A DNA stretch of 64,000 bases from an uncultured Trueperaceae bacterium (GCA_937873495.1 CALMXZ010000016.1:62001-126000); one strand, 5' to 3'; positions 1-64,000 are shown, counted from the stretch's first letter. Notes: generated by a model from the letters alone, not told the origin. Program-made: numbers and translations.

Positions 1-462
1 CAGAACTACTCCGCGGCCACGCACCTGCTCCCCATCCCGGCGTACTTCGACGACCCTAGCACCAAGGAAGCCATGTTCCGGGAGCGCTCGATCAGGCGCA
101 TACGGGCTATCGCCGAGACCGCGCAGATCCTCTTGTTCAGCATCGGCGCGCCTGACGCCGACTCGTACGTCTACCGCGCTGGCTACGTCGAGAACCGCGA
201 GCTCACCGCACTGCGCAGCCAAGGGGTCGTAGGCGACATCGGCGCCGTCTTCTTCCGGGCGGACGGCAGTTACAAGGACATCGAGATGAACCTCCGTTCC
301 AGCGGCCCGGACCTCGCCACCCTGGCTAGCCATCAGCACGCGATCTGCCTCGTGGCCGGCGAGAAGAAGCTGGATGGCCTGCGGGGAGCGCTGCGCGGCG
401 GCTTCCTGAACACGTTGATCATCGATCAACCTACCGCCGAGCTGCTTGCGACGAGCGCGTGA
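1..462 (+). CDS. SorC/DeoR-family sugar-binding transcriptional regulator, C-terminal part (5' end outside window)
   Basis: The frame is open from base 1 to a TGA, so only the last 153 codons are present. They match the C-terminal effector-binding domain of SorC-family regulators, a Rossmann-like fold related to sugar-phosphate isomerases. Visible hallmarks are LLFSIGAPDADSYVYRAGY (about residues 45-65 of the fragment), a GVVGDIGAVFF segment, and a C-terminal AICLVAGEKKLDGLRGALRG then NTLIIDQPTAELL. The complete SorC protein at 22922-23899 has the equivalent segments. The N-terminal helix-turn-helix is missing from the window. The next gene, a GlpD-type dehydrogenase, starts 7 bases after the stop, so the two are probably co-transcribed and the regulator likely senses a polyol phosphate. 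The effector is unknown. Confidence 0.85.
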   Translation, partial: QNYSAATHLLPIPAYFDDPSTKEAMFRERSIRRIRAIAETAQILLFSIGAPDADSYVYRAGYVENRELTALRSQGVVGDIGAVFFRADGSYKDIEMNLRSSGPDLATLASHQHAICLVAGEKKLDGLRGALRGGFLNTLIIDQPTAELLATSA

Positions 463-469
463 GGCGAAC

Positions 470-2146
470 GTGCCCAATGACACTGCCGACCTGACCCCCA
501 CCGCCGAGCGCGAAGCGCGCCTGCGGCGCCTGGCCACCGAAGAGTTCGACGTCCTGGTGATCGGCGGCGGCGCGACGGGCACCGGCGCGGCCCTCGACGC
601 GGCGTCGCGCGGACTCTCAGTGGCGTTGGTCGAACGGGGCGACTTCGCGGTCGGCACCAGCAGCCGTAGCACCAAGCTCCTGCACGGCGGGGTGCGCTAC
701 CTCGAGCAGGCCGTCAAGCGCCTGGACCGCGGGCAGCTCCATCTCGTGAGGGAGGCACTGCGGGAGCGGTGGTTGCTGCTGAGGAACGCGCCCCACCTGA
801 CGCGCTCCCTACGGCTCGTTACACCCCTGTACGGCGCCTGGGAGGCCCCTTACTACGTGGCGGGGCTCAAGCTCTACGACCTCCTGGCGGGACGGTCCAA
901 CCTGGAGCCCAGCCGCTGGGTGAACCGCACGACGGCGTTGCAGCACTTCCCGACGCTCAAGGCCGCCGCGCTACGCGGGGCCGTCGAGTACCACGACGGC
1001 CAGTTCGACGACGCGCGCATGAACGTCGCGCTGGCCATCACGGCCGAGGAGCAGGGCGCGGTCGTGGTGAACTACGTCGAGGCGACCGCCCTGATCAAGA
1101 AGCGCGGGGCCATCTCGGGCATCGTCGCGGTCGATCGCCGACCGGACCCGAGCGGCGCGCCGCGCGCCGGCGCACCGGCCGCCGGCTTCGAGGTCCGCGC
1201 GCGCGTGGTCGTGAACGCGGCGGGCCCGTTCGTCGACGCGGTGCGCGAGCTGGACGACGCCGGGCTCGAGCCGATGCTCGAGGTGAGCTCTGGCGCGCAC
1301 GTGGTGCTGCCCGGCCGGCTATGCCCGCCCGCTACGGGGCTGTTGATCCCGAAGACGGAGGACGGCCGCGTGCTGTTCCTCCTGCCGTGGCTCGGTCATA
1401 CCCTGGTCGGCACCACCGACCACCCGGCGGCCGTCGAGGCGTCCCCGAGGCCGACCGAAGACGACATCTCGTACATACTTCGGCACCTGCGGCTCTACTT
1501 CGACCTTCCCCTCGAGCGGTCCGACATCCTGGCGGCGTGGTCGGGGCTCCGGCCCCTGGTGCGCGCAGGCGACCACGGGCATGCCGGGAGCGACCGGGCC
1601 GAAGCAGATCTTGGCGCGCACGGCCGGAGGGGCAACGACGCCGGCACCGCAGGCATCTCTCGCGATCACACCGTGGTGGTCAGCGAGGCCGGCCTCGTGA
1701 CGGTCACCGGCGGCAAGTGGACCACGTACCGCAGGATGGCCAAGGACGCGATCGACGCGGCGGTGAGGCACGGCGGGCTGGCGCCCAGCCGCCCCTCGGG
1801 TACCGAGCATCTCGTGCTCGCCGGCGGGGAGGACTTCGAAGCGCGCGGCGGCGAGCTGCTGGTGCGAGAGTTCGGGCTCGCGCCGGACCAGGCGGCGCAT
1901 CTGAACTCGGCTTACGGGAGCCGCGCACGGCAGGTAGCGCTACTGGCTCGAGCCGGCTTCGGCGAGCGCCTCGTCGCCGGCTATCCCTACATCGAGGCGG
2001 AAGCGTTGTACGCGGCGTCCAGGGAGTTCGCGCTCACGGCCGACGACGTCCTCGGTCGTCGCATCCGGCTGTCGTTCCTCAACGAAGCCGCGGCGGCCCA
2101 GGCCAGGGGGCGGGTCGAGGAGTTACTCGCCTCGGCCGTGAGCTGA
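470..2146 (+). CDS. glpD: FAD-dependent glycerol-3-phosphate dehydrogenase family protein (GlpD / EryB type)
   Basis: Peripheral-membrane flavoenzyme family that oxidises sn-glycerol 3-phosphate, or in the EryB branch erythritol phosphate, and passes electrons to quinone. The N-terminal dinucleotide fold is clear: VLVIGGGATGTGAALDAA at about residues 22-39, then SSRSTKLLHGGVRYLEQA, the family signature. A C-terminal VTVTGGKWTTYRRMAKDAID closes the FAD domain and a helical cap follows. About 558 residues, longer than the roughly 500 usual, with a low-complexity Gly/Ala/His/Asp-rich insert near residues 365-390. I chose the GTG at 470 because a GAGG lies 5 bases upstream and it falls just after the SorC stop; an upstream TTG at 446 would overlap that gene. 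SorC regulators control eryB in other bacteria, so a C4 polyol phosphate is possible as substrate. Confidence 0.88.
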   Translation: MPNDTADLTPTAEREARLRRLATEEFDVLVIGGGATGTGAALDAASRGLSVALVERGDFAVGTSSRSTKLLHGGVRYLEQAVKRLDRGQLHLVREALRERWLLLRNAPHLTRSLRLVTPLYGAWEAPYYVAGLKLYDLLAGRSNLEPSRWVNRTTALQHFPTLKAAALRGAVEYHDGQFDDARMNVALAITAEEQGAVVVNYVEATALIKKRGAISGIVAVDRRPDPSGAPRAGAPAAGFEVRARVVVNAAGPFVDAVRELDDAGLEPMLEVSSGAHVVLPGRLCPPATGLLIPKTEDGRVLFLLPWLGHTLVGTTDHPAAVEASPRPTEDDISYILRHLRLYFDLPLERSDILAAWSGLRPLVRAGDHGHAGSDRAEADLGAHGRRGNDAGTAGISRDHTVVVSEAGLVTVTGGKWTTYRRMAKDAIDAAVRHGGLAPSRPSGTEHLVLAGGEDFEARGGELLVREFGLAPDQAAHLNSAYGSRARQVALLARAGFGERLVAGYPYIEAEALYAASREFALTADDVLGRRIRLSFLNEAAAAQARGRVEELLASAVS

Positions 2147-2182
2147 TCGCCTCCCCGTGCAGAGCGCGGTGCGCGCCGGTCC

Positions 2183-3439
2183 TTAGAAGCGCGTGTGCTT
2201 CACCCCGTAGAGGTCCTCGTCCGCGGCGATCAGTAGGTGCTGCAGTACCTCCGCCTCGTCAACGGCTCCGCCCGGCACCTCACCGAGCCCGCCTCTCGCG
2301 CCCTTTGGCGCCAGGCTGGCCCGGCCGATGCTGACGTCGAGGCTGCCATCGTGCTCGGTGGGTTGCTTGGCGATGGACTCCCGCAGGCGCGGCACCAGGG
2401 CGGCCGCCGACTGCGCGTCGAGCCCGGGGAGCAGGACGACGAACTCGTCGCCGCCGAGGCGCGCCACCAGGTCGTACGGCCGGACACGCGCCCGGATCCC
2501 GGTGGCGATGGCCCGCAGCGCCCTGTCGCCCGCCTGGTGGCCCCAGTTGTCGTTGATGCGCTTGAACTCGTTGGCGTCCACCATGAGGAGGCTGACGGGC
2601 GAACCGCTGCGAGCCGCGCGCCTCAGCTCCTGCTTGGCGCGCTCCTCGAACCCACGGCGGTTGAGCAGCTCTGTGAGGGGGTCGAGGTGCGCCTGCACCG
2701 CCAGTTCAGCGGTGACCCGGCCGGAGAACACGAGGAAGTAGGCGAACACCGCCCCGAGCGCGACGACCACGCTGAGGGCGACGAACAGGTTGGGAAGGGC
2801 ACCTTCGTCGAGCAGCGGCGGCGCGCCGCCCTGCACGACGGTGACGATCACCCGCGTTACCAGCACGGCCGCGGACGTGGCCAGCCAGTAGCCGGCCGCT
2901 CGTCTCCCGGGGTTGTAATAAGCGCCCCGCGGTGCCGCGAACAACCGGCGGGAGGCGAGCGCGAGCAGCACGGCCAGCGCGACAGACATGACGACCACCC
3001 GCACCGGATACGCGTCCACCACGTACCGCGCCGCCAGGATGGCCAGGATGGCTGGAACGACGACGTAGGCGTAGATACCGTGGTTCGCGCTCTCGCCGTC
3101 CAGGAGGCGGATGCTCTGGTACACCAGCGCCGCGGCGACGAGGTAGAGCAGGTTGCCCCCCAACAACGACAGCACCTCCGGCACCAGGCCTTCGAGCGCG
3201 ATCAGCGCCCAGGAGATCCCGAGCGTCGCGGTCGCCCATGTGCCTACGAGGGCGCCACGCCTGGTGTCGTTCGGAAGGGTGCGCACCAACAGGCCCAGCG
3301 TGATCGTGGTGACCGCCAAGAAGCCGACCGCCATGACGAACACCGTGCGGGCGTCGAGGGTCATGGGTCGATCGTCGTGAGCAGAGCGCGGTCGTTTGGT
3401 CTCGGCATGTTCTGGGAAGTATAGGCGGCGGCGATTCAC
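2183..3439 (-). CDS. Membrane-anchored GGDEF diguanylate cyclase
   Basis: Makes cyclic di-GMP from two GTP. The N-terminal half (about residues 30-245) is a run of hydrophobic stretches consistent with six to seven membrane helices. The GGDEF domain follows: LDPLTELLNRRGFEERA near residue 255, the active-site loop ARLGGDEFVVLLPG, and an RPYD that sits five residues before GGDEF, the normal place of the RxxD inhibitory site. It is therefore probably active and feedback-inhibited. The GTG start overlaps the stop of the amidohydrolase gene by 4 bases, a coupling arrangement repeated throughout this window; an ATG at 3364 would remove 25 polar residues and is an alternative. Neither start has a clear ribosome site. 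A cyclase as last gene of a peptide-uptake operon is unusual. Confidence 0.9.
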   Translation of the reverse strand: MNRRRLYFPEHAETKRPRSAHDDRPMTLDARTVFVMAVGFLAVTTITLGLLVRTLPNDTRRGALVGTWATATLGISWALIALEGLVPEVLSLLGGNLLYLVAAALVYQSIRLLDGESANHGIYAYVVVPAILAILAARYVVDAYPVRVVVMSVALAVLLALASRRLFAAPRGAYYNPGRRAAGYWLATSAAVLVTRVIVTVVQGGAPPLLDEGALPNLFVALSVVVALGAVFAYFLVFSGRVTAELAVQAHLDPLTELLNRRGFEERAKQELRRAARSGSPVSLLMVDANEFKRINDNWGHQAGDRALRAIATGIRARVRPYDLVARLGGDEFVVLLPGLDAQSAAALVPRLRESIAKQPTEHDGSLDVSIGRASLAPKGARGGLGEVPGGAVDEAEVLQHLLIAADEDLYGVKHTRF

Positions 3440-4302
3440 ATGGGAGCAGGCCTAGCGGTCCTCACCGCCTTCACGGCGTCGGCCACGAGCGCGCGCATCG
3501 CCTGGTTCAGACGCTCGATCTCCGGCCACTTCGGTCGCCCCCTGGCGTCGAGATAGAGGGCGCGGTTGATCTCGATGGCGATGCCGGCCACGGGGTCATC
3601 GCGCCCCGGGTCGCAGTACGTGCGTAGGGTGTCCCCGCCGGAGAACGGTTCGTTCAGGGTCACGCGCCGCGCGTCGGCCGGCCACCGCTCCAACAGGTCG
3701 GAGGCGTAGGCATCGAGCCTAGCGGCCAACTCGCGCGCCATCGCGGCAGGGAGGCTCACCCAGCCCCGGCCTGGCACGCACTCCCCGTCGTCGGCTCCCA
3801 GGGTCCCGAGGTTGAACGCCGGCCGAGGACGCCCCTGGTCCGGGCCTAGCAGCGGCCCCGTCGGCTGCATCGAATGCGCATCGACCAACAGGTCGAACGA
3901 CCCCGTCCCCAACTGCTGGTCTATCTGCCGGTGGAACGGCGTCCAGTAGCGGCTCACGCGACGGCGCTGCTCCGTACGGTCGGGCCGGGCCCCAGGCGGA
4001 TAGAGCTGGTTGCCGGCGAAGTCGGTGTTCTTGACCACCCCGTTGGCCGTGGTGTCGTCGGCGGCGCGGTTGAGGTCGACCACGAAGCGCGAGACCGTGG
4101 CGTACATGTGCGTGGCTCCCGCCAGGTGGAAGAGCTGATCGGTGTACGGGTCCGACTCGAGGAAGTGGCGCCGCTCGAGGTCGCGCCGGTCCTGCGCGGT
4201 CACCCGTTCCTTCCCCAGCATGGCGACGGCGATGTCGTACGGCACGTGCTCCGAGCAGTGGGGCACGACCACCAGGACCCGCTCGAGCCCGGTTCGCGCC
4301 AT
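3436..4302 (-). CDS. N-formylglutamate amidohydrolase family protein
   Basis: Family of metal-dependent amidases that remove formyl (HutG/FGase) or related groups from N-acyl amino acids. Visible conserved points are the N-terminal VVPHCSEHVPYDI (family form PHSG..VP), the central LLVDAHSMQPTGP and the late IAIEINRALYLDARG, all typical of this fold. 288 residues, close to family length. The ATG at 4302 lies 2 bases after the dipeptidase stop; extending upstream would bury the start inside that gene. Its partners are an M19 dipeptidase homologue and a peptide-type ABC importer, so a formylated or otherwise N-blocked amino acid or dipeptide is a reasonable but unproven substrate. No other hut gene is adjacent. 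Confidence 0.82.
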   Translation of the reverse strand: MARTGLERVLVVVPHCSEHVPYDIAVAMLGKERVTAQDRRDLERRHFLESDPYTDQLFHLAGATHMYATVSRFVVDLNRAADDTTANGVVKNTDFAGNQLYPPGARPDRTEQRRRVSRYWTPFHRQIDQQLGTGSFDLLVDAHSMQPTGPLLGPDQGRPRPAFNLGTLGADDGECVPGRGWVSLPAAMARELAARLDAYASDLLERWPADARRVTLNEPFSGGDTLRTYCDPGRDDPVAGIAIEINRALYLDARGRPKWPEIERLNQAMRALVADAVKAVRTARPAPM

Positions 4303-4304
4303 GC

Positions 4305-5351
4305 CTAGGCGATGCTCGCCCGTCGGGGCTTCCAGACTGCCTCGAGGAGGCGCATGAAGTTGCCCCCCAGGATCGCCCCGATGTCGGCTTCGGCGTAGCC
4401 CCGCTCCAACAGCTCCGCCGTCAGGAGCGGGATCTTCGCTGGGCTCGGAACGGGGTAGTACCAGGGTGGCGAGACCAAGGTCTGCGGCGTCCACAGCCCC
4501 TCCCTGAGCAGCTTCTCGTAGCGCACCAAGGACATGCCGTTGGCGTCGGGGTGTTGCGAGAAGTCGAGCCCTAGGCCAACGTGTTCGATCCCGACGAGTT
4601 CGACGACATGCTGCAGGTGATCAACGACGCTGGCGAGCGGCGGCGACGACGTCCCATCGATGAAGGCCGGGTGGGCGTTGATGCCGATCACACCCCCGCG
4701 CGCAGCGACGGCCCTCAGCACCTCGTCGGGCACCGTCCTGGGGTGATCGTAGACCGCCTTGGCGCCGGTATGGGTTATCGCGACGGGCTCAGTCGAGGTC
4801 TCGGCCGCTTCCAGCGCGGTGCGGACGCCGCAGTGGGACAGGTCCACGAGCATACCGACCCGGTTCATCTCGGCTATGACCTGCCTGCCGAACCGGGTCA
4901 GTCCGGCGTCACGCGGCTCCAGGCAGCCGTCCCCGCCTGCCTCGGCTTGGTTGTAGGCCAGCAGCATGGCCCGCACCCCTAGCCGGTGGTAGAGCTCGAC
5001 CAACGCCCAGTCGTGCCCCAAGGCGTTGGTCGACTGGAACGCGAGCACGACTCCGAGCTTGCCTTGGGCCTTCGCCTTCCGGATATCGTCCACGTCGAAC
5101 ACCTGTAGGACGGTGTCCTCATGCTTGCGAGCTTGTTGGTACCACTGCGCGATGCGCACGGTGGTCGCCTCGAGGCTGTGCTCTGGCAGCGCCATGGTCG
5201 CGAAGCCGCAAGTGGCCATCCCGTCCAGCCAGAACCGGGCGTTGTCGAGGTCGTTGAGGATCGGGGCGCATGCGTCGATCGTGATGAACCGCTCGTGGAG
5301 CTGCATGGCGGTGGCGAGTGGCTTGTCTGACGTCATGTCTGGTTGCTGCAT
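4305..5351 (-). CDS. M19 membrane-dipeptidase family protein with altered metal ligands
   Basis: Overall fold of renal/membrane dipeptidase (peptidase M19): a TIM barrel with GVRAMLLAYNQAEAGGDGC, VDLSHCGVRTALEAAE, VAITHTGAKAVYDHPRTV and a C-terminal GGNFMRLLEAVW. 348 residues, normal length, no signal peptide, so probably cytoplasmic. The two barrel histidines (LSHCG, ITHTG) are kept. The usual N-terminal HxD metal pair is instead ACAP at about residues 27-30, and the bridging glutamate position reads Gln106 (VVLAFQS). Either this subfamily binds metal differently or the chemistry differs from normal dipeptide hydrolysis. The start is backed by AAAGGA with 5-base spacing. It lies between the permease and formylglutamate-hydrolase-like genes. 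Confidence 0.85.
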   Translation of the reverse strand: MQQPDMTSDKPLATAMQLHERFITIDACAPILNDLDNARFWLDGMATCGFATMALPEHSLEATTVRIAQWYQQARKHEDTVLQVFDVDDIRKAKAQGKLGVVLAFQSTNALGHDWALVELYHRLGVRAMLLAYNQAEAGGDGCLEPRDAGLTRFGRQVIAEMNRVGMLVDLSHCGVRTALEAAETSTEPVAITHTGAKAVYDHPRTVPDEVLRAVAARGGVIGINAHPAFIDGTSSPPLASVVDHLQHVVELVGIEHVGLGLDFSQHPDANGMSLVRYEKLLREGLWTPQTLVSPPWYYPVPSPAKIPLLTAELLERGYAEADIGAILGGNFMRLLEAVWKPRRASIA

Positions 5352-5372
5352 GCGGTTCCTTTGCTCAGGGAG

Positions 5373-6254
5373 TTAGCTGCGGTGGCGCGGGTCGAGGGCA
5401 TTGCGTAGCCCGTCTCCCACGAAGTTGACCGAGAGGATGACCACCATCAGGGCCAAGCCGGCCGGAACCCATAGCCACGGCATCCTCTGCAGGACGAGAA
5501 GCGACTGGGCTTCGGCCAGGATGTTGCCCCAGCTAGGGATGGGCGGTTGAACGCCCATCCCGAGGAAGCTGAGGCTCGCCTCCAGGAGGATGGCACGCGC
5601 GACCTCGAAGGTCGCCGTGATGAGGATCGTGGGTACGAGGTTCGGCAGGATGTGCTTGAAGAGGATGCGGCGATGGCCGGCGCCCAATGCGCCCAGCGCT
5701 TCGATGAAGAGTTCGTTCCGCAGCGAGAGCACTTGCGATCTGACGATACGCGCCATGCGGGGCCAACCAAGGAAGCCCACGACGAGGATCACGTTTGAGA
5801 TGCTCGGCCCGACGATGGCCACGGCAGCGACCACGACCACGAACAGCGGGAAGGAGAGGATCACGTCAGCCACACGCATCAGGACGGTGTCTACGGCTCC
5901 TCCGAAGTAACCGGCCAGGACGCCGGCGACCACGCCTAGGAGCGCTTGGATCGCGACCGCGCCGAACCCAACCAGCAGCGACGCCCGCGCGCCGAACAGC
6001 AACCTGCTAAGGACGTCGCGGCCGATCGAGTCCACACCTAGCGGGTTGGCGCTCGTCGGCATGCCGCGGGGAGCGGCCAGCCCGATGGCGAACGGATCGT
6101 GGGGCGCCACGTACTGGGCGAAGCCGGCGACCGCGAGGACCGCCGCGAGCACGGCGAGGCTCAGTACCGCCGGGGGGTAGCGCATGAACCTGCGGAGCGG
6201 CCCGGCGCTGTTCGCCCGACCGGCGCGCCCTGCCCCTTCCGCCGCCAGGCTCAC
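5373..6254 (-). CDS. Peptide/nickel-type ABC transporter permease (DppC-like)
   Basis: Inner-membrane permease of a binding-protein-dependent importer (BPD_transp_1). A single N-terminal helix (about residues 28-50) precedes the DppC-type periplasmic segment with NPLGVDSIGRDVLSRLLFGA, then five helices and the EAA loop ALGAGHRRILFKHILPNLVP that contacts the ATPase, and the characteristic SFLGMGVQPPIPSWGNIL. 293 residues. The GTG start overlaps the upstream permease stop by 4 bases; the open frame reaches further upstream but that part lies inside the DppB gene and has no permease character. The matching ATPases are not encoded nearby. Confidence 0.93.
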   Translation of the reverse strand: MSLAAEGAGRAGRANSAGPLRRFMRYPPAVLSLAVLAAVLAVAGFAQYVAPHDPFAIGLAAPRGMPTSANPLGVDSIGRDVLSRLLFGARASLLVGFGAVAIQALLGVVAGVLAGYFGGAVDTVLMRVADVILSFPLFVVVVAAVAIVGPSISNVILVVGFLGWPRMARIVRSQVLSLRNELFIEALGALGAGHRRILFKHILPNLVPTILITATFEVARAILLEASLSFLGMGVQPPIPSWGNILAEAQSLLVLQRMPWLWVPAGLALMVVILSVNFVGDGLRNALDPRHRS

Positions 6255-7213
6255 GGTTCGTACCTGACTCGCGGGTCTACCACCGAGTAAGCGATGTCGG
6301 CCAAGAGGTTGGCCGCTATCACCGTCAGCGCGGAGAACAGGGTCACGGCGAGGATCACCGGGTAGTCGCGCTGGTGCACCGCGTCGATGGTGAGGGTCCC
6401 CAACCCCGGCCACTGGAACACCGTCTCCGTGATGATCGCCCCGCCGAGCAGCGTCGGCAGCGCCAAAGCGGTGATCGTGACCAGGGGCATCAGGGCGTTG
6501 CGCAACGCATGCACCATGACCACGCGCCGAGGGCGCAGCCCCTTGCCGCGGGCCGTGCGGATGAAGTCCTGCTTGAGAACGTCGATGAGCCCGCCCCGGG
6601 TGTAGCGGGTGACCTCGGTGATGAACGGTAAGGCGAGGACGACGGCCGGCATGACCAGATGGCTCAGCCTGTCCCCGAGTCCACCTCCCGAGCCAAGCGT
6701 GAGCATCCCGCCTGTCGGGAAGAGGTTCAGTTGTAGCGAGAGCAGGAAGATCAGCGCGAGGCCCAGGAAGAAAGGCGGTGTGGCCACCACGAGGAAACCT
6801 AGTAGGGTTATCCCGGTGTCCACCCAGGTGCCGCGCTTGAGGGCGGAGGCGGCACCAGCGAGCACGCCTATCACCAGGCCGACGGCTACCGCCATGAACG
6901 CTAGTTGGGCCGTGGCGCCGACCCGGTTGAGCATCTCGCCGAGCACGGGCCGGCCCGTAGCGTACGAGCGACCTAGGTTGCCGGTGAGGAGCTGCCCTAC
7001 CCATCGGGCGTACCTGACGGGTAGGGAGTCTCTCAGGCCAAGGGCTTGCCGGCGCGCTTCAAGCGCTGTCACGTCGATGCTCGAGTCGACCGGGTTGATC
7101 AGGGCCGCGACGGGGTCGCCCGGTGCCGTGGAGATCAGCAGGAAGGCGAAGAGCGATACCCCGATCAGGAGCGGGACCAACATCACGAACCGCTTGAAGA
7201 CGAGCCTGCTCAC
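6251..7213 (-). CDS. Peptide/nickel-type ABC transporter permease (DppB-like)
   Basis: Partner permease of the DppC-like protein. 320 residues with an N-terminal helix, a TAPGDPVAALIN segment, a periplasmic loop ending DSLPVRYARWVGQLLTGNLG, five further helices, and the EAA loop RGKGLRPRRVVMVHALRNAL followed by the family-typical ETVFQWPGLGTLTIDAV and the C-terminal SVVDPRVRYEP. It starts with GTG 6 bases after the binding-protein stop; no ribosome site is visible, so translation is probably coupled. Confidence 0.93.
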   Translation of the reverse strand: MSRLVFKRFVMLVPLLIGVSLFAFLLISTAPGDPVAALINPVDSSIDVTALEARRQALGLRDSLPVRYARWVGQLLTGNLGRSYATGRPVLGEMLNRVGATAQLAFMAVAVGLVIGVLAGAASALKRGTWVDTGITLLGFLVVATPPFFLGLALIFLLSLQLNLFPTGGMLTLGSGGGLGDRLSHLVMPAVVLALPFITEVTRYTRGGLIDVLKQDFIRTARGKGLRPRRVVMVHALRNALMPLVTITALALPTLLGGAIITETVFQWPGLGTLTIDAVHQRDYPVILAVTLFSALTVIAANLLADIAYSVVDPRVRYEP

Positions 7214-7219
7214 GAAGCG

Positions 7220-8803
7220 TTAGTTCCCTTTCGGCCGCCACTCGAAGATGTTCCAGTAGAGGCTGCGCAGCAGCCCGACGCCGTTCGCCGGTGAGATGCC
7301 GGTCAGGCCGTCCGAGACGGCGTAGATCTCTGGGTCGACGTAGAGGAACACCTTGGGGAGGTCCTCGGTGACGATCTGCTGGAACTGCCGGTAGAGGTCG
7401 TAGCGTGCGGCCTGATCCGCGGTCGTCCGCCCCGCCTCGAGCAGCTCGTCGACGCGCGGGTTGGCGTAGTGCATGTAGTTCACGCCGGCCGGCGGAGCCG
7501 TGTACGACGTGTACTGGCTGGCGATGTAGTCCGGGTCGCCGATCGTCTGGTTGCCGAGCAGCAGCAGGTCGAAGTTGCCGGCCGCGGCGTCGGCGTTGAG
7601 CGTGGCGAAGTCGCTGATGCTCAGGTCGACCTGGATACCGGCGGCGGCGAGCGCCTGCTGGATGACCGCGGCGGCGGCCTCGCGCGGGCGGTTCCCGCTG
7701 GGGTAACGCAACGTCAGGTGGGTCGAGGCGTTCCAGCCGGCCTCCTGTAGGAGGGCACGGGCCTTGTCGAGGTCGAAACCGTAGACCGTCAGGTCGTCCG
7801 TGAGGACCCAGTCGGGGGCCATGAGCGGCGAGCTGGCCACGTTGCCGTACTCGCCCAGCACGATGGTCGCAAGCCGCTCGCGGTCGATCGCGTAGGCGAT
7901 GGCCTGGCGAACGCGTACGTCCTGCAGTGGCGCGCGCGTCAGGTTGATGTTGATGGCTTGAACGATGGAGGTGGGGTACGAGAGGACCTCCACGCCCGGC
8001 ATGGCGGCGACCAGTTCGACCTCGTGCGGGTTGAGGGGAGCTACCTGCACCTCACCGCGCTGCAGCTGGACCAGGAGCGTGTCCGTCGTGCCGATGCGGA
8101 GGAAGAGCTTCGCGAAGCCGGGGTTGCCGAGGTGGAAGCTCTCGAACGCGTCGTACTCCACGAACTGACCGGACTCGTAACGCACGAACTTGTACGCGCC
8201 GCTCCCGACCGGAGCATCGAAGAAGGCGTTGCCTTCGAACTGCGCAGGTGCCACACCGCTAAGAAGGTGGCTTGGCATGATCGGGGTCTGCAGGCTCACG
8301 TAAGAGAGGAACGGCGCGAGTGGCGCTTCGAGCGCGATGCGGACGGTGTGCTCGTCGACGACCTCGACGCCTTCGACGCCTTGCGCGTCCCCGGCCCGGT
8401 AGGCCTTCGCTCCGGCGATCAGGGTGTACCTGCTGGCCCAGACGCTGTTCGTGTCCGGGTGTAAGAGAGCCTCGAAGGTGAACTTCACGTCCGTGGCCGT
8501 GACGGGTTCGCCGTCGTGCCAGCGCGCGTCGGGATCGAGATGGAAGACGTACTCGAGTCCGTCGCCGCTGACTTCCCAGCTCTCGGCCAGGTCGGGAGCC
8601 GGGGAGCCCGCCGCGTCGAGGCGGGTGAGTCCGCTGTACATCATGTCCATCGCGGTCCAGGAAGCGGAGTCGTTAGTGACCCACGGGTTGAACGTCCGCG
8701 GGGCGCTCGTCACCCCGAAGACGAGCGTCGTCTGAGCGAAGCCCGCCGACGCACCCCCCAAGACGAGGAGCATCACCAGTAGCGCACGAAGCCGGATCTT
8801 CAT
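7220..8803 (-). CDS. ABC transporter periplasmic substrate-binding protein, family 5 (peptide type)
   Basis: Captures the transported compound outside the inner membrane. The signal peptide is MKIRLRALLVMLLVLGGASA then GFAQTT, with cleavage expected after GFA and no lipobox Cys. The mature part follows SBP_bac_5: TFNPWVTNDSASWTAMDMMYSGL, DARWHDGEPVTATDVKFTFE, VRQAIAYAIDRERL, and a C-terminal helix-rich lobe. 527 residues. I start at the ATG because a GGAGG lies 6 bases ahead; a GTG directly before it would be only 3 bases away. Family 5 proteins bind peptides but also opines, sugars, nickel and acids, so the substrate is not set by the sequence. It follows the GntR/UTRA regulator. Confidence 0.93.
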   Translation of the reverse strand: MKIRLRALLVMLLVLGGASAGFAQTTLVFGVTSAPRTFNPWVTNDSASWTAMDMMYSGLTRLDAAGSPAPDLAESWEVSGDGLEYVFHLDPDARWHDGEPVTATDVKFTFEALLHPDTNSVWASRYTLIAGAKAYRAGDAQGVEGVEVVDEHTVRIALEAPLAPFLSYVSLQTPIMPSHLLSGVAPAQFEGNAFFDAPVGSGAYKFVRYESGQFVEYDAFESFHLGNPGFAKLFLRIGTTDTLLVQLQRGEVQVAPLNPHEVELVAAMPGVEVLSYPTSIVQAININLTRAPLQDVRVRQAIAYAIDRERLATIVLGEYGNVASSPLMAPDWVLTDDLTVYGFDLDKARALLQEAGWNASTHLTLRYPSGNRPREAAAAVIQQALAAAGIQVDLSISDFATLNADAAAGNFDLLLLGNQTIGDPDYIASQYTSYTAPPAGVNYMHYANPRVDELLEAGRTTADQAARYDLYRQFQQIVTEDLPKVFLYVDPEIYAVSDGLTGISPANGVGLLRSLYWNIFEWRPKGN

Positions 8804-8857
8804 CACTTGCCTCCTATTGGTCCCGTCGGCGTTCTTCGGGCCTTGCGTTGAGTCGAT

Positions 8858-9610
8858 CTATGGGTCGCGGCGATGGCTCAGGATCTCGAACTCGTGGCAG
8901 AAGACCGAGACCTCGTAGATGAAGGGTTGCCCGGTCTCATCGAAGACCACGCGGGTACGGCGGATCGCAGGCATGCCCGGCTTCACGCCGAGTGCTTGCG
9001 CCTCTTTCTGAGCGACCAAGTGCGGAGCGACCTTGATGCTCGCGGAATCCAACACCTTCCCGTAGATCACCCGCAGCGCCCGGTACAGCGACTGGTCGGG
9101 CCCCGTTTCGCCCAGGCTGTCGGGCCGGAAGTCCGGCACCGCGTCCGCCTTCAGCACGGATAGCGCGTAGTTCATGGGCTCGCCGTCCAGGTAGATGACA
9201 CGCGCCAGGCGATGGACGCGGCCCTGCGGCTCAAGGCGCAACGCGGCCATGGCGTCGGGCGAGACGGGCACGTCGTCCGCGGGGAGGAAGCGGGTCCTCA
9301 CCTCCCTGCCCTGATCCAGGAGGGCAAGAACGTAGGAGTTCAGACTCGTGAAGGGCTCTTGCACCTTGGGCTGAGCGACCACGCTGCCGATGGCCCGCAC
9401 CCTGCGGATGAGCCCCGCGCGGGCCAGGCTCTCGAGAGCCTTCCTGGCCGTGCCGCGGCTCACGCCGAACGACTCCTGCAACTCGTTCTCGGTAGGCAGC
9501 AGGTCACCAGGACGCAGGCTGCCGCCCTCGATGCGCTCGCGTAGCCGTTGCTCCAGCTGGAAGTAGAGCGGGATCGGAACATCGCGGTTGAGTCTGTTAC
9601 TGTCGCTCAC
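8858..9610 (-). CDS. GntR-family regulator with UTRA effector domain (HutC subfamily)
   Basis: DNA-binding repressor whose UTRA domain senses a small metabolite. The winged helix covers about residues 10-75 (PLYFQLEQRLRERIEGGSLR, then LPTENELQESFGVSRGTARK), and the UTRA chorismate-lyase-like fold follows to residue 250 (PMNYALSVLKADAVPDF; GMPAIRRTRVVFDETGQPF). The GTG start has GGAGG with 5-base spacing; an upstream frame extension would run through the operator. It is the first gene of the peptide ABC/dipeptidase operon, 54 bases before the binding protein. A perfect palindrome overlaps its transcription start region, indicating autoregulation and control of the whole operon. Confidence 0.92.
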   Translation of the reverse strand: MSDSNRLNRDVPIPLYFQLEQRLRERIEGGSLRPGDLLPTENELQESFGVSRGTARKALESLARAGLIRRVRAIGSVVAQPKVQEPFTSLNSYVLALLDQGREVRTRFLPADDVPVSPDAMAALRLEPQGRVHRLARVIYLDGEPMNYALSVLKADAVPDFRPDSLGETGPDQSLYRALRVIYGKVLDSASIKVAPHLVAQKEAQALGVKPGMPAIRRTRVVFDETGQPFIYEVSVFCHEFEILSHRRDP

Positions 9611-9625
9611 GCCTACCTCCCAAAC

Positions 9626-9641
9626 GTCTAAATGTATAGAC
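9626..9641. promoter_or_regulatory. Candidate GntR/UTRA operator palindrome
   Basis: GTCTAAATGTATAGAC has inverted half-sites GTCTA and TAGAC separated by six bases, in the general GT...AC layout of GntR/HutC operators. It sits directly after the -10 box of the regulator promoter, where a bound repressor would block initiation. Confidence 0.7.
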
Positions 9642-9671
9642 AATGTAGAGGCGGCTCGGGCGGGTTGTCAA
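9642..9671 (-). promoter_or_regulatory. Promoter of the GntR-peptide ABC operon
   Basis: On the minus strand TTGACA (bases 9671-9666) is separated by 18 bases from TACATT (9647-9642). The -35 lies in CTTGACAAC, a nonamer also seen at two other promoters in this window. The operator palindrome begins one base downstream of the -10. Confidence 0.65.
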
Positions 9672-9717
9672 GGCGGCGCGCGCGTCGCATGCATCCGACC
9701 ACCACCTCGCTCACCCC

Positions 9718-9746
9718 TTGCGCCGCGGGCCACGTTCCTCCACAAT
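9718..9746 (+). promoter_or_regulatory. Possible leaderless promoter for the TerC gene
   Basis: TTGCGC is 17 bases from CACAAT, and the GTG start codon comes 7 bases after that. This spacing would put the transcript start at or next to the start codon, and no Shine-Dalgarno precedes it. Weak consensus match; inference only. Confidence 0.35.
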
Positions 9747-9753
9747 CGCCTGC

Positions 9754-10500
9754 GTGGAATGGATCACCAGTCCTGCCGCCTGGGTGGCGCTAGCCTCCCT
9801 CACCGTCCTCGAGATCGTCCTCGGGATCGACAACATCGTCTTCATCTCCATCCTCGCCGGCAAACTACCGGCCGAGCAACGAGGACGCGCCCGCACGTTC
9901 GGCCTGGCCCTGGCCATGCTCACGCGCATCGCGCTCCTCTTCTCCATCAGCCTCCTCTCCCGCCTCACGGCGCCGCTGTTCACGGTCCTCGGCATGGAGA
10001 TAACCGGCCGCGACCTCGTGTTCCTGCTCGGCGGCCTGTTCCTGATCTTCAAAGCCACACAGGAGATCCACGAACGCCTCGAAGGCCCGAAGCGAACCCA
10101 CGAGGGCGCCGGTCGGGCGGTCGCCACCTTCGCCGGCGTCATCACCCAGATCGCCCTGCTCGACATCGTGTTCTCGCTCGACTCCGTCATCACCGCCGTC
10201 GGCATGGCCGACCATCTCGCCATCATGATCGCGGCGGTCGTGATAGCCGTCGGCGTGATGATGCTGTCCGTCAACTCGGTGGCCGGCTTCGTGGAGCGCC
10301 ACCCCACCATCAAGATGCTCGCCCTCTCCTTCCTGCTCCTCATCGGCACCACCCTCGTGGCCGAAGGGCTAGGCCAACACGTGCCCAAGGGCTACATCTA
10401 CTTCGCGATGGGCTTCAGCGTCATGGTCGAACTGTTCAACATGCGAGTCCGGGCCGTGGGCAAGCCCGTAACGTTGTACGAGCGGGGGCCGAAGGCGTAA
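9754..10500 (+). CDS. TerC-family integral membrane protein
   Basis: TerC/YkoY-type membrane protein of about 248 residues with seven predicted helices. The family is linked to tellurite resistance and to metal (manganese) export associated with metalation of secreted enzymes. The N-terminus after the GTG start, EWITSPAAWVALASLTVLEI then VLGIDNIVFISILAGKLP, is the conserved TerC opening; IVFSLDSVITAVGMADHLA is the second signature with membrane-embedded acidic residues, and it ends YIYFAMGFSVMVELFNMRVR. GTG 9754 was chosen because homologues begin M-E-W at this point. It is divergent from the GntR operon and followed by a hairpin, so it is probably a single-gene unit unrelated to the transporters. 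Confidence 0.92.
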   Translation: MEWITSPAAWVALASLTVLEIVLGIDNIVFISILAGKLPAEQRGRARTFGLALAMLTRIALLFSISLLSRLTAPLFTVLGMEITGRDLVFLLGGLFLIFKATQEIHERLEGPKRTHEGAGRAVATFAGVITQIALLDIVFSLDSVITAVGMADHLAIMIAAVVIAVGVMMLSVNSVAGFVERHPTIKMLALSFLLLIGTTLVAEGLGQHVPKGYIYFAMGFSVMVELFNMRVRAVGKPVTLYERGPKA

Positions 10501-10531
10501 GGCTGGAAGTCCAAGAACGCGAGCTCCTGGC

Positions 10532-10565
10532 GTTGCTTGCTCGGTCCGCACACCAAGCAAGCAAC
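10532..10565 (+). terminator. Hairpin downstream of the TerC gene, possible terminator
   Basis: GTTGCTTGCT and AGCAAGCAAC are perfect 10-base complements around a 14-base loop, 31 bases after the TerC stop. No U-tract follows, so it may be a weak or factor-assisted terminator or only an mRNA-end stabiliser. Confidence 0.45.
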
Positions 10566-10678
10566 CAGACCCCCTGAGGTTGGGCTCGGCCGATCGATCT
10601 GGCGAAGGCCCGCTTCACTGCAGCCCTGCTGTGCCCTCGCCGACCCGCACGCCGGATTCAGCCGTATCGGCACCAAGC

Positions 10679-10711
10679 TATACTCTCCCCCGGTCCGGCA
10701 TCGCCGGACCG
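10679..10711 (+). promoter_or_regulatory. -10 box and inverted repeat upstream of the second ABC operon
   Basis: TATACT at 10679-10684 is a good -10; the -35 is unclear. Beginning 6 bases later is a perfect inverted repeat with arms CGGTCCGGC and GCCGGACCG around ATC (10691-10711), ending 24 bases before the binding-protein ATG. It could be an operator at +1 or a 5'-leader hairpin. No regulator gene is adjacent. Confidence 0.45.
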
Positions 10712-10735
10712 TCACGGGGGCGGAGCGAGGAAGCC

Positions 10736-12259
10736 ATGAGAACACCGCCTAACAGACGCAAACTACGACTAGTACTGCTCGCCGGGCTCGTGAGCGCGGC
10801 GCTGACGCTATCGAGCGTGCAGGCGCGGACGTTGACCGTAGGGCTCAACGCCACGCTCGCGTCGCTCGATGTGCATACGGCCATCGGTCCGAACGTCGTC
10901 GGCACGCGCGTGTTCGGGATCTTCAGCGACGCGCTCGTCGGCATCGGTGCCGACGGCAGCCTGCAGCCCATGCTCGCGCTGAACTGGACCAACCACGGCA
11001 CCGACTGGGTCTTCGAACTAAGGCAAGGCGTCGTGTTCCACGACGGCAGCGAGATGACCTCCGACGACGTCGTCTACAGCTTCGAGCGCATCCTCGACCC
11101 GGCCAACGCGGCGGTGGCCGCCTCGCAGATCCGCCGGAAGATCAGCGGCGTCAGGGCCACCGGGGAGTACGAGGTGACCTTCACCACGCCCGCTCCGGAT
11201 CCGCTCCTACCGCTCCGCCTCACCAGCTACTGGACATCCGTCGTATCGAAGAACACGGCCGACCTTGACGAAGCGGCTCGCCAGACCCGTCCGATCGGGG
11301 CGGGGCCCTACAAGGTGGTCGAGTTCAGGACCAACGACCGCATCGTCTTCGAGGCCCACGACGCGTACTGGGGCGGCCGCCCGGCCGCAGACGAGGTCGT
11401 GATCCGCTTCATCCCTGAAGACGCCACCAGGGTCGCGGCCTTGCAGGCCGGCGACGTCGACCTCATAACGCAGGTCCCCGTCGATCAGGTAGCACAGCTC
11501 GAGGGCAGCAGGGGCGTCCAGGTCCTCAGCGTTCCCGTCCAGAGCTACATGACCATCCAGATGAACGCGGTGAACGGCCCGACGGCCGATCCGCTCGTGC
11601 GCAAGGCGATGCACCTCGCCGTCGACCGCGAGCTGATCGTGGACGAGCTGTGGAACGGCCGCTCGCGCGCCATGACCGACCTGCTGCTGCCTGGCGACTT
11701 CGGCTTCGATTCGTCGCGGCCGGTGTACCCGTACGATCCGGAAGGCGCCCGGGCCGCCCTGGCCCAGAGCGGCTACAAGGGCGAGCCCATCCGGCTGGAG
11801 GTCACCGCCGGCTACTACCCAAACGGCGACGTGATCACCATCGCCCTCATCCAGATGTGGCAGGATGTCGGCCTCAACGTCGTGCTTGACGCCACGGAAG
11901 GCAGCGCCTTCCTGGACCGCTACCTCGCGGGCCAGACGGAGACGGGCATGCAGGGGCGCGGCGCCAACGGCGACGCCCAGATCATGTTCGAGGACTGGCT
12001 GCCCGGGAGCATCTGGCGGCCCGCCTACTACGTTCCCCCAGCCGAGTTCGACGAACTGCTCGCCCGCACCGCCGTCTCCCTCGACGCGCAGGAGCGTTAC
12101 GCCGACTTCCGCCGCATGGTGGAGATCTTCGAGGCAGACCTGCCGTTCACGCCCCTCTACCAGAACGTAGATATCTCGGCCGTCCGGTCCGGCATCAACT
12201 GGCAGCCTCACCCCCGCCAGCTCCTGGACTTCCGCCCGGGCAACCTCAGCTTCGACTAG
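10736..12259 (+). CDS. ABC transporter periplasmic substrate-binding protein, family 5
   Basis: 507 residues. The signal peptide has a basic start (MRTPPNRRKLR), then a hydrophobic core, and ends near SSVQA. Mature hallmarks include LNATLASLDVHTAIGPNVVG, GVVFHDGSEMTSDDVVYSFE, VRKAMHLAVDRELIVDELW and a late TPLYQNVDISAVRSGINW. ATG 10736 has GAGG upstream with suitable spacing. Permeases DppB/DppC and a GDPD-family phosphodiesterase follow on the same strand. The ligand is unknown; the linked phosphodiesterase makes a phosphodiester or glycerol-like compound a possibility. A strong hairpin separates it from the permease genes. Confidence 0.93.
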   Translation: MRTPPNRRKLRLVLLAGLVSAALTLSSVQARTLTVGLNATLASLDVHTAIGPNVVGTRVFGIFSDALVGIGADGSLQPMLALNWTNHGTDWVFELRQGVVFHDGSEMTSDDVVYSFERILDPANAAVAASQIRRKISGVRATGEYEVTFTTPAPDPLLPLRLTSYWTSVVSKNTADLDEAARQTRPIGAGPYKVVEFRTNDRIVFEAHDAYWGGRPAADEVVIRFIPEDATRVAALQAGDVDLITQVPVDQVAQLEGSRGVQVLSVPVQSYMTIQMNAVNGPTADPLVRKAMHLAVDRELIVDELWNGRSRAMTDLLLPGDFGFDSSRPVYPYDPEGARAALAQSGYKGEPIRLEVTAGYYPNGDVITIALIQMWQDVGLNVVLDATEGSAFLDRYLAGQTETGMQGRGANGDAQIMFEDWLPGSIWRPAYYVPPAEFDELLARTAVSLDAQERYADFRRMVEIFEADLPFTPLYQNVDISAVRSGINWQPHPRQLLDFRPGNLSFD

Positions 12260-12267
12260 CCCCAACA

Positions 12268-12308
12268 CGCCTGGCCTCGGCACGCGCTAGTAACGCCGAG
12301 GCCAGGCG
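12268..12308 (+). repeat. Intercistronic hairpin between binding-protein and permease genes
   Basis: CGCCTGGCCTCGGC and GCCGAGGCCAGGCG form a perfect 14-base-pair stem with a 13-base loop, 9 bases after the binding-protein stop and 21 bases before the permease ATG. No U-tract. Such stem-loops commonly stabilise the upstream message so that binding protein is made in excess over permease. Confidence 0.75.
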
Positions 12309-12329
12309 CGACCGGAGCCCTGGCACAGC

Positions 12330-13250
12330 ATGTCGATAAGCTTCCTACTGGCGCGGCTCTTGCGTGCGTTGCTGACGCTCTTCGGGGTCGTCACGCTCAC
12401 CTTCGCGCTGAGCCGCCTCAGCGGCGACCCGCTCGGGCTCCTCCTGCCCGACACCGCGACGCTGGCCGACAGGGAGCTCCTGCGAGCCTCGCTCGGTCTG
12501 GATCGCTCCTGGCTCGTGCAGTACGTCACCTACCTACGCGACCTCCTGTCGTTGGACCTGGGTCGCTCACTGGCGTACGAACGGCCGGCGCTGGCCGTGA
12601 TCCTTGAGCGCGTGCCCGCCACGCTCGAGCTAGGGCTGGGCGCGCTCGTACTGTCGGTGCTCGTCTCGGTGCCGCTCGGCCTGGTGGCGGCCGTGAAGCG
12701 CAACTCCCTGTTCGACCGCGCCGTCATGGCTTTCAGCTTGTTGGTGCAGTCCGTGCCGTCGTTCGTGGTCGGGATCCTGTTCATCCTCCTGTTCAGCGTC
12801 AGCCTGCGGCTCCTCCCGTCCTTCGGGCGTGACAGCCCCGCCTCCCTCGTGCTGCCCGTAGCGACCCTGACCCTCTACCCGCTGGCGTTCCTCGTCAGGT
12901 TGACGCGCGCCGCGGTGCTCGACGTCATCAACCAGCCGTTCATCCGCACGGCGCGCGCGAAAGGTGTATCGCCGCGCACAGTGGTGATGAAGCACGCGCT
13001 GCGCAACGCGCTCATCCCCGTCGTGACCGTGGTGGGCCTGCAGTTGGCCAGCATCATCAGCGGCTCGGCGATCGTCGAGACGGTCTTCGCCTGGCCGGGG
13101 ATAGGCTGGCTGGCGGTCCAGTCCATCCGCACCCGCGACTACCCCGTCATCCAGGGCGTCGTGCTCCTCTCCTCGCTGGCCTTCAGCCTCATCACTCTCG
13201 TCGTCGACGTGCTCTACACGTTCATCGACCCCAGGATCCAGTACTCGTGA
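12330..13250 (+). CDS. Peptide-type ABC transporter permease (DppB-like)
   Basis: 306 residues, BPD_transp_1 fold. The N-terminal helix LLRALLTLFGVVTLTFALSR is followed by the usual SGDPLGLLLP, then DRSWLVQYVTYLRDLLSLDL, five membrane segments, the ATPase-contacting loop ARAKGVSPRTVVMKHALRNA, ETVFAWPGIGWLAVQSI and the C-terminal FIDPRIQYS. Partner of the DppC-like gene that overlaps its stop. No ATPase gene is present in this operon. Confidence 0.93.
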   Translation: MSISFLLARLLRALLTLFGVVTLTFALSRLSGDPLGLLLPDTATLADRELLRASLGLDRSWLVQYVTYLRDLLSLDLGRSLAYERPALAVILERVPATLELGLGALVLSVLVSVPLGLVAAVKRNSLFDRAVMAFSLLVQSVPSFVVGILFILLFSVSLRLLPSFGRDSPASLVLPVATLTLYPLAFLVRLTRAAVLDVINQPFIRTARAKGVSPRTVVMKHALRNALIPVVTVVGLQLASIISGSAIVETVFAWPGIGWLAVQSIRTRDYPVIQGVVLLSSLAFSLITLVVDVLYTFIDPRIQYS

Positions 13251-14116
13251 GCGCCGAAGACAACGGCCGCGCGGGGCGTAGGCGCTTCAAGGTCCCGGGG
13301 CCCTTCGTCCTGATCAGCTTGGGCGCGGTGGTCCTGATCGCGCTGAGCGCGGTGCTGGCACCTATCCTGGCGCCCTTCGACCCGTCCGCCCTCGACCTGA
13401 GGGCGCGGCTGCAGCCGCCGGCCTGGCTGGACGGGGGCAGCATGCGGCACCCGTTGGGAACCGACGCGACAGGCAGGGACATCCTCAGCCGCCTCCTTTA
13501 CGGCGGGCGCGTGTCGCTGACCATCGGGGTCGCCGCATGCCTCCTAGGGATGCTCGTCGGTACACCGCTCGGCCTCCTGAGCGGGTTCGCCCGCGGGGCC
13601 TGGGACCACGTGATCATGTACCTCGTCGACCTGCAACTCTCCATGCCGTTCCTGCTCCTCGCCATCGCGGTGTCGCTCGTGCTCGGCACGACCGTCCCCG
13701 TGCTCATCTGGATCGCAGCCCTGTCGACCTGGCCGTACTACGCTCGCCTCGTGAGGGGCGCCGTGCTCTCGCTGCGCGACCAGGAGTTCGTCACGTCGGC
13801 CGTGGCGCTAGGTGCGCGGCCATGGCGCGTCATGTTCCGCCATCTGCTGCCGAGCCTCGTCTCCCCCATCGTCGTGCTGCTGACGCTGAACCTCGGCAGG
13901 ATCGTGCTCTTGGAGAGCGGCCTGAGCTTCCTCGGCATCGGCGTGCAACCGCCCACGCCGTCGTGGGGCAACATGATCGACAGCGGCCGTGGCTACCTGA
14001 ACACGGCCTGGTGGATCAGCATCATGCCGAGCCTGGCTCTGATGGTCCTCACCATGGCCGTCGGCACCCTCGGCGACTGGCTCCGCGACAAGGCCGATGT
14101 CGAGATCACGGACTGA
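13247..14116 (+). CDS. Peptide-type ABC transporter permease (DppC-like)
   Basis: 289 residues. One N-terminal helix, then the DppC signature HPLGTDATGRDILSRLLYGG, five further helices with EAA loop ALGARPWRVMFRHLLPSLVS and FLGIGVQPPTPSWGNMID. The GTG start overlaps the DppB stop by 4 bases (GTGA), giving tight coupling. It forms the membrane channel with the preceding gene. Confidence 0.93.
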   Translation: MSAEDNGRAGRRRFKVPGPFVLISLGAVVLIALSAVLAPILAPFDPSALDLRARLQPPAWLDGGSMRHPLGTDATGRDILSRLLYGGRVSLTIGVAACLLGMLVGTPLGLLSGFARGAWDHVIMYLVDLQLSMPFLLLAIAVSLVLGTTVPVLIWIAALSTWPYYARLVRGAVLSLRDQEFVTSAVALGARPWRVMFRHLLPSLVSPIVVLLTLNLGRIVLLESGLSFLGIGVQPPTPSWGNMIDSGRGYLNTAWWISIMPSLALMVLTMAVGTLGDWLRDKADVEITD

Positions 14117-14139
14117 AGCGGGCACCAAGGAGCTTACCG

Positions 14140-14880
14140 ATGAATACCTCGAGACCCTGGGTCATCGCCCATCGCGGCGGCGGCGCGCTCGCCCCGGAGA
14201 ACACACTGGCGGCGTTCAAAGCGGCCATGGATGCGGGAGCCGACGCGGTGGAGCTCGACGTGCACCTGAGCCGCGACGGCCGGCTGGTCGTCATGCACGA
14301 CGAAACCGTGGATCGCACCACGGACGGCAGTGGGGCGATCGCCGACCTGACGGGGGCCGATCTCAGGCGCCTCGACGCCGGCAGCTGGTTCGGTGCCGGC
14401 TACGCGGGGGAACGTGTGCCGTACCTCGAGGAAGTGCTCGCCCTGGCCGCCCACCCGGTCATCGAACTCAAGTACGGCTCGGAACGTTATCCGGGCATCG
14501 AAGAGACGGTAGTGCACGCGCTGCGCACTACCGGGCGCATGCGCGACGCCATCGTGATCTCCGGCAACCCGAGCCCGCTCGCCGCCCTGAAGAGATTCGC
14601 GCCCGAACTGCCCACCCTCTCGTTCCAGACGGGAACGCTTCGACCAGGCTTCCAGTTCACCGATCTGACCCCACGGGACGTGCTGTTCGCGCCGCCGGAA
14701 CCGGGGTTGGAGAGCCTGGTGCGCGAGGCGGCCCGCCTCGGCTTCGTGGTGATGGGCACCACGCTCGGAGTCGGCGGTGGTTGGGCCGGGTACCTCGTTG
14801 GCCAGATCCGAGCCGGGGTGGCGGGGGTGTTCACGGATGATGTTGAGGGGGTGCGCTCGCTAGTTGGCGGGCTAAGTTAG
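14140..14880 (+). CDS. Glycerophosphodiester phosphodiesterase (GDPD family)
   Basis: Hydrolyses glycerophosphodiesters to glycerol 3-phosphate and an alcohol. TIM barrel of 246 residues with all the expected active-site elements: VIAHRGGGALAPENTLAAF at the start (catalytic His-Arg, Glu-Asn), AVELDVHLSRDG and VVMHDETVDRTTDG (metal-binding Glu/Asp and second catalytic His), and a C-terminal GVFTDDVEGV. There is no signal peptide, so it acts on imported substrate in the cytoplasm. AAGGAG is 8 bases before the ATG. It is the last gene after a binding protein and two permeases, which hints that the importer brings in a phosphodiester, and glycerol 3-phosphate could feed the GlpD-type enzyme at 470-2146. 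Confidence 0.92.
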   Translation: MNTSRPWVIAHRGGGALAPENTLAAFKAAMDAGADAVELDVHLSRDGRLVVMHDETVDRTTDGSGAIADLTGADLRRLDAGSWFGAGYAGERVPYLEEVLALAAHPVIELKYGSERYPGIEETVVHALRTTGRMRDAIVISGNPSPLAALKRFAPELPTLSFQTGTLRPGFQFTDLTPRDVLFAPPEPGLESLVREAARLGFVVMGTTLGVGGGWAGYLVGQIRAGVAGVFTDDVEGVRSLVGGLS

Positions 14881-15012
14881 AGGAGAACTCGGTCCAAGCC
14901 AGGCGCTCCGCCCACTCCCATACTAGGAACAGACTTGAAGACCGCCGCCATTCTCCGCAATGAATAGATTCCGTCTGCGACTGAGCTCGCTGCCCACGGC
15001 GACAGCGAACTT

Positions 15013-16359
15013 TCAAACCCCAGCTTGCAACCTACTCACGACAGACTCCAGCACCGCCTCATCACCCGACGCCCCACCTTTCAGGGCCACGACCTCTATC
15101 GGCCCTACCGTCGGCTCGACGCGACACAACGTCACGAACCCAGCCTCGTAGAGCGGGACCAACCTTCCTATTCCGATACGGCGTAGGACCGTCGCAGCCG
15201 TCATGCCCCCTACGAGCACCAACCCGCACTTACCACCAGCTGTAGCGAGAGACTCGACCAGAAGCTTCACCACCTCGGCGATCTGGTCCGGGAGGCGCCG
15301 CGCAGCAGCGCCATCGACGCCGCCGGCCGTCGGCCGAGGTGCGGAAAGTACGGCGGACCCGCTTTCATGCATCATCGCCAAGAGCCCTGCGGCCGAACTC
15401 TCGATCAAGTCAGGAGTCACGTCGACCCGGACGGGCCGCCGCGTCAGGCCGACGCCGCGACGCGTCAGGTAGTCGACCTGCTTCAGGGCGGCCGGCGAAG
15501 CGCTGCCGTTCACGACGATGACGGGTAGGCCGCTGGCGGGTATCCGGCTCCCGGTCTCGCTACTCCCAGGCCCGTCTATGGAAGGACCTCCGGCGCCGAG
15601 ACTCCTCGCGAGCAGCACCGCCCAGACTTCGGCCAGCCCCACCGCCCCGCAGAGCAGGTCGAGCCGGCGGCCTCGTGGGGTCGCTTCAAGGAAGTGGCTG
15701 ACCGCTCGGAAGGACGCTTCGTCGGGAGCGTCCAGCACCTCGACGCCGAGATCCTCGCGGAGCAACGACCCTTCACCGGCGATCGTCCGCGCGTTCGACT
15801 CCGCCCAGAAAGCGTCTTCGCTCCACTCCTCGACAGGCACCGAACGCGCGGTCGCTACTCCCGGCACCGAGAAGAGGTGCTCGACGTCGCTACTCTGCAA
15901 GCGCGCGAGCAACTCGTTCTCGAGCAGGGGTGATAGCTGAGCAGGTACCCCTTCCACGAGGATGACCCCGCCAGACACCGCGCGTCCGGCAGTCGGCGTT
16001 CCTGGCACCACTAGATAGTCCTGCGCTCCAAGCGCGACGGCGATGGCGGCCAACTCCTCCCCCACCTGGCCACGAAGCGACGAGTCGACGAACTTGAACA
16101 CGCGCCTCCGGCCCAGCTGCACAAGCGCGGTGACGGCACGCTCCACGGCGGCGCGTGCGGTGTGGGCGTCGGCGTTCCGGGTGTCAGTGCAGACTCCAAC
16201 GATCGACCCCTCGGAACCCCTTGACCCGACGAGGTCGAGCACACCGTCCACGCTCGTCGCGACGACGACCCGTAAGCCTGCGTTGGCCAACTTCCCGCCG
16301 ACCAGCGCGGCCCCCGTCAGGTCGTCGGCGATGAAACCCCAGTCGTTCGGAGCCCTCAC
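15013..16359 (-). CDS. Four-carbon acid sugar kinase family protein (OtnK/DUF1537)
   Basis: ATP-dependent kinase family for D-threonate, D-erythronate, 3-oxo-tetronate and related acid sugars. The N-terminal substrate domain starts GFIADDLTGAALVGGKLANA and contains FKFVDSSLRGQVGEELAAI. The C-terminal nucleotide domain has LVLVGGMTAATVLRRIG, where most members have GGDT or GGET, and ends VVALKGGASGDEAVL, which replaces the common KSG-FG motif. 448 residues. The GTG start overlaps the DppC stop by 4 bases; the open frame continues far upstream only as antisense-like filler inside the permease. It is the last gene of the UlaG/BtpA/creatininase/ABC operon and probably phosphorylates the imported compound or a product derived from it. 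The altered motifs suggest a divergent substrate. Confidence 0.87.
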   Translation of the reverse strand: MRAPNDWGFIADDLTGAALVGGKLANAGLRVVVATSVDGVLDLVGSRGSEGSIVGVCTDTRNADAHTARAAVERAVTALVQLGRRRVFKFVDSSLRGQVGEELAAIAVALGAQDYLVVPGTPTAGRAVSGGVILVEGVPAQLSPLLENELLARLQSSDVEHLFSVPGVATARSVPVEEWSEDAFWAESNARTIAGEGSLLREDLGVEVLDAPDEASFRAVSHFLEATPRGRRLDLLCGAVGLAEVWAVLLARSLGAGGPSIDGPGSSETGSRIPASGLPVIVVNGSASPAALKQVDYLTRRGVGLTRRPVRVDVTPDLIESSAAGLLAMMHESGSAVLSAPRPTAGGVDGAAARRLPDQIAEVVKLLVESLATAGGKCGLVLVGGMTAATVLRRIGIGRLVPLYEAGFVTLCRVEPTVGPIEVVALKGGASGDEAVLESVVSRLQAGV

Positions 16360-17243
16360 AGGAGGTGCCTGAGGCGCGGGTCCAACCGATCCCGCAGCCC
16401 GTCGCCCAGGAAGGTGACGCCTAGCACCGCGATAGTGATGGCGAGGCCCGGGAAGACGGCGACCCAGTAGTCGATGGTGAGATAGAGGCGGTTCTCGGCC
16501 AGCATCCTGCCCCAGCTTGGGGTCGGTGGAGGTACTCCCAGGCCGAGGAACGACAGGGACGCCTCCGTGATGATCATCCTGGCGATCTCGATCGGGAGCA
16601 GCACCAGGATGACGGTGAGGGCGTTCGGGAACAGATGGCGAGCGATGATGGCGGCATCGCTCGCGCCGAGGGCCCTGGCCGCATGTACGAACGGCTGCTC
16701 CTTGAGCCGGAGCACCACCGCCCTCACGACCCTGGCGTAGACCATCCAACCAGTGACGATCAGGGCCAGCATCACGTTCTGCATGCTCGGGCCCAGGGTG
16801 GCGACGAGAGCGAGAGCGAGGACGATGAGCGGGAAGGCCAGCATCAGGTCGACGAGCGCCATGATCACCGAGCCGATGCGGCCCTCGTAGTAGCCGGCGA
16901 TGAAACCCAGGAGCACCCCGAGCGCGGCCGCACCGAGCGCGGCGGCCGTGGACGTGAGGAGCGTCGTGCGAGCACCGTAGGCGATGCGACTCCAGACGTC
17001 CCGCCCCAGGTAGTCCGTTCCGAGTGGGTGGCCGGCGCTACCGCCGGCTTCCCAAGCCGGCGGCTGCCGCGCTGCCATGAGGTTCTGAGCGATCGGACTG
17101 GCGGTCGTTAGCACGGGTGCGAACACGGCGATCGCCAGCATGGCGACGGTCACGATCAGGCCGCCTCGCATGAGCCAGAGGCTGCCGACACGCCGTCGGG
17201 GGCGGCGCGCAGCTTGCGGGGCACTAGTGGCGTCGTCGGCCAT
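16356..17243 (-). CDS. Peptide-type ABC transporter permease (DppC-like)
   Basis: 295 residues. Arg-rich cytoplasmic N-terminus, one helix, HPLGTDYLGRDVWSRIAYGA, five helices, EAA loop ALGASDAAIIARHLFPNALT and FLGLGVPPPTPSWGRMLAEN. ATG 17243 shares one base with the upstream stop (TGATG); the upstream extension lies within DppB and is not permease sequence. It works with the DppB-like product to import the substrate of the UlaG/creatininase module. Confidence 0.93.
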   Translation of the reverse strand: MADDATSAPQAARRPRRRVGSLWLMRGGLIVTVAMLAIAVFAPVLTTASPIAQNLMAARQPPAWEAGGSAGHPLGTDYLGRDVWSRIAYGARTTLLTSTAAALGAAALGVLLGFIAGYYEGRIGSVIMALVDLMLAFPLIVLALALVATLGPSMQNVMLALIVTGWMVYARVVRAVVLRLKEQPFVHAARALGASDAAIIARHLFPNALTVILVLLPIEIARMIITEASLSFLGLGVPPPTPSWGRMLAENRLYLTIDYWVAVFPGLAITIAVLGVTFLGDGLRDRLDPRLRHLL

Positions 17244-18163
17244 CACGCTGTCCTGATCGTCGGGTCCAGAAGCCCGTACAGCGCGTCCACGATGATGTTT
17301 ATCCCGACCACGAACACTGCCATGAGGGTCACCGCCGCCTGAGTCACGGGGAAGTCTCGACCGGTGATGGCCTGCACCGTGAACAGGCCGAGCCCCGGCC
17401 ACTGGAACACGGTCTCGATGACGACAGCCTGGCCGAGCACGTGTCCGAGCTGGACCCCCGCGATGGTGATCACCGGGATGAGGGCGTTGCGCAGGCCGTG
17501 CTTGATCAGCAAGGTCGTGCGCCCAAGCCCTTTCGAACGCGCCGTGCGCATGTAGTCCTGGTTCAGGACCTCGAGGAGCGTGCCCCTCACCAGTCGTAGC
17601 TGAGTACCTACGAGGTACATGGCGGTCGTCACGGCGGGGAGTACCAGGCTCGCCAGACCCGCGGTGCGACCGGCCGTTGGGAACCAGCCCAGCCCGACCG
17701 AGAAGACGTTGATGAGCAAGATAGCCAACCAGAAGTTCGGGACCGCCTGACCCAGGACCGCCACGCCGAGTAGGCCTACATCCACCACCGTGCCCCTGGT
17801 AAGCGCCGCGACGACCCCAAGAGGGATGGCGACGACCAGGGCGAGGGCTACGGCGGCCATGCCGAGCTCGAACGTGGCAGGTAAGCGGGCGACGAGTAGA
17901 GGCAGGGCCGATTCACCGTGCCTGAGCGACTTCCCGAAGTCGCCTCTGACAGCTGAGCCAAGGAACCTGAAGTACTGAACAGGCAGTGGGTCGTCGAGGC
18001 CGAGGCGCTCTCGCATGGCAGCGATGTCGGCAGCGCTGGCCGATGGTGGCAGCATCAGCGCGGCCGGGTCCCCTGCCACCCGCGTCAGCCCGAAGACCAT
18101 AACGGTGACGCCAAAGACGACCAGCAGGCCCGTCAGGAGCCGACGCGCTAAGTAGGAAAGCAC
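17243..18163 (-). CDS. Peptide-type ABC transporter permease (DppB-like)
   Basis: 306 residues with the normal DppB plan: N-terminal helix LLTGLLVVFGVTVMVFGLTR, GDPAALMLPPSASAAD, DPLPVQYFRFLGSAVRGDFG, five helices, loop ARSKGLGRTTLLIKHGLRNA and ETVFQWPGLGLFTVQAI. The GTG start has GAGG five bases before it. 163 bases separate it from the binding-protein gene; that gap contains only a short stem (CGCCTC/GAGGCG at 18225-18243) and no other gene that I can see. Confidence 0.93.
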   Translation of the reverse strand: MLSYLARRLLTGLLVVFGVTVMVFGLTRVAGDPAALMLPPSASAADIAAMRERLGLDDPLPVQYFRFLGSAVRGDFGKSLRHGESALPLLVARLPATFELGMAAVALALVVAIPLGVVAALTRGTVVDVGLLGVAVLGQAVPNFWLAILLINVFSVGLGWFPTAGRTAGLASLVLPAVTTAMYLVGTQLRLVRGTLLEVLNQDYMRTARSKGLGRTTLLIKHGLRNALIPVITIAGVQLGHVLGQAVVIETVFQWPGLGLFTVQAITGRDFPVTQAAVTLMAVFVVGINIIVDALYGLLDPTIRTA

Positions 18164-18326
18164 TCTGGCCTCGTCCTACGCATGGCTCCTCCATGTCGCT
18201 ACCCACCGTGGCTTCACGCCCAAGCGCCTCCCGGGCCGAGGCGGAAAGCGCACCGCGAACGCGCCGGTGGGGCGCCTAGAGCTCAGACACCCCACCATAC
18301 GCACGTGCACGCGTATAACTCCTGGG

Positions 18327-19829
18327 TCAGTCCGCCAACGAGAGCGGGTAGAACCAGGGAACCTCGTCGGCCCGCAGCGTGAAGTTCACGCGATCGCTGG
18401 CACCCCACAGGGTGTCGACCTGGAAGAGGAACGCGTGCTGAGCGTCCTCCTTCATCAGTCTCTGAACCTCGCTATAGAGCTCGGCCCTTCGCGACGCGTC
18501 GAACGTCGACCTGATCTCTTGGATCAAGGCATTGACTTCCGGGTTCGAGTAGCGGCGGCTCATGTCGCCGGCCGCAAGCCACTCGACCAGCCAGAACGGC
18601 TCGAGGAACACGTCGCCGAGGCTGTAGACGTAGAGCGGTGCTGCCTTGTTCGCGCCTCTCTTCTCCTGGAACACACCTAGTTCGTAGGCGTTCTCTTTGA
18701 CGTCGATGCCTATCTGGGTCCAGTAGCCGGCCACTGCTTGCGAGAGCGCGTAGTGATCGGCGACGGAGCCGCTAAAGTAGTCGAACTCGATCGAGAACCC
18801 GTTGGGGTAACCGGCCTCAGCCAGTAGCGCCTTCGCCTTCTCCGGGTCATACGGGTATGGCTCGACGGAAGGGTCGAAGCCGAACGCCTGCGCCGAGATG
18901 ATCGTCGCGGCCGGCCTACCGAGTCCACCGAACAGACGGTCGATGATGGCTTGGCGATCGATGGCATAGTTGAGCGCCTGCCGGACCCTCACATCGTCGA
19001 GCGGCTTCACGGAGGCGTCGATGGATATGTAGAACACGCGCGATGCCGACACGCGTTCGACACGCAGCTCCGGACGCGAGTCGATCATGTCGACCATCAC
19101 GTGCGGAAGCCCCTCTATGAGGTCGACCTCGCCGGCGATCAGGGCCGCCACGCGCGTGGCGTCCTCGGCGATGGGCCTCACCACGATCTCCTTCACGCTC
19201 GGGGCGCCACGCCAGTAGTCCTCGTTGGCCGCGAGCACCAGGCGCTCGTTCTTCACCCACTCCTTCAAGACGAACGGTCCGGTTCCGACTGGGTGCGTGC
19301 CGAAGTCGTCACCAGCCTCCACGGTGTACACGGGCGGCAGCATCGGGCCGAAGAGTTCCGCGAGGCGCGCAGGGAGCAGCACGTCGGGGCTGACCGTATG
19401 GATGTCGACCGTGTAAGCGTCTACGACGTCGACGCCCGTGATGGTGTTGATCTGCGACCAGGTGGTGGCCGGGCTATCAGGATCGCCGGCCCGCTCGAGG
19501 GTGAAACGCACGGATTCGCTGTCGAAGGCCTCGCCGTTCTGGAAGGCCACGCCGTGGCGCAGGTGGAAACGCCAGGTAGTATCGCCTACCTGTTCCCAAG
19601 ATTCTGCCAGGCCGGGGACCAGGGTCCCGGCCGCGTCTCTCGCCGTAAGCCCGTCGAAGATGTTCGCCAGGAACGCTTCCGACTGGCGTCCGACCACCTT
19701 ATGCGGGTCAAGCGTGTTCGGTTCCGCCTTCACGGCAATCGTGACGGTCTGCCCGAGCGCGCTGCTCACAGCTACCGTCGTCGCTAGGATCAACAGCAGC
19801 CGCGCTGCCAGGTTCACGATGGATCGCAC
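18327..19829 (-). CDS. ABC transporter periplasmic substrate-binding protein, family 5
   Basis: 500 residues. Signal peptide MRSIVNLAARLLLILATTVA, processed near SSALG-Q. Mature hallmarks are KAEPNTLDPHKVVGRQSEAF, RHGVAFQNGEAFDSESVRF, VRQALNYAIDRQAIIDRLF and SIEFDYFSGSVADHYALSQ. GTG start with GGAGG at 6-base spacing. Co-directional with the creatininase, BtpA and UlaG genes, so its ligand is presumably the compound those enzymes degrade. Confidence 0.93.
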   Translation of the reverse strand: MRSIVNLAARLLLILATTVAVSSALGQTVTIAVKAEPNTLDPHKVVGRQSEAFLANIFDGLTARDAAGTLVPGLAESWEQVGDTTWRFHLRHGVAFQNGEAFDSESVRFTLERAGDPDSPATTWSQINTITGVDVVDAYTVDIHTVSPDVLLPARLAELFGPMLPPVYTVEAGDDFGTHPVGTGPFVLKEWVKNERLVLAANEDYWRGAPSVKEIVVRPIAEDATRVAALIAGEVDLIEGLPHVMVDMIDSRPELRVERVSASRVFYISIDASVKPLDDVRVRQALNYAIDRQAIIDRLFGGLGRPAATIISAQAFGFDPSVEPYPYDPEKAKALLAEAGYPNGFSIEFDYFSGSVADHYALSQAVAGYWTQIGIDVKENAYELGVFQEKRGANKAAPLYVYSLGDVFLEPFWLVEWLAAGDMSRRYSNPEVNALIQEIRSTFDASRRAELYSEVQRLMKEDAQHAFLFQVDTLWGASDRVNFTLRADEVPWFYPLSLAD

Positions 19830-19864
19830 TGTATGCCTCCGGGATCTCGACCAAGTAACGTCGT

Positions 19865-20599
19865 CTAGGTAGCCTCGAACGCCTCTTTCACTAGCTCAGT
19901 CATCACCTCCAGCCAGCGCGCGATCAAACGCTCACCTTTCTCCGCGGTAGCGGCCGATGCGTCTCCGAACACACCTGTCCGGCTGAACTCCCGCCACGGC
20001 ACGACGCGTCCCGCGTAGCCAGGCGGAACCTGCGGGTACTCGCTAGGAGCCAGTTCCATCCGGCAGGCGTCGGGGGCAACGGCCAGCATCAGCGAGGTCT
20101 CTATCTCGGCCGCATGGAAGTTGTTGCCGTCCCACAAGGGCGTTTCCGCGATCCCGTCCATCACCCTCTTGGTGGCCGGATAACAGATCCTCACGGTCGC
20201 CATGTCCGGGAAGAGCTCCAGGAGCTTGCGGGCCGCGGAGACCATGACCTGGGCGTTGCCCATATGGCCGCTCAGCAGGACCAGCCGGCGCACGCCGTGG
20301 CGGTGAAGGCTGTCGGCTACGTCTACCAACACCGCCTCCAGGGCGGCTGGGCTAAGGCTGATGGTGCCCGGGAACTCGCGGGCCGACCAGACTTGGCCGT
20401 AGTTGAGAGTGGGCAGGAACAGGCCGTCGCAGCTCTCCGCCAGGCGCCTAGCCCAGAACGACGCCATAACGTTGTCCGTCCCCATGCTCATGTGGGGACC
20501 GTGTTGCTCCGTGGAGCCCAGCGGCAGGATGACGGGGCGCGTAGCGGTCAGAGCGATCTCCGCCTCCGGCCACGTCATGGCGTCCAGGGCCCGGTTCAT
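19865..20599 (-). CDS. Creatininase / creatinine amidohydrolase family protein
   Basis: Family of metal-dependent amidohydrolases that open cyclic amides (creatinine, formamide ring of FAPy compounds) or deformylate; MftE peptidases also belong here. The N-terminal VILPLGSTEQHGPHMSMGTD carries the Glu and His metal ligands, LVLLSGHMGNAQ corresponds to the SGHGGN motif (one Gly replaced by Met), and NFHAAEIETSLML to the HAGExET motif. 244 residues, typical size, cytoplasmic. It lies between BtpA/SgcQ and the binding protein. True creatinine degradation seems unlikely given the neighbouring lactonase and acid-sugar kinase; a lactam or amide in the imported compound is more likely. Confidence 0.87.
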   Translation of the reverse strand: MNRALDAMTWPEAEIALTATRPVILPLGSTEQHGPHMSMGTDNVMASFWARRLAESCDGLFLPTLNYGQVWSAREFPGTISLSPAALEAVLVDVADSLHRHGVRRLVLLSGHMGNAQVMVSAARKLLELFPDMATVRICYPATKRVMDGIAETPLWDGNNFHAAEIETSLMLAVAPDACRMELAPSEYPQVPPGYAGRVVPWREFSRTGVFGDASAATAEKGERLIARWLEVMTELVKEAFEAT

Positions 20600-20675
20600 C
20601 CTGGTGCGGCCCTGGTTGATCGGTCGGCACCCGTCGGCACCAGCTCAAGCGGGGTCTTACCGCGGCTCCGATAGC

Positions 20676-21503
20676 TCATCCTGCTACTGCAGCTCCGTTG
20701 CCTCGCAAGGTGTTCACGACGCCCATGAACTCCTTCACCCTCGAAGCGTCGATCTCGTTCCACGTGACGCCTGCACGCTTGAAGGAGGAGCCTACGATCG
20801 CCCCGTCGGCGTTCTCGAGCATCTGCTTGACGTTCGCCACCCTCACGCCCGTGTTGGCGAACACAGGCGTGTTGGGTAAGCCGGCCTTCGCCTCCTTGAG
20901 CCAGGCGGGTGACACCTCGGTGCCGGCGGTCTGGCCGGATACGCAAACGGCATCGGCCAGAGAGCTGAACACGGACGTGGCCGCGATGGTCGAAAGCGAG
21001 CGGTCGCCGACGGATACCGAGAACTCCGGCACGATGTTGAACAGCAGCCGTATGTGATCGGCTCCGATGTTGCGTCTGAAGCGCAGCGCCGCGCCTGGAT
21101 CGCCGCTCCACAAGCCCATGTCACCCGCGTACGTTCCGGTGAAGACCTCACGTACGAAGCTGGCGCCCGTCGCGTGGGCGACCGCTATGGCGGCGATCGG
21201 ATCCCAGAGGAAGTCGATCCCGAAGGGAACCGAGATGTCGCGCGTGGCTTCGGCGACGACCTTCGTCATCGCAGCGACTATCTCCGGCCCCATCTGAAGC
21301 TGGTAGGGCCGGTCGTTCTCGTTGCAGAACAGCACCCCGTCGACGCCACCACTGGCCAGGCCGGAAAGGTCGGCGAGCGCGCTGTCGATGATCTTGCTCA
21401 TCCCAGCGGAGCTGTCGTACAGGGGCGTGCCGGGCAGCGCCGGGAGGTGGACCATCCCGACGATAGGCTTCTCGGTTCCGTATACCTCGGTCAACCAGGA
21501 CAT
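20676..21503 (-). CDS. BtpA/SgcQ family TIM-barrel protein
   Basis: 275 residues. Opens with KPIVGMVHLPALPGTPLYD, the signature of the BtpA family, then VDGVLFCNENDRPYQLQMG, VPFGIDFLWDPIAAIAVAHA, FVREVFTGTYAGDMGLW and a C-terminal ADGAIVGSSFKRAGV phosphate-binding-like loop. BtpA was named for photosystem I biogenesis, but in heterotrophs the family (E. coli SgcQ) sits in sugar catabolic operons with unknown reaction. Here it stands beside a phosphorylated-lactone hydrolase and a kinase, which favours a role on a phosphorylated intermediate, perhaps as aldolase or isomerase. GGAG seven bases ahead supports the ATG. Confidence 0.87.
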   Translation of the reverse strand: MSWLTEVYGTEKPIVGMVHLPALPGTPLYDSSAGMSKIIDSALADLSGLASGGVDGVLFCNENDRPYQLQMGPEIVAAMTKVVAEATRDISVPFGIDFLWDPIAAIAVAHATGASFVREVFTGTYAGDMGLWSGDPGAALRFRRNIGADHIRLLFNIVPEFSVSVGDRSLSTIAATSVFSSLADAVCVSGQTAGTEVSPAWLKEAKAGLPNTPVFANTGVRVANVKQMLENADGAIVGSSFKRAGVTWNEIDASRVKEFMGVVNTLRGNGAAVAG

Positions 21504-21577
21504 GCTCTCTCCTTAGGTGATGGCGTTCACTTGAAGCCGCTACGTGCCTAGGCGTACGCGGCCCAGGCGACTGCTAC

Positions 21578-22639
21578 TCAGAGCAGGGCTGGGAACGGCA
21601 GGTCGGGCTCGTGGCTGAAGGCGTCCTCGAAGCCGCGCCGGTGGTTGTAGATGAGACGGTCGGCATGGTCGGGGTATACGAACTTCCCGCCTACCTGCCA
21701 GATGAAGGGCTTGAAGGTGTATTGCAAACGGTCCTTGCGCATATTCCAGAGCACGATGATCTCGTTGGGGTCGCCCTGAAAGTTGCTCCATATGTCGTGA
21801 TGGACCGGCATGACGACCTTGGCGTTGAGGCTTTCCGCCGCCCTGAGGATGTCGTGCGACGACATCTTGTCTGTCATGCCTCGCGGGTTGTCCCCGAAGG
21901 CGCACAGCGCCACGTCGACCCGATGCTCGTTGCCGTGCCGCGCGAACCAGTTGGAGTAGTGAGAATCGCCGGCTAGATAGACGTTGCCTCCTGGCGTCTT
22001 GACCAGGTAGTTGACGGCTTTCTCGTTCATGTCCTGGACGGGTTGCCCGCGCATCTCGACTCCGGCCGGAGCGGTCACTAGGGCCGTCCTGTCGAACGCC
22101 TCGAGCACCACTATCTCCAGGTCCTTGAACTTGAGCGTGTCGCCAGGCCGCACCACTACGCAACGGTCTTCTGGCACTCCCCAAGAGAGCCACGTCTGAA
22201 CGCTCGACTGCGGTCCTACGAAGGGTACGTCGGGTGAGCAGTTCGCCAGCACGGCCGCGGCGACGTTCTTGTCTATGTGGTCGCTGTGGTTGTGGGTGGA
22301 GAGCACGGCGTCGACCTCGCGGATGGCGAACGGATCCAAGACGCACACCGAGTTCCGCAGGTTCGGTTGAGGCTTGCGGGCGCCGATCGCACGCGCGTGC
22401 TGATGGTGGGGCGGCATATCAGGAAGGTTCTTCGTACGCTTACCGGTCCCGACCCACAGATCGACACACAGGTTGGCCCCTCCCTCGGTCTTCACCCACA
22501 CCCCGGTGCAGCCAAGCCACCAAAGCGCGAACGTGCCGGGCTGGACTACCTCGCTAGCGATCTCTTCGTTCAGCCACGTGCCCCATTCGGGGAACGTCTC
22601 CAGAATCCACGACTCCCTTGTGATGCTGCTGATCGTCAC
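21578..22639 (-). CDS. ulaG: UlaG-like metallo-beta-lactamase-fold lactonase
   Basis: Closely resembles L-ascorbate-6-phosphate lactonase UlaG in length (353 residues) and motifs. [19 protein letters not shown] opens the protein, [19 protein letters not shown] contains the HxHxDH metal motif, and GWGVPE-type [41 protein letters not shown] and [20 protein letters not shown] supply the remaining ligands. The usual partners for ascorbate use (UlaA/B/C, UlaD-F) are absent, so another phosphorylated lactone or cyclic substrate is likely. GTG start with GGAGGG six bases upstream. First gene of the operon, directly behind a promoter and a SorC-type operator. Confidence 0.87.
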
Positions 22640-22685
22640 CCTAGACCCTCCAGACTGTCTGGGCTCATCGCCCTCGATGGCACCA

Positions 22686-22715
22686 ATCCTAGGCGGATGC
22701 GACCGAAGTTGTCAA
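22686..22715 (-). promoter_or_regulatory. Promoter of the ulaG operon
   Basis: Minus strand TTGACA (22715-22710), 18-base spacer, TAGGAT (22691-22686). The -35 is embedded in CTTGACAAC as at two other promoters in the window. The operator TTGCACATTTGTGCAA lies just upstream of the -35 (17 bases). Confidence 0.65.
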
Positions 22716-22732
22716 GACGAATTCGCACTGGC

Positions 22733-22748
22733 TTGCACATTTGTGCAA
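22733..22748. promoter_or_regulatory. SorC-type operator O1 (ulaG side)
   Basis: TTGCACATTTGTGCAA has perfect 7-base arms TTGCACA and TGTGCAA around TT. The core is shared with the second palindrome next to the regulator gene. Position upstream of the ulaG -35 suits either activation or looping with O2. Confidence 0.7.
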
Positions 22749-22895
22749 ATGAGACCGCCGCGCTGGTTCTGCGTGAAGCGACCCACATCATAGATAAACC
22801 CAGTGCTGAACGGAATTATCTCCGTAAGGCCGGACGCCGAGCCATCCCAAATCGCCCGGAAGCCCTGAGCCAACCGGACCCATCGGGTACAACGA

Positions 22896-22909
22896 TGCAC
22901 ATATGTGCA
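22896..22909. promoter_or_regulatory. SorC-type operator O2 (regulator side)
   Basis: TGCACATATGTGCA is a perfect 14-base palindrome, 12 bases before the regulator ATG. It is about 160 bases from O1, with the same TGCACAT half-site. A weak TACAAC at 22888-22893 would be the regulator's own -10, so O2 would overlap the transcript start and give autoregulation. Confidence 0.72.
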
Positions 22910-22921
22910 AGAATGGGAAGC

Positions 22922-23899
22922 ATGAAGGCAGCCGGTACCGACCAGACCCAGCAGGAACCAGCGAACGGCTCGCCGGCGGCGGCCGCGCTCATGCTCGAGG
23001 CCGCTCGCCTCTACTACGAACAGGACCAGACCCAGGGCGAGATCGCACTCAGGCTCGGAACATCACGCTCCACGGTGTCGCGGTTGTTGCGCGACGCCCG
23101 GCGCCTTGGAGTAGTGCGCATCACCCTCGACTACCAATGGGCACGCGACAAGACCCTCGAGGCCGGCCTCGTGAGTCGTTTCGGCTTACGCGAAGCCAGG
23201 GTGTTGCAGAACCCCAGCTACACCCACGAAGAGCTCCTGGACGGCCTAGGACGCCTCGCGGCAGACCTGGTCGCGGGCGAGGTCCGCGAAGGGATGATCC
23301 TCGGCGTCTCATACGGTCACTCGATAGCGGCGACCGTGGCGCATCTACAACCGCGGGAACGCGTCCGCATGACCGTGGTCCAGATCATAGGCGCGTTAGG
23401 CTCTGCCGACCCGCGCATAGAGGGGAGCGATCTGACCCGTGAACTCGCCCTGGCCTTCGGCGGCGAGTACCGTTACCTGTTCGCACCCCTCATGGTCGAG
23501 AGCGAGCGCGCACGGGACGTGATCCTCCAAGAGCCGCTCGTCCGTGAGACGATCGACCTCGGTCGGGCCGCCGACCTGGTGCTGATAGGCATCGGCTCCC
23601 CCAGCTCCGTGAGCTTCTGGTCCGGCTACCTGTCGCACTACGACCTCTCGAAACTAAGGCTCAAGGGGGCCGTAGGCCATATGTGCGCGGAGTTCTTCGA
23701 CCACGATGGGAAGGTTCTCGACATCCCCATCAACAAGCGATCGGTGAGCATCGGCCTGGAGTCGCTCCGTGCCGCCAAACGCGTGGTAGCCGTGGCTGGC
23801 GGTCCCGAGAAGGCCGACGCCATCGCGGCGGCCCTAAGAGGTGGCTACATCGACGTGCTGGTGACCGACGAGTTCGCGGCTCGGAGTGCGCTGGGGTGA
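22922..23899 (+). CDS. SorC/DeoR-family transcriptional regulator
   Basis: 325 residues. N-terminal helix-turn-helix at about 15-60 (AARLYYEQDQTQGEIALRLG, then TSRSTVSRLLRDARRLGVV), followed by the sugar-phosphate-binding domain (EVREGMILGVSYGHSIAATV; LVLIGIGSPSSVSFWSGYL; GAVGHMCAEFFDHDGKVLDI; VAVAGGPEKADAIAAALRGG). It is divergent from ulaG and flanked by two matching palindromes, so it almost certainly controls that operon, probably in response to a phosphorylated intermediate made by the operon's kinase. ATG 22922 gives the usual length; ATG 22913 is an in-frame alternative nine bases earlier. Confidence 0.92.
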   Translation: MKAAGTDQTQQEPANGSPAAAALMLEAARLYYEQDQTQGEIALRLGTSRSTVSRLLRDARRLGVVRITLDYQWARDKTLEAGLVSRFGLREARVLQNPSYTHEELLDGLGRLAADLVAGEVREGMILGVSYGHSIAATVAHLQPRERVRMTVVQIIGALGSADPRIEGSDLTRELALAFGGEYRYLFAPLMVESERARDVILQEPLVRETIDLGRAADLVLIGIGSPSSVSFWSGYLSHYDLSKLRLKGAVGHMCAEFFDHDGKVLDIPINKRSVSIGLESLRAAKRVVAVAGGPEKADAIAAALRGGYIDVLVTDEFAARSALG

Positions 23900-23945
23900 G
23901 GCCCCTATCACCATGTTCGGAAGTGCTGCCGTCCGTTTACAAGCG

Positions 23946-24077
23946 TTAAGCGTAGGCCCCATGCCTGGTCAGAAAGTCGCGGATCGTCGCTAGCCAGAGT
24001 TCCTGCTCCTCATGCTACGGCGAATGACCAGAGTTCTCGAACACGGCCGGCTCGCTGAAAGGAACGATAGGCCCGCC
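23946..24077 (-). pseudogene. Relic of an alpha/beta-hydrolase C-terminus
   Basis: In one minus-strand frame the bases read GGPIVPFSEPAVFENSGHSP, a TAG stop, then HEEQELWLATIRDFLTRHGA and a TAA. This is the end of an alpha/beta hydrolase of the proline-iminopeptidase type: ENSGHxP carries the catalytic His, and the E(E/Q)-L-W...I.DFL helix closes the fold. A stop replaces the residue after SP and another stop precedes the fragment, so it is a dead remnant 16 bases beyond the PrpD stop, at the tail of the operon. The rest of 23900-24093 shows nothing else. Confidence 0.6.
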
Positions 24078-24093
24078 TCAGTAAGCAGCGTTC

Positions 24094-25449
24094 TCAGTAC
24101 ACGTGGGCGAGCAGGTCCTCCACGCTCGCCAGCTCGTCTAGAGCATGTACCGTCTCCCAGGCACCGTCTTCGCGATCTTCCGCCCCTACAAGGGCAAAGC
24201 ATTGGTTGAACTTCTCACGGAGCTCGGCACGTGACTCGAGCTGGACCGTGCCAGAAACCCTCTGCAGAACCGTCTCGCCCGATCGCAGCGTGATGGCGAC
24301 CTCTGTGAACTCACGATCTATCGCATCTACATTCGTCAAGTCCGAGTGGACCTCGAACGTAACCCTTCTAGCAAGCCGGAGCGCTTCCTCATCGAGGCTC
24401 GCACTAACCATGCGTGGCAATAGGGGGCGGTCGTAAAGGAGGCCGATCGCCAGGCAATACGGCAGACAGAACTTCGCCTGTAGAAGGTCCTGTGGCAGCG
24501 GGTACTTGAGCATCGTAGCGACCCGGTAGCTTCCGGTCACGTGGATCTTGGATGTTTCGGAGACGTTGATGCGCTGCCTAATGATGTGCGCTGCCTCGAT
24601 CGACTGGTGCGTCAGAGCACAGGATGGGAACCTCTTGAACCTTATCCCTTTCTCCTCCCAGGTGGATCCGGCTCCTACCATCTCGTGAACGCGGAAGCTT
24701 GGCACCTCCGACCGGGTCTGCCTCTGAAGCGATTCCACCGGATCCGTCGCACCGACTATCCCGCTGCTCGCTAGGATCGCTGCTCTGCAACCAGAGGCCG
24801 ACCCAAGCCCTACTTGCATCGGCTTGCCCGGAGTGCCGAAGTTGGCATTGGTACCAGCCACCTGCGCCAGCGCCAAGCTGGCTGCGCCGGCGGCCCGCTC
24901 GGGACTAAGGCCGAGCAGCCGCGAGCAAGCAAGGACGCTACCGAGCGCACCCAGGACGGCCGTTGGGTGAAGTCCTCTTTGCTGGACAGCCGTCGCTACC
25001 GACCGGCCAACAAGGGCCATACCGTCCGCGGCCGTCATGTAAGCGGCCAGCAAGTCTCGGCCCGTGGCACCCAGCTTGGCAGCCAAAGTGAGGGCGGATG
25101 ACAGCACCGGGCCGGATGGGTGGCCCCTTATGGAACCACCCATATCATCGAAGTCGAGGAGGTGGGAAAGGAACCCAAGGTAGGCGGATTCGGAGGCACA
25201 GGCCTCTACGTCGAGTGGGTGCTGCGCGACCCGCGTTCGAGGAGAGCCGGTTAGCCGGAAGGCCCTTGCGGCCGTCTCGGCCAAAGGTTCGACTCGCGCA
25301 GCTACGGTAACGGCGAGGAAGTCGGCGATGGCGTCTTTCGCCCGCAACACCTCCGCCTGTGAGTAGTGATCGAGCGGGCGCTCCAAAGCGATGTGCAGGA
25401 CGTTGGCTGTTGAGGCCGCGATCTGGCCGGATGCGCCCGCCGTTTGCAT
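24094..25449 (-). CDS. MmgE/PrpD family protein, copy 1
   Basis: Family that includes 2-methylcitrate dehydratase PrpD and cis-aconitate decarboxylase. 451 residues. N-terminal helical domain with KDAIADFLAVTVAARVEPLA, FLSHLLDFDDMGGSIRGHPS (the conserved Asp-Asp-His region) and GLHPTAVLGALGSVLACSRL; C-terminal part has RFKRFPSCALTHQSIEAAH. It is strongly similar throughout to copy 2 at 30039-31391. The start ATG shares a base with the M29-like stop (TGATG), as in copy 2. Hand-counted G+C of bases 24541-24600 is 32 of 60, lower than the aligned part of copy 2. Substrate not deducible; members act on carboxylic acids by hydration, dehydration or decarboxylation. Confidence 0.88.
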   Translation of the reverse strand: MQTAGASGQIAASTANVLHIALERPLDHYSQAEVLRAKDAIADFLAVTVAARVEPLAETAARAFRLTGSPRTRVAQHPLDVEACASESAYLGFLSHLLDFDDMGGSIRGHPSGPVLSSALTLAAKLGATGRDLLAAYMTAADGMALVGRSVATAVQQRGLHPTAVLGALGSVLACSRLLGLSPERAAGAASLALAQVAGTNANFGTPGKPMQVGLGSASGCRAAILASSGIVGATDPVESLQRQTRSEVPSFRVHEMVGAGSTWEEKGIRFKRFPSCALTHQSIEAAHIIRQRINVSETSKIHVTGSYRVATMLKYPLPQDLLQAKFCLPYCLAIGLLYDRPLLPRMVSASLDEEALRLARRVTFEVHSDLTNVDAIDREFTEVAITLRSGETVLQRVSGTVQLESRAELREKFNQCFALVGAEDREDGAWETVHALDELASVEDLLAHVY

Positions 25450-26477
25450 CAGGCCACTTGCCTTTGCGCGTCCAGCAGCCGACCATTGTCGATGACCAAC
25501 TCGTCGTCAATAGTCAAAGTGCAACCCAGGATGCACATGTCGAGATGCGAAGGCGCTTCGACGGGACCGGCCACGCCACGAGAGTCGAACTGAAGCGTGT
25601 TCTTACCGACGCAGAAATGGACGCAGCCTGAGATGCGCTCGTCTTCCAGAACACGGCCCGTCAGCTTGGCTGTCGGGTGGGTACCGATGCCGAGCGTAGA
25701 AACATGCATGCAATTCTCGAAGAGTTCATGGCCTTCGAACTGCTTGAAGTAGGTCTTCAACTCCTCCGCCTCACGCCCACCCTCGATAGCCACCATGATC
25801 CCGTCCTTCACGGTGACGCGTACCGGCTCACCGAGAGGAGCGGTCGGGATGCGGCCGATGGTGCCGTTGACCACCAAGACACCGTTACCGCTGTTCTTCA
25901 CGCCGATGCAACCAGTACTGCCCGGAGGGAACCAGTCACGTTCGCCTGGCTGTCTCACCAATCCAGTGCGGGAGCCGCCTACATAATCGCCAAGGTCGAA
26001 GTAGAAGTCGGTGCCGAGCGAAGAGGTAAGGTGCACGCGCCGACCGTTCAGTCGGTTGGCCACGGTGGCGCACAGCTTGGTAAGCCAGTCCATGTCGAGG
26101 CCTTCGGTCAACCTAACCAACATCTCTTCGTCAGCATTGTTGGGGATACCGAGCACCCTGGCTCCGGCTTTGCGCGCTTGGTGCACGGCTTGCGTATAGC
26201 TGATCGTCAGCGTCTCGAGCGTGACGATGGCGTCTGCAGCACACATCGCAGCCACGACTACGGCTGGTGGTTCCTGGTTAGCGTATCCACGCCTGGAGAA
26301 AACAACCAGTTGACCTTCTGCGCCTGCTCGGTTCGCAGCCGCCACGAATGCCCTAGGCACCGTGAGATCCTCACGGTCCGTAACGATGAGAACCTGCTCC
26401 CCTTCGCGAGCGCCGACGCATGTCCCTACGGCGAAATCCGCCGCGGCATCGAGCCTAGGACTAGAAGTCTGATTCAT
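25449..26477 (-). CDS. M29 aminopeptidase-T / NicX-like metalloprotein, copy 1
   Basis: 342 residues. Belongs to the superfamily that holds aminopeptidase T (M29) and 2,5-dihydroxypyridine dioxygenase NicX. Diagnostic segments: EGEQVLIVTDREDLTVPRAF, GTDFYFDLGDYV, TGCIGVKNSGNGVLVVNGTI and the late THPTAKLTGRVLEDERISG followed by CVHFCVGKN, which aligns with the metal-site region G-NP...LTGN-LEDEK-GT-H-A-G-N of the family. The ATG overlaps the M20 stop (ATGA). Nearly the same protein occurs at 31391-32419. I cannot tell peptidase from dioxygenase by eye; the neighbourhood with amidase, M20 and PrpD does not decide it. Confidence 0.82.
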   Translation of the reverse strand: MNQTSSPRLDAAADFAVGTCVGAREGEQVLIVTDREDLTVPRAFVAAANRAGAEGQLVVFSRRGYANQEPPAVVVAAMCAADAIVTLETLTISYTQAVHQARKAGARVLGIPNNADEEMLVRLTEGLDMDWLTKLCATVANRLNGRRVHLTSSLGTDFYFDLGDYVGGSRTGLVRQPGERDWFPPGSTGCIGVKNSGNGVLVVNGTIGRIPTAPLGEPVRVTVKDGIMVAIEGGREAEELKTYFKQFEGHELFENCMHVSTLGIGTHPTAKLTGRVLEDERISGCVHFCVGKNTLQFDSRGVAGPVEAPSHLDMCILGCTLTIDDELVIDNGRLLDAQRQVA

Positions 26478-27709
26478 GCTTGAACATCTCCGTTTCTGGC
26501 GTCGCCTGTCGACACCTGAAGGTCTGAGGCCCACTTACGCACCGCGGACCCATAGATCTTGCTGGCTGCTACGACATTTCGAAGGCTTACATTCTCGTTC
26601 CTCCCATGAGCACGGCTACTAGAGGCGTCACTGGGGCTCAAACCAAGCAGCGTTGGAACACCGTGCTGGATGAAGAATTTGGCATCATTCCCTCCAACCA
26701 GCCCGCGAACCATGGGCGTCTGCCCGGTGACCTCTTCGATGGCCTCAAGCACGTACCTGACTATCGGTTGGCTGGTATCTGTATCGATAGGAGGCTGATG
26801 GCGAAGGAGGCTCACGCGGCTCGTACAGAGTCGGCGCGAAGCAACGGTACTGGCCAGTTCCTCGCACCTTTCCAGCAGAGACGCGAGGTCAACCCCGGGA
26901 ACGAGCCGGCAGTCAACGGTCGCTTCTGCGCGGCCGGGCACAGCGTTAGGACTGGTGCCCCCCTGGATGGTGGTGCCGACGACCATGGAGGGCGGCCCGA
27001 GTCTTGGATGCTCGATGGGAGGAAGTAGGCTCGCGCTATCTAGCGCGAGGAGGACGTCGGCAAGCGCCAGTACGGCGTTCTTCCCCTGCTCTGGCCTGGC
27101 AGAGTGTGCAGACACTCCTTCCACCGTGATTCCGAGTCGCGCCACACCTTTAGACGCCACGCGGATACCCCAGATCCCACCCTCGAGGCCGCTGCCATCG
27201 CAGACGATCGCGGCTGCCACCTGTAGACGTTCGAGCATGCCACTAGCCAACGCGGCTCCGGTGCCCTTCGCGCCGCCGGTTTCCTCGTCGGCCACGAACA
27301 TGCCACAGAGCCGAAAGCCCTTGATCCACCCCGCGCGGTGGGCAGACAACAGGGCCATGAAGGCCGCGGTAACACCGGCCTTGTTGTCTGCTGCCCCACG
27401 CCCGTACATATGGCCGTCGACTACCCTCCCCTCGAACGGCGGGTAGTCCCAGTCGGCCGCGTCTACAACGGGCACCGTGTCGAGGTGGGCGTTGAGCACG
27501 AGCGTCGGACCTTCCGTGCCGGCCACCAGCAGGACGCTCTGTTGTGCGGCATCGCCGATGATCTCGACGGTTAGCCCTTCCGCCCGTGCTCGTTCCGCAA
27601 GGAACGCAACTGCTCCGGTGGTGTCGCCCGGTGGGTTGGTAGTCGGTACGCTCACCAACCCGCGAAGAAGCTCCGTAGCTTCATCTAGCGCCTGAAGATC
27701 ATCTATCAA
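26474..27709 (-). CDS. M20 family metallohydrolase (ArgE/DapE type), copy 1
   Basis: Zinc amidohydrolase family that removes acyl groups from amino acids or cleaves dipeptides. About 411 residues: LVLNAHLDTVPVVDAADWDY (metal His and catalytic Asp), MYGRGAADNKAGVTAAFMAL (bridging Asp), MFVADEETGGAKGTGA (catalytic Glu pair), lid domain with VEGVSAHSARPEQGKNA, and C-terminal LSPSDASSSRAHGRNENVSL with the last metal His. I place the start at a TTG preceded by AGGAGG seven bases away; the paralogue at 32416-33654 has the same TTG-plus-GGAGG arrangement. An in-frame start at 27730 would add seven residues without a ribosome site. Confidence 0.88.
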   Translation of the reverse strand: MIDDLQALDEATELLRGLVSVPTTNPPGDTTGAVAFLAERARAEGLTVEIIGDAAQQSVLLVAGTEGPTLVLNAHLDTVPVVDAADWDYPPFEGRVVDGHMYGRGAADNKAGVTAAFMALLSAHRAGWIKGFRLCGMFVADEETGGAKGTGAALASGMLERLQVAAAIVCDGSGLEGGIWGIRVASKGVARLGITVEGVSAHSARPEQGKNAVLALADVLLALDSASLLPPIEHPRLGPPSMVVGTTIQGGTSPNAVPGRAEATVDCRLVPGVDLASLLERCEELASTVASRRLCTSRVSLLRHQPPIDTDTSQPIVRYVLEAIEEVTGQTPMVRGLVGGNDAKFFIQHGVPTLLGLSPSDASSSRAHGRNENVSLRNVVAASKIYGSAVRKWASDLQVSTGDARNGDVQA

Positions 27710-27739
27710 CGCCCAACCTCCTGAACGCACTGCTCTTAC

Positions 27740-29134
27740 TTACGGTAGAAGCGTCCTCGGCTCCTCGAATGCCTGCCACCCGTGATGGGCCTCATGCAGT
27801 TCTCCCATGCGAAGCAGGAGGGCTTCGGAGTATGGCCCGCCGACCAACTGCATGCCGATAGGGAGTCCGGCCCGGTCGAACCCGCAAGGGATTGTCAAGG
27901 CGGGGTAGCCGCATAGGTTGAAAGGAGCCGTGTTCGCCGACATGTCTGGCAGTTCACCAGCCCCGATGTCCAGTCTGGCGGCAGTGAAGGGAACGGTCGG
28001 GGTGATCAGCACGTCGACGCTCTCCATGACCAAGCGGATCTCGTCGAGCCAGCGGTCCCTTATGCCGACGGCGCGAAAGCGGTCGGCCGGCCCGAAGGCA
28101 CCGCCCATGAGGAGCCGCGATCGTGCCTGATCGCCGTACAAGTGCCCGAGTTCGGCAAGCCGGCTCCGATGAGCCTCGAACGCTTCCATTCGCGCAAGGA
28201 CCCTGAACGCCTCCCCGAGCTCCTCGGCGACGGGCGTGGCCACGGCCTTGATCCTGGCGCCATGGTCGTCGAAGAACGCGATGGCCGCGTCCACCGCGTT
28301 CCTGACGTCGGGCTCGGCGGCGTCGAAGAAGTGCTCTCGAGGGACCCCGATCGTCAGGCCGCTCAAGGCCCGTGGCGACTCCGCAGACTCGGACGAGACC
28401 CGAGTGACTCCTGGGGCTACGGCACGCCATGGCCGTTCGGCCATGCATTCCAGCATGACCGCCACATCGGCAACGGTCCTCGTCATAGGGCCGACATGGT
28501 CGAACGACGGACTCAAAGGGATGCAGCCGTCGGTGCTCACCAGGCCATAAGTCGGCTTCAGACCCACTACCCCGCATAGACTCGCCGGAACGCGGATCGA
28601 GCCGCCCGTGTCCGAGCCGACCGCCGCCGCGGCCAGGCCGGCGGCGACGGCGATCGCAGAGCCGCTGCTGGACGCACCGGCGTGACGCTTCGTGTTCCAC
28701 GGGTTCGCCGGGGTGCCGAACATCGGCGTGCCCCCGCAAGCGAACTCGCTGGTGTTCGTCTTGCCGATCAGGATCGACCCGCAGTTTCGCAGTCGCCTGA
28801 CAGCCTCTGCATCCACATCTGGAACGAAATCCCGCAGGACTTCCGAGTGAGCGGTCGTCCGCACGCCCTTGGTCCAGATGTTGTCCTTCACGGCGATCGG
28901 GATCCCATGGAGGCGCCCCCGGTACCGCCCCGCCTCGATGTCGGCTTGCGCACGCTCGGCTGCCTCTCTCGCCTCCGAACCGCAGACGGTTATGTATGCC
29001 CTAAGAACCTCGTCGAGGCCGCTGATGCGTCGTATGTACGAGTCGACGAGCTGGACGGGGCTAACCTCACGCCTCCACACCAGCTCGGACAACTCCCACA
29101 AGCTGCGGAAAGCCAGTTCGCCGGAACCGGTCAT
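27740..29134 (-). CDS. Amidase signature family protein
   Basis: Hydrolyses carboxamides through a Ser-cisSer-Lys triad. 464 residues with the lysine in IPIAVKDNIWTKGVRTTAHS, the Gly/Ser-rich signature KRHAGASSSGSAIAVAAGLA and SDTGGSIRVPASLCGVVGLK (cis-Ser and nucleophile Ser), and C-terminal FNLCGYPALTIPCGFDRAGL. All catalytic residues appear intact. Not accompanied by GatB/C, so it is a stand-alone catabolic amidase rather than a tRNA amidotransferase subunit. It precedes M20 copy 1 by 30 bases and follows the enoyl-CoA hydratase gene, in one long co-directional set. Confidence 0.92.
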   Translation of the reverse strand: MTGSGELAFRSLWELSELVWRREVSPVQLVDSYIRRISGLDEVLRAYITVCGSEAREAAERAQADIEAGRYRGRLHGIPIAVKDNIWTKGVRTTAHSEVLRDFVPDVDAEAVRRLRNCGSILIGKTNTSEFACGGTPMFGTPANPWNTKRHAGASSSGSAIAVAAGLAAAAVGSDTGGSIRVPASLCGVVGLKPTYGLVSTDGCIPLSPSFDHVGPMTRTVADVAVMLECMAERPWRAVAPGVTRVSSESAESPRALSGLTIGVPREHFFDAAEPDVRNAVDAAIAFFDDHGARIKAVATPVAEELGEAFRVLARMEAFEAHRSRLAELGHLYGDQARSRLLMGGAFGPADRFRAVGIRDRWLDEIRLVMESVDVLITPTVPFTAARLDIGAGELPDMSANTAPFNLCGYPALTIPCGFDRAGLPIGMQLVGGPYSEALLLRMGELHEAHHGWQAFEEPRTLLP

Positions 29135-29190
29135 CGCCCTAACTACCGACCCGTTGATCGTTCGCCGCGACAGCCAAGGCCGGATAGCGG

Positions 29191-29976
29191 TTAGGCCCTT
29201 CCAACCGAAGGCTCCTCGCTCTTCCTAGCGAGGAACTTAGCCGCTCCGGCCCTGAGCTCGCCGGACGCGTAGCTGGATGCATGGGCTCCGACGGCATGCG
29301 CGGCAGTCTGAGCGAAGCTCGCCGCGGTCATCTCACGCCACCACTCCTTGCATAGCCTCACGGCCAAGGGCGGCTTGTCGGCCAATTGTTCGCTCAGCAC
29401 CTTCACGCTAGCTTCAAGCGCATCATCGGGCACGACCTCATGCACGAGACCCAGGCGCAACGCCTCGGCGGAGTCGATGAAGTCGCTCGTCAGTACGAGG
29501 CGACGCACGTTGGCCTCGCCGATGATCGGCCAGAGTATGCCACTTCCCGTGATGGCCGGCGCACCGATCTTCAGCTCCGGCAGCGCGAACTTCGCTTCCG
29601 GAGTGGCTATTCGGATGTCGGCGAGCGCCGCGACTTGCAGACCGGCACCGACAGCGTAGCCGCGGATCCCGGCTACCACGGGCTTGTTCATGTCGCGCAG
29701 TGCCTGGAACAGGCCTACGTACGTCTCGATCCGCCTAGCAGCCGCTTCGGCCGTGAACTGGCGGCTCTCCTTCTGATCCTGCCCGGCGCAGAAGGCGCGC
29801 CCAGCGCCCCGCAGCACCACGACACGGACTGCATCGTCCTCGTTCAGCTCCCTGAGCTGCCCGGTGAGGGCGGTGCGCAGCTCGTGGTTCATCGCGTTCA
29901 GGACGGCCGGGCGGTTGAAGGTGACGTAAGCGACCGAGTCAGTCGTCTCGAATTGCAGGGTCTCGCTCTCTGGCAT
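29191..29976 (-). CDS. Enoyl-CoA hydratase/isomerase family protein
   Basis: Crotonase fold, 261 residues. VAYVTFNRPAVLNAMNHELR at the start, then the oxyanion-hole segment LRGAGRAFCAGQDQKE and the second one NKPVVAGIRGYAVGAGLQVA. Acidic active-site positions follow in FALPELKIGAPAITGSGI. It acts on an acyl-CoA, which fits the CoA-transferase that heads this operon: activation to a CoA ester, then hydration, isomerisation or hydrolysis. ATG with GGAGG five bases upstream. It separates the two PrpD-M29-M20 triads. Confidence 0.92.
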   Translation of the reverse strand: MPESETLQFETTDSVAYVTFNRPAVLNAMNHELRTALTGQLRELNEDDAVRVVVLRGAGRAFCAGQDQKESRQFTAEAAARRIETYVGLFQALRDMNKPVVAGIRGYAVGAGLQVAALADIRIATPEAKFALPELKIGAPAITGSGILWPIIGEANVRRLVLTSDFIDSAEALRLGLVHEVVPDDALEASVKVLSEQLADKPPLAVRLCKEWWREMTAASFAQTAAHAVGAHASSYASGELRAGAAKFLARKSEEPSVGRA

Positions 29977-30038
29977 GCTTTCCTCCGTCGGCTCTAGCGC
30001 GCCTCGTAAGGGCCGCGCGAGCCGAGCGCGTGGCGCGC

Positions 30039-31391
30039 TCAGTACAGGTGGGCGAGCAAGTCTTCCACGCTCGCTGAACTCTCGAGGGTCTTTACGGTTT
30101 CCCAGCATTCGTCCGCGCCGCTCTCCCCCACGAGCGCGAAGCACTGGCGCAGTTTCTCTTGCACCGCTTGGCTGGACCCCAGTTGGACGACGCCCGCCAC
30201 GGTTCGACTCACGCTTCTTCCCGACTGCGAGATGACTTCGACCTCGGTGAACTCCCGGTCGATGCACTCCACGGTCGTAAGGTCAGGGTGAATCCTGAAC
30301 TCCACTCGCTTGGCAAGCTCGAGTGCGGCCGGGTCGAGCACCTGCCTTGCCATCCTTGGCAGCAGCGGGCGATCGTAGAGGAGGCCGATCGCGAGGCAGT
30401 AGGGCAAGCTGAACTTGGCTTGGAGCTGATCGGTGGGAACCGGGTACTTGAGCATAGAGGCAACGCGGTAACTTCCTGCCACATGGATCTCGACGCTCTC
30501 GCCGGCGTCGATGCTCTGCCGGAGGTAGTAGGCGGCCTCGATAGACTGGTGTGTCAACGCGCAAGACGGGAACATCTTGAACATGATCCCGCCCTCACGC
30601 CAGTCAGATTCGCTAGAAACCGACTCAAGGACGCGGAACTCGGGCACTTCTGAGCGACTCTGTCTCCGCAACGATTCGACCGGATCAAGCGCGCCGACGA
30701 TGCCGTTCGTGGCGAGGAACGCGGCTCGGCAGCCGGCAGCGGACCCCAAGCCGACCTGCATAGCCTTCGCTGGCGTGCCGAAGTTGGCCGTGGTTCCCGC
30801 TACTTGCGCCAACGCCAAGCTAACCGCGCCGGCGGTTTGCTCTCGGCTAAGGCCCAGCAGGCGCGAACAGGCCAGGGCACTGCCGAGCGCACCCAGCACC
30901 GCGGTCGGATGGAGGCCGCGCTGTTGAACAGCCGTTGCAACGGACCGGCCAGCGATCGCCATGCCGTCGACCGCCGTCATGTAGGCGGCCAGCACTTCAG
31001 CGCCCGACTTCCCAAGCCATGCGGACAGGGGCAACACGGCTGACAAGACGGGGCCGGTCGGATGACCCCTGATGGAGTCGCCCATGTCGTCGAAGTCGAG
31101 TAGGTGGGAGAGGAACCCAAGATGAGCGGTCGCAGTGGCGCAAGCCTCGAGGTCGGGCACGTGCCGCAAAGACCGAGGGCGTTCGCGATCCGTGATCGCG
31201 AACGCCCTGCCGACGGACCGAGCCAAAGGCTCGACCCGGGCGGCCACGGTCACGGCCAAGTAGTCCGCGATCGCGTCCTTCGCCCTACCTATCTCCGCTT
31301 GGGAGTAGTGTCCCAACGGGCGCTCCAGCGCGACCTGCACGACGTTGGCCGTCGAAGCCGCCACCTGGTCGCCAGCGCCCGGCTGGGGCAT
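30039..31391 (-). CDS. MmgE/PrpD family protein, copy 2
   Basis: 450 residues, paralogue of copy 1 with almost the same segments: KDAIADYLAVTVAARVEPLA, FLSHLLDFDDMGDSIRGHPT, GLHPTAVLGALGSALACSRL, MFKMFPSCALTHQSIEAAYY, and the same C-terminus VEDLLAHLY against VEDLLAHVY. ATG shares a base with the M29-like stop. Hand-counted G+C in bases 30481-30540 is 40 of 60, against 32 of 60 in the matching stretch of copy 1, so the proteins stayed alike while synonymous sites diverged. It is transcribed with the ABC importer and CoA-transferase. Confidence 0.88.
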   Translation of the reverse strand: MPQPGAGDQVAASTANVVQVALERPLGHYSQAEIGRAKDAIADYLAVTVAARVEPLARSVGRAFAITDRERPRSLRHVPDLEACATATAHLGFLSHLLDFDDMGDSIRGHPTGPVLSAVLPLSAWLGKSGAEVLAAYMTAVDGMAIAGRSVATAVQQRGLHPTAVLGALGSALACSRLLGLSREQTAGAVSLALAQVAGTTANFGTPAKAMQVGLGSAAGCRAAFLATNGIVGALDPVESLRRQSRSEVPEFRVLESVSSESDWREGGIMFKMFPSCALTHQSIEAAYYLRQSIDAGESVEIHVAGSYRVASMLKYPVPTDQLQAKFSLPYCLAIGLLYDRPLLPRMARQVLDPAALELAKRVEFRIHPDLTTVECIDREFTEVEVISQSGRSVSRTVAGVVQLGSSQAVQEKLRQCFALVGESGADECWETVKTLESSASVEDLLAHLY

Positions 31392-32419
31392 CAGGCCGCG
31401 TACCCTTCGGCTTGGAGCAGGCGACCGTTGTCGATGATCAGCTCGCCATCGATCGTCAGGGTGCATCCGATCATGCACATGTCCAGATGCGACGGCGCCT
31501 CGACAGTGCCGGCCACGCCGCGAGGATCGGATTGAAGGGTGTTCTTGCCCACGCAGAAGTGCACGCAGCCGGAGATGCGCTCGTCTTCGAGGACCCTGCC
31601 GGTCAGCTTCGCCGTCGGATGGGTACCGATGCCGAGCGTCGAGACGTGCATGCAGTTCTTGAAGAGCTCGTGGCCCTCGAACTGCTTGAAGTAGGTCTTC
31701 AGCTCCTCGGCCTCGCGCCCGCCTTCGATGGAGACCATGATGCCGTCCTTGACGGTGATGCGCACGGGCTCGCCCAGCGGCGCCGTCGGGATGCGGCCGA
31801 TGGTGCCGTTGACGACGAGGACGCCGTTGCCGCTGCCCTGGACGCCGATACAGCCGGTGTTGCCGGGCGGGAACCAGTCGCGCTCACCGGGTTCCCTCAC
31901 GAGCCCCGTCAGGGAGTCGCCGACGTAGTCGCCCAAGTCGAAGTGGAAATCGGTGCCGAGCGCCGAGGTCAAGTGGACCCGGCGACCGTTGAGCTTTCCG
32001 GCCACGGCCGCGCCCAGGCTGATCAGGCGGTCCATGTCGAGACCTTCGGTGAGGCGGACCAGCATCTCCTCGTCCGCGTTGTTAGGGATCCCAAGGACCC
32101 GCGCGCCCGCTTCCCTAGCCTCATGAACGGCCTGCGTGTAGCTGACCGTCAAGGTCTCGAGGGTCACGATGGCGTCTGCCGCACGCATCGCAGCGACCGT
32201 CGTGCCGGGCGGCTCCTGGTTCGCGTAGGCCAGGCGTGGGAACACGACGAGTTGACCTTGGGCGCCTGCGCGGTTGGCGGCAGCCACGAACGCCATCGGC
32301 ACCGTGAGGTCGTCCCGGTCCGTGACGATCAGTACCTGCTCGCCTGCGCTGGCTCCCAGACAGATGCCGACCGCGAAGTCTGCCGCGGTGTCCAGCTTGG
32401 ATCTCCGTAATTCAGTCAT
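31391..32419 (-). CDS. M29 aminopeptidase-T / NicX-like metalloprotein, copy 2
   Basis: 342 residues, same length as copy 1 and nearly identical from GNGVLVVNGTIGRIPTAPLG through HPTAKLTGRVLEDERISG to the C-terminus. Differences cluster in the first half (for example SYTQAVHEAREAGARVLGI versus ...VHQARKAG...). The ATG overlaps the M20 stop by ATGA. Hand-counted G+C of 31801-31860 is 41 of 60, versus 34 of 60 for the aligned 25861-25920. The same family uncertainty applies: peptidase-like or ring-opening dioxygenase-like. Confidence 0.82.
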   Translation of the reverse strand: MTELRRSKLDTAADFAVGICLGASAGEQVLIVTDRDDLTVPMAFVAAANRAGAQGQLVVFPRLAYANQEPPGTTVAAMRAADAIVTLETLTVSYTQAVHEAREAGARVLGIPNNADEEMLVRLTEGLDMDRLISLGAAVAGKLNGRRVHLTSALGTDFHFDLGDYVGDSLTGLVREPGERDWFPPGNTGCIGVQGSGNGVLVVNGTIGRIPTAPLGEPVRITVKDGIMVSIEGGREAEELKTYFKQFEGHELFKNCMHVSTLGIGTHPTAKLTGRVLEDERISGCVHFCVGKNTLQSDPRGVAGTVEAPSHLDMCMIGCTLTIDGELIIDNGRLLQAEGYAA

Positions 32420-33654
32420 CTTTGAACCCTTCCTGTTCTTACGCTGCTAGTTGGCAGATGAAACTCCGCGGCCCACTTGCGGATAGCGGTGCCGTAGATT
32501 TGGCTTGCCGTTACAACGTTCCGGATGCTTACATTCTCGTTCCTCCCATGAGTTCGGCTCGTTGCGGCGTCACTCGGGCTGAGCCCGAGGAGGGTGGGTA
32601 CTCCACGTTCGATGAAGTACTTGGCGTCGTTGCCCCCGACCAAACCCCTGACCTCGGGGGCTTGTCCGGTTACCTCGGCGATGGCCGCCAACGTGTGTTT
32701 GACGACGGGTTGGTCGACATCGGTATCGAGCGGCGGCAAGTAGAGCAACACGCTGACTTGGCTCGTGCATGACCAGCGCGCCGCGACACTGCTCGCCAAG
32801 GCCTCGCACCTCGCCACGACGGACGGGAGATCCACACCTGGCACGAGCCGGCAGTCGACGGTCGCCTCCGCCGAACCCGGCACGGCGTTGGGGCTGGTAC
32901 CGCCCTGAACCGTGGTCCCGGCCACCAACGATGGGGCACCGAGCGTGGGGTGACTCAGCGAAGGAAGCACGTCGGAACCGTGCAGGGCAAGGAGGACGTC
33001 TGCAAGCGCGAGGACGGCGTTCCTCCCCTGCTCCGGCCTCGCGGCATGCGCCGAGACCCCTTCGACCTTGATTCCTAGGCGCGCCATGCCCTTGGAGGCC
33101 ACGCGTACCCCCCATGCGCCACTCTCGAGGCCGGCACCGTCGCAGACGAGGGCGGCGGCCACGTCGAGGCGCTCCAACGCGCCACTCGCCACCACCGCCC
33201 CGGTGCCCTTGGCACCGCCCATCTCTTCGTCGGCCACGAACATGCCGCAGAGCCTGAAGTCCTTGGTCAACCCCTCGCGATGGGCGGCGAGCAACGCCAT
33301 GAAAGCCGCCGCCACGCCGGCCTTGTTGTCGGCCGCCCCGCGCCCGTACATGCGACCATCGACCACGCGCCCTTCGAACGGCGGGTATTCCCAGTCGGAG
33401 GCATCGACCACCGGCACCGTATCGAGGTGGGCATTCAGCACGAACGTCGGGCCCGCGACGCCGCTCACCAGCAGCACGCTCTGTTGCTCGGCGTCACCGA
33501 CTACTTCGACCGCCAAGCCTGCGGCACGCGCGCGGTCTGCCAGGAAAGCGACAACTTCGCGAGTGTCGCCGGGCGGATTGACGGTAGGCCGCTCCACCAA
33601 GCCGCGCAGCAGCTCCGTGGCTTCTTCTTCTAACGCTCGTCGTTCACCGATCAA
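32416..33654 (-). CDS. M20 family metallohydrolase (ArgE/DapE type), copy 2
   Basis: About 412 residues with the complete metal and catalytic set: FVLNAHLDTVPVVDASDWEY, MYGRGAADNKAGVAAAFMAL, MFVADEEMGGAKGTGA, VEGVSAHAARPEQGRNA and LSPSDAATSRTHGRNENVSI. It parallels copy 1 along its length. Start set to a TTG with GGAGG eight bases before it, matching copy 1; an ATG at 33699 lacks a ribosome site and adds 15 polar residues. Last of the triad to be translated first: M20, then M29-like, then PrpD, each with overlapping stop and start. Confidence 0.88.
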   Translation of the reverse strand: MIGERRALEEEATELLRGLVERPTVNPPGDTREVVAFLADRARAAGLAVEVVGDAEQQSVLLVSGVAGPTFVLNAHLDTVPVVDASDWEYPPFEGRVVDGRMYGRGAADNKAGVAAAFMALLAAHREGLTKDFRLCGMFVADEEMGGAKGTGAVVASGALERLDVAAALVCDGAGLESGAWGVRVASKGMARLGIKVEGVSAHAARPEQGRNAVLALADVLLALHGSDVLPSLSHPTLGAPSLVAGTTVQGGTSPNAVPGSAEATVDCRLVPGVDLPSVVARCEALASSVAARWSCTSQVSVLLYLPPLDTDVDQPVVKHTLAAIAEVTGQAPEVRGLVGGNDAKYFIERGVPTLLGLSPSDAATSRTHGRNENVSIRNVVTASQIYGTAIRKWAAEFHLPTSSVRTGRVQR

Positions 33655-33738
33655 TGAGGTGTCCTCCTCTGAGCGAACTCGTTGACATCGGGTCGTCATG
33701 GTTCACCGGGAACTCCCGTCGCGCCCGCCGCCCATCTG

Positions 33739-34593
33739 CTACAGCCTCTTGTGCGGGTCGAGTACCTCCCGCAGGCCGTCGCCGAGGATGTTGAAACCGA
33801 TGACGCATATGGTGATCGCCAGGCCGGGGAAAGTGCTCCACCACCAGTAGTCGATGATGAACGCCCGGCCTTCGTTGACCATGGCGCCCCATTCAGGCGT
33901 GGGGGGCTGGGCTCCCAGGCCCAGGAAACTGAGGGTGGCGGTGGTGAGGATGATGTAGCCGACGTCGAGTGTCATCTTGACGACGACGGGTGTGATCGTT
34001 TGTGGGAGTATGTGCCGCCACAGGATACGAGCGTCCTTGCCGCCAAGCGCCCGCGCGCCCTCGACGAACGTCGTCCCTTTGAGCATGAGAACCTCGCCGC
34101 GTATCAGGCGCGCATAACCCGGCCACCACACGAAAGCGATGGCGATCATGGCTCCGGTCAGGCCCGGCCCCACCACGGCGTTGACCGCCATGGCGAGGAT
34201 GAACCCAGGGAAGGCGAGGAACACGTCTGTGACGCGCATGATGAAGCTGTCGAGCGTCCCTCCGAAGTACCCCCCGATGGCACCGAGCAGCGTCCCTATG
34301 CCCACCGCTATCGGCAGGACTATGCAGACGACGAGGAGCGAGATACGAGTACCGGCGACGACACGACCGAGGATGTCTCTACCGACCGCGTCCGTGCCGA
34401 ACCAGTGCTCGGCCGAAGGCGCCTTGAAACGTTGCATGACGTTTAGCTGGTTGGTATCGGCCGGCACGAGCATCGGACCGAAGACGGCCAGGCCAAGGAA
34501 GATCATCAAGAACACGCTGCCCACGACGAAGTCGGGGCTGCGCAGCCATCGCGGCCAGCGACGACGCGTGGCGACGGTAGTACCTCTCACCAT
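33739..34593 (-). CDS. Peptide-type ABC transporter permease (DppC-like)
   Basis: 284 residues. Basic N-terminus (TTVATRRRWPRWLRS), a single helix FVVGSVFLMIFLGLAVFGPM, EHWFGTDAVGRDILGRVVAG, five helices, EAA loop ALGGKDARILWRHILPQTIT and FLGLGAQPPTPEWGAMVNEG, ending GDGLREVLDPHKRL. ATG 34593 overlaps the DppB stop by seven bases. Part of the importer that feeds the CoA-transferase/PrpD/M20 pathway. Confidence 0.93.
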   Translation of the reverse strand: MVRGTTVATRRRWPRWLRSPDFVVGSVFLMIFLGLAVFGPMLVPADTNQLNVMQRFKAPSAEHWFGTDAVGRDILGRVVAGTRISLLVVCIVLPIAVGIGTLLGAIGGYFGGTLDSFIMRVTDVFLAFPGFILAMAVNAVVGPGLTGAMIAIAFVWWPGYARLIRGEVLMLKGTTFVEGARALGGKDARILWRHILPQTITPVVVKMTLDVGYIILTTATLSFLGLGAQPPTPEWGAMVNEGRAFIIDYWWWSTFPGLAITICVIGFNILGDGLREVLDPHKRL

Positions 34594-35594
34594 GTCCGCA
34601 ACTTCGGGTTGACGACCGCATAGAGCGTGTCGACGAGGAAGTTCATGACCACGAACGTGATGGCGATCACGAGCGTGAACGCAAGTATCACTGGGAGGTC
34701 GTGGTTGATCATGGCGTTGTAGGCGTAGTAGCCGATGCCTGGGAAGCTGAATACGACTTCGACGAGTATGGTGCCTTGCAAGATCCAACCGAACTGAAGA
34801 CCGAGGATCGTGATGGCCGGCGTAGCAGCGTTGCGCAAAGCATGTTTGAAGCCGATCTTGCGTTCGCTCACGCCCTTGGAACGAGCCGTGCGGATGTAGT
34901 CCTCGTGGAGGATCTCTAGCACCGTCGACCTCAGGAGACGGGTGACCACCGTCAGTCGACCAAGCGCGAGGGTCACTACCGGCAGCACGAGATGGGCCAC
35001 GGTGCTCCCGAACGCCTGGAAGTTGCCGGCTATGAGTGAATCGAGTAGATAGGAGCCCGTGGGTCCATCGAGCCGCGGCAGTCCGAAAGCTATGCGACCG
35101 CCGCCGGGGAGCCAGCCGAGCTTGCCGTAGAAGAGGATCATGAGCATGAGCCCGAGCCAGAAGACGGGCAGGCCCGCCCCGACGAACGCGAGGAGCCTGG
35201 TTACCTGGTCGAGGGCCCGGCCGCTATGCTGCGCAGCCAGAACCCCGAGTGGGATCCCGAGCGCCGCTATTATCACGATGCTCACGACGGCCAGCTCGAG
35301 CGTAGCCGGCAGATAGGCGCGCATGTCTTCTTGGACTCGTCGCTGCGAGGTAAGAGATAAGCCTAGGTCACCCCTGGCGAGGTTCCATAGGTAGGTCCCG
35401 TACCTGACGTACAGCGGCTTGTCCAATCCGAACTCGCGCCTCAAGATCTCGACCTGTTCCGCTCGCACGCGCTCGCCGGCGAAGGCCCTGATCGGGTCGC
35501 CCGGGATCATCTCCTGCACGAGGAAGAGCACGGTGACCGTGCCGAGGATCACGAGCACGAGACCGATGGCGCGTCCGAGAATGTAGCGAAGCAT
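34587..35594 (-). CDS. Peptide-type ABC transporter permease (DppB-like)
   Basis: 335 residues, with N-terminal helix AIGLVLVILGTVTVLFLVQE, IPGDPIRAFAGERVRAEQ, KPLYVRYGTYLWNLARGDLG, five further helices, loop ARSKGVSERKIGFKHALRNA and EVVFSFPGIGYYAYNAMINH. A somewhat longer periplasmic loop (GGGRIAFGLPRLDGPTGSYL) than in the other DppB proteins here. A strong hairpin lies 37 bases upstream of its start, between it and the binding-protein gene. Confidence 0.93.
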   Translation of the reverse strand: MLRYILGRAIGLVLVILGTVTVLFLVQEMIPGDPIRAFAGERVRAEQVEILRREFGLDKPLYVRYGTYLWNLARGDLGLSLTSQRRVQEDMRAYLPATLELAVVSIVIIAALGIPLGVLAAQHSGRALDQVTRLLAFVGAGLPVFWLGLMLMILFYGKLGWLPGGGRIAFGLPRLDGPTGSYLLDSLIAGNFQAFGSTVAHLVLPVVTLALGRLTVVTRLLRSTVLEILHEDYIRTARSKGVSERKIGFKHALRNAATPAITILGLQFGWILQGTILVEVVFSFPGIGYYAYNAMINHDLPVILAFTLVIAITFVVMNFLVDTLYAVVNPKLRTW

Positions 35595-35631
35595 GGGTTA
35601 GTTAAGGATTCCTTCCGCGGACGACCTTGGC

Positions 35632-35661
35632 TGTGGGGGACACGAGGTCGTGTCCCCCACA
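35632..35661 (-). repeat. Intercistronic hairpin between binding-protein and permease genes
   Basis: TGTGGGGGACAC and GTGTCCCCCACA form a perfect 12-base-pair stem with a six-base loop, in the 165-base gap after the binding-protein stop. No U-tract follows on the transcribed strand. It is the same placement as the hairpin at 12268-12308. Confidence 0.75.
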
Positions 35662-35759
35662 CACCGCGTGGCCGCTGGCGCGACGTGGGCGCTACGCGCC
35701 CACGTCGGCGAGGAGTCTGGACCACCCTGGTGTTGCCGGTCGCTCGTAAGCATCGTCGA

Positions 35760-37337
35760 TCAGGGCTTGTTCAGGCGGATCTGGCGGAAGTTGATGGTGT
35801 CGTGGAATGCCGGGTCGTACGTGTAGCCTTCTACCCACTTCCGCATTGCGATCAGGTAGCCGGGGTTGGAGACGTAGACGTCGACGGCGTCTTCGACGAT
35901 CTCGTCCTGGGCCTGGGCGTAGATCGCGTCGCGCAGGGCGGGGTCCGTCGTCGCCTGCGCCAGAGAGATCAGCTTGTCGACCTCCGGGTTGGAATAGCGA
36001 CCCGGGTTGCCAGCCGCAGGCGTCACGCTCGAGTAGTACATCGAGAAGAGGAAGCTATCCACATCCGGGTAGGACGGGTATTGGAAGAAGCCGGACAGTT
36101 CGGGTGTCGTGCTCTCGTTACCCCACGACTCGACCATGGAGCCGTAAGTGCCCTCGACTAGGTTCAGGGTGATACCGAAGCCGGCGAGCGTCTGCTGCAG
36201 GAGCTCGCCCGCCCGGCGCTGCTCCTCGAACCCGCTGGAGTAGCGATAGGTGAGCACGAGCCCGCTGTTGAGTACGCCGGCGTCGGCTAGCAACTGCCGC
36301 GCGCGCTCCGGGTCGTAAGGTCGGTCGTAGGCGACACTGCCTGGGATGCTGGCTGGGACGGGACCGGTCAGAGGACTCGAGAGCCCTTCCCTCAGAACCA
36401 TGAGGCTCTGCTGGTCGAAGGCCAGTTGGAGGGCTTGGCGGACTCGAATGTCGTTCAGTGGGGGCTTGGTAAGCGCGAGGCGGAAGTAGAGCCCAACCGG
36501 GGTCTCATGGGTCTCGACCGCGATATCCGGGTTCCTGCTTAGCCCCGGCACGTCGTCGATCGACAGGTTCATAGCGATGTCGATCTCACCGCGTTCCAGC
36601 ATCAGGCGTTGCGTGGCCGGTTCACGGATGATCCGGTGGACGACCTTCTGAGGCGCGCGCTCGTCGAAGCCGCCCCAGTAGTCGGGGAAGCGCTCGAAGC
36701 TGACGCTCTGGTCGATGACCCATTCGCTGAACTGGTAAGGGCCCGTGCCGTCGGCGTGGTCGAGGAACCACTGCCTCGCCCACGGGTCGTCGCTCGTCGC
36801 ATGCTCGGCTACTCCCGCCGGGCTGACGATCCACAGCTTGGGCACCATGTAGAGGAAGGCGCTGTTCGGCTTGTCGAGCGACACCTTGACGGTGTAGTCG
36901 TCGATGACCTCGGCGCTCTCGAACGGCTGGATCAGGACTGCCGTGCCGATGGCGTCGTAACGCTCGAGGGAGACCTTGACCGCCTCCGCGGTGAACGGCG
37001 TGCCGTCGTGGAAGAGCACGCCCTGGCGCAGGTGGAAGACGTAGGCAGCACCGCCGTCCAGGACTTCCCAACTCTCGGCGAGGAGTGGGATCAGCTCTGT
37101 CGAGCCGGGCGCGTACCCAAGGAGGCCTTCGTAGGCCGCGCGCGCTGGGCGGATGACGGAAGCGGTATCAGTGATGTGAGGGTCCAGCGTCCTGGGTGGT
37201 GAGGAGTGGGCCCATACCAGGGTGTCGGAAAGAGACTGCGCCCCCGCCCATGCGGTCGTGGCGATGGCGATCACCACCAAGGCAGCGAGCCTGCCCCATG
37301 GGGTCTTCCTGCTACGTGGTTGGCTTTGGTGGGTCAT
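35760..37337 (-). CDS. ABC transporter periplasmic substrate-binding protein, family 5
   Basis: 525 residues. Tat/Sec-like N-terminus THQSQPRSRKTPWGRLAALV with hydrophobic core and cleavage near AWAGA-QS. Mature hallmarks: SPPRTLDPHITDTASVIRPA, RQGVLFHDGTPFTAEAVKVS, VRQALQLAFDQQSLMVLREG, YRYSSGFEEQRRAGELLQQ. ATG with GGAGGG four bases upstream; the frame runs further upstream but without family similarity and into the CoA-transferase gap. It is 77 bases behind the CoA-transferase gene. Confidence 0.93.
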   Translation of the reverse strand: MTHQSQPRSRKTPWGRLAALVVIAIATTAWAGAQSLSDTLVWAHSSPPRTLDPHITDTASVIRPARAAYEGLLGYAPGSTELIPLLAESWEVLDGGAAYVFHLRQGVLFHDGTPFTAEAVKVSLERYDAIGTAVLIQPFESAEVIDDYTVKVSLDKPNSAFLYMVPKLWIVSPAGVAEHATSDDPWARQWFLDHADGTGPYQFSEWVIDQSVSFERFPDYWGGFDERAPQKVVHRIIREPATQRLMLERGEIDIAMNLSIDDVPGLSRNPDIAVETHETPVGLYFRLALTKPPLNDIRVRQALQLAFDQQSLMVLREGLSSPLTGPVPASIPGSVAYDRPYDPERARQLLADAGVLNSGLVLTYRYSSGFEEQRRAGELLQQTLAGFGITLNLVEGTYGSMVESWGNESTTPELSGFFQYPSYPDVDSFLFSMYYSSVTPAAGNPGRYSNPEVDKLISLAQATTDPALRDAIYAQAQDEIVEDAVDVYVSNPGYLIAMRKWVEGYTYDPAFHDTINFRQIRLNKP

Positions 37338-37414
37338 CCTTCCCTCCGGTCTCGAACGGTGATCTGGCGCTTGCTGAATGGTTGACCTTCGTCGAGTTGC
37401 AATCGCTAGCCTCT

Positions 37415-38638
37415 TCATTCGTGAACTCCTTTGCCAGAGTTGGAAGTGAACACGGCTCGGTCTTGCAGCAGTCGGGCTATCCGCTCGGGGGAGTACCCGA
37501 GGACGCGCGTTAGGACGGGCACGGTGTGCTCGCCAAGCCTCGGTGGCGCCGCCACCGGGTAGTCGACGCTCCCATCGAAGAACAACGGCGAACCGATCAC
37601 CTTCACCGTATGACCGTCCAGGTCGAACTCTTTGATCAACCCGTACTCGCTGGTCTGCGGGGAGGCGAGGGCTTCTAGCACGTCCTGCACCGGCCCGCAG
37701 GCGATCCCCGCCGCCGTGAGCTGCTCGACCCACACCGCAGTCGATCGGCTCTTGAACAGCTCCTCCAGCAGTGGAACGAGCACGGACCGGCTCTCGCGCC
37801 TGGCCGTCCTGGTCGAGAACCGCGCGTCCTCGCCGAGTTCCGGCCGGCTGAGGGCGGCGCACAGTGCTTTGAAGTGGTGGTCGAAACCGGCTTCGAGGGC
37901 CAGGTAGCCGTCGGCCGTCTCGAAGACCTGCGACGGCACCGTGCCAACGTGGCCGGAGCCTACGCGCCTTGGAGCCTGGTTCGAGTAGAGCGCGAAGGCG
38001 CCGACGTAAGTCAGGAGGCTGACCTGGGAGTGGAACAGTGAGGTCTCCACCTTCATGCCGCGGTTGTTGCGCGCGGGCCTACCGGCCAGCGCAGCCAGTA
38101 TCCCGATGGTGGCGAAGAGGCCCGCTCCGAGGTCGGCGGTCGGGATACCGGCGCGCACGGGCGCCCTCCCCTCCTCGCCGGTAATGCTCACGCCGCCGCC
38201 CATGGACTGAACGACGATGTCGACCGCCTTCCTCGCCGCCTCTGGACCCCTGGTCCCGAAACCTGTGATCTCGCAGGTGATGATGCCGCCGTTGATCGCC
38301 AGCAGCGAATCGTGATCTATCCCGAGGCGCTCAGGCACGCCGGGCGAGAAGTTGTAGACGACGACGTCCGAGACCCGCACCAGGTCGAGGAACGCCTGTC
38401 GCCCCTCCTCGTTCTTCAAGTCGATGACGATGCCCTGCTTGTTGCGATTGACACTGAGGTTGTACAGGGACTCGCCCGCCACGAAGTAGGGCGGCGTGCT
38501 ACGCGTCGGTTCGCCTTTCGGCGCCTCGATCTTGATGACCTCAGCTCCCATGTCGCCGAGCAGCATGGTGCTGAACGGCCCTGCGAGGGCTTGGGTCAGA
38601 TCGAGAATCCTGATGCCGCTCAATGGCAGGCTGGTCAT
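37415..38638 (-). CDS. CaiB/BaiF family III CoA-transferase
   Basis: Transfers CoA between acyl-CoA and a free acid through an aspartyl-CoA thioester. 407 residues. SGIRILDLTQALAGPFSTML then GDMGAEVIKIEAPKGEPTRS is the N-terminal signature; NRNKQGIVIDLKNEEGRQAF and FGTRGPEA follow; AGIPTADLGAGLFATIGILA carries the catalytic Asp. C-terminal GIACGPVQDVLEALASPQ and LGEHTVPVLTRVLGYSPERI are typical. First gene of the long minus-strand operon, facing the IclR gene. It likely activates the acid released by the operon's amidases for the enoyl-CoA hydratase. Confidence 0.92.
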   Translation of the reverse strand: MTSLPLSGIRILDLTQALAGPFSTMLLGDMGAEVIKIEAPKGEPTRSTPPYFVAGESLYNLSVNRNKQGIVIDLKNEEGRQAFLDLVRVSDVVVYNFSPGVPERLGIDHDSLLAINGGIITCEITGFGTRGPEAARKAVDIVVQSMGGGVSITGEEGRAPVRAGIPTADLGAGLFATIGILAALAGRPARNNRGMKVETSLFHSQVSLLTYVGAFALYSNQAPRRVGSGHVGTVPSQVFETADGYLALEAGFDHHFKALCAALSRPELGEDARFSTRTARRESRSVLVPLLEELFKSRSTAVWVEQLTAAGIACGPVQDVLEALASPQTSEYGLIKEFDLDGHTVKVIGSPLFFDGSVDYPVAAPPRLGEHTVPVLTRVLGYSPERIARLLQDRAVFTSNSGKGVHE

Positions 38639-38713
38639 CTATCGGTTCCTCTCGGGTAGTCCTGGGCCGCGAACTCGCTGAGCACGTCGAGCAGGCTTCT
38701 CGGTCCGCATATA

Positions 38714-38726
38714 GGAACGCCGTTCC
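38714..38726. promoter_or_regulatory. Candidate IclR operator palindrome
   Basis: GGAACGCCGTTCC: perfect six-base arms GGAACG/CGTTCC around one base, flanked by ATA and TAT. It lies about 14 bases downstream of the CoA-transferase -10, in the intergenic region shared with the divergent IclR gene, a usual place for an IclR-family site. Confidence 0.6.
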
Positions 38727-38739
38727 GCTATGTGGTAAC

Positions 38740-38770
38740 ATTCTATGCGTGATGCATGTCCGGCTGTCAA
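38740..38770 (-). promoter_or_regulatory. Promoter of the CoA-transferase operon
   Basis: Minus strand TTGACA (38770-38765), 19-base spacer, TAGAAT (38745-38740). The palindrome at 38714-38726 would cover roughly +7 to +19. Confidence 0.55.
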
Positions 38771-38962
38771 CTGGGTGGGGCCGTTGCCGGGTAGACGGCG
38801 CCTGTTCCTGCGGCCAGGTATCGGGTGCTCCCTGGTTCACAACCACCGCCCACCGGGGATCGCTTGGGGCCGGCTGGGCTAACATGCCGAATCAGGACAG
38901 CCAGTCGGGCGCGGCAGCCACTCGGTGGGCCGGAGGAGACGTATGAGAGTCGGGGGAAGGCG

Positions 38963-39778
38963 ATGAGCGAAGCCCCAACCATGAGCGCGGCGGTCGCCAC
39001 CGGTGCGCGCGGCGCCCAGAGGGACCAAGCCGGGCTTTCCACCGTCAAGAAGTCGCTGGCTGTTCTGTCGGCGATCGCTTCCTCGGGATCGGAAGTCGGG
39101 ATATCCGAACTCAGCCGCAACCTCGGCTACTCGAAGCCCGCGATCCACCGGATCGTCTACGCGCTACTCGAAGAGAAGTACCTGTACCAGAACCCCGCAA
39201 CGAAGCGGTATTCCATCGGGCCGGAGGCGTTCCGGATCGGCAGCGAGTTCAGGCCGCACAAGCATGCGGGCAGCGTCGCCAGGACCTGCTTGCAGGGACT
39301 GGCGGACCGCATCGGCTACTCCAGCTACCTGGGTGGCCTGTCCGGCAACACCGCATTGATAATCGACTACCGGGAAGGCAACTCGCCTATCAGGGTCGAC
39401 TCCGCCCGTACGGGCAGTGCGCGACCGCTACATGCCACGGCGATAGGCAAGGCGATCCTGGCGGCGTTGCCGACGGACGACGCTAGATCGATCCTGGCCA
39501 GCACGACCTTGAGCGCGACGGCCCGCAACACCAAGACGACCGTCGAAGAGGTCATGGCCGACCTGGACAGGTGCAGGGCCGATGGTTACTCGGTCAGCGA
39601 CGAGGAGAGCCTGGACGGGGTGATCTCGGTCGGTGCGTTCCTGGCAGGCACTGAGCGCTCCATGCCCATGGCGATCAGTGTCTCGATACCGGCGCTGACG
39701 CGCAACAGCTACTCCATCCGCGAGTTGGCGGACGCCGTGATGGGGGCTTCCCGGGAGATCTCGGAGTTGTTGGGTTAG
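38963..39778 (+). CDS. IclR-family transcriptional regulator
   Basis: 271 residues. Winged helix at about 30-85 (LSTVKKSLAVLSAIASSGSE, VGISELSRNLGYSKPAIHRI, VYALLEEKYLYQNPATKRYS), then the IclR effector domain with LADRIGYSSYLGGLSGNTAL, SARPLHATAIGKAILAALPT (conserved), and DEESLDGVISVGAFLAG. Divergent from the CoA-transferase operon with a palindrome between, so it is the probable local regulator. ATG 38963 has a purine-rich GGGGGAAGG before it; the next ATG, 18 bases on, is an alternative. A weak -10 (TAACAT, about 38736) is the only promoter hint. Confidence 0.92.
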   Translation: MSEAPTMSAAVATGARGAQRDQAGLSTVKKSLAVLSAIASSGSEVGISELSRNLGYSKPAIHRIVYALLEEKYLYQNPATKRYSIGPEAFRIGSEFRPHKHAGSVARTCLQGLADRIGYSSYLGGLSGNTALIIDYREGNSPIRVDSARTGSARPLHATAIGKAILAALPTDDARSILASTTLSATARNTKTTVEEVMADLDRCRADGYSVSDEESLDGVISVGAFLAGTERSMPMAISVSIPALTRNSYSIRELADAVMGASREISELLG

Positions 39779-39846
39779 GGAGAAGCAGGTCGACGGTGCC
39801 ATATCGTTTGCATTCGGAGCTGGAGTTCCCTGCTTCGGTGGATACA

Positions 39847-40017
39847 TGGCTGGGCTAACAATCGCTTCCAGTTGGCGGCCATGGCGCCTTGGATGAGCTT
39901 GCCGGCCATCGATCTCTAGGGTTTGCCTGGCTTGCGGCTCTGCCTCTCTTTCTCGCGCTCCCTAGTGTGCTTGTCCTTGATGCTGCAGATCGCCAGCCAC
40001 AGAAGTTTCGCGACGCC
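39847..40017 (-). pseudogene. Degraded transposase C-terminal fragment (IS256/Mutator-like, tentative)
   Basis: One minus-strand frame reads GVAKLLWLAICSIKDKHTRE then REKERQSRKPGKP, an in-frame TAG at 39918-39916, and continues GKLIQGAMAANWKRLLAQP. The LLWLAI..I.DK..RER and later LI.GA...WKR.L pattern is what I recall from the C-termini of IS256/Mutator-type transposases in high-GC bacteria. No start, no catalytic domain and no terminal repeats remain. It lies at the border between the IclR operon and the lower-GC ammonia-lyase block. The family assignment is from memory and could be wrong; the decay itself is visible. Confidence 0.4.
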
Positions 40018-40400
40018 TAACTTAACGTCAACCTCAGAAAGTGACCTGGAATGCGACAAGAAGGAGATTCTTTCCAATCCACCGGAGGCACAAACAATCT
40101 GATGCCCGTGCCGGCTCTAGTCGGCGGTCGAGTAACGAGCGACCCGTCTAGGCCATCCGGACGCACTTCAAGTCAAGCTCGGCATATATCGCGCTCTCAG
40201 GCTTGTCACGCGGTCGTAGTCGTACAGTCGAACCTCGTGTTGCTCAAGATATCTTCGAGTGCGTCAAGGTTCCCTGCAGCCCCACTAGAAGCCGAAGCCA
40301 CCAGAAGAGCCTCTTCGCAAAGAGCAAGTAGTTGGTCTCATCAGAGCCGGTTAACTCCCGGCCATCCGACACAGCGTTGACACCGACACCTAAAGCTGAA
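40018..40400. other. Gene-poor stretch with decayed sequence
   Basis: No convincing gene. One minus-strand frame is open for about 45 codons ending at 40206 (it contains ASSGAAGNLDALEDILSN), but it has no recognisable start or family and stops shortly upstream. With the transposase fragment beside it, the region 39779-40400 looks like a junction scar. Confidence 0.4.
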
Positions 40401-41636
40401 CTAGAGGGCGGCGTCCACGGCCAACAGAGTTTCCAGCATCACTGCCGCGCCGTTACTTAGGTCGCCAATAGAGGTGAACTCTTCTGGAACGTGGCTGCGT
40501 CCCCCCACAGATGGTACAAACACCATCGCGGTCGGACAGATCAATCCCATGCTCGCAGCGTCGTGCCCAGCTCCGCTAGGAATGTCCGTGGCGAGGAGGC
40601 CCAGCTTGTGAACGGCATTCCAAATCTTCTTGCGGATTTCAGGACTACATGGAACGGGCGGGGCAGCCGAAAGCGGTTTTATTGAAAGCGCCGCCTGTCG
40701 AACCAGCTTGGCCGCCACTCCCTCGAGTTCGGTCATGAACGCATCGAGATCGGCTGGCTCCGTGCAACGCATTTCAAGCACCATGGACACTTCGCCTGGA
40801 ACCACGTTTGGCACGTTAGGGCTCACCGTCATCTTGCCGATGGTGGCCACCAGGCCGTTCCGTTTTGACCACCTGTCGGCCAGTTCCCTGACGGCGACAA
40901 CTAGCTCGGAAGCGACGACCAGCGCATCAGACCGTTTCTCCATAGGTGTTGTGCCAGCATGATCCGCCCGGCCCTTTACTACAATCTCTACGCGCCTGAT
41001 TCCCACGATGCCAGTCACGACACCGATATCGGTCGACGTGGACTCTAGAACCGGACCTTGCTCGATGTGGAGCTCTAGGAAAGCACATAGCTCACCCCTA
41101 GTCCTGAGCGGACCGGCCACGAGCCGCCTTGGAGAACCTCCTAGGCGCTCTATGGCGCTGGCTAAGCTCTCGCCGGCCGCGTTGCACAACTCCAGCATCG
41201 CCTGGTTAAGCGCACCGGCCATGGCACGGCTTCCCACGCAAGAAACCCCGTAATCGCTGGGCTCCTCCGACAGGAAGTCGACTATCTCAAGGTCATGGTT
41301 CAGTGCGATGCCTTGCGTCGCAAGCGCCTCCGCGACTTCTAGCCCAATCACCACTCCAGCCGCTCCGTCGAAACGACCCCCTCCGACCACCGTGTCGATG
41401 TGGGATCCCATCATGATAGTGCCAGCCCCGGAGCTGGAGCCACGTCGAAGGCCAATGAGGTTTGCGCCCGCGTCCAGGCTAGTCTCGAGCCCAGCGGCTC
41501 TGAACTCGTTTGCGAGCCAGCGGCGCGCCTCCGTGTACGTGTCGGTGAAGGCTCTCCTCGTGTATGGCGGTTGCTGCGCGTCGACAATTCGCGCCAAGGT
41601 CTCGAGTCGGCCTTGGATCCGTTCAGGTTGAATCAC
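40401..41636 (-). CDS. M20 family N-carbamoyl-amino-acid hydrolase / allantoate amidohydrolase-like
   Basis: Zinc or manganese amidohydrolase that removes carbamoyl (or ureido) groups. 411 residues with the carbamoylase-branch motifs: IMMGSHIDTVVGGGRFDGAA (metal His/Asp), VDFLSEEPSDYGVSCVGSRA (catalytic Glu pair), AFLELHIEQGPVLES, the lid RADHAGTTPMEKRSDALVVA and IPSGAGHDAASM. This is the hydantoin/allantoate type, distinct from the ArgE-like M20 proteins at 26474 and 32416. It ends the minus-strand operon, while a hydantoinase-type amidohydrolase is encoded divergently; together they could open a cyclic ureide and release an amino acid. Confidence 0.88.
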   Translation of the reverse strand: MIQPERIQGRLETLARIVDAQQPPYTRRAFTDTYTEARRWLANEFRAAGLETSLDAGANLIGLRRGSSSGAGTIMMGSHIDTVVGGGRFDGAAGVVIGLEVAEALATQGIALNHDLEIVDFLSEEPSDYGVSCVGSRAMAGALNQAMLELCNAAGESLASAIERLGGSPRRLVAGPLRTRGELCAFLELHIEQGPVLESTSTDIGVVTGIVGIRRVEIVVKGRADHAGTTPMEKRSDALVVASELVVAVRELADRWSKRNGLVATIGKMTVSPNVPNVVPGEVSMVLEMRCTEPADLDAFMTELEGVAAKLVRQAALSIKPLSAAPPVPCSPEIRKKIWNAVHKLGLLATDIPSGAGHDAASMGLICPTAMVFVPSVGGRSHVPEEFTSIGDLSNGAAVMLETLLAVDAAL

Positions 41637-41700
41637 TGGGAGCCCCCTTGCGAGTCAAGGTCAGCGGTTCCGGAACGCGGCGCGCTGCGACAATTTGCTG

Positions 41701-42669
41701 CTACGCATCGAAGTCGAACCATGCACCCACACCCTCCGCCAGGGCCCGTCGGTATACGAAGTCCGCCGCGAACGCATCCTGTATAGCCAAGCCGGTTCCC
41801 TTGTAGACCCAGACCTCTTCGGTAGTTCTTCTTAAGGACTCGGTCGATCCTATGACGTCAGCCAGCTCTATTACTTGGTCCGCGCGGGCGATGAAGCCTT
41901 CGCGAACCGCCTCCCGTACGTCCCCCGATTCGTTCAACGCACCCTCGTGGGAGTCAGTCAGTACTCGCGATCCCTCAAACACGGCCCCGGGCAACTCCGC
42001 CAGGTCTGCACGGGAAGACACGGATAGTAACGTCGTACCTGGTTGCACCCAATCGGCTCTCAGCACGGGACTCAACGAGGTAGTTGCCGCTACGACGACA
42101 TCAGAACGCGATGGCAAAGCTGGGTCTGATACGGCGTCTATCGGAATGCCGAGACGCTCGCCCAGCCGGACGGCAAAATCTTCCCGGTTCGTCCTCGTCG
42201 GGGAGTAGACCCGCGCTTCATCGACCTGCGTTACTAATGTCAACCCTTCTAGTATGAGTGCCGCGATCTTCCCGCTCCCGTAGATTCCCACCGATCTCGA
42301 GTCCCGCCGGGCAATGTAGCGAGCAGCAAGGCATGCGCTGGCGGCCGTCCGGAGCGCGGTCAAGTGCACCGACGCGATGACAGCAATTCGGCGCCCTGAC
42401 GCTTGGTCAAACAGCATTAGCGAGGAGTTCGTTCGCCTGCCTGCTTTCGATGGGACAGCTCGTAAGACGCTGATCACCTTGCAAGTGAAGGTTGTTAGTT
42501 CTGGCACTAAGCAAGACATCATGGAGAACGAGCCGGAACCTCCAGGCAACGACCGCTGCATCTTCGATGACGATCCGCCTCGTGACCGCCTGTGGGCAGT
42601 GAACACCTGATCCTGAAGCTGAAGGCAGTCGCGTAGCGAGAGCAACCGAGCGACGTCGGACTCGGTCAA
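41701..42669 (-). CDS. Ornithine cyclodeaminase / mu-crystallin family protein
   Basis: NAD(P)-binding family with ornithine cyclodeaminase, ketimine reductase and alanine/arginine dehydrogenase members. 322 residues. SVHLTALRTAASACLAARYI is the family segment before the Rossmann fold (SVGIYGSGKIAALILEGL), followed by ARVYSPTRTNREDFAVRLGE and SDVVVAATTSLSPVLRADWV; the C-terminus VWVYKGTGLAIQDAFAADFV is typical. The TTG start is uncertain, since the frame stays open upstream to the ammonia-lyase stop without a better codon. Its place after the ammonia-lyase suggests work on an amino or imino acid intermediate. Confidence 0.82.
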   Translation of the reverse strand: MTESDVARLLSLRDCLQLQDQVFTAHRRSRGGSSSKMQRSLPGGSGSFSMMSCLVPELTTFTCKVISVLRAVPSKAGRRTNSSLMLFDQASGRRIAVIASVHLTALRTAASACLAARYIARRDSRSVGIYGSGKIAALILEGLTLVTQVDEARVYSPTRTNREDFAVRLGERLGIPIDAVSDPALPSRSDVVVAATTSLSPVLRADWVQPGTTLLSVSSRADLAELPGAVFEGSRVLTDSHEGALNESGDVREAVREGFIARADQVIELADVIGSTESLRRTTEEVWVYKGTGLAIQDAFAADFVYRRALAEGVGAWFDFDA

Positions 42670-42720
42670 CAGGAGTGTATCCGTATCGTGCGTAGCGCTA
42701 CCTCTTGCCGTACTGTCTGG

Positions 42721-44337
42721 TCACGCCAGTGGACCGCAGGCTTGTTCGGCAGCGGCAACGACGGCGTCGGTCCTGACTAACTCCAGAGCCTCGGCGAGGT
42801 CTGCGTGCAACCACCTGTCCCCATCTAGGGCGGCCGGGACACGGTCTCGTATGGTCCGAACAGCGGCCGACGTCCCGACGCCGAGGTCATAACCTTTCAG
42901 CTGGGTTTCTGTTATACTCACAGCCTGCGCCGCAATGAGCATCTCAGTCGCTACGATTTGTTGAACATTGGCTAGCACCATGTGGGCCTTGCGCGAGGAC
43001 CACGTGCTATTACTTACATGGTCTTCTTGATTGCTCTTAGTAGGAATAGAGTCAACGCTCGCGGGCCAGCAGAGCGTCTTGTTCTCCGTCACCAGCGCGG
43101 CCATGCTGCAGTGTGCGATGGAGTATCCCGTGTTCACACCAGGCATTGTCGCAACAAGATTGCTCGGAAGTCCGTAGCTCATCGTCGGGTCGAGCAAGCG
43201 ATAGGTGCGGCGTTCGCTTATACTACCCAAGTCGGTAAGCACTATGGCCAAGAGATCACAGGCTTGGGCCAGGTACTGGCCGTGAAAGTTTCCAGCGCTG
43301 AGAACTTCGAAATCCGATCCGCTTTCGAACATGAGCGGGTTGTCAGTAGCGGAGTTAATCTCTATAGCCATTATGGATTCGATGTACTTGAGTGCGTCAC
43401 GCACTGGTCCGTGGACTTGAGGCGCGCAACGCAGCGAGTAGGCATCCTGCACCCTGGCGGGTATGGTCTGCGCCGGTACCCGGCCCTCGTCCGGCAGGAC
43501 GATCTCGCGCGCAGCAGGCGTGCACCGCTTCGAAGCCCGGGTTAGCTCGCGAACATTGGCCGCTGTCGCGGCCTGCCCCGGGTGTGGCCTAGCCTCTTGA
43601 ACGCGTTCATCGAACGCTGCCATTTCTCCACGAATGGCTTCGAGACTAACGGCAAGCGCGATGTCGGCATTGGTCACTAGTCGGCGAGCATCGTCAAGCG
43701 CAAGCACAGCATATGCAAGTGAAACAGTGCTGCCGTTGATCAGCGCAAGGCCGTCCTTAGCCTCCAACTCGAACTCGGGGAGGATACCGGCCGCAGCGAG
43801 CGCATCCCTGGCCGGCATACGAGTGCCCCGATAGAACGCCTCTGCGCGTTCATGCCCGACCAGCGCACCAGCCAAGTATGCGAGAGGCGCCAAGTCACCA
43901 CTCGCCCCGACGGATCCTTTCTGCGGAATGACCGGGTGCACCCCGGCGTTGAGCATGGCTATGAGACGCTCGACTACCTCGCTCCTGGGGCCCGAGACCC
44001 CTCGGGCCAAAGCATTCGCCCGGAGAAGCAAAGTGGCTCGCACGACGTCCTCCGGCACAGGCTCACCTACACCTGCACTATGGGCGTTGATCGTAGACCG
44101 CTGGAACTGCAGGATGTGAGTAATGGGGATTCGAGTGTCCTTGAGCTTTCCAAGACCGGTATTGAAGCCGTACATAGGTGGGGCCGATTCGTTCAGCCAC
44201 TGGCGCTCGATGTACCGACGCATGTCGTCAAGCCTCTGCCGAGCTCGTGCCGCTAGGCTAACCGTGCAGGCTTTATCTCTGGCGACGGCAACTGTTTGCC
44301 GAATCGTTAGAGACATGCCATCCAATTCAACGTGCAT
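42721..44337 (-). CDS. Histidine/aromatic amino acid ammonia-lyase family protein (MIO enzyme)
   Basis: Non-oxidative deamination of an aromatic amino acid to the acrylate. 538 residues. MIO-forming Ala-Ser-Gly is in KGSVGASGDLAPLAYLAGAL; MYGFNTGLGKLKD holds the catalytic Tyr; INAHSAGVGEPVPEDV keeps the His of HAL/TAL, and SNQEDHVS keeps the acidic Glu found in histidine ammonia-lyases where phenylalanine lyases differ. After HVS the sequence (NSTWSSRKAHMVLANVQQIV) departs from standard HutH. ATG has AAGGAGG with six-base spacing and overlaps the UbiD gene by 11 bases. Urocanase and other hut genes are absent, so the product is probably not processed by the normal Hut pathway. Confidence 0.88.
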   Translation of the reverse strand: MHVELDGMSLTIRQTVAVARDKACTVSLAARARQRLDDMRRYIERQWLNESAPPMYGFNTGLGKLKDTRIPITHILQFQRSTINAHSAGVGEPVPEDVVRATLLLRANALARGVSGPRSEVVERLIAMLNAGVHPVIPQKGSVGASGDLAPLAYLAGALVGHERAEAFYRGTRMPARDALAAAGILPEFELEAKDGLALINGSTVSLAYAVLALDDARRLVTNADIALAVSLEAIRGEMAAFDERVQEARPHPGQAATAANVRELTRASKRCTPAAREIVLPDEGRVPAQTIPARVQDAYSLRCAPQVHGPVRDALKYIESIMAIEINSATDNPLMFESGSDFEVLSAGNFHGQYLAQACDLLAIVLTDLGSISERRTYRLLDPTMSYGLPSNLVATMPGVNTGYSIAHCSMAALVTENKTLCWPASVDSIPTKSNQEDHVSNSTWSSRKAHMVLANVQQIVATEMLIAAQAVSITETQLKGYDLGVGTSAAVRTIRDRVPAALDGDRWLHADLAEALELVRTDAVVAAAEQACGPLA

Positions 44338-45778
44338 CGCTGGCCTCCTTAGGAATCGAGTTGGTGCCGAAGGTCTCTTTGACTCGCTTGAGAATTGCGT
44401 CGGGCGCTTTCGCGAAAACCCTCGTCTCGTCATTCGCGTCGCCCGGGCGCGACGTGGCGATGAGCGCGAGCTTGGCCAGCGTGCCGTTCTCGGACGACGG
44501 ATCACACCTGTCTGCTTTCACCCCAGGGATGACCAGCACGTCTTCATCTGCACGCATCCTGGCAGCAATGCTCCACTCAACCTGGCGCGGATCGTGGACA
44601 TCGATATCGCTGTCCACCACGGTGACCATCTTCAGAATGCTCACTTGCCCGAACGCTAAAAGCGCAACCCGCTTACCTTCACCTGGTCGAGGACGGTGGA
44701 TGGACACGACAGCGTGAAACCTCCCCATTCCACCCTCAGTTACAGCCACGGCAGCCACATTAGGAACGACCGCCCGCAGTGCCCGGCAGAGCCCAGCCGC
44801 GATCGCCTCGCCACCGAGCAGGACATGTTCAGGCTCATATCCCAAAGAGATGGCCTGATATATCGGTTGTGCTCGATGCGACACGCTGGTCACGCGCACC
44901 AGTTGGCCTGGACCGTAGCGCATATAGAAGCCGTGAAACTCCGAAACGAGTCCCTCGTTAACCTCTTCATCTGCATGTAGAGTCGCTTCGAGGACAATCT
45001 CCGCGTGTGCGGGGACCTCGAGGTCAACCGTCTTGCATCGGACTAGTTCGATGGGCTGGGCGAGTAGCGACCCAGCGACCGTAAGCTCGTCGAAGCCTAG
45101 GGAGAGATAGAGCTGTGACGCCACCAGAACCGCCGGGTGGTTACCAATCACTATCGCAATCTCAAGGTTCCTGCCGAGCGCGTGCGCCTTATACATGAGC
45201 TGGCTCAGGTGGTGATTAGGGGCTATACCGGCCATCAGTCGGTCGCCCCCAAGCACGAGCATGCGTGCTATTGACACGTTCCTTGCCCCGGTTACAGGAT
45301 CCTTGGCTATTACGATACCAGCCGAGATGTACGGGCCCGACTCTTTCTCGAACCAGGTCGGCACGGGCAGCAGCTTCGCTACATCAATCGGCGCCCGTAC
45401 GGTTGTCTCCATCACCGGTCCCGCATCGACCAGCACCGGCTCGATCCCAGTATCGATTGCCTCCAGGAGCCTCCTGTGTAAGTCGGCTTCCGAAGCGCCG
45501 AGCGCCGAGGCGATCTTCCGGCGTGTATTAAGCATGTTGCCTAGGACTGGTATCGACGTTCCATTGACGGAGGAGAAGTACTGGGTGCTCCCCGACCCTC
45601 GAAGCGACATGATGGCGCCAAGTTCGTAGCGCGGGTCTACCGGAACTTCGACGACCTCAATCTCACCTTCATTGAACTGTCTCCACAGCGCCCTTCGCAG
45701 GCTCTGCTCATGACTGCGAGCACCATCCTGGATCGCGACCGGAGGCGTGAGGCGATGCTGGTCGCCAGCGTCCTTCAC
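44327..45778 (-). CDS. UbiD-family decarboxylase
   Basis: Prenylated-FMN-dependent (de)carboxylase of aromatic or alpha,beta-unsaturated acids. 483 residues. ELGAIMSLRGSGSTQYFS begins the fold; NVSIARMLVLGGDRLMAGIA is the cofactor region, EGLVSEFHGFYMRYGPGQ carries the conserved active-site Glu, and VVDSDIDVHDPRQVEWSIAA with VIPGVKADRCDPSS is the family C-terminal signature. GTG overlaps the permease stop by four bases. Beside an ammonia-lyase, the simple idea is deamination to an aryl acrylate then decarboxylation, as in Fdc1 chemistry. The UbiX-type flavin prenyltransferase needed for the cofactor is not in the window. Confidence 0.88.
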   Translation of the reverse strand: MKDAGDQHRLTPPVAIQDGARSHEQSLRRALWRQFNEGEIEVVEVPVDPRYELGAIMSLRGSGSTQYFSSVNGTSIPVLGNMLNTRRKIASALGASEADLHRRLLEAIDTGIEPVLVDAGPVMETTVRAPIDVAKLLPVPTWFEKESGPYISAGIVIAKDPVTGARNVSIARMLVLGGDRLMAGIAPNHHLSQLMYKAHALGRNLEIAIVIGNHPAVLVASQLYLSLGFDELTVAGSLLAQPIELVRCKTVDLEVPAHAEIVLEATLHADEEVNEGLVSEFHGFYMRYGPGQLVRVTSVSHRAQPIYQAISLGYEPEHVLLGGEAIAAGLCRALRAVVPNVAAVAVTEGGMGRFHAVVSIHRPRPGEGKRVALLAFGQVSILKMVTVVDSDIDVHDPRQVEWSIAARMRADEDVLVIPGVKADRCDPSSENGTLAKLALIATSRPGDANDETRVFAKAPDAILKRVKETFGTNSIPKEASDAR

Positions 45779-46641
45779 CGCTGCACCAAGCGCGGGTTAG
45801 TCATGTTCGCTAGCCCTTCGGCCACGGAGTTGATCGACAGCACGACCACGGCGATCGCCGCCCCTGGGAAGACGGCCATCCACCAAGCCGAGGATAGGAA
45901 CTGGCGAGAGTTATTCAGCATTGCTCCCCAACTAGCGACATTCGAGTCGCTGAACCCAAGAAAACTGAGGCCGGCCTCTGTCAGAATCGCGCTGGCGACC
46001 TCAAGCGAACTAACGGTCAGTGCCGTGCCAAGGACCCCTGGAAGGACATGCCGGAACGCCACGGTGAGGTGGGTGTTACCCAAGGCGTAACCCGCCGCAA
46101 CGTAGTCGGCCTCCCGTAGCGCCAGCGCCTCCGCGCGCACGAGCCTAGCGACACTCGGAACAGCCAGTAGACCTAGAACTAAGGCCGTGACCTCCGTGGA
46201 CGGTCCGAAGACGCTTGCGATGACCAGCATCACGAAGAACACTGGTAGCACCTGAAACGCCTCCACGACACGCATGAGGAAGTCATCTACTCGACCACCT
46301 CTGAGGCCGCCCCAGCAACCGAGCAGTATCCCGACTGCGAAGGCCACGAAGCCGGCTATACCTCCAACCGTTAGGGCTGTCCGCGCGCCGAACACGATCG
46401 CGCTGAAGCCGTCGCGCCCCAAGTCATCCGTGCCGAACAAGTTGGTGGTCGAAGGCGGGATCAATGCCGGCGAGACGCCCGTCTGCAGGGGCGGATACGG
46501 AGCGATAAGGGGGGCAGCCAGCGCGATGATCACAACCAAAACGAGGATGGCCGCGCTTATCCCCGCCAACTTGCTTGATGTGAAGTGGCGCAGTCCATGT
46601 GTCCACTGCCGTCTTGGAATCGTTGACACCCGGCTAGCCAT
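45775..46641 (-). CDS. Peptide-type ABC transporter permease (DppC-like)
   Basis: 288 residues: basic N-terminus (TIPRRQWTHGLRHFTSSK), one helix, NLFGTDDLGRDGFSAIVFGA, five helices, EAA loop ALGNTHLTVAFRHVLPGVLG and LSFLGFSDSNVASWGAMLNN, which replaces the usual GVQPPTPSWG. ATG 46641 overlaps the DppB stop by eight bases. It is the permease of the ammonia-lyase/UbiD module and is more divergent than the other DppC proteins here. Confidence 0.92.
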   Translation of the reverse strand: MASRVSTIPRRQWTHGLRHFTSSKLAGISAAILVLVVIIALAAPLIAPYPPLQTGVSPALIPPSTTNLFGTDDLGRDGFSAIVFGARTALTVGGIAGFVAFAVGILLGCWGGLRGGRVDDFLMRVVEAFQVLPVFFVMLVIASVFGPSTEVTALVLGLLAVPSVARLVRAEALALREADYVAAGYALGNTHLTVAFRHVLPGVLGTALTVSSLEVASAILTEAGLSFLGFSDSNVASWGAMLNNSRQFLSSAWWMAVFPGAAIAVVVLSINSVAEGLANMTNPRLVQR

Positions 46642-47608
46642 AGCGCACCCTTGGGTCGAGAAACCCGTACGAGATGTCGGTGACGACGTTAGCAAGCACG
46701 GTTACGGCAACTACCATCGCGAACACGCCCATGACTATTGGATAGTCTCTTCCCACCATCGCGCCGTACATGAGCTGGCCGATGCCCGGCCATGCAAACA
46801 CGACCTCAGTCAAAAGCGCACCCGAGAAAAGGACCCCGATCCTCAGGCCGGCGATGGTAACCAGCGTAAGCGCGACGTTTCTCAGGGCGTGAACCCCCCA
46901 AACCCTGGTGATCGGCACGCCTTTGGCTCTAGCTTGGGTGATGTAGTCCTTGGACAGCTCTTCGATCATCCGGTTCCTGGTAACTCGAAAGATGAGAGCT
47001 AGTTGACCCACGGAAATGGTTACGCTCGGTAGGATCAGGTGCCTGACCCTATCGCTCACCAGGTCCCAAATCCCATCGGCCCGAAAGCCAACTGTCGATA
47101 CCCCGTAAAGGGGTAGCCATCGGAGGTTTACGGCGAACGCCAGCAACAGCAGCATTCCGACCCAGAACACCGGAACTGATGCCCCCAGCAACGCCAGAAC
47201 ACTAAGGCCACTATCAAGCCAAGTCCCGCGCCTTACGGCAGCTACTACTCCGAGTATCGTTCCGACTAACATGCTGATAAGGAACGCGCTCCCCATGAGC
47301 AGTAGGGTGGCGGGTAGGCGCTCCGTGATTAGACCACCAACAGGCAGCCGGTAGCGATACGAGATTCCCATGTTGCCTCGAATGATGTTGGAACCGTATG
47401 CGATCAGCTGTTCTGGCATTGACTTGTCCAGTCCGAAGTCTCGCCTTACGGTCTCAATGAGTTCTGGCGCCTCGGCATCGCCGATTAACATGGCCACTGG
47501 GTCTCCCGGAGCGGTGTGGATCATCACAAAGTTGAAGCCGAGCAGAAGCACGACCAGCGGGAAAGCGCGCGCCACCCGTCCAACGGCGAAGAGCCAGAGG
47601 TTCGACAT
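46634..47608 (-). CDS. Peptide-type ABC transporter permease (DppB-like)
   Basis: 324 residues: N-terminal helix FPLVVLLLGFNFVMIHTAPG, DPVAMLIGDAEAPELIETVR, SYRYRLPVGGLITERLPATL, five helices, loop ARAKGVPITRVWGVHALRNV and EVVFAWPGIGQLMYGAMVGR. Hand count of bases 47221-47280 gives 31 G+C of 60, well below the first part of the window. It is separated from the binding protein by 74 bases. Confidence 0.93.
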   Translation of the reverse strand: MSNLWLFAVGRVARAFPLVVLLLGFNFVMIHTAPGDPVAMLIGDAEAPELIETVRRDFGLDKSMPEQLIAYGSNIIRGNMGISYRYRLPVGGLITERLPATLLLMGSAFLISMLVGTILGVVAAVRRGTWLDSGLSVLALLGASVPVFWVGMLLLLAFAVNLRWLPLYGVSTVGFRADGIWDLVSDRVRHLILPSVTISVGQLALIFRVTRNRMIEELSKDYITQARAKGVPITRVWGVHALRNVALTLVTIAGLRIGVLFSGALLTEVVFAWPGIGQLMYGAMVGRDYPIVMGVFAMVVAVTVLANVVTDISYGFLDPRVRYG

Positions 47609-47682
47609 GCAGGGTCTATGCTCCTCCTACGTTCGCCCGACCGGACCCGGACGTTAGGCTTCAGGCGGCTCCGTGCGGCGCC

Positions 47683-49257
47683 TCACCGGCGCGCGGCATT
47701 CAATAGCCGATCGGCCTTGCCGGCAAACATGTCGGTCGCCACCCCAGTAAATCTCGAACTAACCAAGACAGGCCATGAGTCCTCGCGAATGGGAATGTAA
47801 GGCAGATCCGTCAGAAGGATGTCCTGGGCTTCATTGAACAGCTCGCGTCGTCGATTTTGATCGGTCTGAACAGCGAACTCTCCGAGTAGGTCATCGATCT
47901 TCGGATTGCTGTATCCAGTCGGATTGACGAATGACGCTGGAGCAGACGGAGTGACGAACCACTTCGAACCTACGCTGGGATCGGGTCCCATCGTGCCGTA
48001 GAAGGTGGCTACCTCAAAGTCGTAGTTCTGGTACACGGTCTGTAGAAAGGTCGCTCGCTCAAGCGGCACGATCTTCAGCGCGATGCCCACCTTCGCCAAC
48101 TGATCCCTCAGCAACTCGGCTGTCTTGAGCGCGGTTTCACCAGCTCCAAGGTCGACCGTGAACACGGTCTCGAAGCGGATACCATTCGCTCCCGGGGTCA
48201 GACCGGCCTGGTCAAGTAGTGCCGCCGCAGTGGTTAGGTCGAGGTCGTATGTTGGAACACCCGGGTTGTAAAACACGCTGCCACTCTGTTGAATCGAGTT
48301 CGCTACGCGGTCATAACCGAAAGTAACGTTGTCAACGATCGCTTGCTTATCAATGGCGTGGGCAATGGCTTGGCGCACTAACGGGTTTGAGAACGGCTCA
48401 TTGCGAACGTTGAAGTACAGGCCGTGAATCTGATAGCGCGTGTCTCGGAAGCGAATGACATCGACGTCAGGCCGCGCGCCCAAGCGGCCGAGGGCCGAAT
48501 ACGGGACGCCGAAGGGGAGATAGTCGATCTCACCGTTCTCGAAGGCCAAGAGCCGAGTACTCGCATCCGGGATGACAAGGTAGACGACCTGGTCGAGGAG
48601 TGGAAGACCCGCGGCCCAGTAGTCGTCATTCCTAACTAGAACGATGTGGCTACCTCTCACCCACTCCTCGAACCGGAACGGGCCCGTACCAACAGGGTTG
48701 GAGCTGACGGGGTTAGTGGCAATGTCAGTGCCTTCGAAGAGGTGCTTGGGGATGATTGGAGCCGTGGAGGCGTTGAGGGCCAAGTATGGCGAGGCGAAGA
48801 AGATGCTAGGCCCAGAGAGATGGAGGATGGCCGTTTCGTCATCCGGCGTCTCGACCGATTCTAGGACCGCGAGTTGTGAAGGTCCCAAAGGATGCTTGGT
48901 TTTAACTACATCCTCGAGCGAGAACTTCACGTCGGCCGACGTGAACGGGACTCCGTCATGCCAACGGACTCCCTGCTGTAGCTGCAGCGTGATAGTCAAC
49001 CCGTCGTCCGACACCTCCCAGGAACGCGCGAGCCCTGGCACAGGATTCATGTCCTCGTCGACGTAAATCAGGCCTTCATAGACTTTTGCCGAGACGAAAA
49101 CGTCAATCTGGTTATTGGTGATGGCTGGGTTGAGCGTTATTGGCTCAGAATTCAACCCGATCCTGAGGGTCCCCCCTCCTCCCTGCGCCATTGCGATGGA
49201 GCCAAAGAGAAGACTCCCTACGATCAACGTCAGAATCCTACGGCCGGCATCGGACAT
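47683..49257 (-). CDS. ABC transporter periplasmic substrate-binding protein, family 5
   Basis: 524 residues. Signal peptide SDAGRRILTLIVGSLLFGSI with cleavage near AMA-QGG. Mature motifs LNSEPITLNPAITNNQIDVF, QQGVRWHDGVPFTSADVKFS, VRQAIAHAIDKQAIVDNVTF. I chose the ATG that has GGAGGA four bases ahead; an in-frame ATG 12 bases upstream lacks a site. Hand count of 48241-48300 gives 30 G+C of 60. First gene of the minus-strand half of the ammonia-lyase block, divergent from the hydantoinase-type gene. Confidence 0.93.
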   Translation of the reverse strand: MSDAGRRILTLIVGSLLFGSIAMAQGGGGTLRIGLNSEPITLNPAITNNQIDVFVSAKVYEGLIYVDEDMNPVPGLARSWEVSDDGLTITLQLQQGVRWHDGVPFTSADVKFSLEDVVKTKHPLGPSQLAVLESVETPDDETAILHLSGPSIFFASPYLALNASTAPIIPKHLFEGTDIATNPVSSNPVGTGPFRFEEWVRGSHIVLVRNDDYWAAGLPLLDQVVYLVIPDASTRLLAFENGEIDYLPFGVPYSALGRLGARPDVDVIRFRDTRYQIHGLYFNVRNEPFSNPLVRQAIAHAIDKQAIVDNVTFGYDRVANSIQQSGSVFYNPGVPTYDLDLTTAAALLDQAGLTPGANGIRFETVFTVDLGAGETALKTAELLRDQLAKVGIALKIVPLERATFLQTVYQNYDFEVATFYGTMGPDPSVGSKWFVTPSAPASFVNPTGYSNPKIDDLLGEFAVQTDQNRRRELFNEAQDILLTDLPYIPIREDSWPVLVSSRFTGVATDMFAGKADRLLNAARR

Positions 49258-49290
49258 GGCTTCCTCCATAAGGGAGCAGGTGATCGCTCG

Positions 49291-49320
49291 TGGACAAACG
49301 ATATAACATTTCTCTAGACT
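49291..49320 (+). promoter_or_regulatory. Possible promoter of the hydantoinase-type operon
   Basis: TGGACA (49291-49296), 18-base spacer, TAGACT (49315-49320), then the ATG five bases later, which would make a leaderless message. The -10 overlaps CTCTAGAC, one mismatch from the palindrome GTCTAGAC and reminiscent of the GTCTA/TAGAC half-sites at 9626-9641, so the GntR/UTRA protein at 51696 may bind here. Weak evidence. Confidence 0.3.
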
Positions 49321-49325
49321 GTGCC

Positions 49326-50732
49326 ATGGAGTCCTCACACCAGCACCCAGACCAGCCCACAGAACCAGCGGTTGTCATCGTCGGAAACGTCGTAACGCCG
49401 ACTGGGTCGCTGCCCGACGGTGCCATAGCGATCGACGGGAATGGGAGGATTTCCTGGGTTGGCCCTGCGAAGCACGCGCCTCGGGCCGCCCGAGAGTTCG
49501 ACTACCGCGGTAGGTGGGTATTGCCGGGTGGAGTCGACGCGCACGTCCATTCTGGTAGCCACGCGGTTTGGACGGAGGGCTTCCCCCGGCTTACCGCCCT
49601 AGCTGCCACAGGTGGCGTTACGACGGTCATAGACATGCCCTACGACGACCCCGAACCCGTCGTCTCCATCCTGGACGTCTCTAGGAAGATCCAGCGCATC
49701 GAGTCCGAGGCGCATGTGGACGTGGGCCTGTTTGGAACAGTACCGAAGGGCATGGGGGCCGGGAACATCGTGGATCTTGGGGCGGCAGGCGTATGCGGCA
49801 TAAAGATTTCCACGTATGAGACACACCCCATACGCTTCCCGTCTATACCCGACCACCAGATAACTACGGTCCTCCTCGCCGCTTCGGCTGCGGGACTGCC
49901 CGTCGCTGTGCATGCCGAGAACGACTCGATCGTTCGCCACCTTATAGACGAACTGAAGGGTAGCCGGCGACTCGACCCGCTTGCCCATGCGCATAGTCGT
50001 CCGCCGGTCACCGAAACCACCGCCGTGGCCTCCTTGCTAGAACTCGCGTGGGCGGTCACTGGGAGACTGCACCTGGTGCATCTAAGTTCTCCTCGGTCGG
50101 TAGAGCTACTGTCACGCCACCGCGCGGAGGGCTCACGGGTGAGCTGCGAGACATGTATCCATTACCTGGTTCTCGACGAGTCAGACCTCGAGCGCCACGG
50201 TGGTTTCGCCAAATGCAATCCACCGCTTCGTTCTTCAGCCGACCAACAAGGCCTATGGCGTCAGCTCTTAGCTGGTGAGATCGACTTCGTGACCTCGGAT
50301 CATGCGCCATGGCCTGACGCCCTCAAGTCCTCACCGGACATCTTCGAGAACAAGTCGGGGTTGCCTGGCGTTCACCTTCTAGTTCCGCTACTGTTCTCGA
50401 GCGGTGTGATGGACCGCGGGTTAGCGATCGAGGAGTTCGTGCGCCTTACTTCCAGCAGCCCTGCGCAGGCTTACGGTCTCTACCCCCGCAAGGGCGCGCT
50501 TGCCGTTGGATCGGATGGGGACGTTGTGGTGATAGATCAGAGCGAGGAGTGGGTAATCGAGCCTGGGCTGCATGACTTCGCCACTCGAACCCCATACGAC
50601 GGGATGCCCGTGCGTGGAAAAGTAGCGGCAACTTTCTTACGTGGCGGGCTCGTCTTCGATGGCAAGCGCGTATGCGGAACGCCTTCAGGGACCTTCGTTC
50701 GCCCATCGGTAGCCGAGGAGGGCCACTTATGA
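49326..50732 (+). CDS. Cyclic amidohydrolase (dihydroorotase / hydantoinase / allantoinase family)
   Basis: Opens cyclic amides. 468 residues, amidohydrolase barrel: LPGGVDAHVHSGSHAVWTEG with the HxH metal pair, TALAATGGVTTVIDMPYDDP, GVCGIKISTYETHPIRF with the lysine expected to be carbamylated, AVHAENDSIV and HLVHLSSPRSVELL with further metal His, and DFVTSDHAPWPDALKS with the catalytic Asp. Ends in a beta-sandwich (GSDGDVVVIDQSEEWVIEPG). I start at the ATG by the family's normal N-terminus; a GTG at 49290 would add 12 unlikely residues. With the carbamoylase encoded at the far end of the divergent operon it would make a two-step ureide route. Confidence 0.88.
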   Translation: MESSHQHPDQPTEPAVVIVGNVVTPTGSLPDGAIAIDGNGRISWVGPAKHAPRAAREFDYRGRWVLPGGVDAHVHSGSHAVWTEGFPRLTALAATGGVTTVIDMPYDDPEPVVSILDVSRKIQRIESEAHVDVGLFGTVPKGMGAGNIVDLGAAGVCGIKISTYETHPIRFPSIPDHQITTVLLAASAAGLPVAVHAENDSIVRHLIDELKGSRRLDPLAHAHSRPPVTETTAVASLLELAWAVTGRLHLVHLSSPRSVELLSRHRAEGSRVSCETCIHYLVLDESDLERHGGFAKCNPPLRSSADQQGLWRQLLAGEIDFVTSDHAPWPDALKSSPDIFENKSGLPGVHLLVPLLFSSGVMDRGLAIEEFVRLTSSSPAQAYGLYPRKGALAVGSDGDVVVIDQSEEWVIEPGLHDFATRTPYDGMPVRGKVAATFLRGGLVFDGKRVCGTPSGTFVRPSVAEEGHL

Positions 50733-51658
50733 TCACGCCCGATTTGCGGCGGCGTTGGTCCGGCATTCACGTGACGATGGTCACTCCATTCACCTCGACC
50801 TATGCCCTCGATGAGATCCGCCTTCGTAAGGTCGTTGACAACCTTATTGCAGACGGTGTCGACGCCATCAATCATCCTTTGACAACGGGTGAAGGCTCGG
50901 CTTTGACGCTCGAGGAGCACAAGACCGTAGTCTCGATAGTCGCCGACCAAGTCGCTGGAAGAGTCCCTTACCTCGCCGGGGTGGCCCGGACGTCGACACG
51001 CGAAAGCGTCGAGTTGGCACGGCATGCTACAGCCGCTGGCGCTGACGGCATCATCGGTCTGTCTCCGTACTACCTCCAGCTGAACCAAGCCGAGATGTAT
51101 CGGCACTTCCACGACCTCGCAAGCAGCGTAGATACGCCGCTCGTCATCTACAACCACCCTCCGATAACCAAGTCGTCGATGTCGGCCGACACGGCCCTCC
51201 GCCTATCCGCGTTGCCCAACGTCGTCGGGTTCTTTCCCACCAACCTCGACTTGGGGCAACTCTTGGACTACTCTTTGACCCTGCGAGGTGAGCTATTGCT
51301 ATTGGCGGGTCGAGAGGAAATTCTGCCGGTGGCCGGCTCGCTTGGGTTCGAGGCGCAGTCGACCTCGTGTTTCCATTTCGTACCGAATCTGGTGAGCAGC
51401 ATTTGGAGCGCCTCGCAAAAGGGTGAAGTCGGTACTGCACTCGAACTCTTCTCCGCGCTAGAGGCTTGGCGCAAGCTAGTTCGACGCAAGACAGAGGCGG
51501 GCCACTTTGGTGCGTTTGCGGCTTACACTAAGGCCTCGATGAGATACTGCGGGGTTGACGCCGGCTTCCTCCGACCGCCACTAACCGAGATCTCGCCAGA
51601 TGAAATGAGCGAACTTGAGCGCGTACTCGATGCCAACCTTGGTTGTATCCGAAGATAG
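50729..51658 (+). CDS. DapA/NanA-family protein lacking the Schiff-base lysine
   Basis: 309 residues with the dihydrodipicolinate-synthase fold: GIHVTMVTPFTSTYALDEIR, NHPLTTGEGSALTLEEHKT (Thr-Thr of the active site kept), ARHATAAGADGIIGLSPYYL, and VIYNHPPITKSSM with the conserved Tyr at about 141. The next motif, normally G-I/V-K-(D/E)-S/A-S/T, reads NVVGFFPTNLDLGQL, with Phe169 where the Schiff-base Lys belongs; no other Lys is near. A classical aldolase or lyase mechanism is therefore unlikely. It may be a hydrolase, isomerase or binding protein on the same scaffold. ATG overlaps the preceding stop (ATGA) with GAGGAG upstream. Confidence 0.85.
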   Translation: MITPDLRRRWSGIHVTMVTPFTSTYALDEIRLRKVVDNLIADGVDAINHPLTTGEGSALTLEEHKTVVSIVADQVAGRVPYLAGVARTSTRESVELARHATAAGADGIIGLSPYYLQLNQAEMYRHFHDLASSVDTPLVIYNHPPITKSSMSADTALRLSALPNVVGFFPTNLDLGQLLDYSLTLRGELLLLAGREEILPVAGSLGFEAQSTSCFHFVPNLVSSIWSASQKGEVGTALELFSALEAWRKLVRRKTEAGHFGAFAAYTKASMRYCGVDAGFLRPPLTEISPDEMSELERVLDANLGCIRR

Positions 51659-51695
51659 GGGCTACCCGCAGGGGCTTCGGTTATGAACTACAGTC

Positions 51696-52418
51696 ATGGC
51701 TGACGCAGAGGCGCCCCTGCACCTTCAACTGCGACGCTCGATTCTGGGCAGGATTCAGCGAGGGGAGTTGAGGGTGGGCGAACGGATGCCAGGTGAGTTG
51801 GACCTCATGGCAATCCACAACGTGAGTCGCATCACGGTCAGGCGGGCACTGTCCGATCTTGCCAACGACGGATACATCATCCGACAACGCGGGCGCGGGT
51901 CGTTCGTGGCAGAACCCAAGATTCTCCATTTCGAGGGGCGCATAGACGGTCTCAGCCCTGACCTTGAGAGGCAAGGCTACACGGTCAGACAGCAAGTCAT
52001 CGAACATCGAAGGTGTTCTGCTGGCGTGCAGGTGGCACGCTTTCTCGGTTTGGGACCTACTGACGAGGTCCTTATGGATCGGCGCTTGGTGTTGGGAGAC
52101 GATATGCCCCTTGCGCTCATAACCGGCTACTTCAACGTCCATCCAGCACTCATGGTCAGTGAGTGCGACATCAAATCTGGCTACATGCTGACCACGCTTC
52201 GCGAGAAGTACGGGCTGCCGGTGAAAAGGGTTAATCGACGCATCGAAGCGACGCTCTGCGAGGAAGCTGATATGAACCTGCTATTAGCTCCCGCAGGGTT
52301 GCCGATGCTCGTCGGCGAAGTGACAGCCCTCGACGACGCCGGCCAGCCGCTCGCCTACTCGCGGGCAGTCTACCGGGGAGATCGATATAAGTACTTCCAG
52401 AGCTTCACCTATGACTAG
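51696..52418 (+). CDS. GntR-family regulator with UTRA domain (HutC subfamily)
   Basis: 240 residues. Winged helix: PLHLQLRRSILGRIQRGELR, GERMPGELDLMAIHNVSRIT, VRRALSDLANDGYIIRQRGR; UTRA domain from about residue 90 (TDEVLMDRRLVLGDDMPLAL; PMLVGEVTALDDAGQPLAYS). It closes the plus-strand half of the ammonia-lyase block, 37 bases after the DapA-like gene, and is the natural candidate to control both halves. Its HutC kinship fits an amino-acid-derived effector such as urocanate or a related acrylate, but that is inference. The stop overlaps the convergent PdxA2 gene end by four bases. Confidence 0.91.
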   Translation: MADAEAPLHLQLRRSILGRIQRGELRVGERMPGELDLMAIHNVSRITVRRALSDLANDGYIIRQRGRGSFVAEPKILHFEGRIDGLSPDLERQGYTVRQQVIEHRRCSAGVQVARFLGLGPTDEVLMDRRLVLGDDMPLALITGYFNVHPALMVSECDIKSGYMLTTLREKYGLPVKRVNRRIEATLCEEADMNLLLAPAGLPMLVGEVTALDDAGQPLAYSRAVYRGDRYKYFQSFTYD

Positions 52419-53500
52419 ACGACATGACGTGGCGAACCGGCCATTGAAGCGCGCGCCCTAACCGCCCCAAGACCGTGCACCAGCGCAACCGTCATGTTGG
52501 TGAAGTCCGCGGTGCCGGCCCAAGCTATGTCGTAGGCCGTTCCGTGGTCGACGGACACTCTGGTTATCGGCAAGCCCAGGGTAACGTTCACCGTATCGGC
52601 GAAGCCGAGTAGCTTCGAGGGGATGTGCCCCTGGTCGTGGTACATGGCGAGCACCACGTCGAACTCGCCTCGGATGGCCCGAGCGAAGACCGTGTCCGGG
52701 GGGATGGGCCCAGTTACATCGATGCCCAAGCCCGCGAGTTCCTTCACCGCGGGGATCACGTGATCGATCTCCTCCGTGCCGAACAGGCCGCCCTCTCCCG
52801 CGTGCGGATTGACGCCGGCCACGGCCATCTTGGGTCTTCGGCCTAGGGAGACTTCCGTCCACTCGGCCGCAAGCCTACCGACCTCGGCTATCCGCTCCGC
52901 GTTCAAAGTATCGAGCGCTTCGCGCAAGGCAACATGCGTCGAGACATGAGCGACCCGAAGCCGGTCGCTTGCCAGCAGCATGGCGACGTTGGATCGGGGC
53001 ACACCGCAGAAGTCGGCGAGGAGCTCCGTATGGCCTATCCCCACATGCCCGGCTCGAGCCAGCGCCTCCTTGTTGAGCGGCCCTGTCACGATAGCCCCAA
53101 CCCGATCGCCGATAGCCAAAGCCGTAGCGGTCTCCAGCGAATCGTAGGCTGCCAGGCCGACCGCGCTGCTACCGGCTATCGGCAAGCCTCTGGCATCGCG
53201 TTCTCCGCGATATGGCACATCGAGTACGTAGACCCCTGGCCGAGAAGGCATGCTATCGGCAGAAGTCTGGTGGATCGTCAGGGTCGGAGCGAACCGCCGC
53301 CCGGCCATCTCAACCACGCCTGCGTCTCCCACCAACACGAAGGCTGCTCCCTCAGGTCCCAGCTCTGGAGCTACGCGCCCACCGTCCTCGCTAGCGTCGC
53401 TCCGGTCTCTGGACAGGATCGCCTCCAGTGCCCTGACGGCGATCTCCGGCCCGACGCCGGCCGGATCACCGAGGGTGACCGCAACCGTCCTTAAGTCCAC
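52415..53500 (-). CDS. PdxA2-type 4-phospho-acid-sugar dehydrogenase
   Basis: NAD-dependent, metal-requiring oxidative decarboxylation of a 4-phosphorylated hydroxy acid. 361 residues: VAVTLGDPAGVGPEIAVRAL at the start, GAIVTGPLNKEALARAGHVG, IGHTELLADFCGV and AHVSTHVALREALDTLN and AMYHDQGHIPSKLLGF, which supply the three metal His residues. Overlapping the acid-sugar kinase by 10 bases, it belongs with PdxA2/DtnP-type enzymes acting on threonate- or erythronate-4-phosphate rather than with pyridoxal biosynthesis. The expected product would be dihydroxyacetone phosphate plus CO2. No other pdx gene is nearby. Confidence 0.87.
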   Translation of the reverse strand: MDLRTVAVTLGDPAGVGPEIAVRALEAILSRDRSDASEDGGRVAPELGPEGAAFVLVGDAGVVEMAGRRFAPTLTIHQTSADSMPSRPGVYVLDVPYRGERDARGLPIAGSSAVGLAAYDSLETATALAIGDRVGAIVTGPLNKEALARAGHVGIGHTELLADFCGVPRSNVAMLLASDRLRVAHVSTHVALREALDTLNAERIAEVGRLAAEWTEVSLGRRPKMAVAGVNPHAGEGGLFGTEEIDHVIPAVKELAGLGIDVTGPIPPDTVFARAIRGEFDVVLAMYHDQGHIPSKLLGFADTVNVTLGLPITRVSVDHGTAYDIAWAGTADFTNMTVALVHGLGAVRARASMAGSPRHVV

Positions 53501-54693
53501 GGCCCAACCTCCTCAAGGTCGCTCGTACCTCGCGCCAACTCCTCCATCGTCCGCACCAGAACGGTTTCATCGCCGAAAGCACCCGCTTTCGTGGCAACGG
53601 CCACGCCGGCAAGGGTTCCTCCGAGGACGAAGCCGCGGGGGACGCCGGGCACCGCCTCTCCCACGACCTGGATACCCGTGGCAGCCAGACCGTCTAGGAC
53701 GAGCCTGGCCGTGTCTCCCCCCACCAGCACGACTGCTGCAGGCCTTCGCGCTCGTGCATTCAGCTCGGCCATCGCCCCCGCCGCGATAGAGGCCGACGCC
53801 GAGCCGTCGTCGCGAACATCGCTGTTGGAGACGCAGAGCAGAACCACTTCCGTTCCCATGAGCACGGCCTCCGGCCCCAATGCGGCCTCCAGCGCCTTTA
53901 CTTGGCGGGCGCTCTCTAGAGTTGGGCTTCCCACGACCAGTAGCAGCCAGCTGTCATGCTCGGAACCGTCCGCGCCGCTCTCCCGAGCCGCGTAGTTCCA
54001 GACCGCATCCCTCGCCGTGGCGCCCCGATCTCGATCGAACCGGCTCCTCAGAGCAAGCTCTTCGGCGAGGCTGCGAGCTATCCCCGCCGAACCGACCATC
54101 AGCGGCTTCTGAGCCAGCCCTACCCACCACCGGGCCAGGCGGGCCAACGACCCTTCGTCCTGCTCATCCAGTACGGCCACGCTTCCGGGTGCCGGCCCGC
54201 GCTCGATGAGGTCCGGTAGGGCCATCAGTCGTGCATGGGAGCCGAACCTGCTCGCCAGATCCACGTCGGCCTCGTGACCGTTGACGAGTAACCTTCCGGA
54301 GCGGACCAACCGCCCTTGCACGGGTAGTGCGTTCGCTGCTACTGCCGTCCGATCTGGCGTCGAGGCGAGAGCCGCGTGCATCATCTCGGGAATAGGGCCC
54401 CGCAGCGTAGAGTCGACCTTCAGCATGCAGAAGCGGATACCGGAGGCCGCCATCTTCGTGATGGCCTCCGCCGTGGCCAGTGTCGCCGCCTCTCCGTGAA
54501 CGATTCTGAGGTTGGCGTCGTGGACCATGACCTCCGCGTCCGGGCCGGCGGTGTAGTCGCCCCGAAGGTCGACTGTCGCGATGAAGCCTTCGTTGGCGAA
54601 CGATGACGCCACATCGCATGCTCCCGTGAGGTCGTCTGCGATGATCCCGAAGACCGCTTCCCGCCCGCGCGGACCGCCAGACCCTCTCACCAT
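53491..54693 (-). CDS. Four-carbon acid sugar kinase (OtnK/DtnK family, DUF1537)
   Basis: ATP-dependent kinase for C4 acid sugars. 400 residues. AVFGIIADDLTGACDVASSF is the N-terminal signature; FCMLKVDSTLRGPIPEMMHA follows; the C-terminal nucleotide domain has AVVLVGGDTARLVLDGLAAT and VAVATKAGAFGDETVLVRTM, both close to consensus, unlike the divergent relative at 15013. ATG with GAAGAG six bases before it, 10 bases behind the FAD-oxidoreductase stop. The kinase-plus-PdxA2 pair is the known core for D-threonate/erythronate use, so a C4 sugar acid or a compound that yields one is the likely substrate. Confidence 0.9.
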   Translation of the reverse strand: MVRGSGGPRGREAVFGIIADDLTGACDVASSFANEGFIATVDLRGDYTAGPDAEVMVHDANLRIVHGEAATLATAEAITKMAASGIRFCMLKVDSTLRGPIPEMMHAALASTPDRTAVAANALPVQGRLVRSGRLLVNGHEADVDLASRFGSHARLMALPDLIERGPAPGSVAVLDEQDEGSLARLARWWVGLAQKPLMVGSAGIARSLAEELALRSRFDRDRGATARDAVWNYAARESGADGSEHDSWLLLVVGSPTLESARQVKALEAALGPEAVLMGTEVVLLCVSNSDVRDDGSASASIAAGAMAELNARARRPAAVVLVGGDTARLVLDGLAATGIQVVGEAVPGVPRGFVLGGTLAGVAVATKAGAFGDETVLVRTMEELARGTSDLEEVGPWT

Positions 54694-54703
54694 CTTCAGC
54701 TCT

Positions 54704-56143
54704 TCAAAGCGCGATGCCGAGCGCGGAGGCGGACCGCTCCGACTCGCTGCCAGGTACAGGACCGACATCCAGATGCGCACCTTGGCGCCGCAGTTCCCTC
54801 CGCAGCTCACCAGGGTCGATCTCGCGCGGCCGCGCCCCGCTCCTGGCCGCCAGCGCCGCCGCGGTGCCTGCGGCCTGACCCACCATCATCCCCGTGATCA
54901 TCGTGCGCGTCGACGCCATCGCTTCATGGGTGGTGGAGATGCATCGCCCGGCAAGCAACAGACCGTCGACACGCAGCGGCACCAGGCATCGATACGGGAT
55001 GTCGTACGAACCGTCCTCCCCGCCTATCTTCGTGAAGAGGGTCTTGCCGCTGGCTGGATCGTGGATGTCGATAGGGTAGCCGACCTTGGCTATCCCGTCG
55101 TCGAACTTCCGCCCGTTCAGGCAGTCCTCGCCGGTGAGCTGGTACTCTCCGCTCATTCGCCGCGTCTCGCGGACCCCTACGAAGGGCGCGGTCGCGGCGA
55201 CGAACGACTCTTCGAAGCCCGGAACGTACTTCCGCAGGAACGCCGAGAGCGCGAACACTTGGCGCTTACCCTCGATCTCGCCTCGGCTGAGATCATCGGC
55301 GTTGGTGCCGTCCAAGCCCTGCATCCGCGACGCATTGATGTTCGTCTCGCGCCCGCGAACCGTGTTACCCCAGAACTCATCCAGCCCCAGGAACAAGCCT
55401 TCGGCCGCAACGGCATCGGCGAACGCCTCGAGGGTCGCACTCCACCACACCGGGTATCGCTCGCCCGTCAGAGGCAGGGGCGCCCAGGCTCCGCCCTTGC
55501 CTATCGCCGCCATAGCTGCCGGCAGGTCGACGTTGCCGACCTTGAACACCATCGACATGCGCTGCATCTTGCCGTCCGACTTACGCCCCTTCTCATAGGG
55601 GACCCCAGCCCATGTGGCTATGTCGCCGTCGCCGCTGGCATCGATGACGACCTTAGCCTTGATCAAGGTACGACCCCCCTTGTTCGCCACCACGACGCCG
55701 GTGACTCGATCGCCGTCCACCGCGACCTCAAGCGGAGACGTGTGGTACAGGATCCGAGCTCCAGACTCCATCACCATCTCTTGGGTCACGTACTTCATGA
55801 CCTCGACGTCGATGGGGGTGGTCGTCTCCATGTGCGCGTTCTCGATGAAGACGGGCCCTGTGCTGCCGCCGAGCTTCACCATCCGGGTGATCATCTCCCA
55901 GGGGGTCCCGGCAACTACCCTGTCCCCCTGACTACTGTGGAAAGTATGCAGGCATAGCCCCACGTTCGCAACGCCGCCAAGGAACCCGTAGCGCTCCACC
56001 AGCAGGGTGTTCGCTCCCAGGCGGGCCGCGGAGATGGCCGCTCCGACACCAGAGGTACCGCCGCCTACGACCAGGACGTCAACCTCGATGGTCTGTGCCG
56101 CGTTCTGACCAGTACTTAGCCTAGCTTCCGTGTGACCGGACAT
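54704..56143 (-). CDS. FAD-dependent oxidoreductase (PF12831-type)
   Basis: 479 residues. VDVLVVGGGTSGVGAAISAA then ARLGANTLLVERYGFLGGVA is the FAD-binding N-terminus characteristic of this family; KAKVVIDASGDGDIATWAGV and DGLLLAGRCISTTHEAMAST are the second and third cofactor segments, with RETRRMSGEYQLTGEDCL in the cap. Members have few proven reactions; they sit in sugar-acid and polyol catabolic operons. It probably oxidises an imported or acyl-released intermediate to the acid that the kinase accepts. The ATG has AGAGG at suitable spacing; a GTG nine bases earlier is less likely. Confidence 0.87.
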   Translation of the reverse strand: MSGHTEARLSTGQNAAQTIEVDVLVVGGGTSGVGAAISAARLGANTLLVERYGFLGGVANVGLCLHTFHSSQGDRVVAGTPWEMITRMVKLGGSTGPVFIENAHMETTTPIDVEVMKYVTQEMVMESGARILYHTSPLEVAVDGDRVTGVVVANKGGRTLIKAKVVIDASGDGDIATWAGVPYEKGRKSDGKMQRMSMVFKVGNVDLPAAMAAIGKGGAWAPLPLTGERYPVWWSATLEAFADAVAAEGLFLGLDEFWGNTVRGRETNINASRMQGLDGTNADDLSRGEIEGKRQVFALSAFLRKYVPGFEESFVAATAPFVGVRETRRMSGEYQLTGEDCLNGRKFDDGIAKVGYPIDIHDPASGKTLFTKIGGEDGSYDIPYRCLVPLRVDGLLLAGRCISTTHEAMASTRTMITGMMVGQAAGTAAALAARSGARPREIDPGELRRELRRQGAHLDVGPVPGSESERSASALGIAL

Positions 56144-56162
56144 CACTTGCACCTCTCTGCCT

Positions 56163-57296
56163 CTAGGCGGACATGCCGCCGGAATGGAGTTGTTTGATCG
56201 GAGCCGCCGGATCCATCGGTAGCTCGAGGATGCAGAACGTCGACTCGCATGGCGGCCCGAGGGCTACGTGAATCCGCCTCAGCGCAGGTTCGACGATCAC
56301 CGATACGTTCGTTTCCGCGCCGTAAGCGTCTCGGCTCGCATGCCGGCACACGGCGTCGCCTCCTCCGGAATGATCCGAGAGCAAGGACTTGATGGCTTCG
56401 GTCCCTAGCCTGTGAGGCAGCGAGGCCAGCCGACCGACTAGGCAATCGCGTCTAGCCGAGCTGTTCGCCAGGTAACGGCCAAGCCCCTCGTTCTCCGCCT
56501 CGGCATCTCGGTGGATGTAGTGGTTGGTGTGAACGATCGTTCCCCCTGCTGGTCTCGTGACGTAAACCTTGCTGGCGGTCGTTTCGACGTCGACCACGGA
56601 GTCGCGGTCCGCCAAGAGCAAGTTGTGGGACGATGCACGCTTCGGAGCTGATCGAATCACGTCGATGGCCGCCGCCACCCCCCGCTGCTCGAGCACCTTG
56701 CGGCGGAGGAACTTACGAGTAGGTAGGCCCGCGCCCCAGTCACGCGAGCGCACCATGCTGCCACACAGCCCAAGGCCTTCGGCGTTCAAGCCTTCTTGGG
56801 CAAGCATCCCGGCCATGGTCACGGTTAGCACCCGCGTCGCCCCTTCCGGCGCGGCGTCCAGAGCTATCCATAAGGAACGCGACTCGGGACCAAGGTCGAC
56901 GTTCTGGGCGACTATCGGGGTGCCCGTCTCGGATCGGTGGCCGGTCACTCCGATGAGCGAGCACTCGGCGCCGGCTACCCCGGGCCTCGGCGCCGAGGAG
57001 CCGGTGAGGAAGAGCAGCTCGTACCGGGTGTTGATCACAAGGACATCCATGAGAGGCAGACCGGCTCCGTCCGCGATCCCGCGGCACTCCTCCAGTAGGT
57101 CCGGGAACCCCGACTCGATGTAAGGAAGCAGCTGTTCAACACGAGCACGCGCCTCGTCACGATCGACAGAACCGACGCGGAGTTGCTCGAGCGACCATTC
57201 GAGCGTGCCGTGCACCAGGTCGCGGGCTTGGCTGCCGTGCGCCAGGCCCACTTCGTAGCGATCGCCGCGAGCCGCTACGAGCGGTAACGCGGTCAT
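56163..57296 (-). CDS. C45 family autoproteolytic acyltransferase/hydrolase
   Basis: N-terminal-nucleophile family that includes acyl-CoA:6-aminopenicillanate acyltransferase. 377 residues; VINTRYELLFLTGSSAPRPG precedes the presumed maturation site GVAGAECSLIGVTGHRSETG, where Cys becomes the new N-terminus. Then GTPIVAQNVDLGPESRSL, MAGMLAQEGLNAEGLGLCGS and SSHNLLLADRDSVVDVETTA, all usual C45 segments. The residue before Cys is Glu instead of the more usual Gly. No signal peptide, so likely cytoplasmic. It would release or exchange an acyl or aminoacyl group on the imported substrate. ATG overlaps the LacI stop (ATGA). Confidence 0.83.
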   Translation of the reverse strand: MTALPLVAARGDRYEVGLAHGSQARDLVHGTLEWSLEQLRVGSVDRDEARARVEQLLPYIESGFPDLLEECRGIADGAGLPLMDVLVINTRYELLFLTGSSAPRPGVAGAECSLIGVTGHRSETGTPIVAQNVDLGPESRSLWIALDAAPEGATRVLTVTMAGMLAQEGLNAEGLGLCGSMVRSRDWGAGLPTRKFLRRKVLEQRGVAAAIDVIRSAPKRASSHNLLLADRDSVVDVETTASKVYVTRPAGGTIVHTNHYIHRDAEAENEGLGRYLANSSARRDCLVGRLASLPHRLGTEAIKSLLSDHSGGGDAVCRHASRDAYGAETNVSVIVEPALRRIHVALGPPCESTFCILELPMDPAAPIKQLHSGGMSA

Positions 57297-58348
57297 AGGC
57301 GCTTGTCCTGTGAGCAGCCGCAGGAAGCACGAACTATGAGGTGGGTGGGGATGACCAGGTCGTCCGCCAGAGACCTGGTCCCGCTGCCGACCCACTCGAT
57401 GAGCCTGGCCGTTGCCTCGATCCCGACGTGCTCCGATCTGAGCGCGACGGACGTCAACGGCGGCTCCATGGCCACGCTCCAAGGCGCGTCGTCGAAGGCC
57501 AAGAAGCGTACTTCGTCGGGTACCTTGACCCCGAGTTCCCTGAAGGCGATCATGCAACCTAGGGTCATAGCCGTGCTGAACGACATGATGGCCTGGGGAC
57601 GCACGTCGGCGGGCAGCTCCAGGAGCCTATGAACCGCCTCGCGGCCGCCGTCCACAGTCGGTTCTGCCTCTAGCACCAGGCGGTGGTCATGAGCCACTCC
57701 GGCGGCGGCAAGCGCTTCCTCGTAGCCAGCATGCCTATCGCTTATCGAACTGATATCCGGTGAGCGCGTCACGACGCCGATCCGCCGCGCGCCATGCCTG
57801 ATCAGGTGATCGGTCGCTTCGATGGCTCCCCCGCGATGATCGGTGATGACGGCCGGTACCGGCGCGTCCTGCGTGCGCCGGTTGACGGCGATGATCGGCC
57901 AGCCTTTGTCCAGCAGGTCGACCAGGTATGCCTGGCTACCAGGCGAAGGAGCGAGGAGGATACCGTCTACCCCGTTCCGATAGAGATCGAGGACGGCATC
58001 TTGCTCTCTCTCGACGTCTTCGGCGTTATCGGCGAACACCACGCTGTAGCCGGCCTCGAGCGCGGCTCCTTGGACGGTCCTGGCCAGAGCGGACGCGAAC
58101 GGCGTCGTGATGTCAGACAAGACCAGCCCTAGCGTCCGCGTTCTCCGTTCCCGTAAGTTACGCGCTACTTCGTTCCGCTGGAAACCCAGCTCGTCGATGG
58201 CGGTGAGAACGCGGGTGCGCATGGCCTCATTGACGCGTTCAGGTCTGTTGAGGACGTTGGACACGGTCCCGACTGACACGCCGGCCGCCCTTGCCACATC
58301 CGAGATGCTCGGCGCCTTGGAAGGACCTTTGATAGCTGGACTGTTCAT
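57293..58348 (-). CDS. LacI-family transcriptional regulator
   Basis: 351 residues. HTH at the start: SISDVARAAGVSVGTVSNVL, NRPERVNEAMRTRVLTAIDE, LGFQRNEVARNLRERRTRTL (hinge), then the periplasmic-binding-protein-like effector domain (LGLVLSDITTPFASALARTV; FLAFDDAPWSVAMEPPLTSV). Encoded inside the operon it should control, after the MalG permease. Two LacI-type palindromes in tandem sit at the operon promoter near 61577-61600, so negative autoregulation through the operon is expected. Confidence 0.93.
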   Translation of the reverse strand: MNSPAIKGPSKAPSISDVARAAGVSVGTVSNVLNRPERVNEAMRTRVLTAIDELGFQRNEVARNLRERRTRTLGLVLSDITTPFASALARTVQGAALEAGYSVVFADNAEDVEREQDAVLDLYRNGVDGILLAPSPGSQAYLVDLLDKGWPIIAVNRRTQDAPVPAVITDHRGGAIEATDHLIRHGARRIGVVTRSPDISSISDRHAGYEEALAAAGVAHDHRLVLEAEPTVDGGREAVHRLLELPADVRPQAIMSFSTAMTLGCMIAFRELGVKVPDEVRFLAFDDAPWSVAMEPPLTSVALRSEHVGIEATARLIEWVGSGTRSLADDLVIPTHLIVRASCGCSQDKRL

Positions 58349-58355
58349 CTCGCCC

Positions 58356-59246
58356 CTATGACTTCACCGCGCCAGCGGTCAGGCCGGCAACGATGAACCT
58401 TTCCGCAGCAAGGAATATGACCACTACCGGCAATGTTCCCATGAGTGAACTCGCCATGATCTCGTTCCAGTGCACTACGTGCTCTCCGATGAAAGAGTGG
58501 ATACCGATAGTGAGCGGCCAGTTCGATTGACTGGAAAGCAGCCCCCTGGCGAACTCGTAATCTCCCCACGCCAGTATGGCCGAGGCGATCGCGCTGGCCG
58601 CGATGCCCGGGCCGGTAAGCGGCAAGCTTACCCGTAGGAACGCCCCCAACGGCGTGGCGCCGTCGACCTCGGCCGCCTGCTCCAGTTCCGGCGGGATGCT
58701 GTCGAAGTACCCTTTCAACATCCAAGTGGCGAACGGGATCTCGAAGGTCGTGTAGGCGATTATCAGAGCCATCTTCGTATCGAGTAGGCCCCAGTCCCGG
58801 AAGATCATATATAGCGGGACGAGCAGGACGGTCCCCGGGATCATGCGAGTGGCCAGTAGTACATAGGCGATGATCGACGAGAACTTGCTCTTGAACCGGG
58901 AGAGGCTGTAAGCCGCGAACGTCGACACCACGAGGGCGACCGCGACAGAGGACATGGTCATGAGCGTGGAGTTGGCCAACCATACCGGGAACGACGTGTC
59001 GCGAAACACGCTGGTGAAGGCCGACCAGTCCTGCTGCGTCGGGATGAGCCTCGGCGGGTACCGCAAGAGGTCGTTTGAAGGTGTTATCGCGGTGTTGAGC
59101 ATCCAGTAGATCGGGAACAGGCTCGCAACGAGCAGGAGCAGGATCGCCAGAAAGCGCAGGAGCCGCCAAACGTCCCTCGAGCGGACTCGCGGCCTCGACC
59201 TTGGCCGCGCCCCGGCTAGCGTGCCCGCGGCAGTGTGCCTAGTCAT
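58356..59246 (-). CDS. Sugar-type ABC transporter permease (MalG/UgpE-like)
   Basis: 296 residues, CUT1 class. LRFLAILLLLVASLFPIYWM is the first helix, then the typical LNTAITPSNDLLRYPPRLIP periplasmic start; EAA loop YFDSIPPELEQAAEVDGATP with RVSLPLTGPGIAASAI, and a C-terminal AAERFIVAGLTAGAVKS characteristic of MalG proteins. ATG shares a base with the MalF stop. Confidence 0.94.
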   Translation of the reverse strand: MTRHTAAGTLAGARPRSRPRVRSRDVWRLLRFLAILLLLVASLFPIYWMLNTAITPSNDLLRYPPRLIPTQQDWSAFTSVFRDTSFPVWLANSTLMTMSSVAVALVVSTFAAYSLSRFKSKFSSIIAYVLLATRMIPGTVLLVPLYMIFRDWGLLDTKMALIIAYTTFEIPFATWMLKGYFDSIPPELEQAAEVDGATPLGAFLRVSLPLTGPGIAASAIASAILAWGDYEFARGLLSSQSNWPLTIGIHSFIGEHVVHWNEIMASSLMGTLPVVVIFLAAERFIVAGLTAGAVKS

Positions 59247-60166
59247 CAGAAGAAGCTCGTCTTCTGGGTTCTAACCGTTGCGACTGTGAATATAAGCGAA
59301 GCGATCAGCAGCACGATCCCTATTGCCGACGCGTAACCGAACCTGAAGTAACCGAACGACTCCGTGTATATCTGGACGCTTAGCGTTTCGGTAGCTCTAG
59401 CCGGGCCTCCGCCCGTGAGAACATATATCTGTCCGAACTCTCGAAAAGAGTGAAGGGTGGTGATCAGGATGGAGACGACCCTGACGTTGCCGAGTGCCGG
59501 CCAGACGATGTGTCTGAACTCCTGCCAAGAGGTCGCGCCATCCACGCGGGCGGCCTCACGCAGTTCTTCAGGAACCGCTTGAAGGCCGGCGAGATGCGTC
59601 AGCATGTTGAAAGGCACGGTCTTCCAGATGGCGGCTAGTATCACCACCACGAACGCCGGCGTCGATTTGAGGAGCCATAGCACAGGCTGATCGATCAGCC
59701 CAAGGCGTCTCATCAGGAAGTTGGTCACCCCGAACGACGCGTCGAACATCCAAACGTAGACGAACCCGGCGACTACGCCAGGCACCGCCCAAGGCAAGGT
59801 AAGCAGCGTCCGGCTTATCCGCGTGAACGCCGAGCGCCGCTCGAGCAACAGGGCGGCGGCCAGCCCGATGCCGTAAGCGATGGCAGTGACCGCGGCGGCG
59901 TAGATGACCATGACCAGCAACGCATGCCAGAAGTTCCCATCGCCCAGCAGCCTCTGGTAGTGCTGCAGGCCGACGAAGTCGTTCATCTGCCGTGGTCTAG
60001 CTAGGTTGCCGTTGTGCACGCTCAGCCATACGGTCCGAATCACCGGGTACGCCACCATCGCAACGCTGAAGATCGCGGCTGGAAGCATCAGGCTGTAGCC
60101 GAAGGCTAGCCGGCGAGGGAGTCGGGGGCGCCTATTGGGCGCCCCCGTGTTACCGAGTGAGATCAC
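59246..60166 (-). CDS. Sugar-type ABC transporter permease (MalF/UgpA-like)
   Basis: 306 residues, CUT1 class. First helix YSLMLPAAIFSVAMVAYPVI, RTVWLSVHNGNLARPRQMND, FVGLQHYQRLLGDGNFWHAL, and EAA loop VPEELREAARVDGATSWQEF then RHIVWPALGNVRVVSI. The GTG start overlaps the binding-protein stop by four bases. Codons about 7-14 coincide with a strong GC hairpin, which could lower translation relative to the binding protein. Confidence 0.92.
   Translation of the reverse strand: MISLGNTGAPNRRPRLPRRLAFGYSLMLPAAIFSVAMVAYPVIRTVWLSVHNGNLARPRQMNDFVGLQHYQRLLGDGNFWHALLVMVIYAAAVTAIAYGIGLAAALLLERRSAFTRISRTLLTLPWAVPGVVAGFVYVWMFDASFGVTNFLMRRLGLIDQPVLWLLKSTPAFVVVILAAIWKTVPFNMLTHLAGLQAVPEELREAARVDGATSWQEFRHIVWPALGNVRVVSILITTLHSFREFGQIYVLTGGGPARATETLSVQIYTESFGYFRFGYASAIGIVLLIASLIFTVATVRTQKTSFF
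60124..60146 (-). repeat. Hairpin within the first codons of the malF-like gene
   Basis: GGGGGCGCC and GGCGCCCCC form a nine-base-pair all-GC stem with a five-base loop, beginning 20 bases after the GTG. It occupies the same functional position (binding-protein to permease junction) as the hairpins at 12268 and 35632, but here lies in the coding sequence. Confidence 0.7.
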
Positions 60167-61419
60167 TCCCTCAGTCGCTCCATGAGCGCTTGGATCTCGG
60201 CCAGCGCGGAGTCCACTGGCTTGGCTCCGTAGAAGACTTCGGCCAAGGCATCGATGACACCCTTGTCGATCTCGTTCTGAGCAGCCTCGAAGCCCGGGAT
60301 GAAGTAGTTCAGGCCGGTGCTCTCGACGTCTGCGAAGACCTGGAGCCACGGCCCGTTGCCAAGGGCCGCGGCAGTGAGGGCCCCTTGCCGAGCGGGAGTG
60401 ACCCCGGCCAACTCCCCGTACCGTTCCATCCACTCTTGGCTCGTGATCATGTTCAGGAACTCCCAAGCGAGGTCCTTATGCTTGGCGTCGCGAGCGATGG
60501 CGAAACCGTTCGAGGTTCCGGCGGTCTGGTGTGGGAACGGCATGAGCGCGACACCGATGCTCGGGAGCAAGCTCGGGTTCTCGCTCCGCACGCTGGTCAT
60601 GACCCAGGGCCCTTCGATGATCATCGCCGCATGACCCTCCCAGAAGATCTTGCGCGCTTGGACCCTATCTGCACCGTGCGGTACGAGGTTCTCGTCTATC
60701 AGGGCCTTCTCGAGCTCGATGGCCTCGCGATTGGCGGGGTTCATGACATCGATCTCGCCGGCGGGGGTTCCCCAGTTGCCGCCGAGACCTATCACGAAGT
60801 TCTTGAGCCCGTAGATGTTGGCGTTGTTGTCCATCTTCGTCGTAAGCGCGAAACCGAACTGGGTGACGGTCCCATCCGGGTCCCGTACCGTAAGCGCCCG
60901 AGCGGCTTCGAGGAACTCCTCCTTGTTCGTAGGAACCGCAACGCCGGCCTCCTCGAACATGTCGCGGTTGTACATGAGCGCTATCGGAGAGCCCGAGACC
61001 CAGATCCCGAAGGTGTGACCGTACTGGTTGCCGGCATCCCAGAGGTACGGTGCCCACGTGGCCTGTATGTCCGTGGTCGCCAGGCGGTCATCGAGTTCCT
61101 CGAGCCAATCCGCTTCCACTGCCAGGTAATAGAGCTGCGATAGGTACTGGAGTATCTCCGGTGGGTCTCCGGCGGCGAACATCCTCGTCAACGAGTCGGC
61201 GTAATCAGCGCTCGCCACGGGGATCTTCTCTATCCTGACCCCGGGGTGGGCTGCCTCGAACTCCGCGATCGCCGCTGTGAAGAACTCGTCGTAACCCGGC
61301 TGACCCCACTGCCACGAGGGGAAGCGAAGGGTGATCTGCTCTTGGGCGATCGCCGACGCCGATAACGTCAACATCAGGCTCAGGCCGACCGTGACGACAA
61401 AGCTGCGGATAGGTCTCAC
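60163..61419 (-). CDS. ABC transporter sugar-binding protein, family 1
   Basis: 418 residues. Signal peptide RPIRSFVVTVGLSLMLTLSA, cut near ASAIA-QEQ; no lipobox. Mature start ITLRFPSWQWGQPGYDEFFT, then IAEFEAAHPGVRIEKIPVAS, MFAAGDPPEILQYLSQLYYL and WEGHAAMIIEGPWVMTSVRS, all typical of SBP_bac_1 (maltose/glycerol-phosphate class). GTG start with GGAGG six bases before it. First gene of the LacI-controlled operon; the downstream kinase and PdxA2 suggest a C4 sugar-acid conjugate as ligand. Confidence 0.93.
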   Translation of the reverse strand: MRPIRSFVVTVGLSLMLTLSASAIAQEQITLRFPSWQWGQPGYDEFFTAAIAEFEAAHPGVRIEKIPVASADYADSLTRMFAAGDPPEILQYLSQLYYLAVEADWLEELDDRLATTDIQATWAPYLWDAGNQYGHTFGIWVSGSPIALMYNRDMFEEAGVAVPTNKEEFLEAARALTVRDPDGTVTQFGFALTTKMDNNANIYGLKNFVIGLGGNWGTPAGEIDVMNPANREAIELEKALIDENLVPHGADRVQARKIFWEGHAAMIIEGPWVMTSVRSENPSLLPSIGVALMPFPHQTAGTSNGFAIARDAKHKDLAWEFLNMITSQEWMERYGELAGVTPARQGALTAAALGNGPWLQVFADVESTGLNYFIPGFEAAQNEIDKGVIDALAEVFYGAKPVDSALAEIQALMERLRE

Positions 61420-61576
61420 GACTTACCTCCGATTATTCGTGCGTGCCCAGCCCGCGAGCGAAGCCTTCGGCGGCTCGGTGGGCCAGGCGATTCCCGCGGA
61501 TGGGTAGCTAGCTCGGGACTCCCTTCGGGCGCATCCAAAGTCGTGCGGTGGATTCAGCGGCTACACCAGATGCGCT

Positions 61577-61600
61577 TGAATCGTTTCATGAATCGATTCA
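61577..61600. promoter_or_regulatory. Two abutting LacI-type operators
   Basis: TGAATCGATTCA (61589-61600) is a perfect palindrome with the central CG usual for LacI sites, and TGAATCGTTTCA (61577-61588) is a one-mismatch copy placed directly next to it with no gap. They begin one base downstream of the promoter -10, so they cover the transcript start. The rest of the 382-base gap 61420-61801 shows no gene. Confidence 0.8.
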
Positions 61601-61601
61601 C

Positions 61602-61631
61602 ATAGTCGCTCGCGCCCCGTGCGGTTGTCAA
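61602..61631 (-). promoter_or_regulatory. Promoter of the LacI-controlled sugar-acid operon
   Basis: Minus strand TTGACA (61631-61626), 18-base spacer, GACTAT (61607-61602). The -35 again lies in CTTGACAAC. The message would have a leader of roughly 175 bases before the binding-protein GTG. Confidence 0.65.
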
Positions 61632-61801
61632 GCGCCACCCGGTTCGTTCATGAACCTGCTCGCTATGCTGGAGCACTCTCGGAGGCAGCGCGAGCGCCGC
61701 GGTCCAGCGCCGCATGTGAGGCACCACCGATCGGTCCTCCGACCGAGGCCCTTAGCGTCGATCCCGTCAGGAAGCCCGGCACGCCCGAAGCCCGGTACGC
61801 C

Positions 61802-62551
61802 CTAACCTCCAGCCACCACCTGGCCGATCAGCGGTTCTCCCTCGGCCCGTCCGCCACCACCACCCCGCAACACCCGATCCACATGCCGCCAAGCCTTCTC
61901 CGCATGGTCGGCGCATAGGACTTGCATCCGCTCCCCATCGCGCTTGCGCAGCGCCTCCAGCATCTCGGCATGCTCGAGCAAGCTGCTCTCGATGCGGTCC
62001 TCCGTCTGCCAGACGTAGAAGCGCACGAGGCTGACGCTCGTCCACACTTCCTCGATCTTGTGGAGGAGCAGCGCGTTGTGGGCGGACACCGCGATGGCCC
62101 GGTGGAACCGCGTGTTGTTCCTCATGATGTCGTCCCTGACGTTCTGGTCGGACGCCTGAAGGCGTGACAGGCGCTCGATGATCTTGAAGTGCGCCTCCAC
62201 CAGCCGGAGTTCGTCCTTGGTCGCCCGCTCGGCCGCGAGCTTACCCGCCAGTCCCTCTAGGGCCGAGCGCACCTCGTAGACGTCGCGCGCGAAGTCCAGG
62301 TCGACCTTGCGAACGAAGACGCCGCGGTACGGGATGGTGGTCGCCAGCTGACGCGCTACGAGCTGGTTCAAGGCCTCCCGCAGCGGCGTCCTGCTGACCC
62401 CGTAGCGTTCGGCCAGGTCGCGCTCGACCAGCTTCGTGCCCGGCGCCAGGCGCCCCGTGAGGATGTCGTCCTTGAGCCGTTCGACGACCCACTCGGCCGT
62501 AGTGCGGGCAAGCGCGTCCTCCTCGCGACCGGAACCGACCGTGTGTCTCAT
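61802..62551 (-). CDS. GntR-family regulator with FCD domain (FadR subfamily)
   Basis: 249 residues. Winged helix: VVERLKDDILTGRLAPGTKL, VERDLAERYGVSRTPLREAL, NQLVARQLATTIPYRGVFVR; then the all-helical FCD effector domain with YEVRSALEGLAGKLAAERAT and the metal-binding His/Asp set (NNTRFHRAIAVSAHNALLLH; SLLEHAEMLEALRKRDGER). It lies 99 bases downstream of the third MmgE/PrpD gene on the same strand and probably regulates that group. FCD regulators commonly sense carboxylic acids. Confidence 0.92.
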   Translation of the reverse strand: MRHTVGSGREEDALARTTAEWVVERLKDDILTGRLAPGTKLVERDLAERYGVSRTPLREALNQLVARQLATTIPYRGVFVRKVDLDFARDVYEVRSALEGLAGKLAAERATKDELRLVEAHFKIIERLSRLQASDQNVRDDIMRNNTRFHRAIAVSAHNALLLHKIEEVWTSVSLVRFYVWQTEDRIESSLLEHAEMLEALRKRDGERMQVLCADHAEKAWRHVDRVLRGGGGGRAEGEPLIGQVVAGG

Positions 62552-62650
62552 TCGCCCGTCAGGTTAGCATCGCGCTTCTCGAATATCCCCGCCGCGCAAC
62601 GACCGGAGGCGACCAGGCAGGCCCGGCGCGGGGGCGGAGCAGCCCGCCGG

Positions 62651-64000
62651 TCATAACGTGAGGAGCGGCCGCAGCCTCCGAACGTCGTCGAGGTTCGGCA
62701 GGTCGAGCACCGCGCGCACCAGCTCCGCACAGCGCTGCTCGCCGAGGAGCGGCACGAGCAGGTCCTCCGCCTTCTTCACCACCTCGTCCTCCGGCATCGG
62801 GTTGTCGTAGGTCCCCCTGACAGCGCGCGTGTGATGCCTCAGGTTCGTCCCGTCTTCGAGGTCGATCTCGACTATCCCCTGGCGCGGCGGGTCCGTGTTG
62901 TCGAGGCTCGCGTCGCCGATCAGCCGGATGCGCTTCTTCAGCTCCACCACGTCCGGCGCGGCCATCCTCGCGTAGTCCTGCGAGGCGGTGAAGGCCAGGC
63001 CGCCGTCCAGCAGCGTAACGGCCATGATGTGCTGCAGGTTGATGTCCGGCATGTGCCTGTCGTCGACCGTCTCGGCGCCACCGGTCGGCAACCTGACCGT
63101 GAGCCGCTCGATCCGTTCCGGGGAGAGGTCGTGCTCGGCCATGAGCGCGGTCAACGAATCCACCGCCGCCTGGATCGGCGAGCCGACCGGCCAGCGCTTG
63201 ATGTTGGTGCGCATGATCTCGTGATCGGTGCCGAGCCCGCGCGTCAGCTCGCCCGGCGCGCCTTCCGGCGAGAACGCGCCCATGAAGTTCGTCGGCCCGT
63301 CGAACACGTCGGCCACGCCCGTGAAACCGTTGAGCACCATGTCGACGGCGCTGGTGCCGGCGCGCACGGGCATGCCGGCGAACACGAACGCCTTCTCGAC
63401 GTGCTCGAGGTCCCGCCGCCAGCTCGCGAGCCCTGACGCCTGCTGGGCCGTGTAGGACAGGGCGTACCTCACGGAGTCGAAGCCCAGCCTGGTCAGGGCC
63501 GCCGCCGCCGCCATCGCCCCGAACGCGCCGCTGATGCTGTAGGTGCTGCGTTGGGTGCGCTCGAGCACGGGTACCGTTATGGCCAGGTTGACGCGGGTGC
63601 AGACGTCGTAACCGAGCACCACGGCCCTGATGAGGTCCTCGCCGCTCGCGCGCGTCCAGTCGGCCGTCGTGAGGGCGGCAGGCACGATCGAGCAGCCGGG
63701 GTGAGTCAGTGACGGGGCGTGCGAGTCGTCCGTCTCGTCGGCATGGGCAAGGAGCGCGTTCACGAAGGCCGCCGTGAGGTACCCGGCGCTCGCGCCGCTA
63801 CCCAACACGAAAGCTTCGGGCGGCCCGCCAAGGCGCTCGGCGTAGGCCAAAGCCCGCTCGCCGGGGAGCAGCCGGGTACCGGAGAGCATCGCCGCGACGG
63901 TGTCGAGCACGTGATGCTTCGCCTTCAACACCACGGCGGTCGGCAGGGGCTTGCTGAGCGCCGATGAGATGTACTCGGCCAGGGCGTCCGTGATCACCAT
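62651..64000 (-). CDS. MmgE/PrpD family protein, third and distinct copy (start at window edge)
   Basis: 449 codons to the ATG that occupies the last three bases of the window; a more upstream start cannot be excluded. KAKHHVLDTVAAMLSGTRLL, VNALLAHADETDDSHAPSLT (Asp/His active-site region), HPGCSIVPAALTTADWTRAS and IKRWPVGSPIQAAVDSLTAL are typical MmgE/PrpD features. It is much less like the paired copies at 24094 and 30039 than they are like each other. The next gene is a FCD regulator, so it may belong to another carboxylate pathway that continues beyond the window. Confidence 0.85.
   Translation of the reverse strand: MVITDALAEYISSALSKPLPTAVVLKAKHHVLDTVAAMLSGTRLLPGERALAYAERLGGPPEAFVLGSGASAGYLTAAFVNALLAHADETDDSHAPSLTHPGCSIVPAALTTADWTRASGEDLIRAVVLGYDVCTRVNLAITVPVLERTQRSTYSISGAFGAMAAAAALTRLGFDSVRYALSYTAQQASGLASWRRDLEHVEKAFVFAGMPVRAGTSAVDMVLNGFTGVADVFDGPTNFMGAFSPEGAPGELTRGLGTDHEIMRTNIKRWPVGSPIQAAVDSLTALMAEHDLSPERIERLTVRLPTGGAETVDDRHMPDINLQHIMAVTLLDGGLAFTASQDYARMAAPDVVELKKRIRLIGDASLDNTDPPRQGIVEIDLEDGTNLRHHTRAVRGTYDNPMPEDEVVKKAEDLLVPLLGEQRCAELVRAVLDLPNLDDVRRLRPLLTL

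Follow-up and report, generated by a model that had tools for sequence, protein, structure and literature searches.

Introduction

In a described type of cluster, genes for a CoA-transferase, a hydratase and an MmgE/PrpD protein lie together and serve to degrade itaconate and methylsuccinate (PMC12290011). The MmgE/PrpD enzymes have in common the residues H85, D88, H99, H150, K198 and K266 (2hp0 numbering), and a tyrosine (Tyr145/Tyr148) serves as the second catalytic base in iminodisuccinate epimerase and methylsuccinate isomerase; the characterised substrates of the family are all 1,4-dicarboxylates substituted at C2 or C3 (PMC12290011). The M29 peptidases use the catalytic residues E-E-H-Y-H-D, the two glutamates of LmAmpII being E250 and E316 (PMC7023490), and NicX holds its Fe(II) through His265, Ser302, His318 and Asp320, with Glu177 and His189 as substrate residues (PMC7910607). 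CgnE, a protein of crocagin synthesis, binds no metal (PMC10070186).

The window analysed here, a stretch of 64,000 nucleotides from an uncultured Trueperaceae bacterium, contains two M20 - M29/NicX-fold - MmgE/PrpD cassettes, arranged head to tail on the minus strand (24094-27709 and 30039-33654). The duplicated cassette is real, old, maintained and unusual. A possible reading, though one that we hold short of probable, is that two anciently diverged and maintained copies in one operon serve the catabolism of a substituted succinate that is imported in N-acyl or amide-linked form.

Two cassettes in one apparent operon

In the upstream cassette, the gene for an M20 amidohydrolase/deacylase (32416-33654, 412 aa) is followed by that for a NicX/M29-fold protein (31391-32419, 342 aa), hereafter the M29-like protein, which was recognised by fold comparison and lacks a Pfam match, and by an MmgE/PrpD gene (30039-31391, 450 aa). 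The downstream counterparts lie at 26474-27709 (411 aa), 25449-26477 (342 aa) and 24094-25449 (451 aa); the direct-repeat families share a single offset of 5942 bases, and the proteins are 74, 84 and 70% identical to their respective partners. Both M20 genes start with TTG preceded by GGAGG, and in both cassettes the M20 gene meets the M29-like gene at ATGA and the latter meets PrpD at TGATG. The M20 (PF01546 and PF07687) and PrpD (PF03972 and PF19305) proteins are above the Pfam cut-offs in both copies. The six reading frames, with their positions, lengths, starts and junctions, are those of the first-pass annotation, as are the two genes that it placed between the triads: an amidase-signature amidase (27740-29134, 464 aa; PF01425, E 1e-106) and an enoyl-CoA hydratase/isomerase (29191-29976, 261 aa; PF00378), both on the minus strand.

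The apparent operon runs on the minus strand from 38638 to 24094, a distance of 14.5 kb, in the order CaiB CoA-transferase, solute-binding protein, two permeases, cassette 1, enoyl-CoA hydratase, amidase and cassette 2. The shared direction and spacing of these genes suggest a single transcript; promoter and terminator scans returned no more than in shuffled sequence. The first gene encodes a CaiB/BaiF (family III) CoA-transferase (37415-38638; PF02515), the nearest NCBIfam models of which are succinate-glutarate and mesaconate CoA-transferases, all below cut-off. It is followed by the solute-binding protein of a peptide-type ABC transporter (35760-37265; NCBIfam GsiB-like, E 1e-51, below cut-off) and, directly upstream of cassette 1, by two Dpp/Opp-type permease genes (33739-35594, comprising ORFs 34587-35594 and 33739-34788) whose products are 35-39% identical to the window's second permease pair. 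An IclR-type regulator (38825-39778, plus strand; PF01614 and PF09339) is encoded divergently. Relatives of PrpD, the enoyl-CoA hydratase and CaiB also neighbour one another in three other genomes (L116, L117 and L118, the last two of the same family).

Divergence and maintenance of the copies

The likeness within each pair of proteins is far beyond chance, since 70-84% identity compares with at most ~36% to any other relative found; the pairs are thus closer to each other than to other homologues, as the first-pass annotation had supposed. They are also old. Synonymous sites are saturated (NG86 dS 1.47, 1.37 and 1.55 for M20, M29-like and PrpD, respectively), and the copies differ at 60, 60 and 58% of four-fold sites, in keeping with the earlier view that this is no fresh duplication. 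The corresponding dN values are 0.17, 0.11 and 0.23, and dN/dS is at most 0.12, 0.08 and 0.15, figures that the saturation of dS turns into upper bounds. Relative-rate counts against outgroups indicate that the two copies evolve at equal rates. Recent gene conversion was ruled out, with third-position divergence at 0.36-0.64 in every 50-codon window.

The duplication spans nothing beyond the cassette. The 300-base flanks on either side of the cassettes align no better than shuffled sequence, and a wider duplication including the transporter was ruled out, the window's two Dpp-type transporter sets being only 32-39% identical. The equal, saturated divergence, the equal rates and the lack of homology outside the cassette point to three genes that moved and aged as one unit, while the pattern of dS and dN, the symmetric rates and the absence of conversion tracts mark both copies as intact, old and under purifying selection. 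The triad has diverged as a block, with purifying selection on both copies. Its constant spacing, equal divergence and unrelated flanks also uphold the proposal that it behaves as one unit.

Distribution of the trio and its members

Close relatives of the three proteins are scarce. For the M29-like protein, no relative above 36% identity was found in 390 genomes of ~285 genera, none with E below 1e-50 besides its own pair in 111 genomes of the phylum, and none above ~31% among the best plasmid matches listed (tblastn, 72,556 plasmid records). Degenerate-pattern scans of 84,980 species gave no relative in a first round and nine, at 30-34%, in a second, with none exceeding 34%. A tree of 51 family members places the M29-like pair at the end of a long stem (1.64 changes per site, full support), from which only short tips branch. 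The closest other relatives of PrpD reach at most 34% identity; for M20, nothing with E below 1e-55 was found in 380 genomes and the best plasmid match was ~33%, the best per gene in the same plasmid search being ~31-33%. A search of viral contigs for relatives returned nothing. Phylum-level searches around G247, G141, G133 and G167 covered tiny phyla, and large phyla seem to be represented by no more than a handful of genomes apiece, which may have left rare relatives unseen.

The trio as such is absent from every other genome searched, among them 110 further genomes of the phylum. In the neighbourhoods of ~55 M29-like homologues, no PrpD relative could be recognised next to the M29-like gene. 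Four loci, of which one belongs to the window's own genome, have a distant DapE-type M20 relative within a few kb of an M29-like gene, and never with PrpD. The first-pass annotation had looked to a gene order conserved in other genomes, and this was not borne out: M20 and PrpD together stood beside none of the ~55 homologues, and neither the ~380-390 genomes nor the phylum genomes searched showed a closer M29-like or M20 relative. On present evidence, the trio appears to be confined to this genome. Literature searches yielded no paper that connects PrpD to NicX, or MmgE to M20 and leucyl aminopeptidase.

Origin of the two copies and reasons for keeping both

The copies differ in base composition. 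G+C is lower in the downstream than in the upstream copy for M20 (0.627 vs 0.663), M29-like (0.598 vs 0.662) and PrpD (0.625 vs 0.650), and so is GC3 (0.675 vs 0.770, 0.688 vs 0.860 and 0.712 vs 0.787, respectively). Where the two copies encode the same residue, AT downstream is paired with GC upstream at 220 sites, against 96 in the reverse sense (p=2.4e-12). The rest of the genome, judged from sampled stretches, has 69.6% G+C and a median GC3 of 0.89 (mechanical ORF set), and ORFs at ~15-58 kb of the window fall below the sampled genome, at 0.57-0.68 G+C, which is consistent with acquired DNA that has adjusted to differing degrees. Of the earlier suggestion that the copies diverged long ago or came from sources differing in base composition, the compositional difference therefore stands at gene level for all three pairs, and composition leaves the choice between an old duplication and two imports undecided.

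It is quite conceivable, and we rate it just below the probable, that no duplication took place in this lineage and that two cassettes of one kind were instead imported from different donors into one operon. The third-position shift is consistent across all three pairs, the downstream copy resembles the low-G+C block at 40-52 kb (GC3 0.64-0.71) and the upstream copy the rest of the operon, and the trio is missing from five congeners and from the phylum genomes searched. Against this, the copies are by far each other's closest relatives (70-84% vs at most 36%), and the genome, plasmid and pattern searches revealed no donor.

Whatever their origin, the copies might be functionally equivalent and kept for dosage, acting on the same substrates. 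The inspected active-site positions all agree between the copies, except for N187/S187 in the M29-like protein, and the evolutionary rates are symmetric; both copies may indeed catalyse the same reaction. However, the proteins have diverged by 30% in PrpD and 26% in M20, and redundant gene copies of great age are usually lost, which makes dosage a rather unlikely reason for their retention.

The M29-like protein

The fold of the middle protein is well matched by solved structures. Its AlphaFold model (mean pLDDT 74.6, falling below 50 at residues 292-310, which adjoin the metal site) superimposes on NicX (7cn3) with Z 29.1 over 307 residues, on the M29 peptidases AmpT, AmpS and PepS with Z 20.3, 20.2 and 20.0, and on CgnE with Z 14.4. 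By sequence, NicX is again the best solved match (E 8e-19), and the only homologues of known function are NicX and peptidases, at ~22% identity or less. The M29 model of Pfam (PF02073) gives 14.2 bits for the downstream copy and no match for the upstream one, short of the gathering score of 27.

The active sites tell a different story from the fold. Aligned with the M29 peptidases, E250 is replaced by Asn187 (upstream) or Ser187 (downstream), E316 by Thr261, and the tyrosine is absent, while His287, His311 and Asp313 are retained in both copies. Aligned with NicX, His311 and Asp313 match His318 and Asp320, but His265 is replaced by Thr261, Ser302 by Gln296, and the substrate residues Glu177 and His189 by Leu170 and Trp182. 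The position of M29 Glu316 holds Glu in almost all family members, His in NicX-like ones, Gln in one, and Thr only in the window pair; six residues further on, most members have Asn and only the window pair has His (His267). Conservation is highest, at 94-96%, in residues 201-300, a stretch that takes in part of the metal site, and the M29-like protein is the most conserved of the three cassette proteins. The label "M29/NicX-like" given at first is thus sound for the fold and fails for the active sites of both families. The simplest reading of the alignment is a mononuclear His/His/Asp site.

A non-enzymatic role, as a binding or scaffold protein like CgnE, might be considered: both bridging glutamate positions are replaced, and CgnE has the same fold with a ruined metal site. 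Such a role seems quite unlikely, for the M29-like protein is the most conserved of the three, and its two copies keep His287, His311 and Asp313, whereas CgnE has lost other residues. A nicotinate-type pyridine-ring pathway, in which the protein would be a NicX-type Fe(II) dioxygenase and the M20 enzyme would replace N-formylmaleamate deformylase, is very improbable despite the closeness to NicX in sequence and fold and the long loop before the second His shared with it, given the loss of the iron ligand His265 and of both substrate residues, and given that the maleate isomerase, deformylase and maleamate amidohydrolase genes of true NicX loci were not seen in this operon. Ring cleavage of the nicotinate type is accordingly unlikely, and the pyridine-derived substrates suggested at first find no support in the gene context.

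The PrpD and M20 enzymes

Both PrpD copies match the family models clearly (PF03972, 107 and 115 bits; PF19305, 61 and 51 bits) and, in alignment, contain all six of the common catalytic residues. The position of the epimerase tyrosine is occupied by Gln in both, compared with Tyr in eight of nine other homologues aligned. Judging from this alignment, Gln in place of the second base makes epimerisation unlikely, and the likelier activity would be a one-base reaction like that put forward for cis-aconitate decarboxylase. The best solved match is iminodisuccinate epimerase (2hp3, E 3e-27).

The M20 proteins combine the Pfam M20 and dimerisation domains with complete zinc-ligand motifs (AHLDTV, GRGAADNKAG, ADEE, VCDG and HGRNENV in the upstream copy), which places them in the family. 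They score 186.8 and 186.6 bits against the DapE/ArgE subfamily model TIGR01910, under its curated cut-off of 217.6, and also fall short of the cut-off for each of the named M20 models listed.

A proposed pathway

The trio is found in no other genome searched, so the operon probably encodes a small, as yet unknown pathway for amide-linked organic acids, whose chemistry and substrate we infer as follows. The peptide-type ABC importer would take up an N-acyl or amide-linked compound with a substituted 1,4-dicarboxylate (succinate-like) part, and the amidase and M20 enzyme would cleave amide bonds. The M29-like protein would carry out one metal-dependent step, probably with a single metal at His311/Asp313 and His287 or His267, and PrpD would act on the 1,4-dicarboxylate as a one-base lyase, by dehydration or decarboxylation and not epimerisation. 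The CoA-transferase and hydratase would then pass the product to central metabolism, with the two cassette copies probably serving two related substrates. A substituted succinate in amide or N-acyl form is suggested by the 1,4-dicarboxylate substrates of PrpD, the itaconate-type gene set, the PrpD/hydratase/CaiB neighbourhoods and the peptide-type importer.

It is tempting to go further and to regard the M29-like protein as a third type of active site on the NicX/M29 fold, mononuclear (His287 or His267 with His311 and Asp313) and neither the dinuclear zinc of M29 nor the iron of NicX, which would work in concert with a deacylase and a one-base PrpD lyase; the pathway, as yet undescribed, would exist in two substrate-specialised versions. 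We offer this as a conjecture that is fairly unlikely to hold.

Significance and comparison with known systems

The families involved are ordinary, and what is new lies in two specific active-site predictions made from sequence, the metal site of the M29-like protein and the Gln of PrpD. The locus is a clean example from nature of an entire three-enzyme block kept in two versions that diverged anciently and share one operon. A small group of NicX/M29-fold proteins with a metal site unlike both known types also comes into view, accompanied by a PrpD that is predicted not to work as an epimerase; databases routinely give members of this fold the label leucyl aminopeptidase. If confirmed, this would add chemistry to the fold.

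Among described systems, the itaconate/methylsuccinate cluster of Pseudomonas and Cupriavidus (Ict, Ich, Msi) likewise groups a CoA-transferase, a hydratase and an MmgE/PrpD protein. It differs in that the PrpD of the window lacks the isomerase Tyr and that the M20, amidase and M29-like genes are extra here; citramalyl-CoA lyase and methylsuccinyl-CoA (acyl-CoA) dehydrogenase were not among the window proteins scanned (a subset of ORFs). Iminodisuccinate epimerase (2hp3) has the His, Asp and Lys residues in common with the window's PrpD, but is distant by sequence, and its catalytic Tyr145 is Gln in both copies.

With NicX/NdpE (2,5-dihydroxypyridine 5,6-dioxygenase), the M29-like protein shares the fold, His318/Asp320 (His311/Asp313 here) and the long preceding loop, but it is only ~22% identical, His265 and both substrate-binding residues are replaced, and its gene has no neighbouring deformylase, maleamate amidase or maleate isomerase genes. 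AmpT, AmpS and PepS have the same fold (Z ~20) and the His and His-x-Asp of the metal site; they differ from the window protein, which has N/S and T for the two catalytic glutamates, no Tyr and a score below the Pfam M29 cut-off. CgnB and CgnE of crocagin synthesis also have this fold and belong to a family outside Pfam M29 whose metal sites decayed after duplication, although the residues lost are not those lost here, and no RiPP precursor context was recognised among the genes identified in the window. Finally, short M29-like proteins are 30-36% identical to the window protein, and some of them are likewise encoded beside Dpp importers.

Homologues at other loci

Among the neighbourhoods of homologues inspected, M29-fold proteins belonging to the family of the window pair were found at three loci (L048, 9659-10741; L049, 8619-9731; L050, 948-2387) to carry His at the position of the M29 catalytic Glu316 (LmAmpII numbering) and Gly in place of the metal-site Asp, a residue that is otherwise almost invariant in the family. 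These proteins represent a further altered metal site on the M29 fold. An M20 carbamoylase-type gene lies close to the M29-fold gene at all three loci, and in L048 the M29-fold gene directly precedes it.

M29-like genes also occur as tandem pairs in two genomes (L077, 8005-10068; L074, 8771-11146), each directly adjoined by a peptide-type (Dpp) ABC importer; in L077 the product of the first gene no longer retains the Glu and His of M29 but carries a NicX-like His. On a haloarchaeal plasmid, two such genes lie on either side of those for tricarballylate dehydrogenase TcuA and PrpF (L052, 5192-9963), and the set adjoins a tripartite tricarboxylate transporter. Because of this arrangement, annotated aminopeptidases of this type may be part of tricarboxylate breakdown.

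Genes for MmgE/PrpD, enoyl-CoA hydratase and CaiB CoA-transferase constitute a recurrent module, neighbouring one another in three genomes from two families (L116, L117 and L118), with the epimerase Tyr present in the PrpD proteins.

Other gene blocks of the window

Positions 15013-23899 hold a second uncharacterised catabolic set, in which genes for a SorC-type regulator, a UlaG-like protein of the metallo-beta-lactamase fold, a BtpA family protein, a creatininase, a Dpp importer and a DUF1537-type kinase stand together in one block.

A further block, at 40401-52418, is low in G+C (about 0.57-0.62). It encodes an ornithine cyclodeaminase family protein, a histidine ammonia-lyase type enzyme, an amidohydrolase, a DHDPS-type aldolase, a Dpp importer, a GntR regulator and a UbiD decarboxylase, and its function is possibly imidazole or ergothioneine-like breakdown. 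UbiD is an odd partner for such a pathway. One gene of the block scores 542.8 against the NCBIfam model for the N-carbamyl-L-glutamate amidohydrolase ErtE (cut-off 520).
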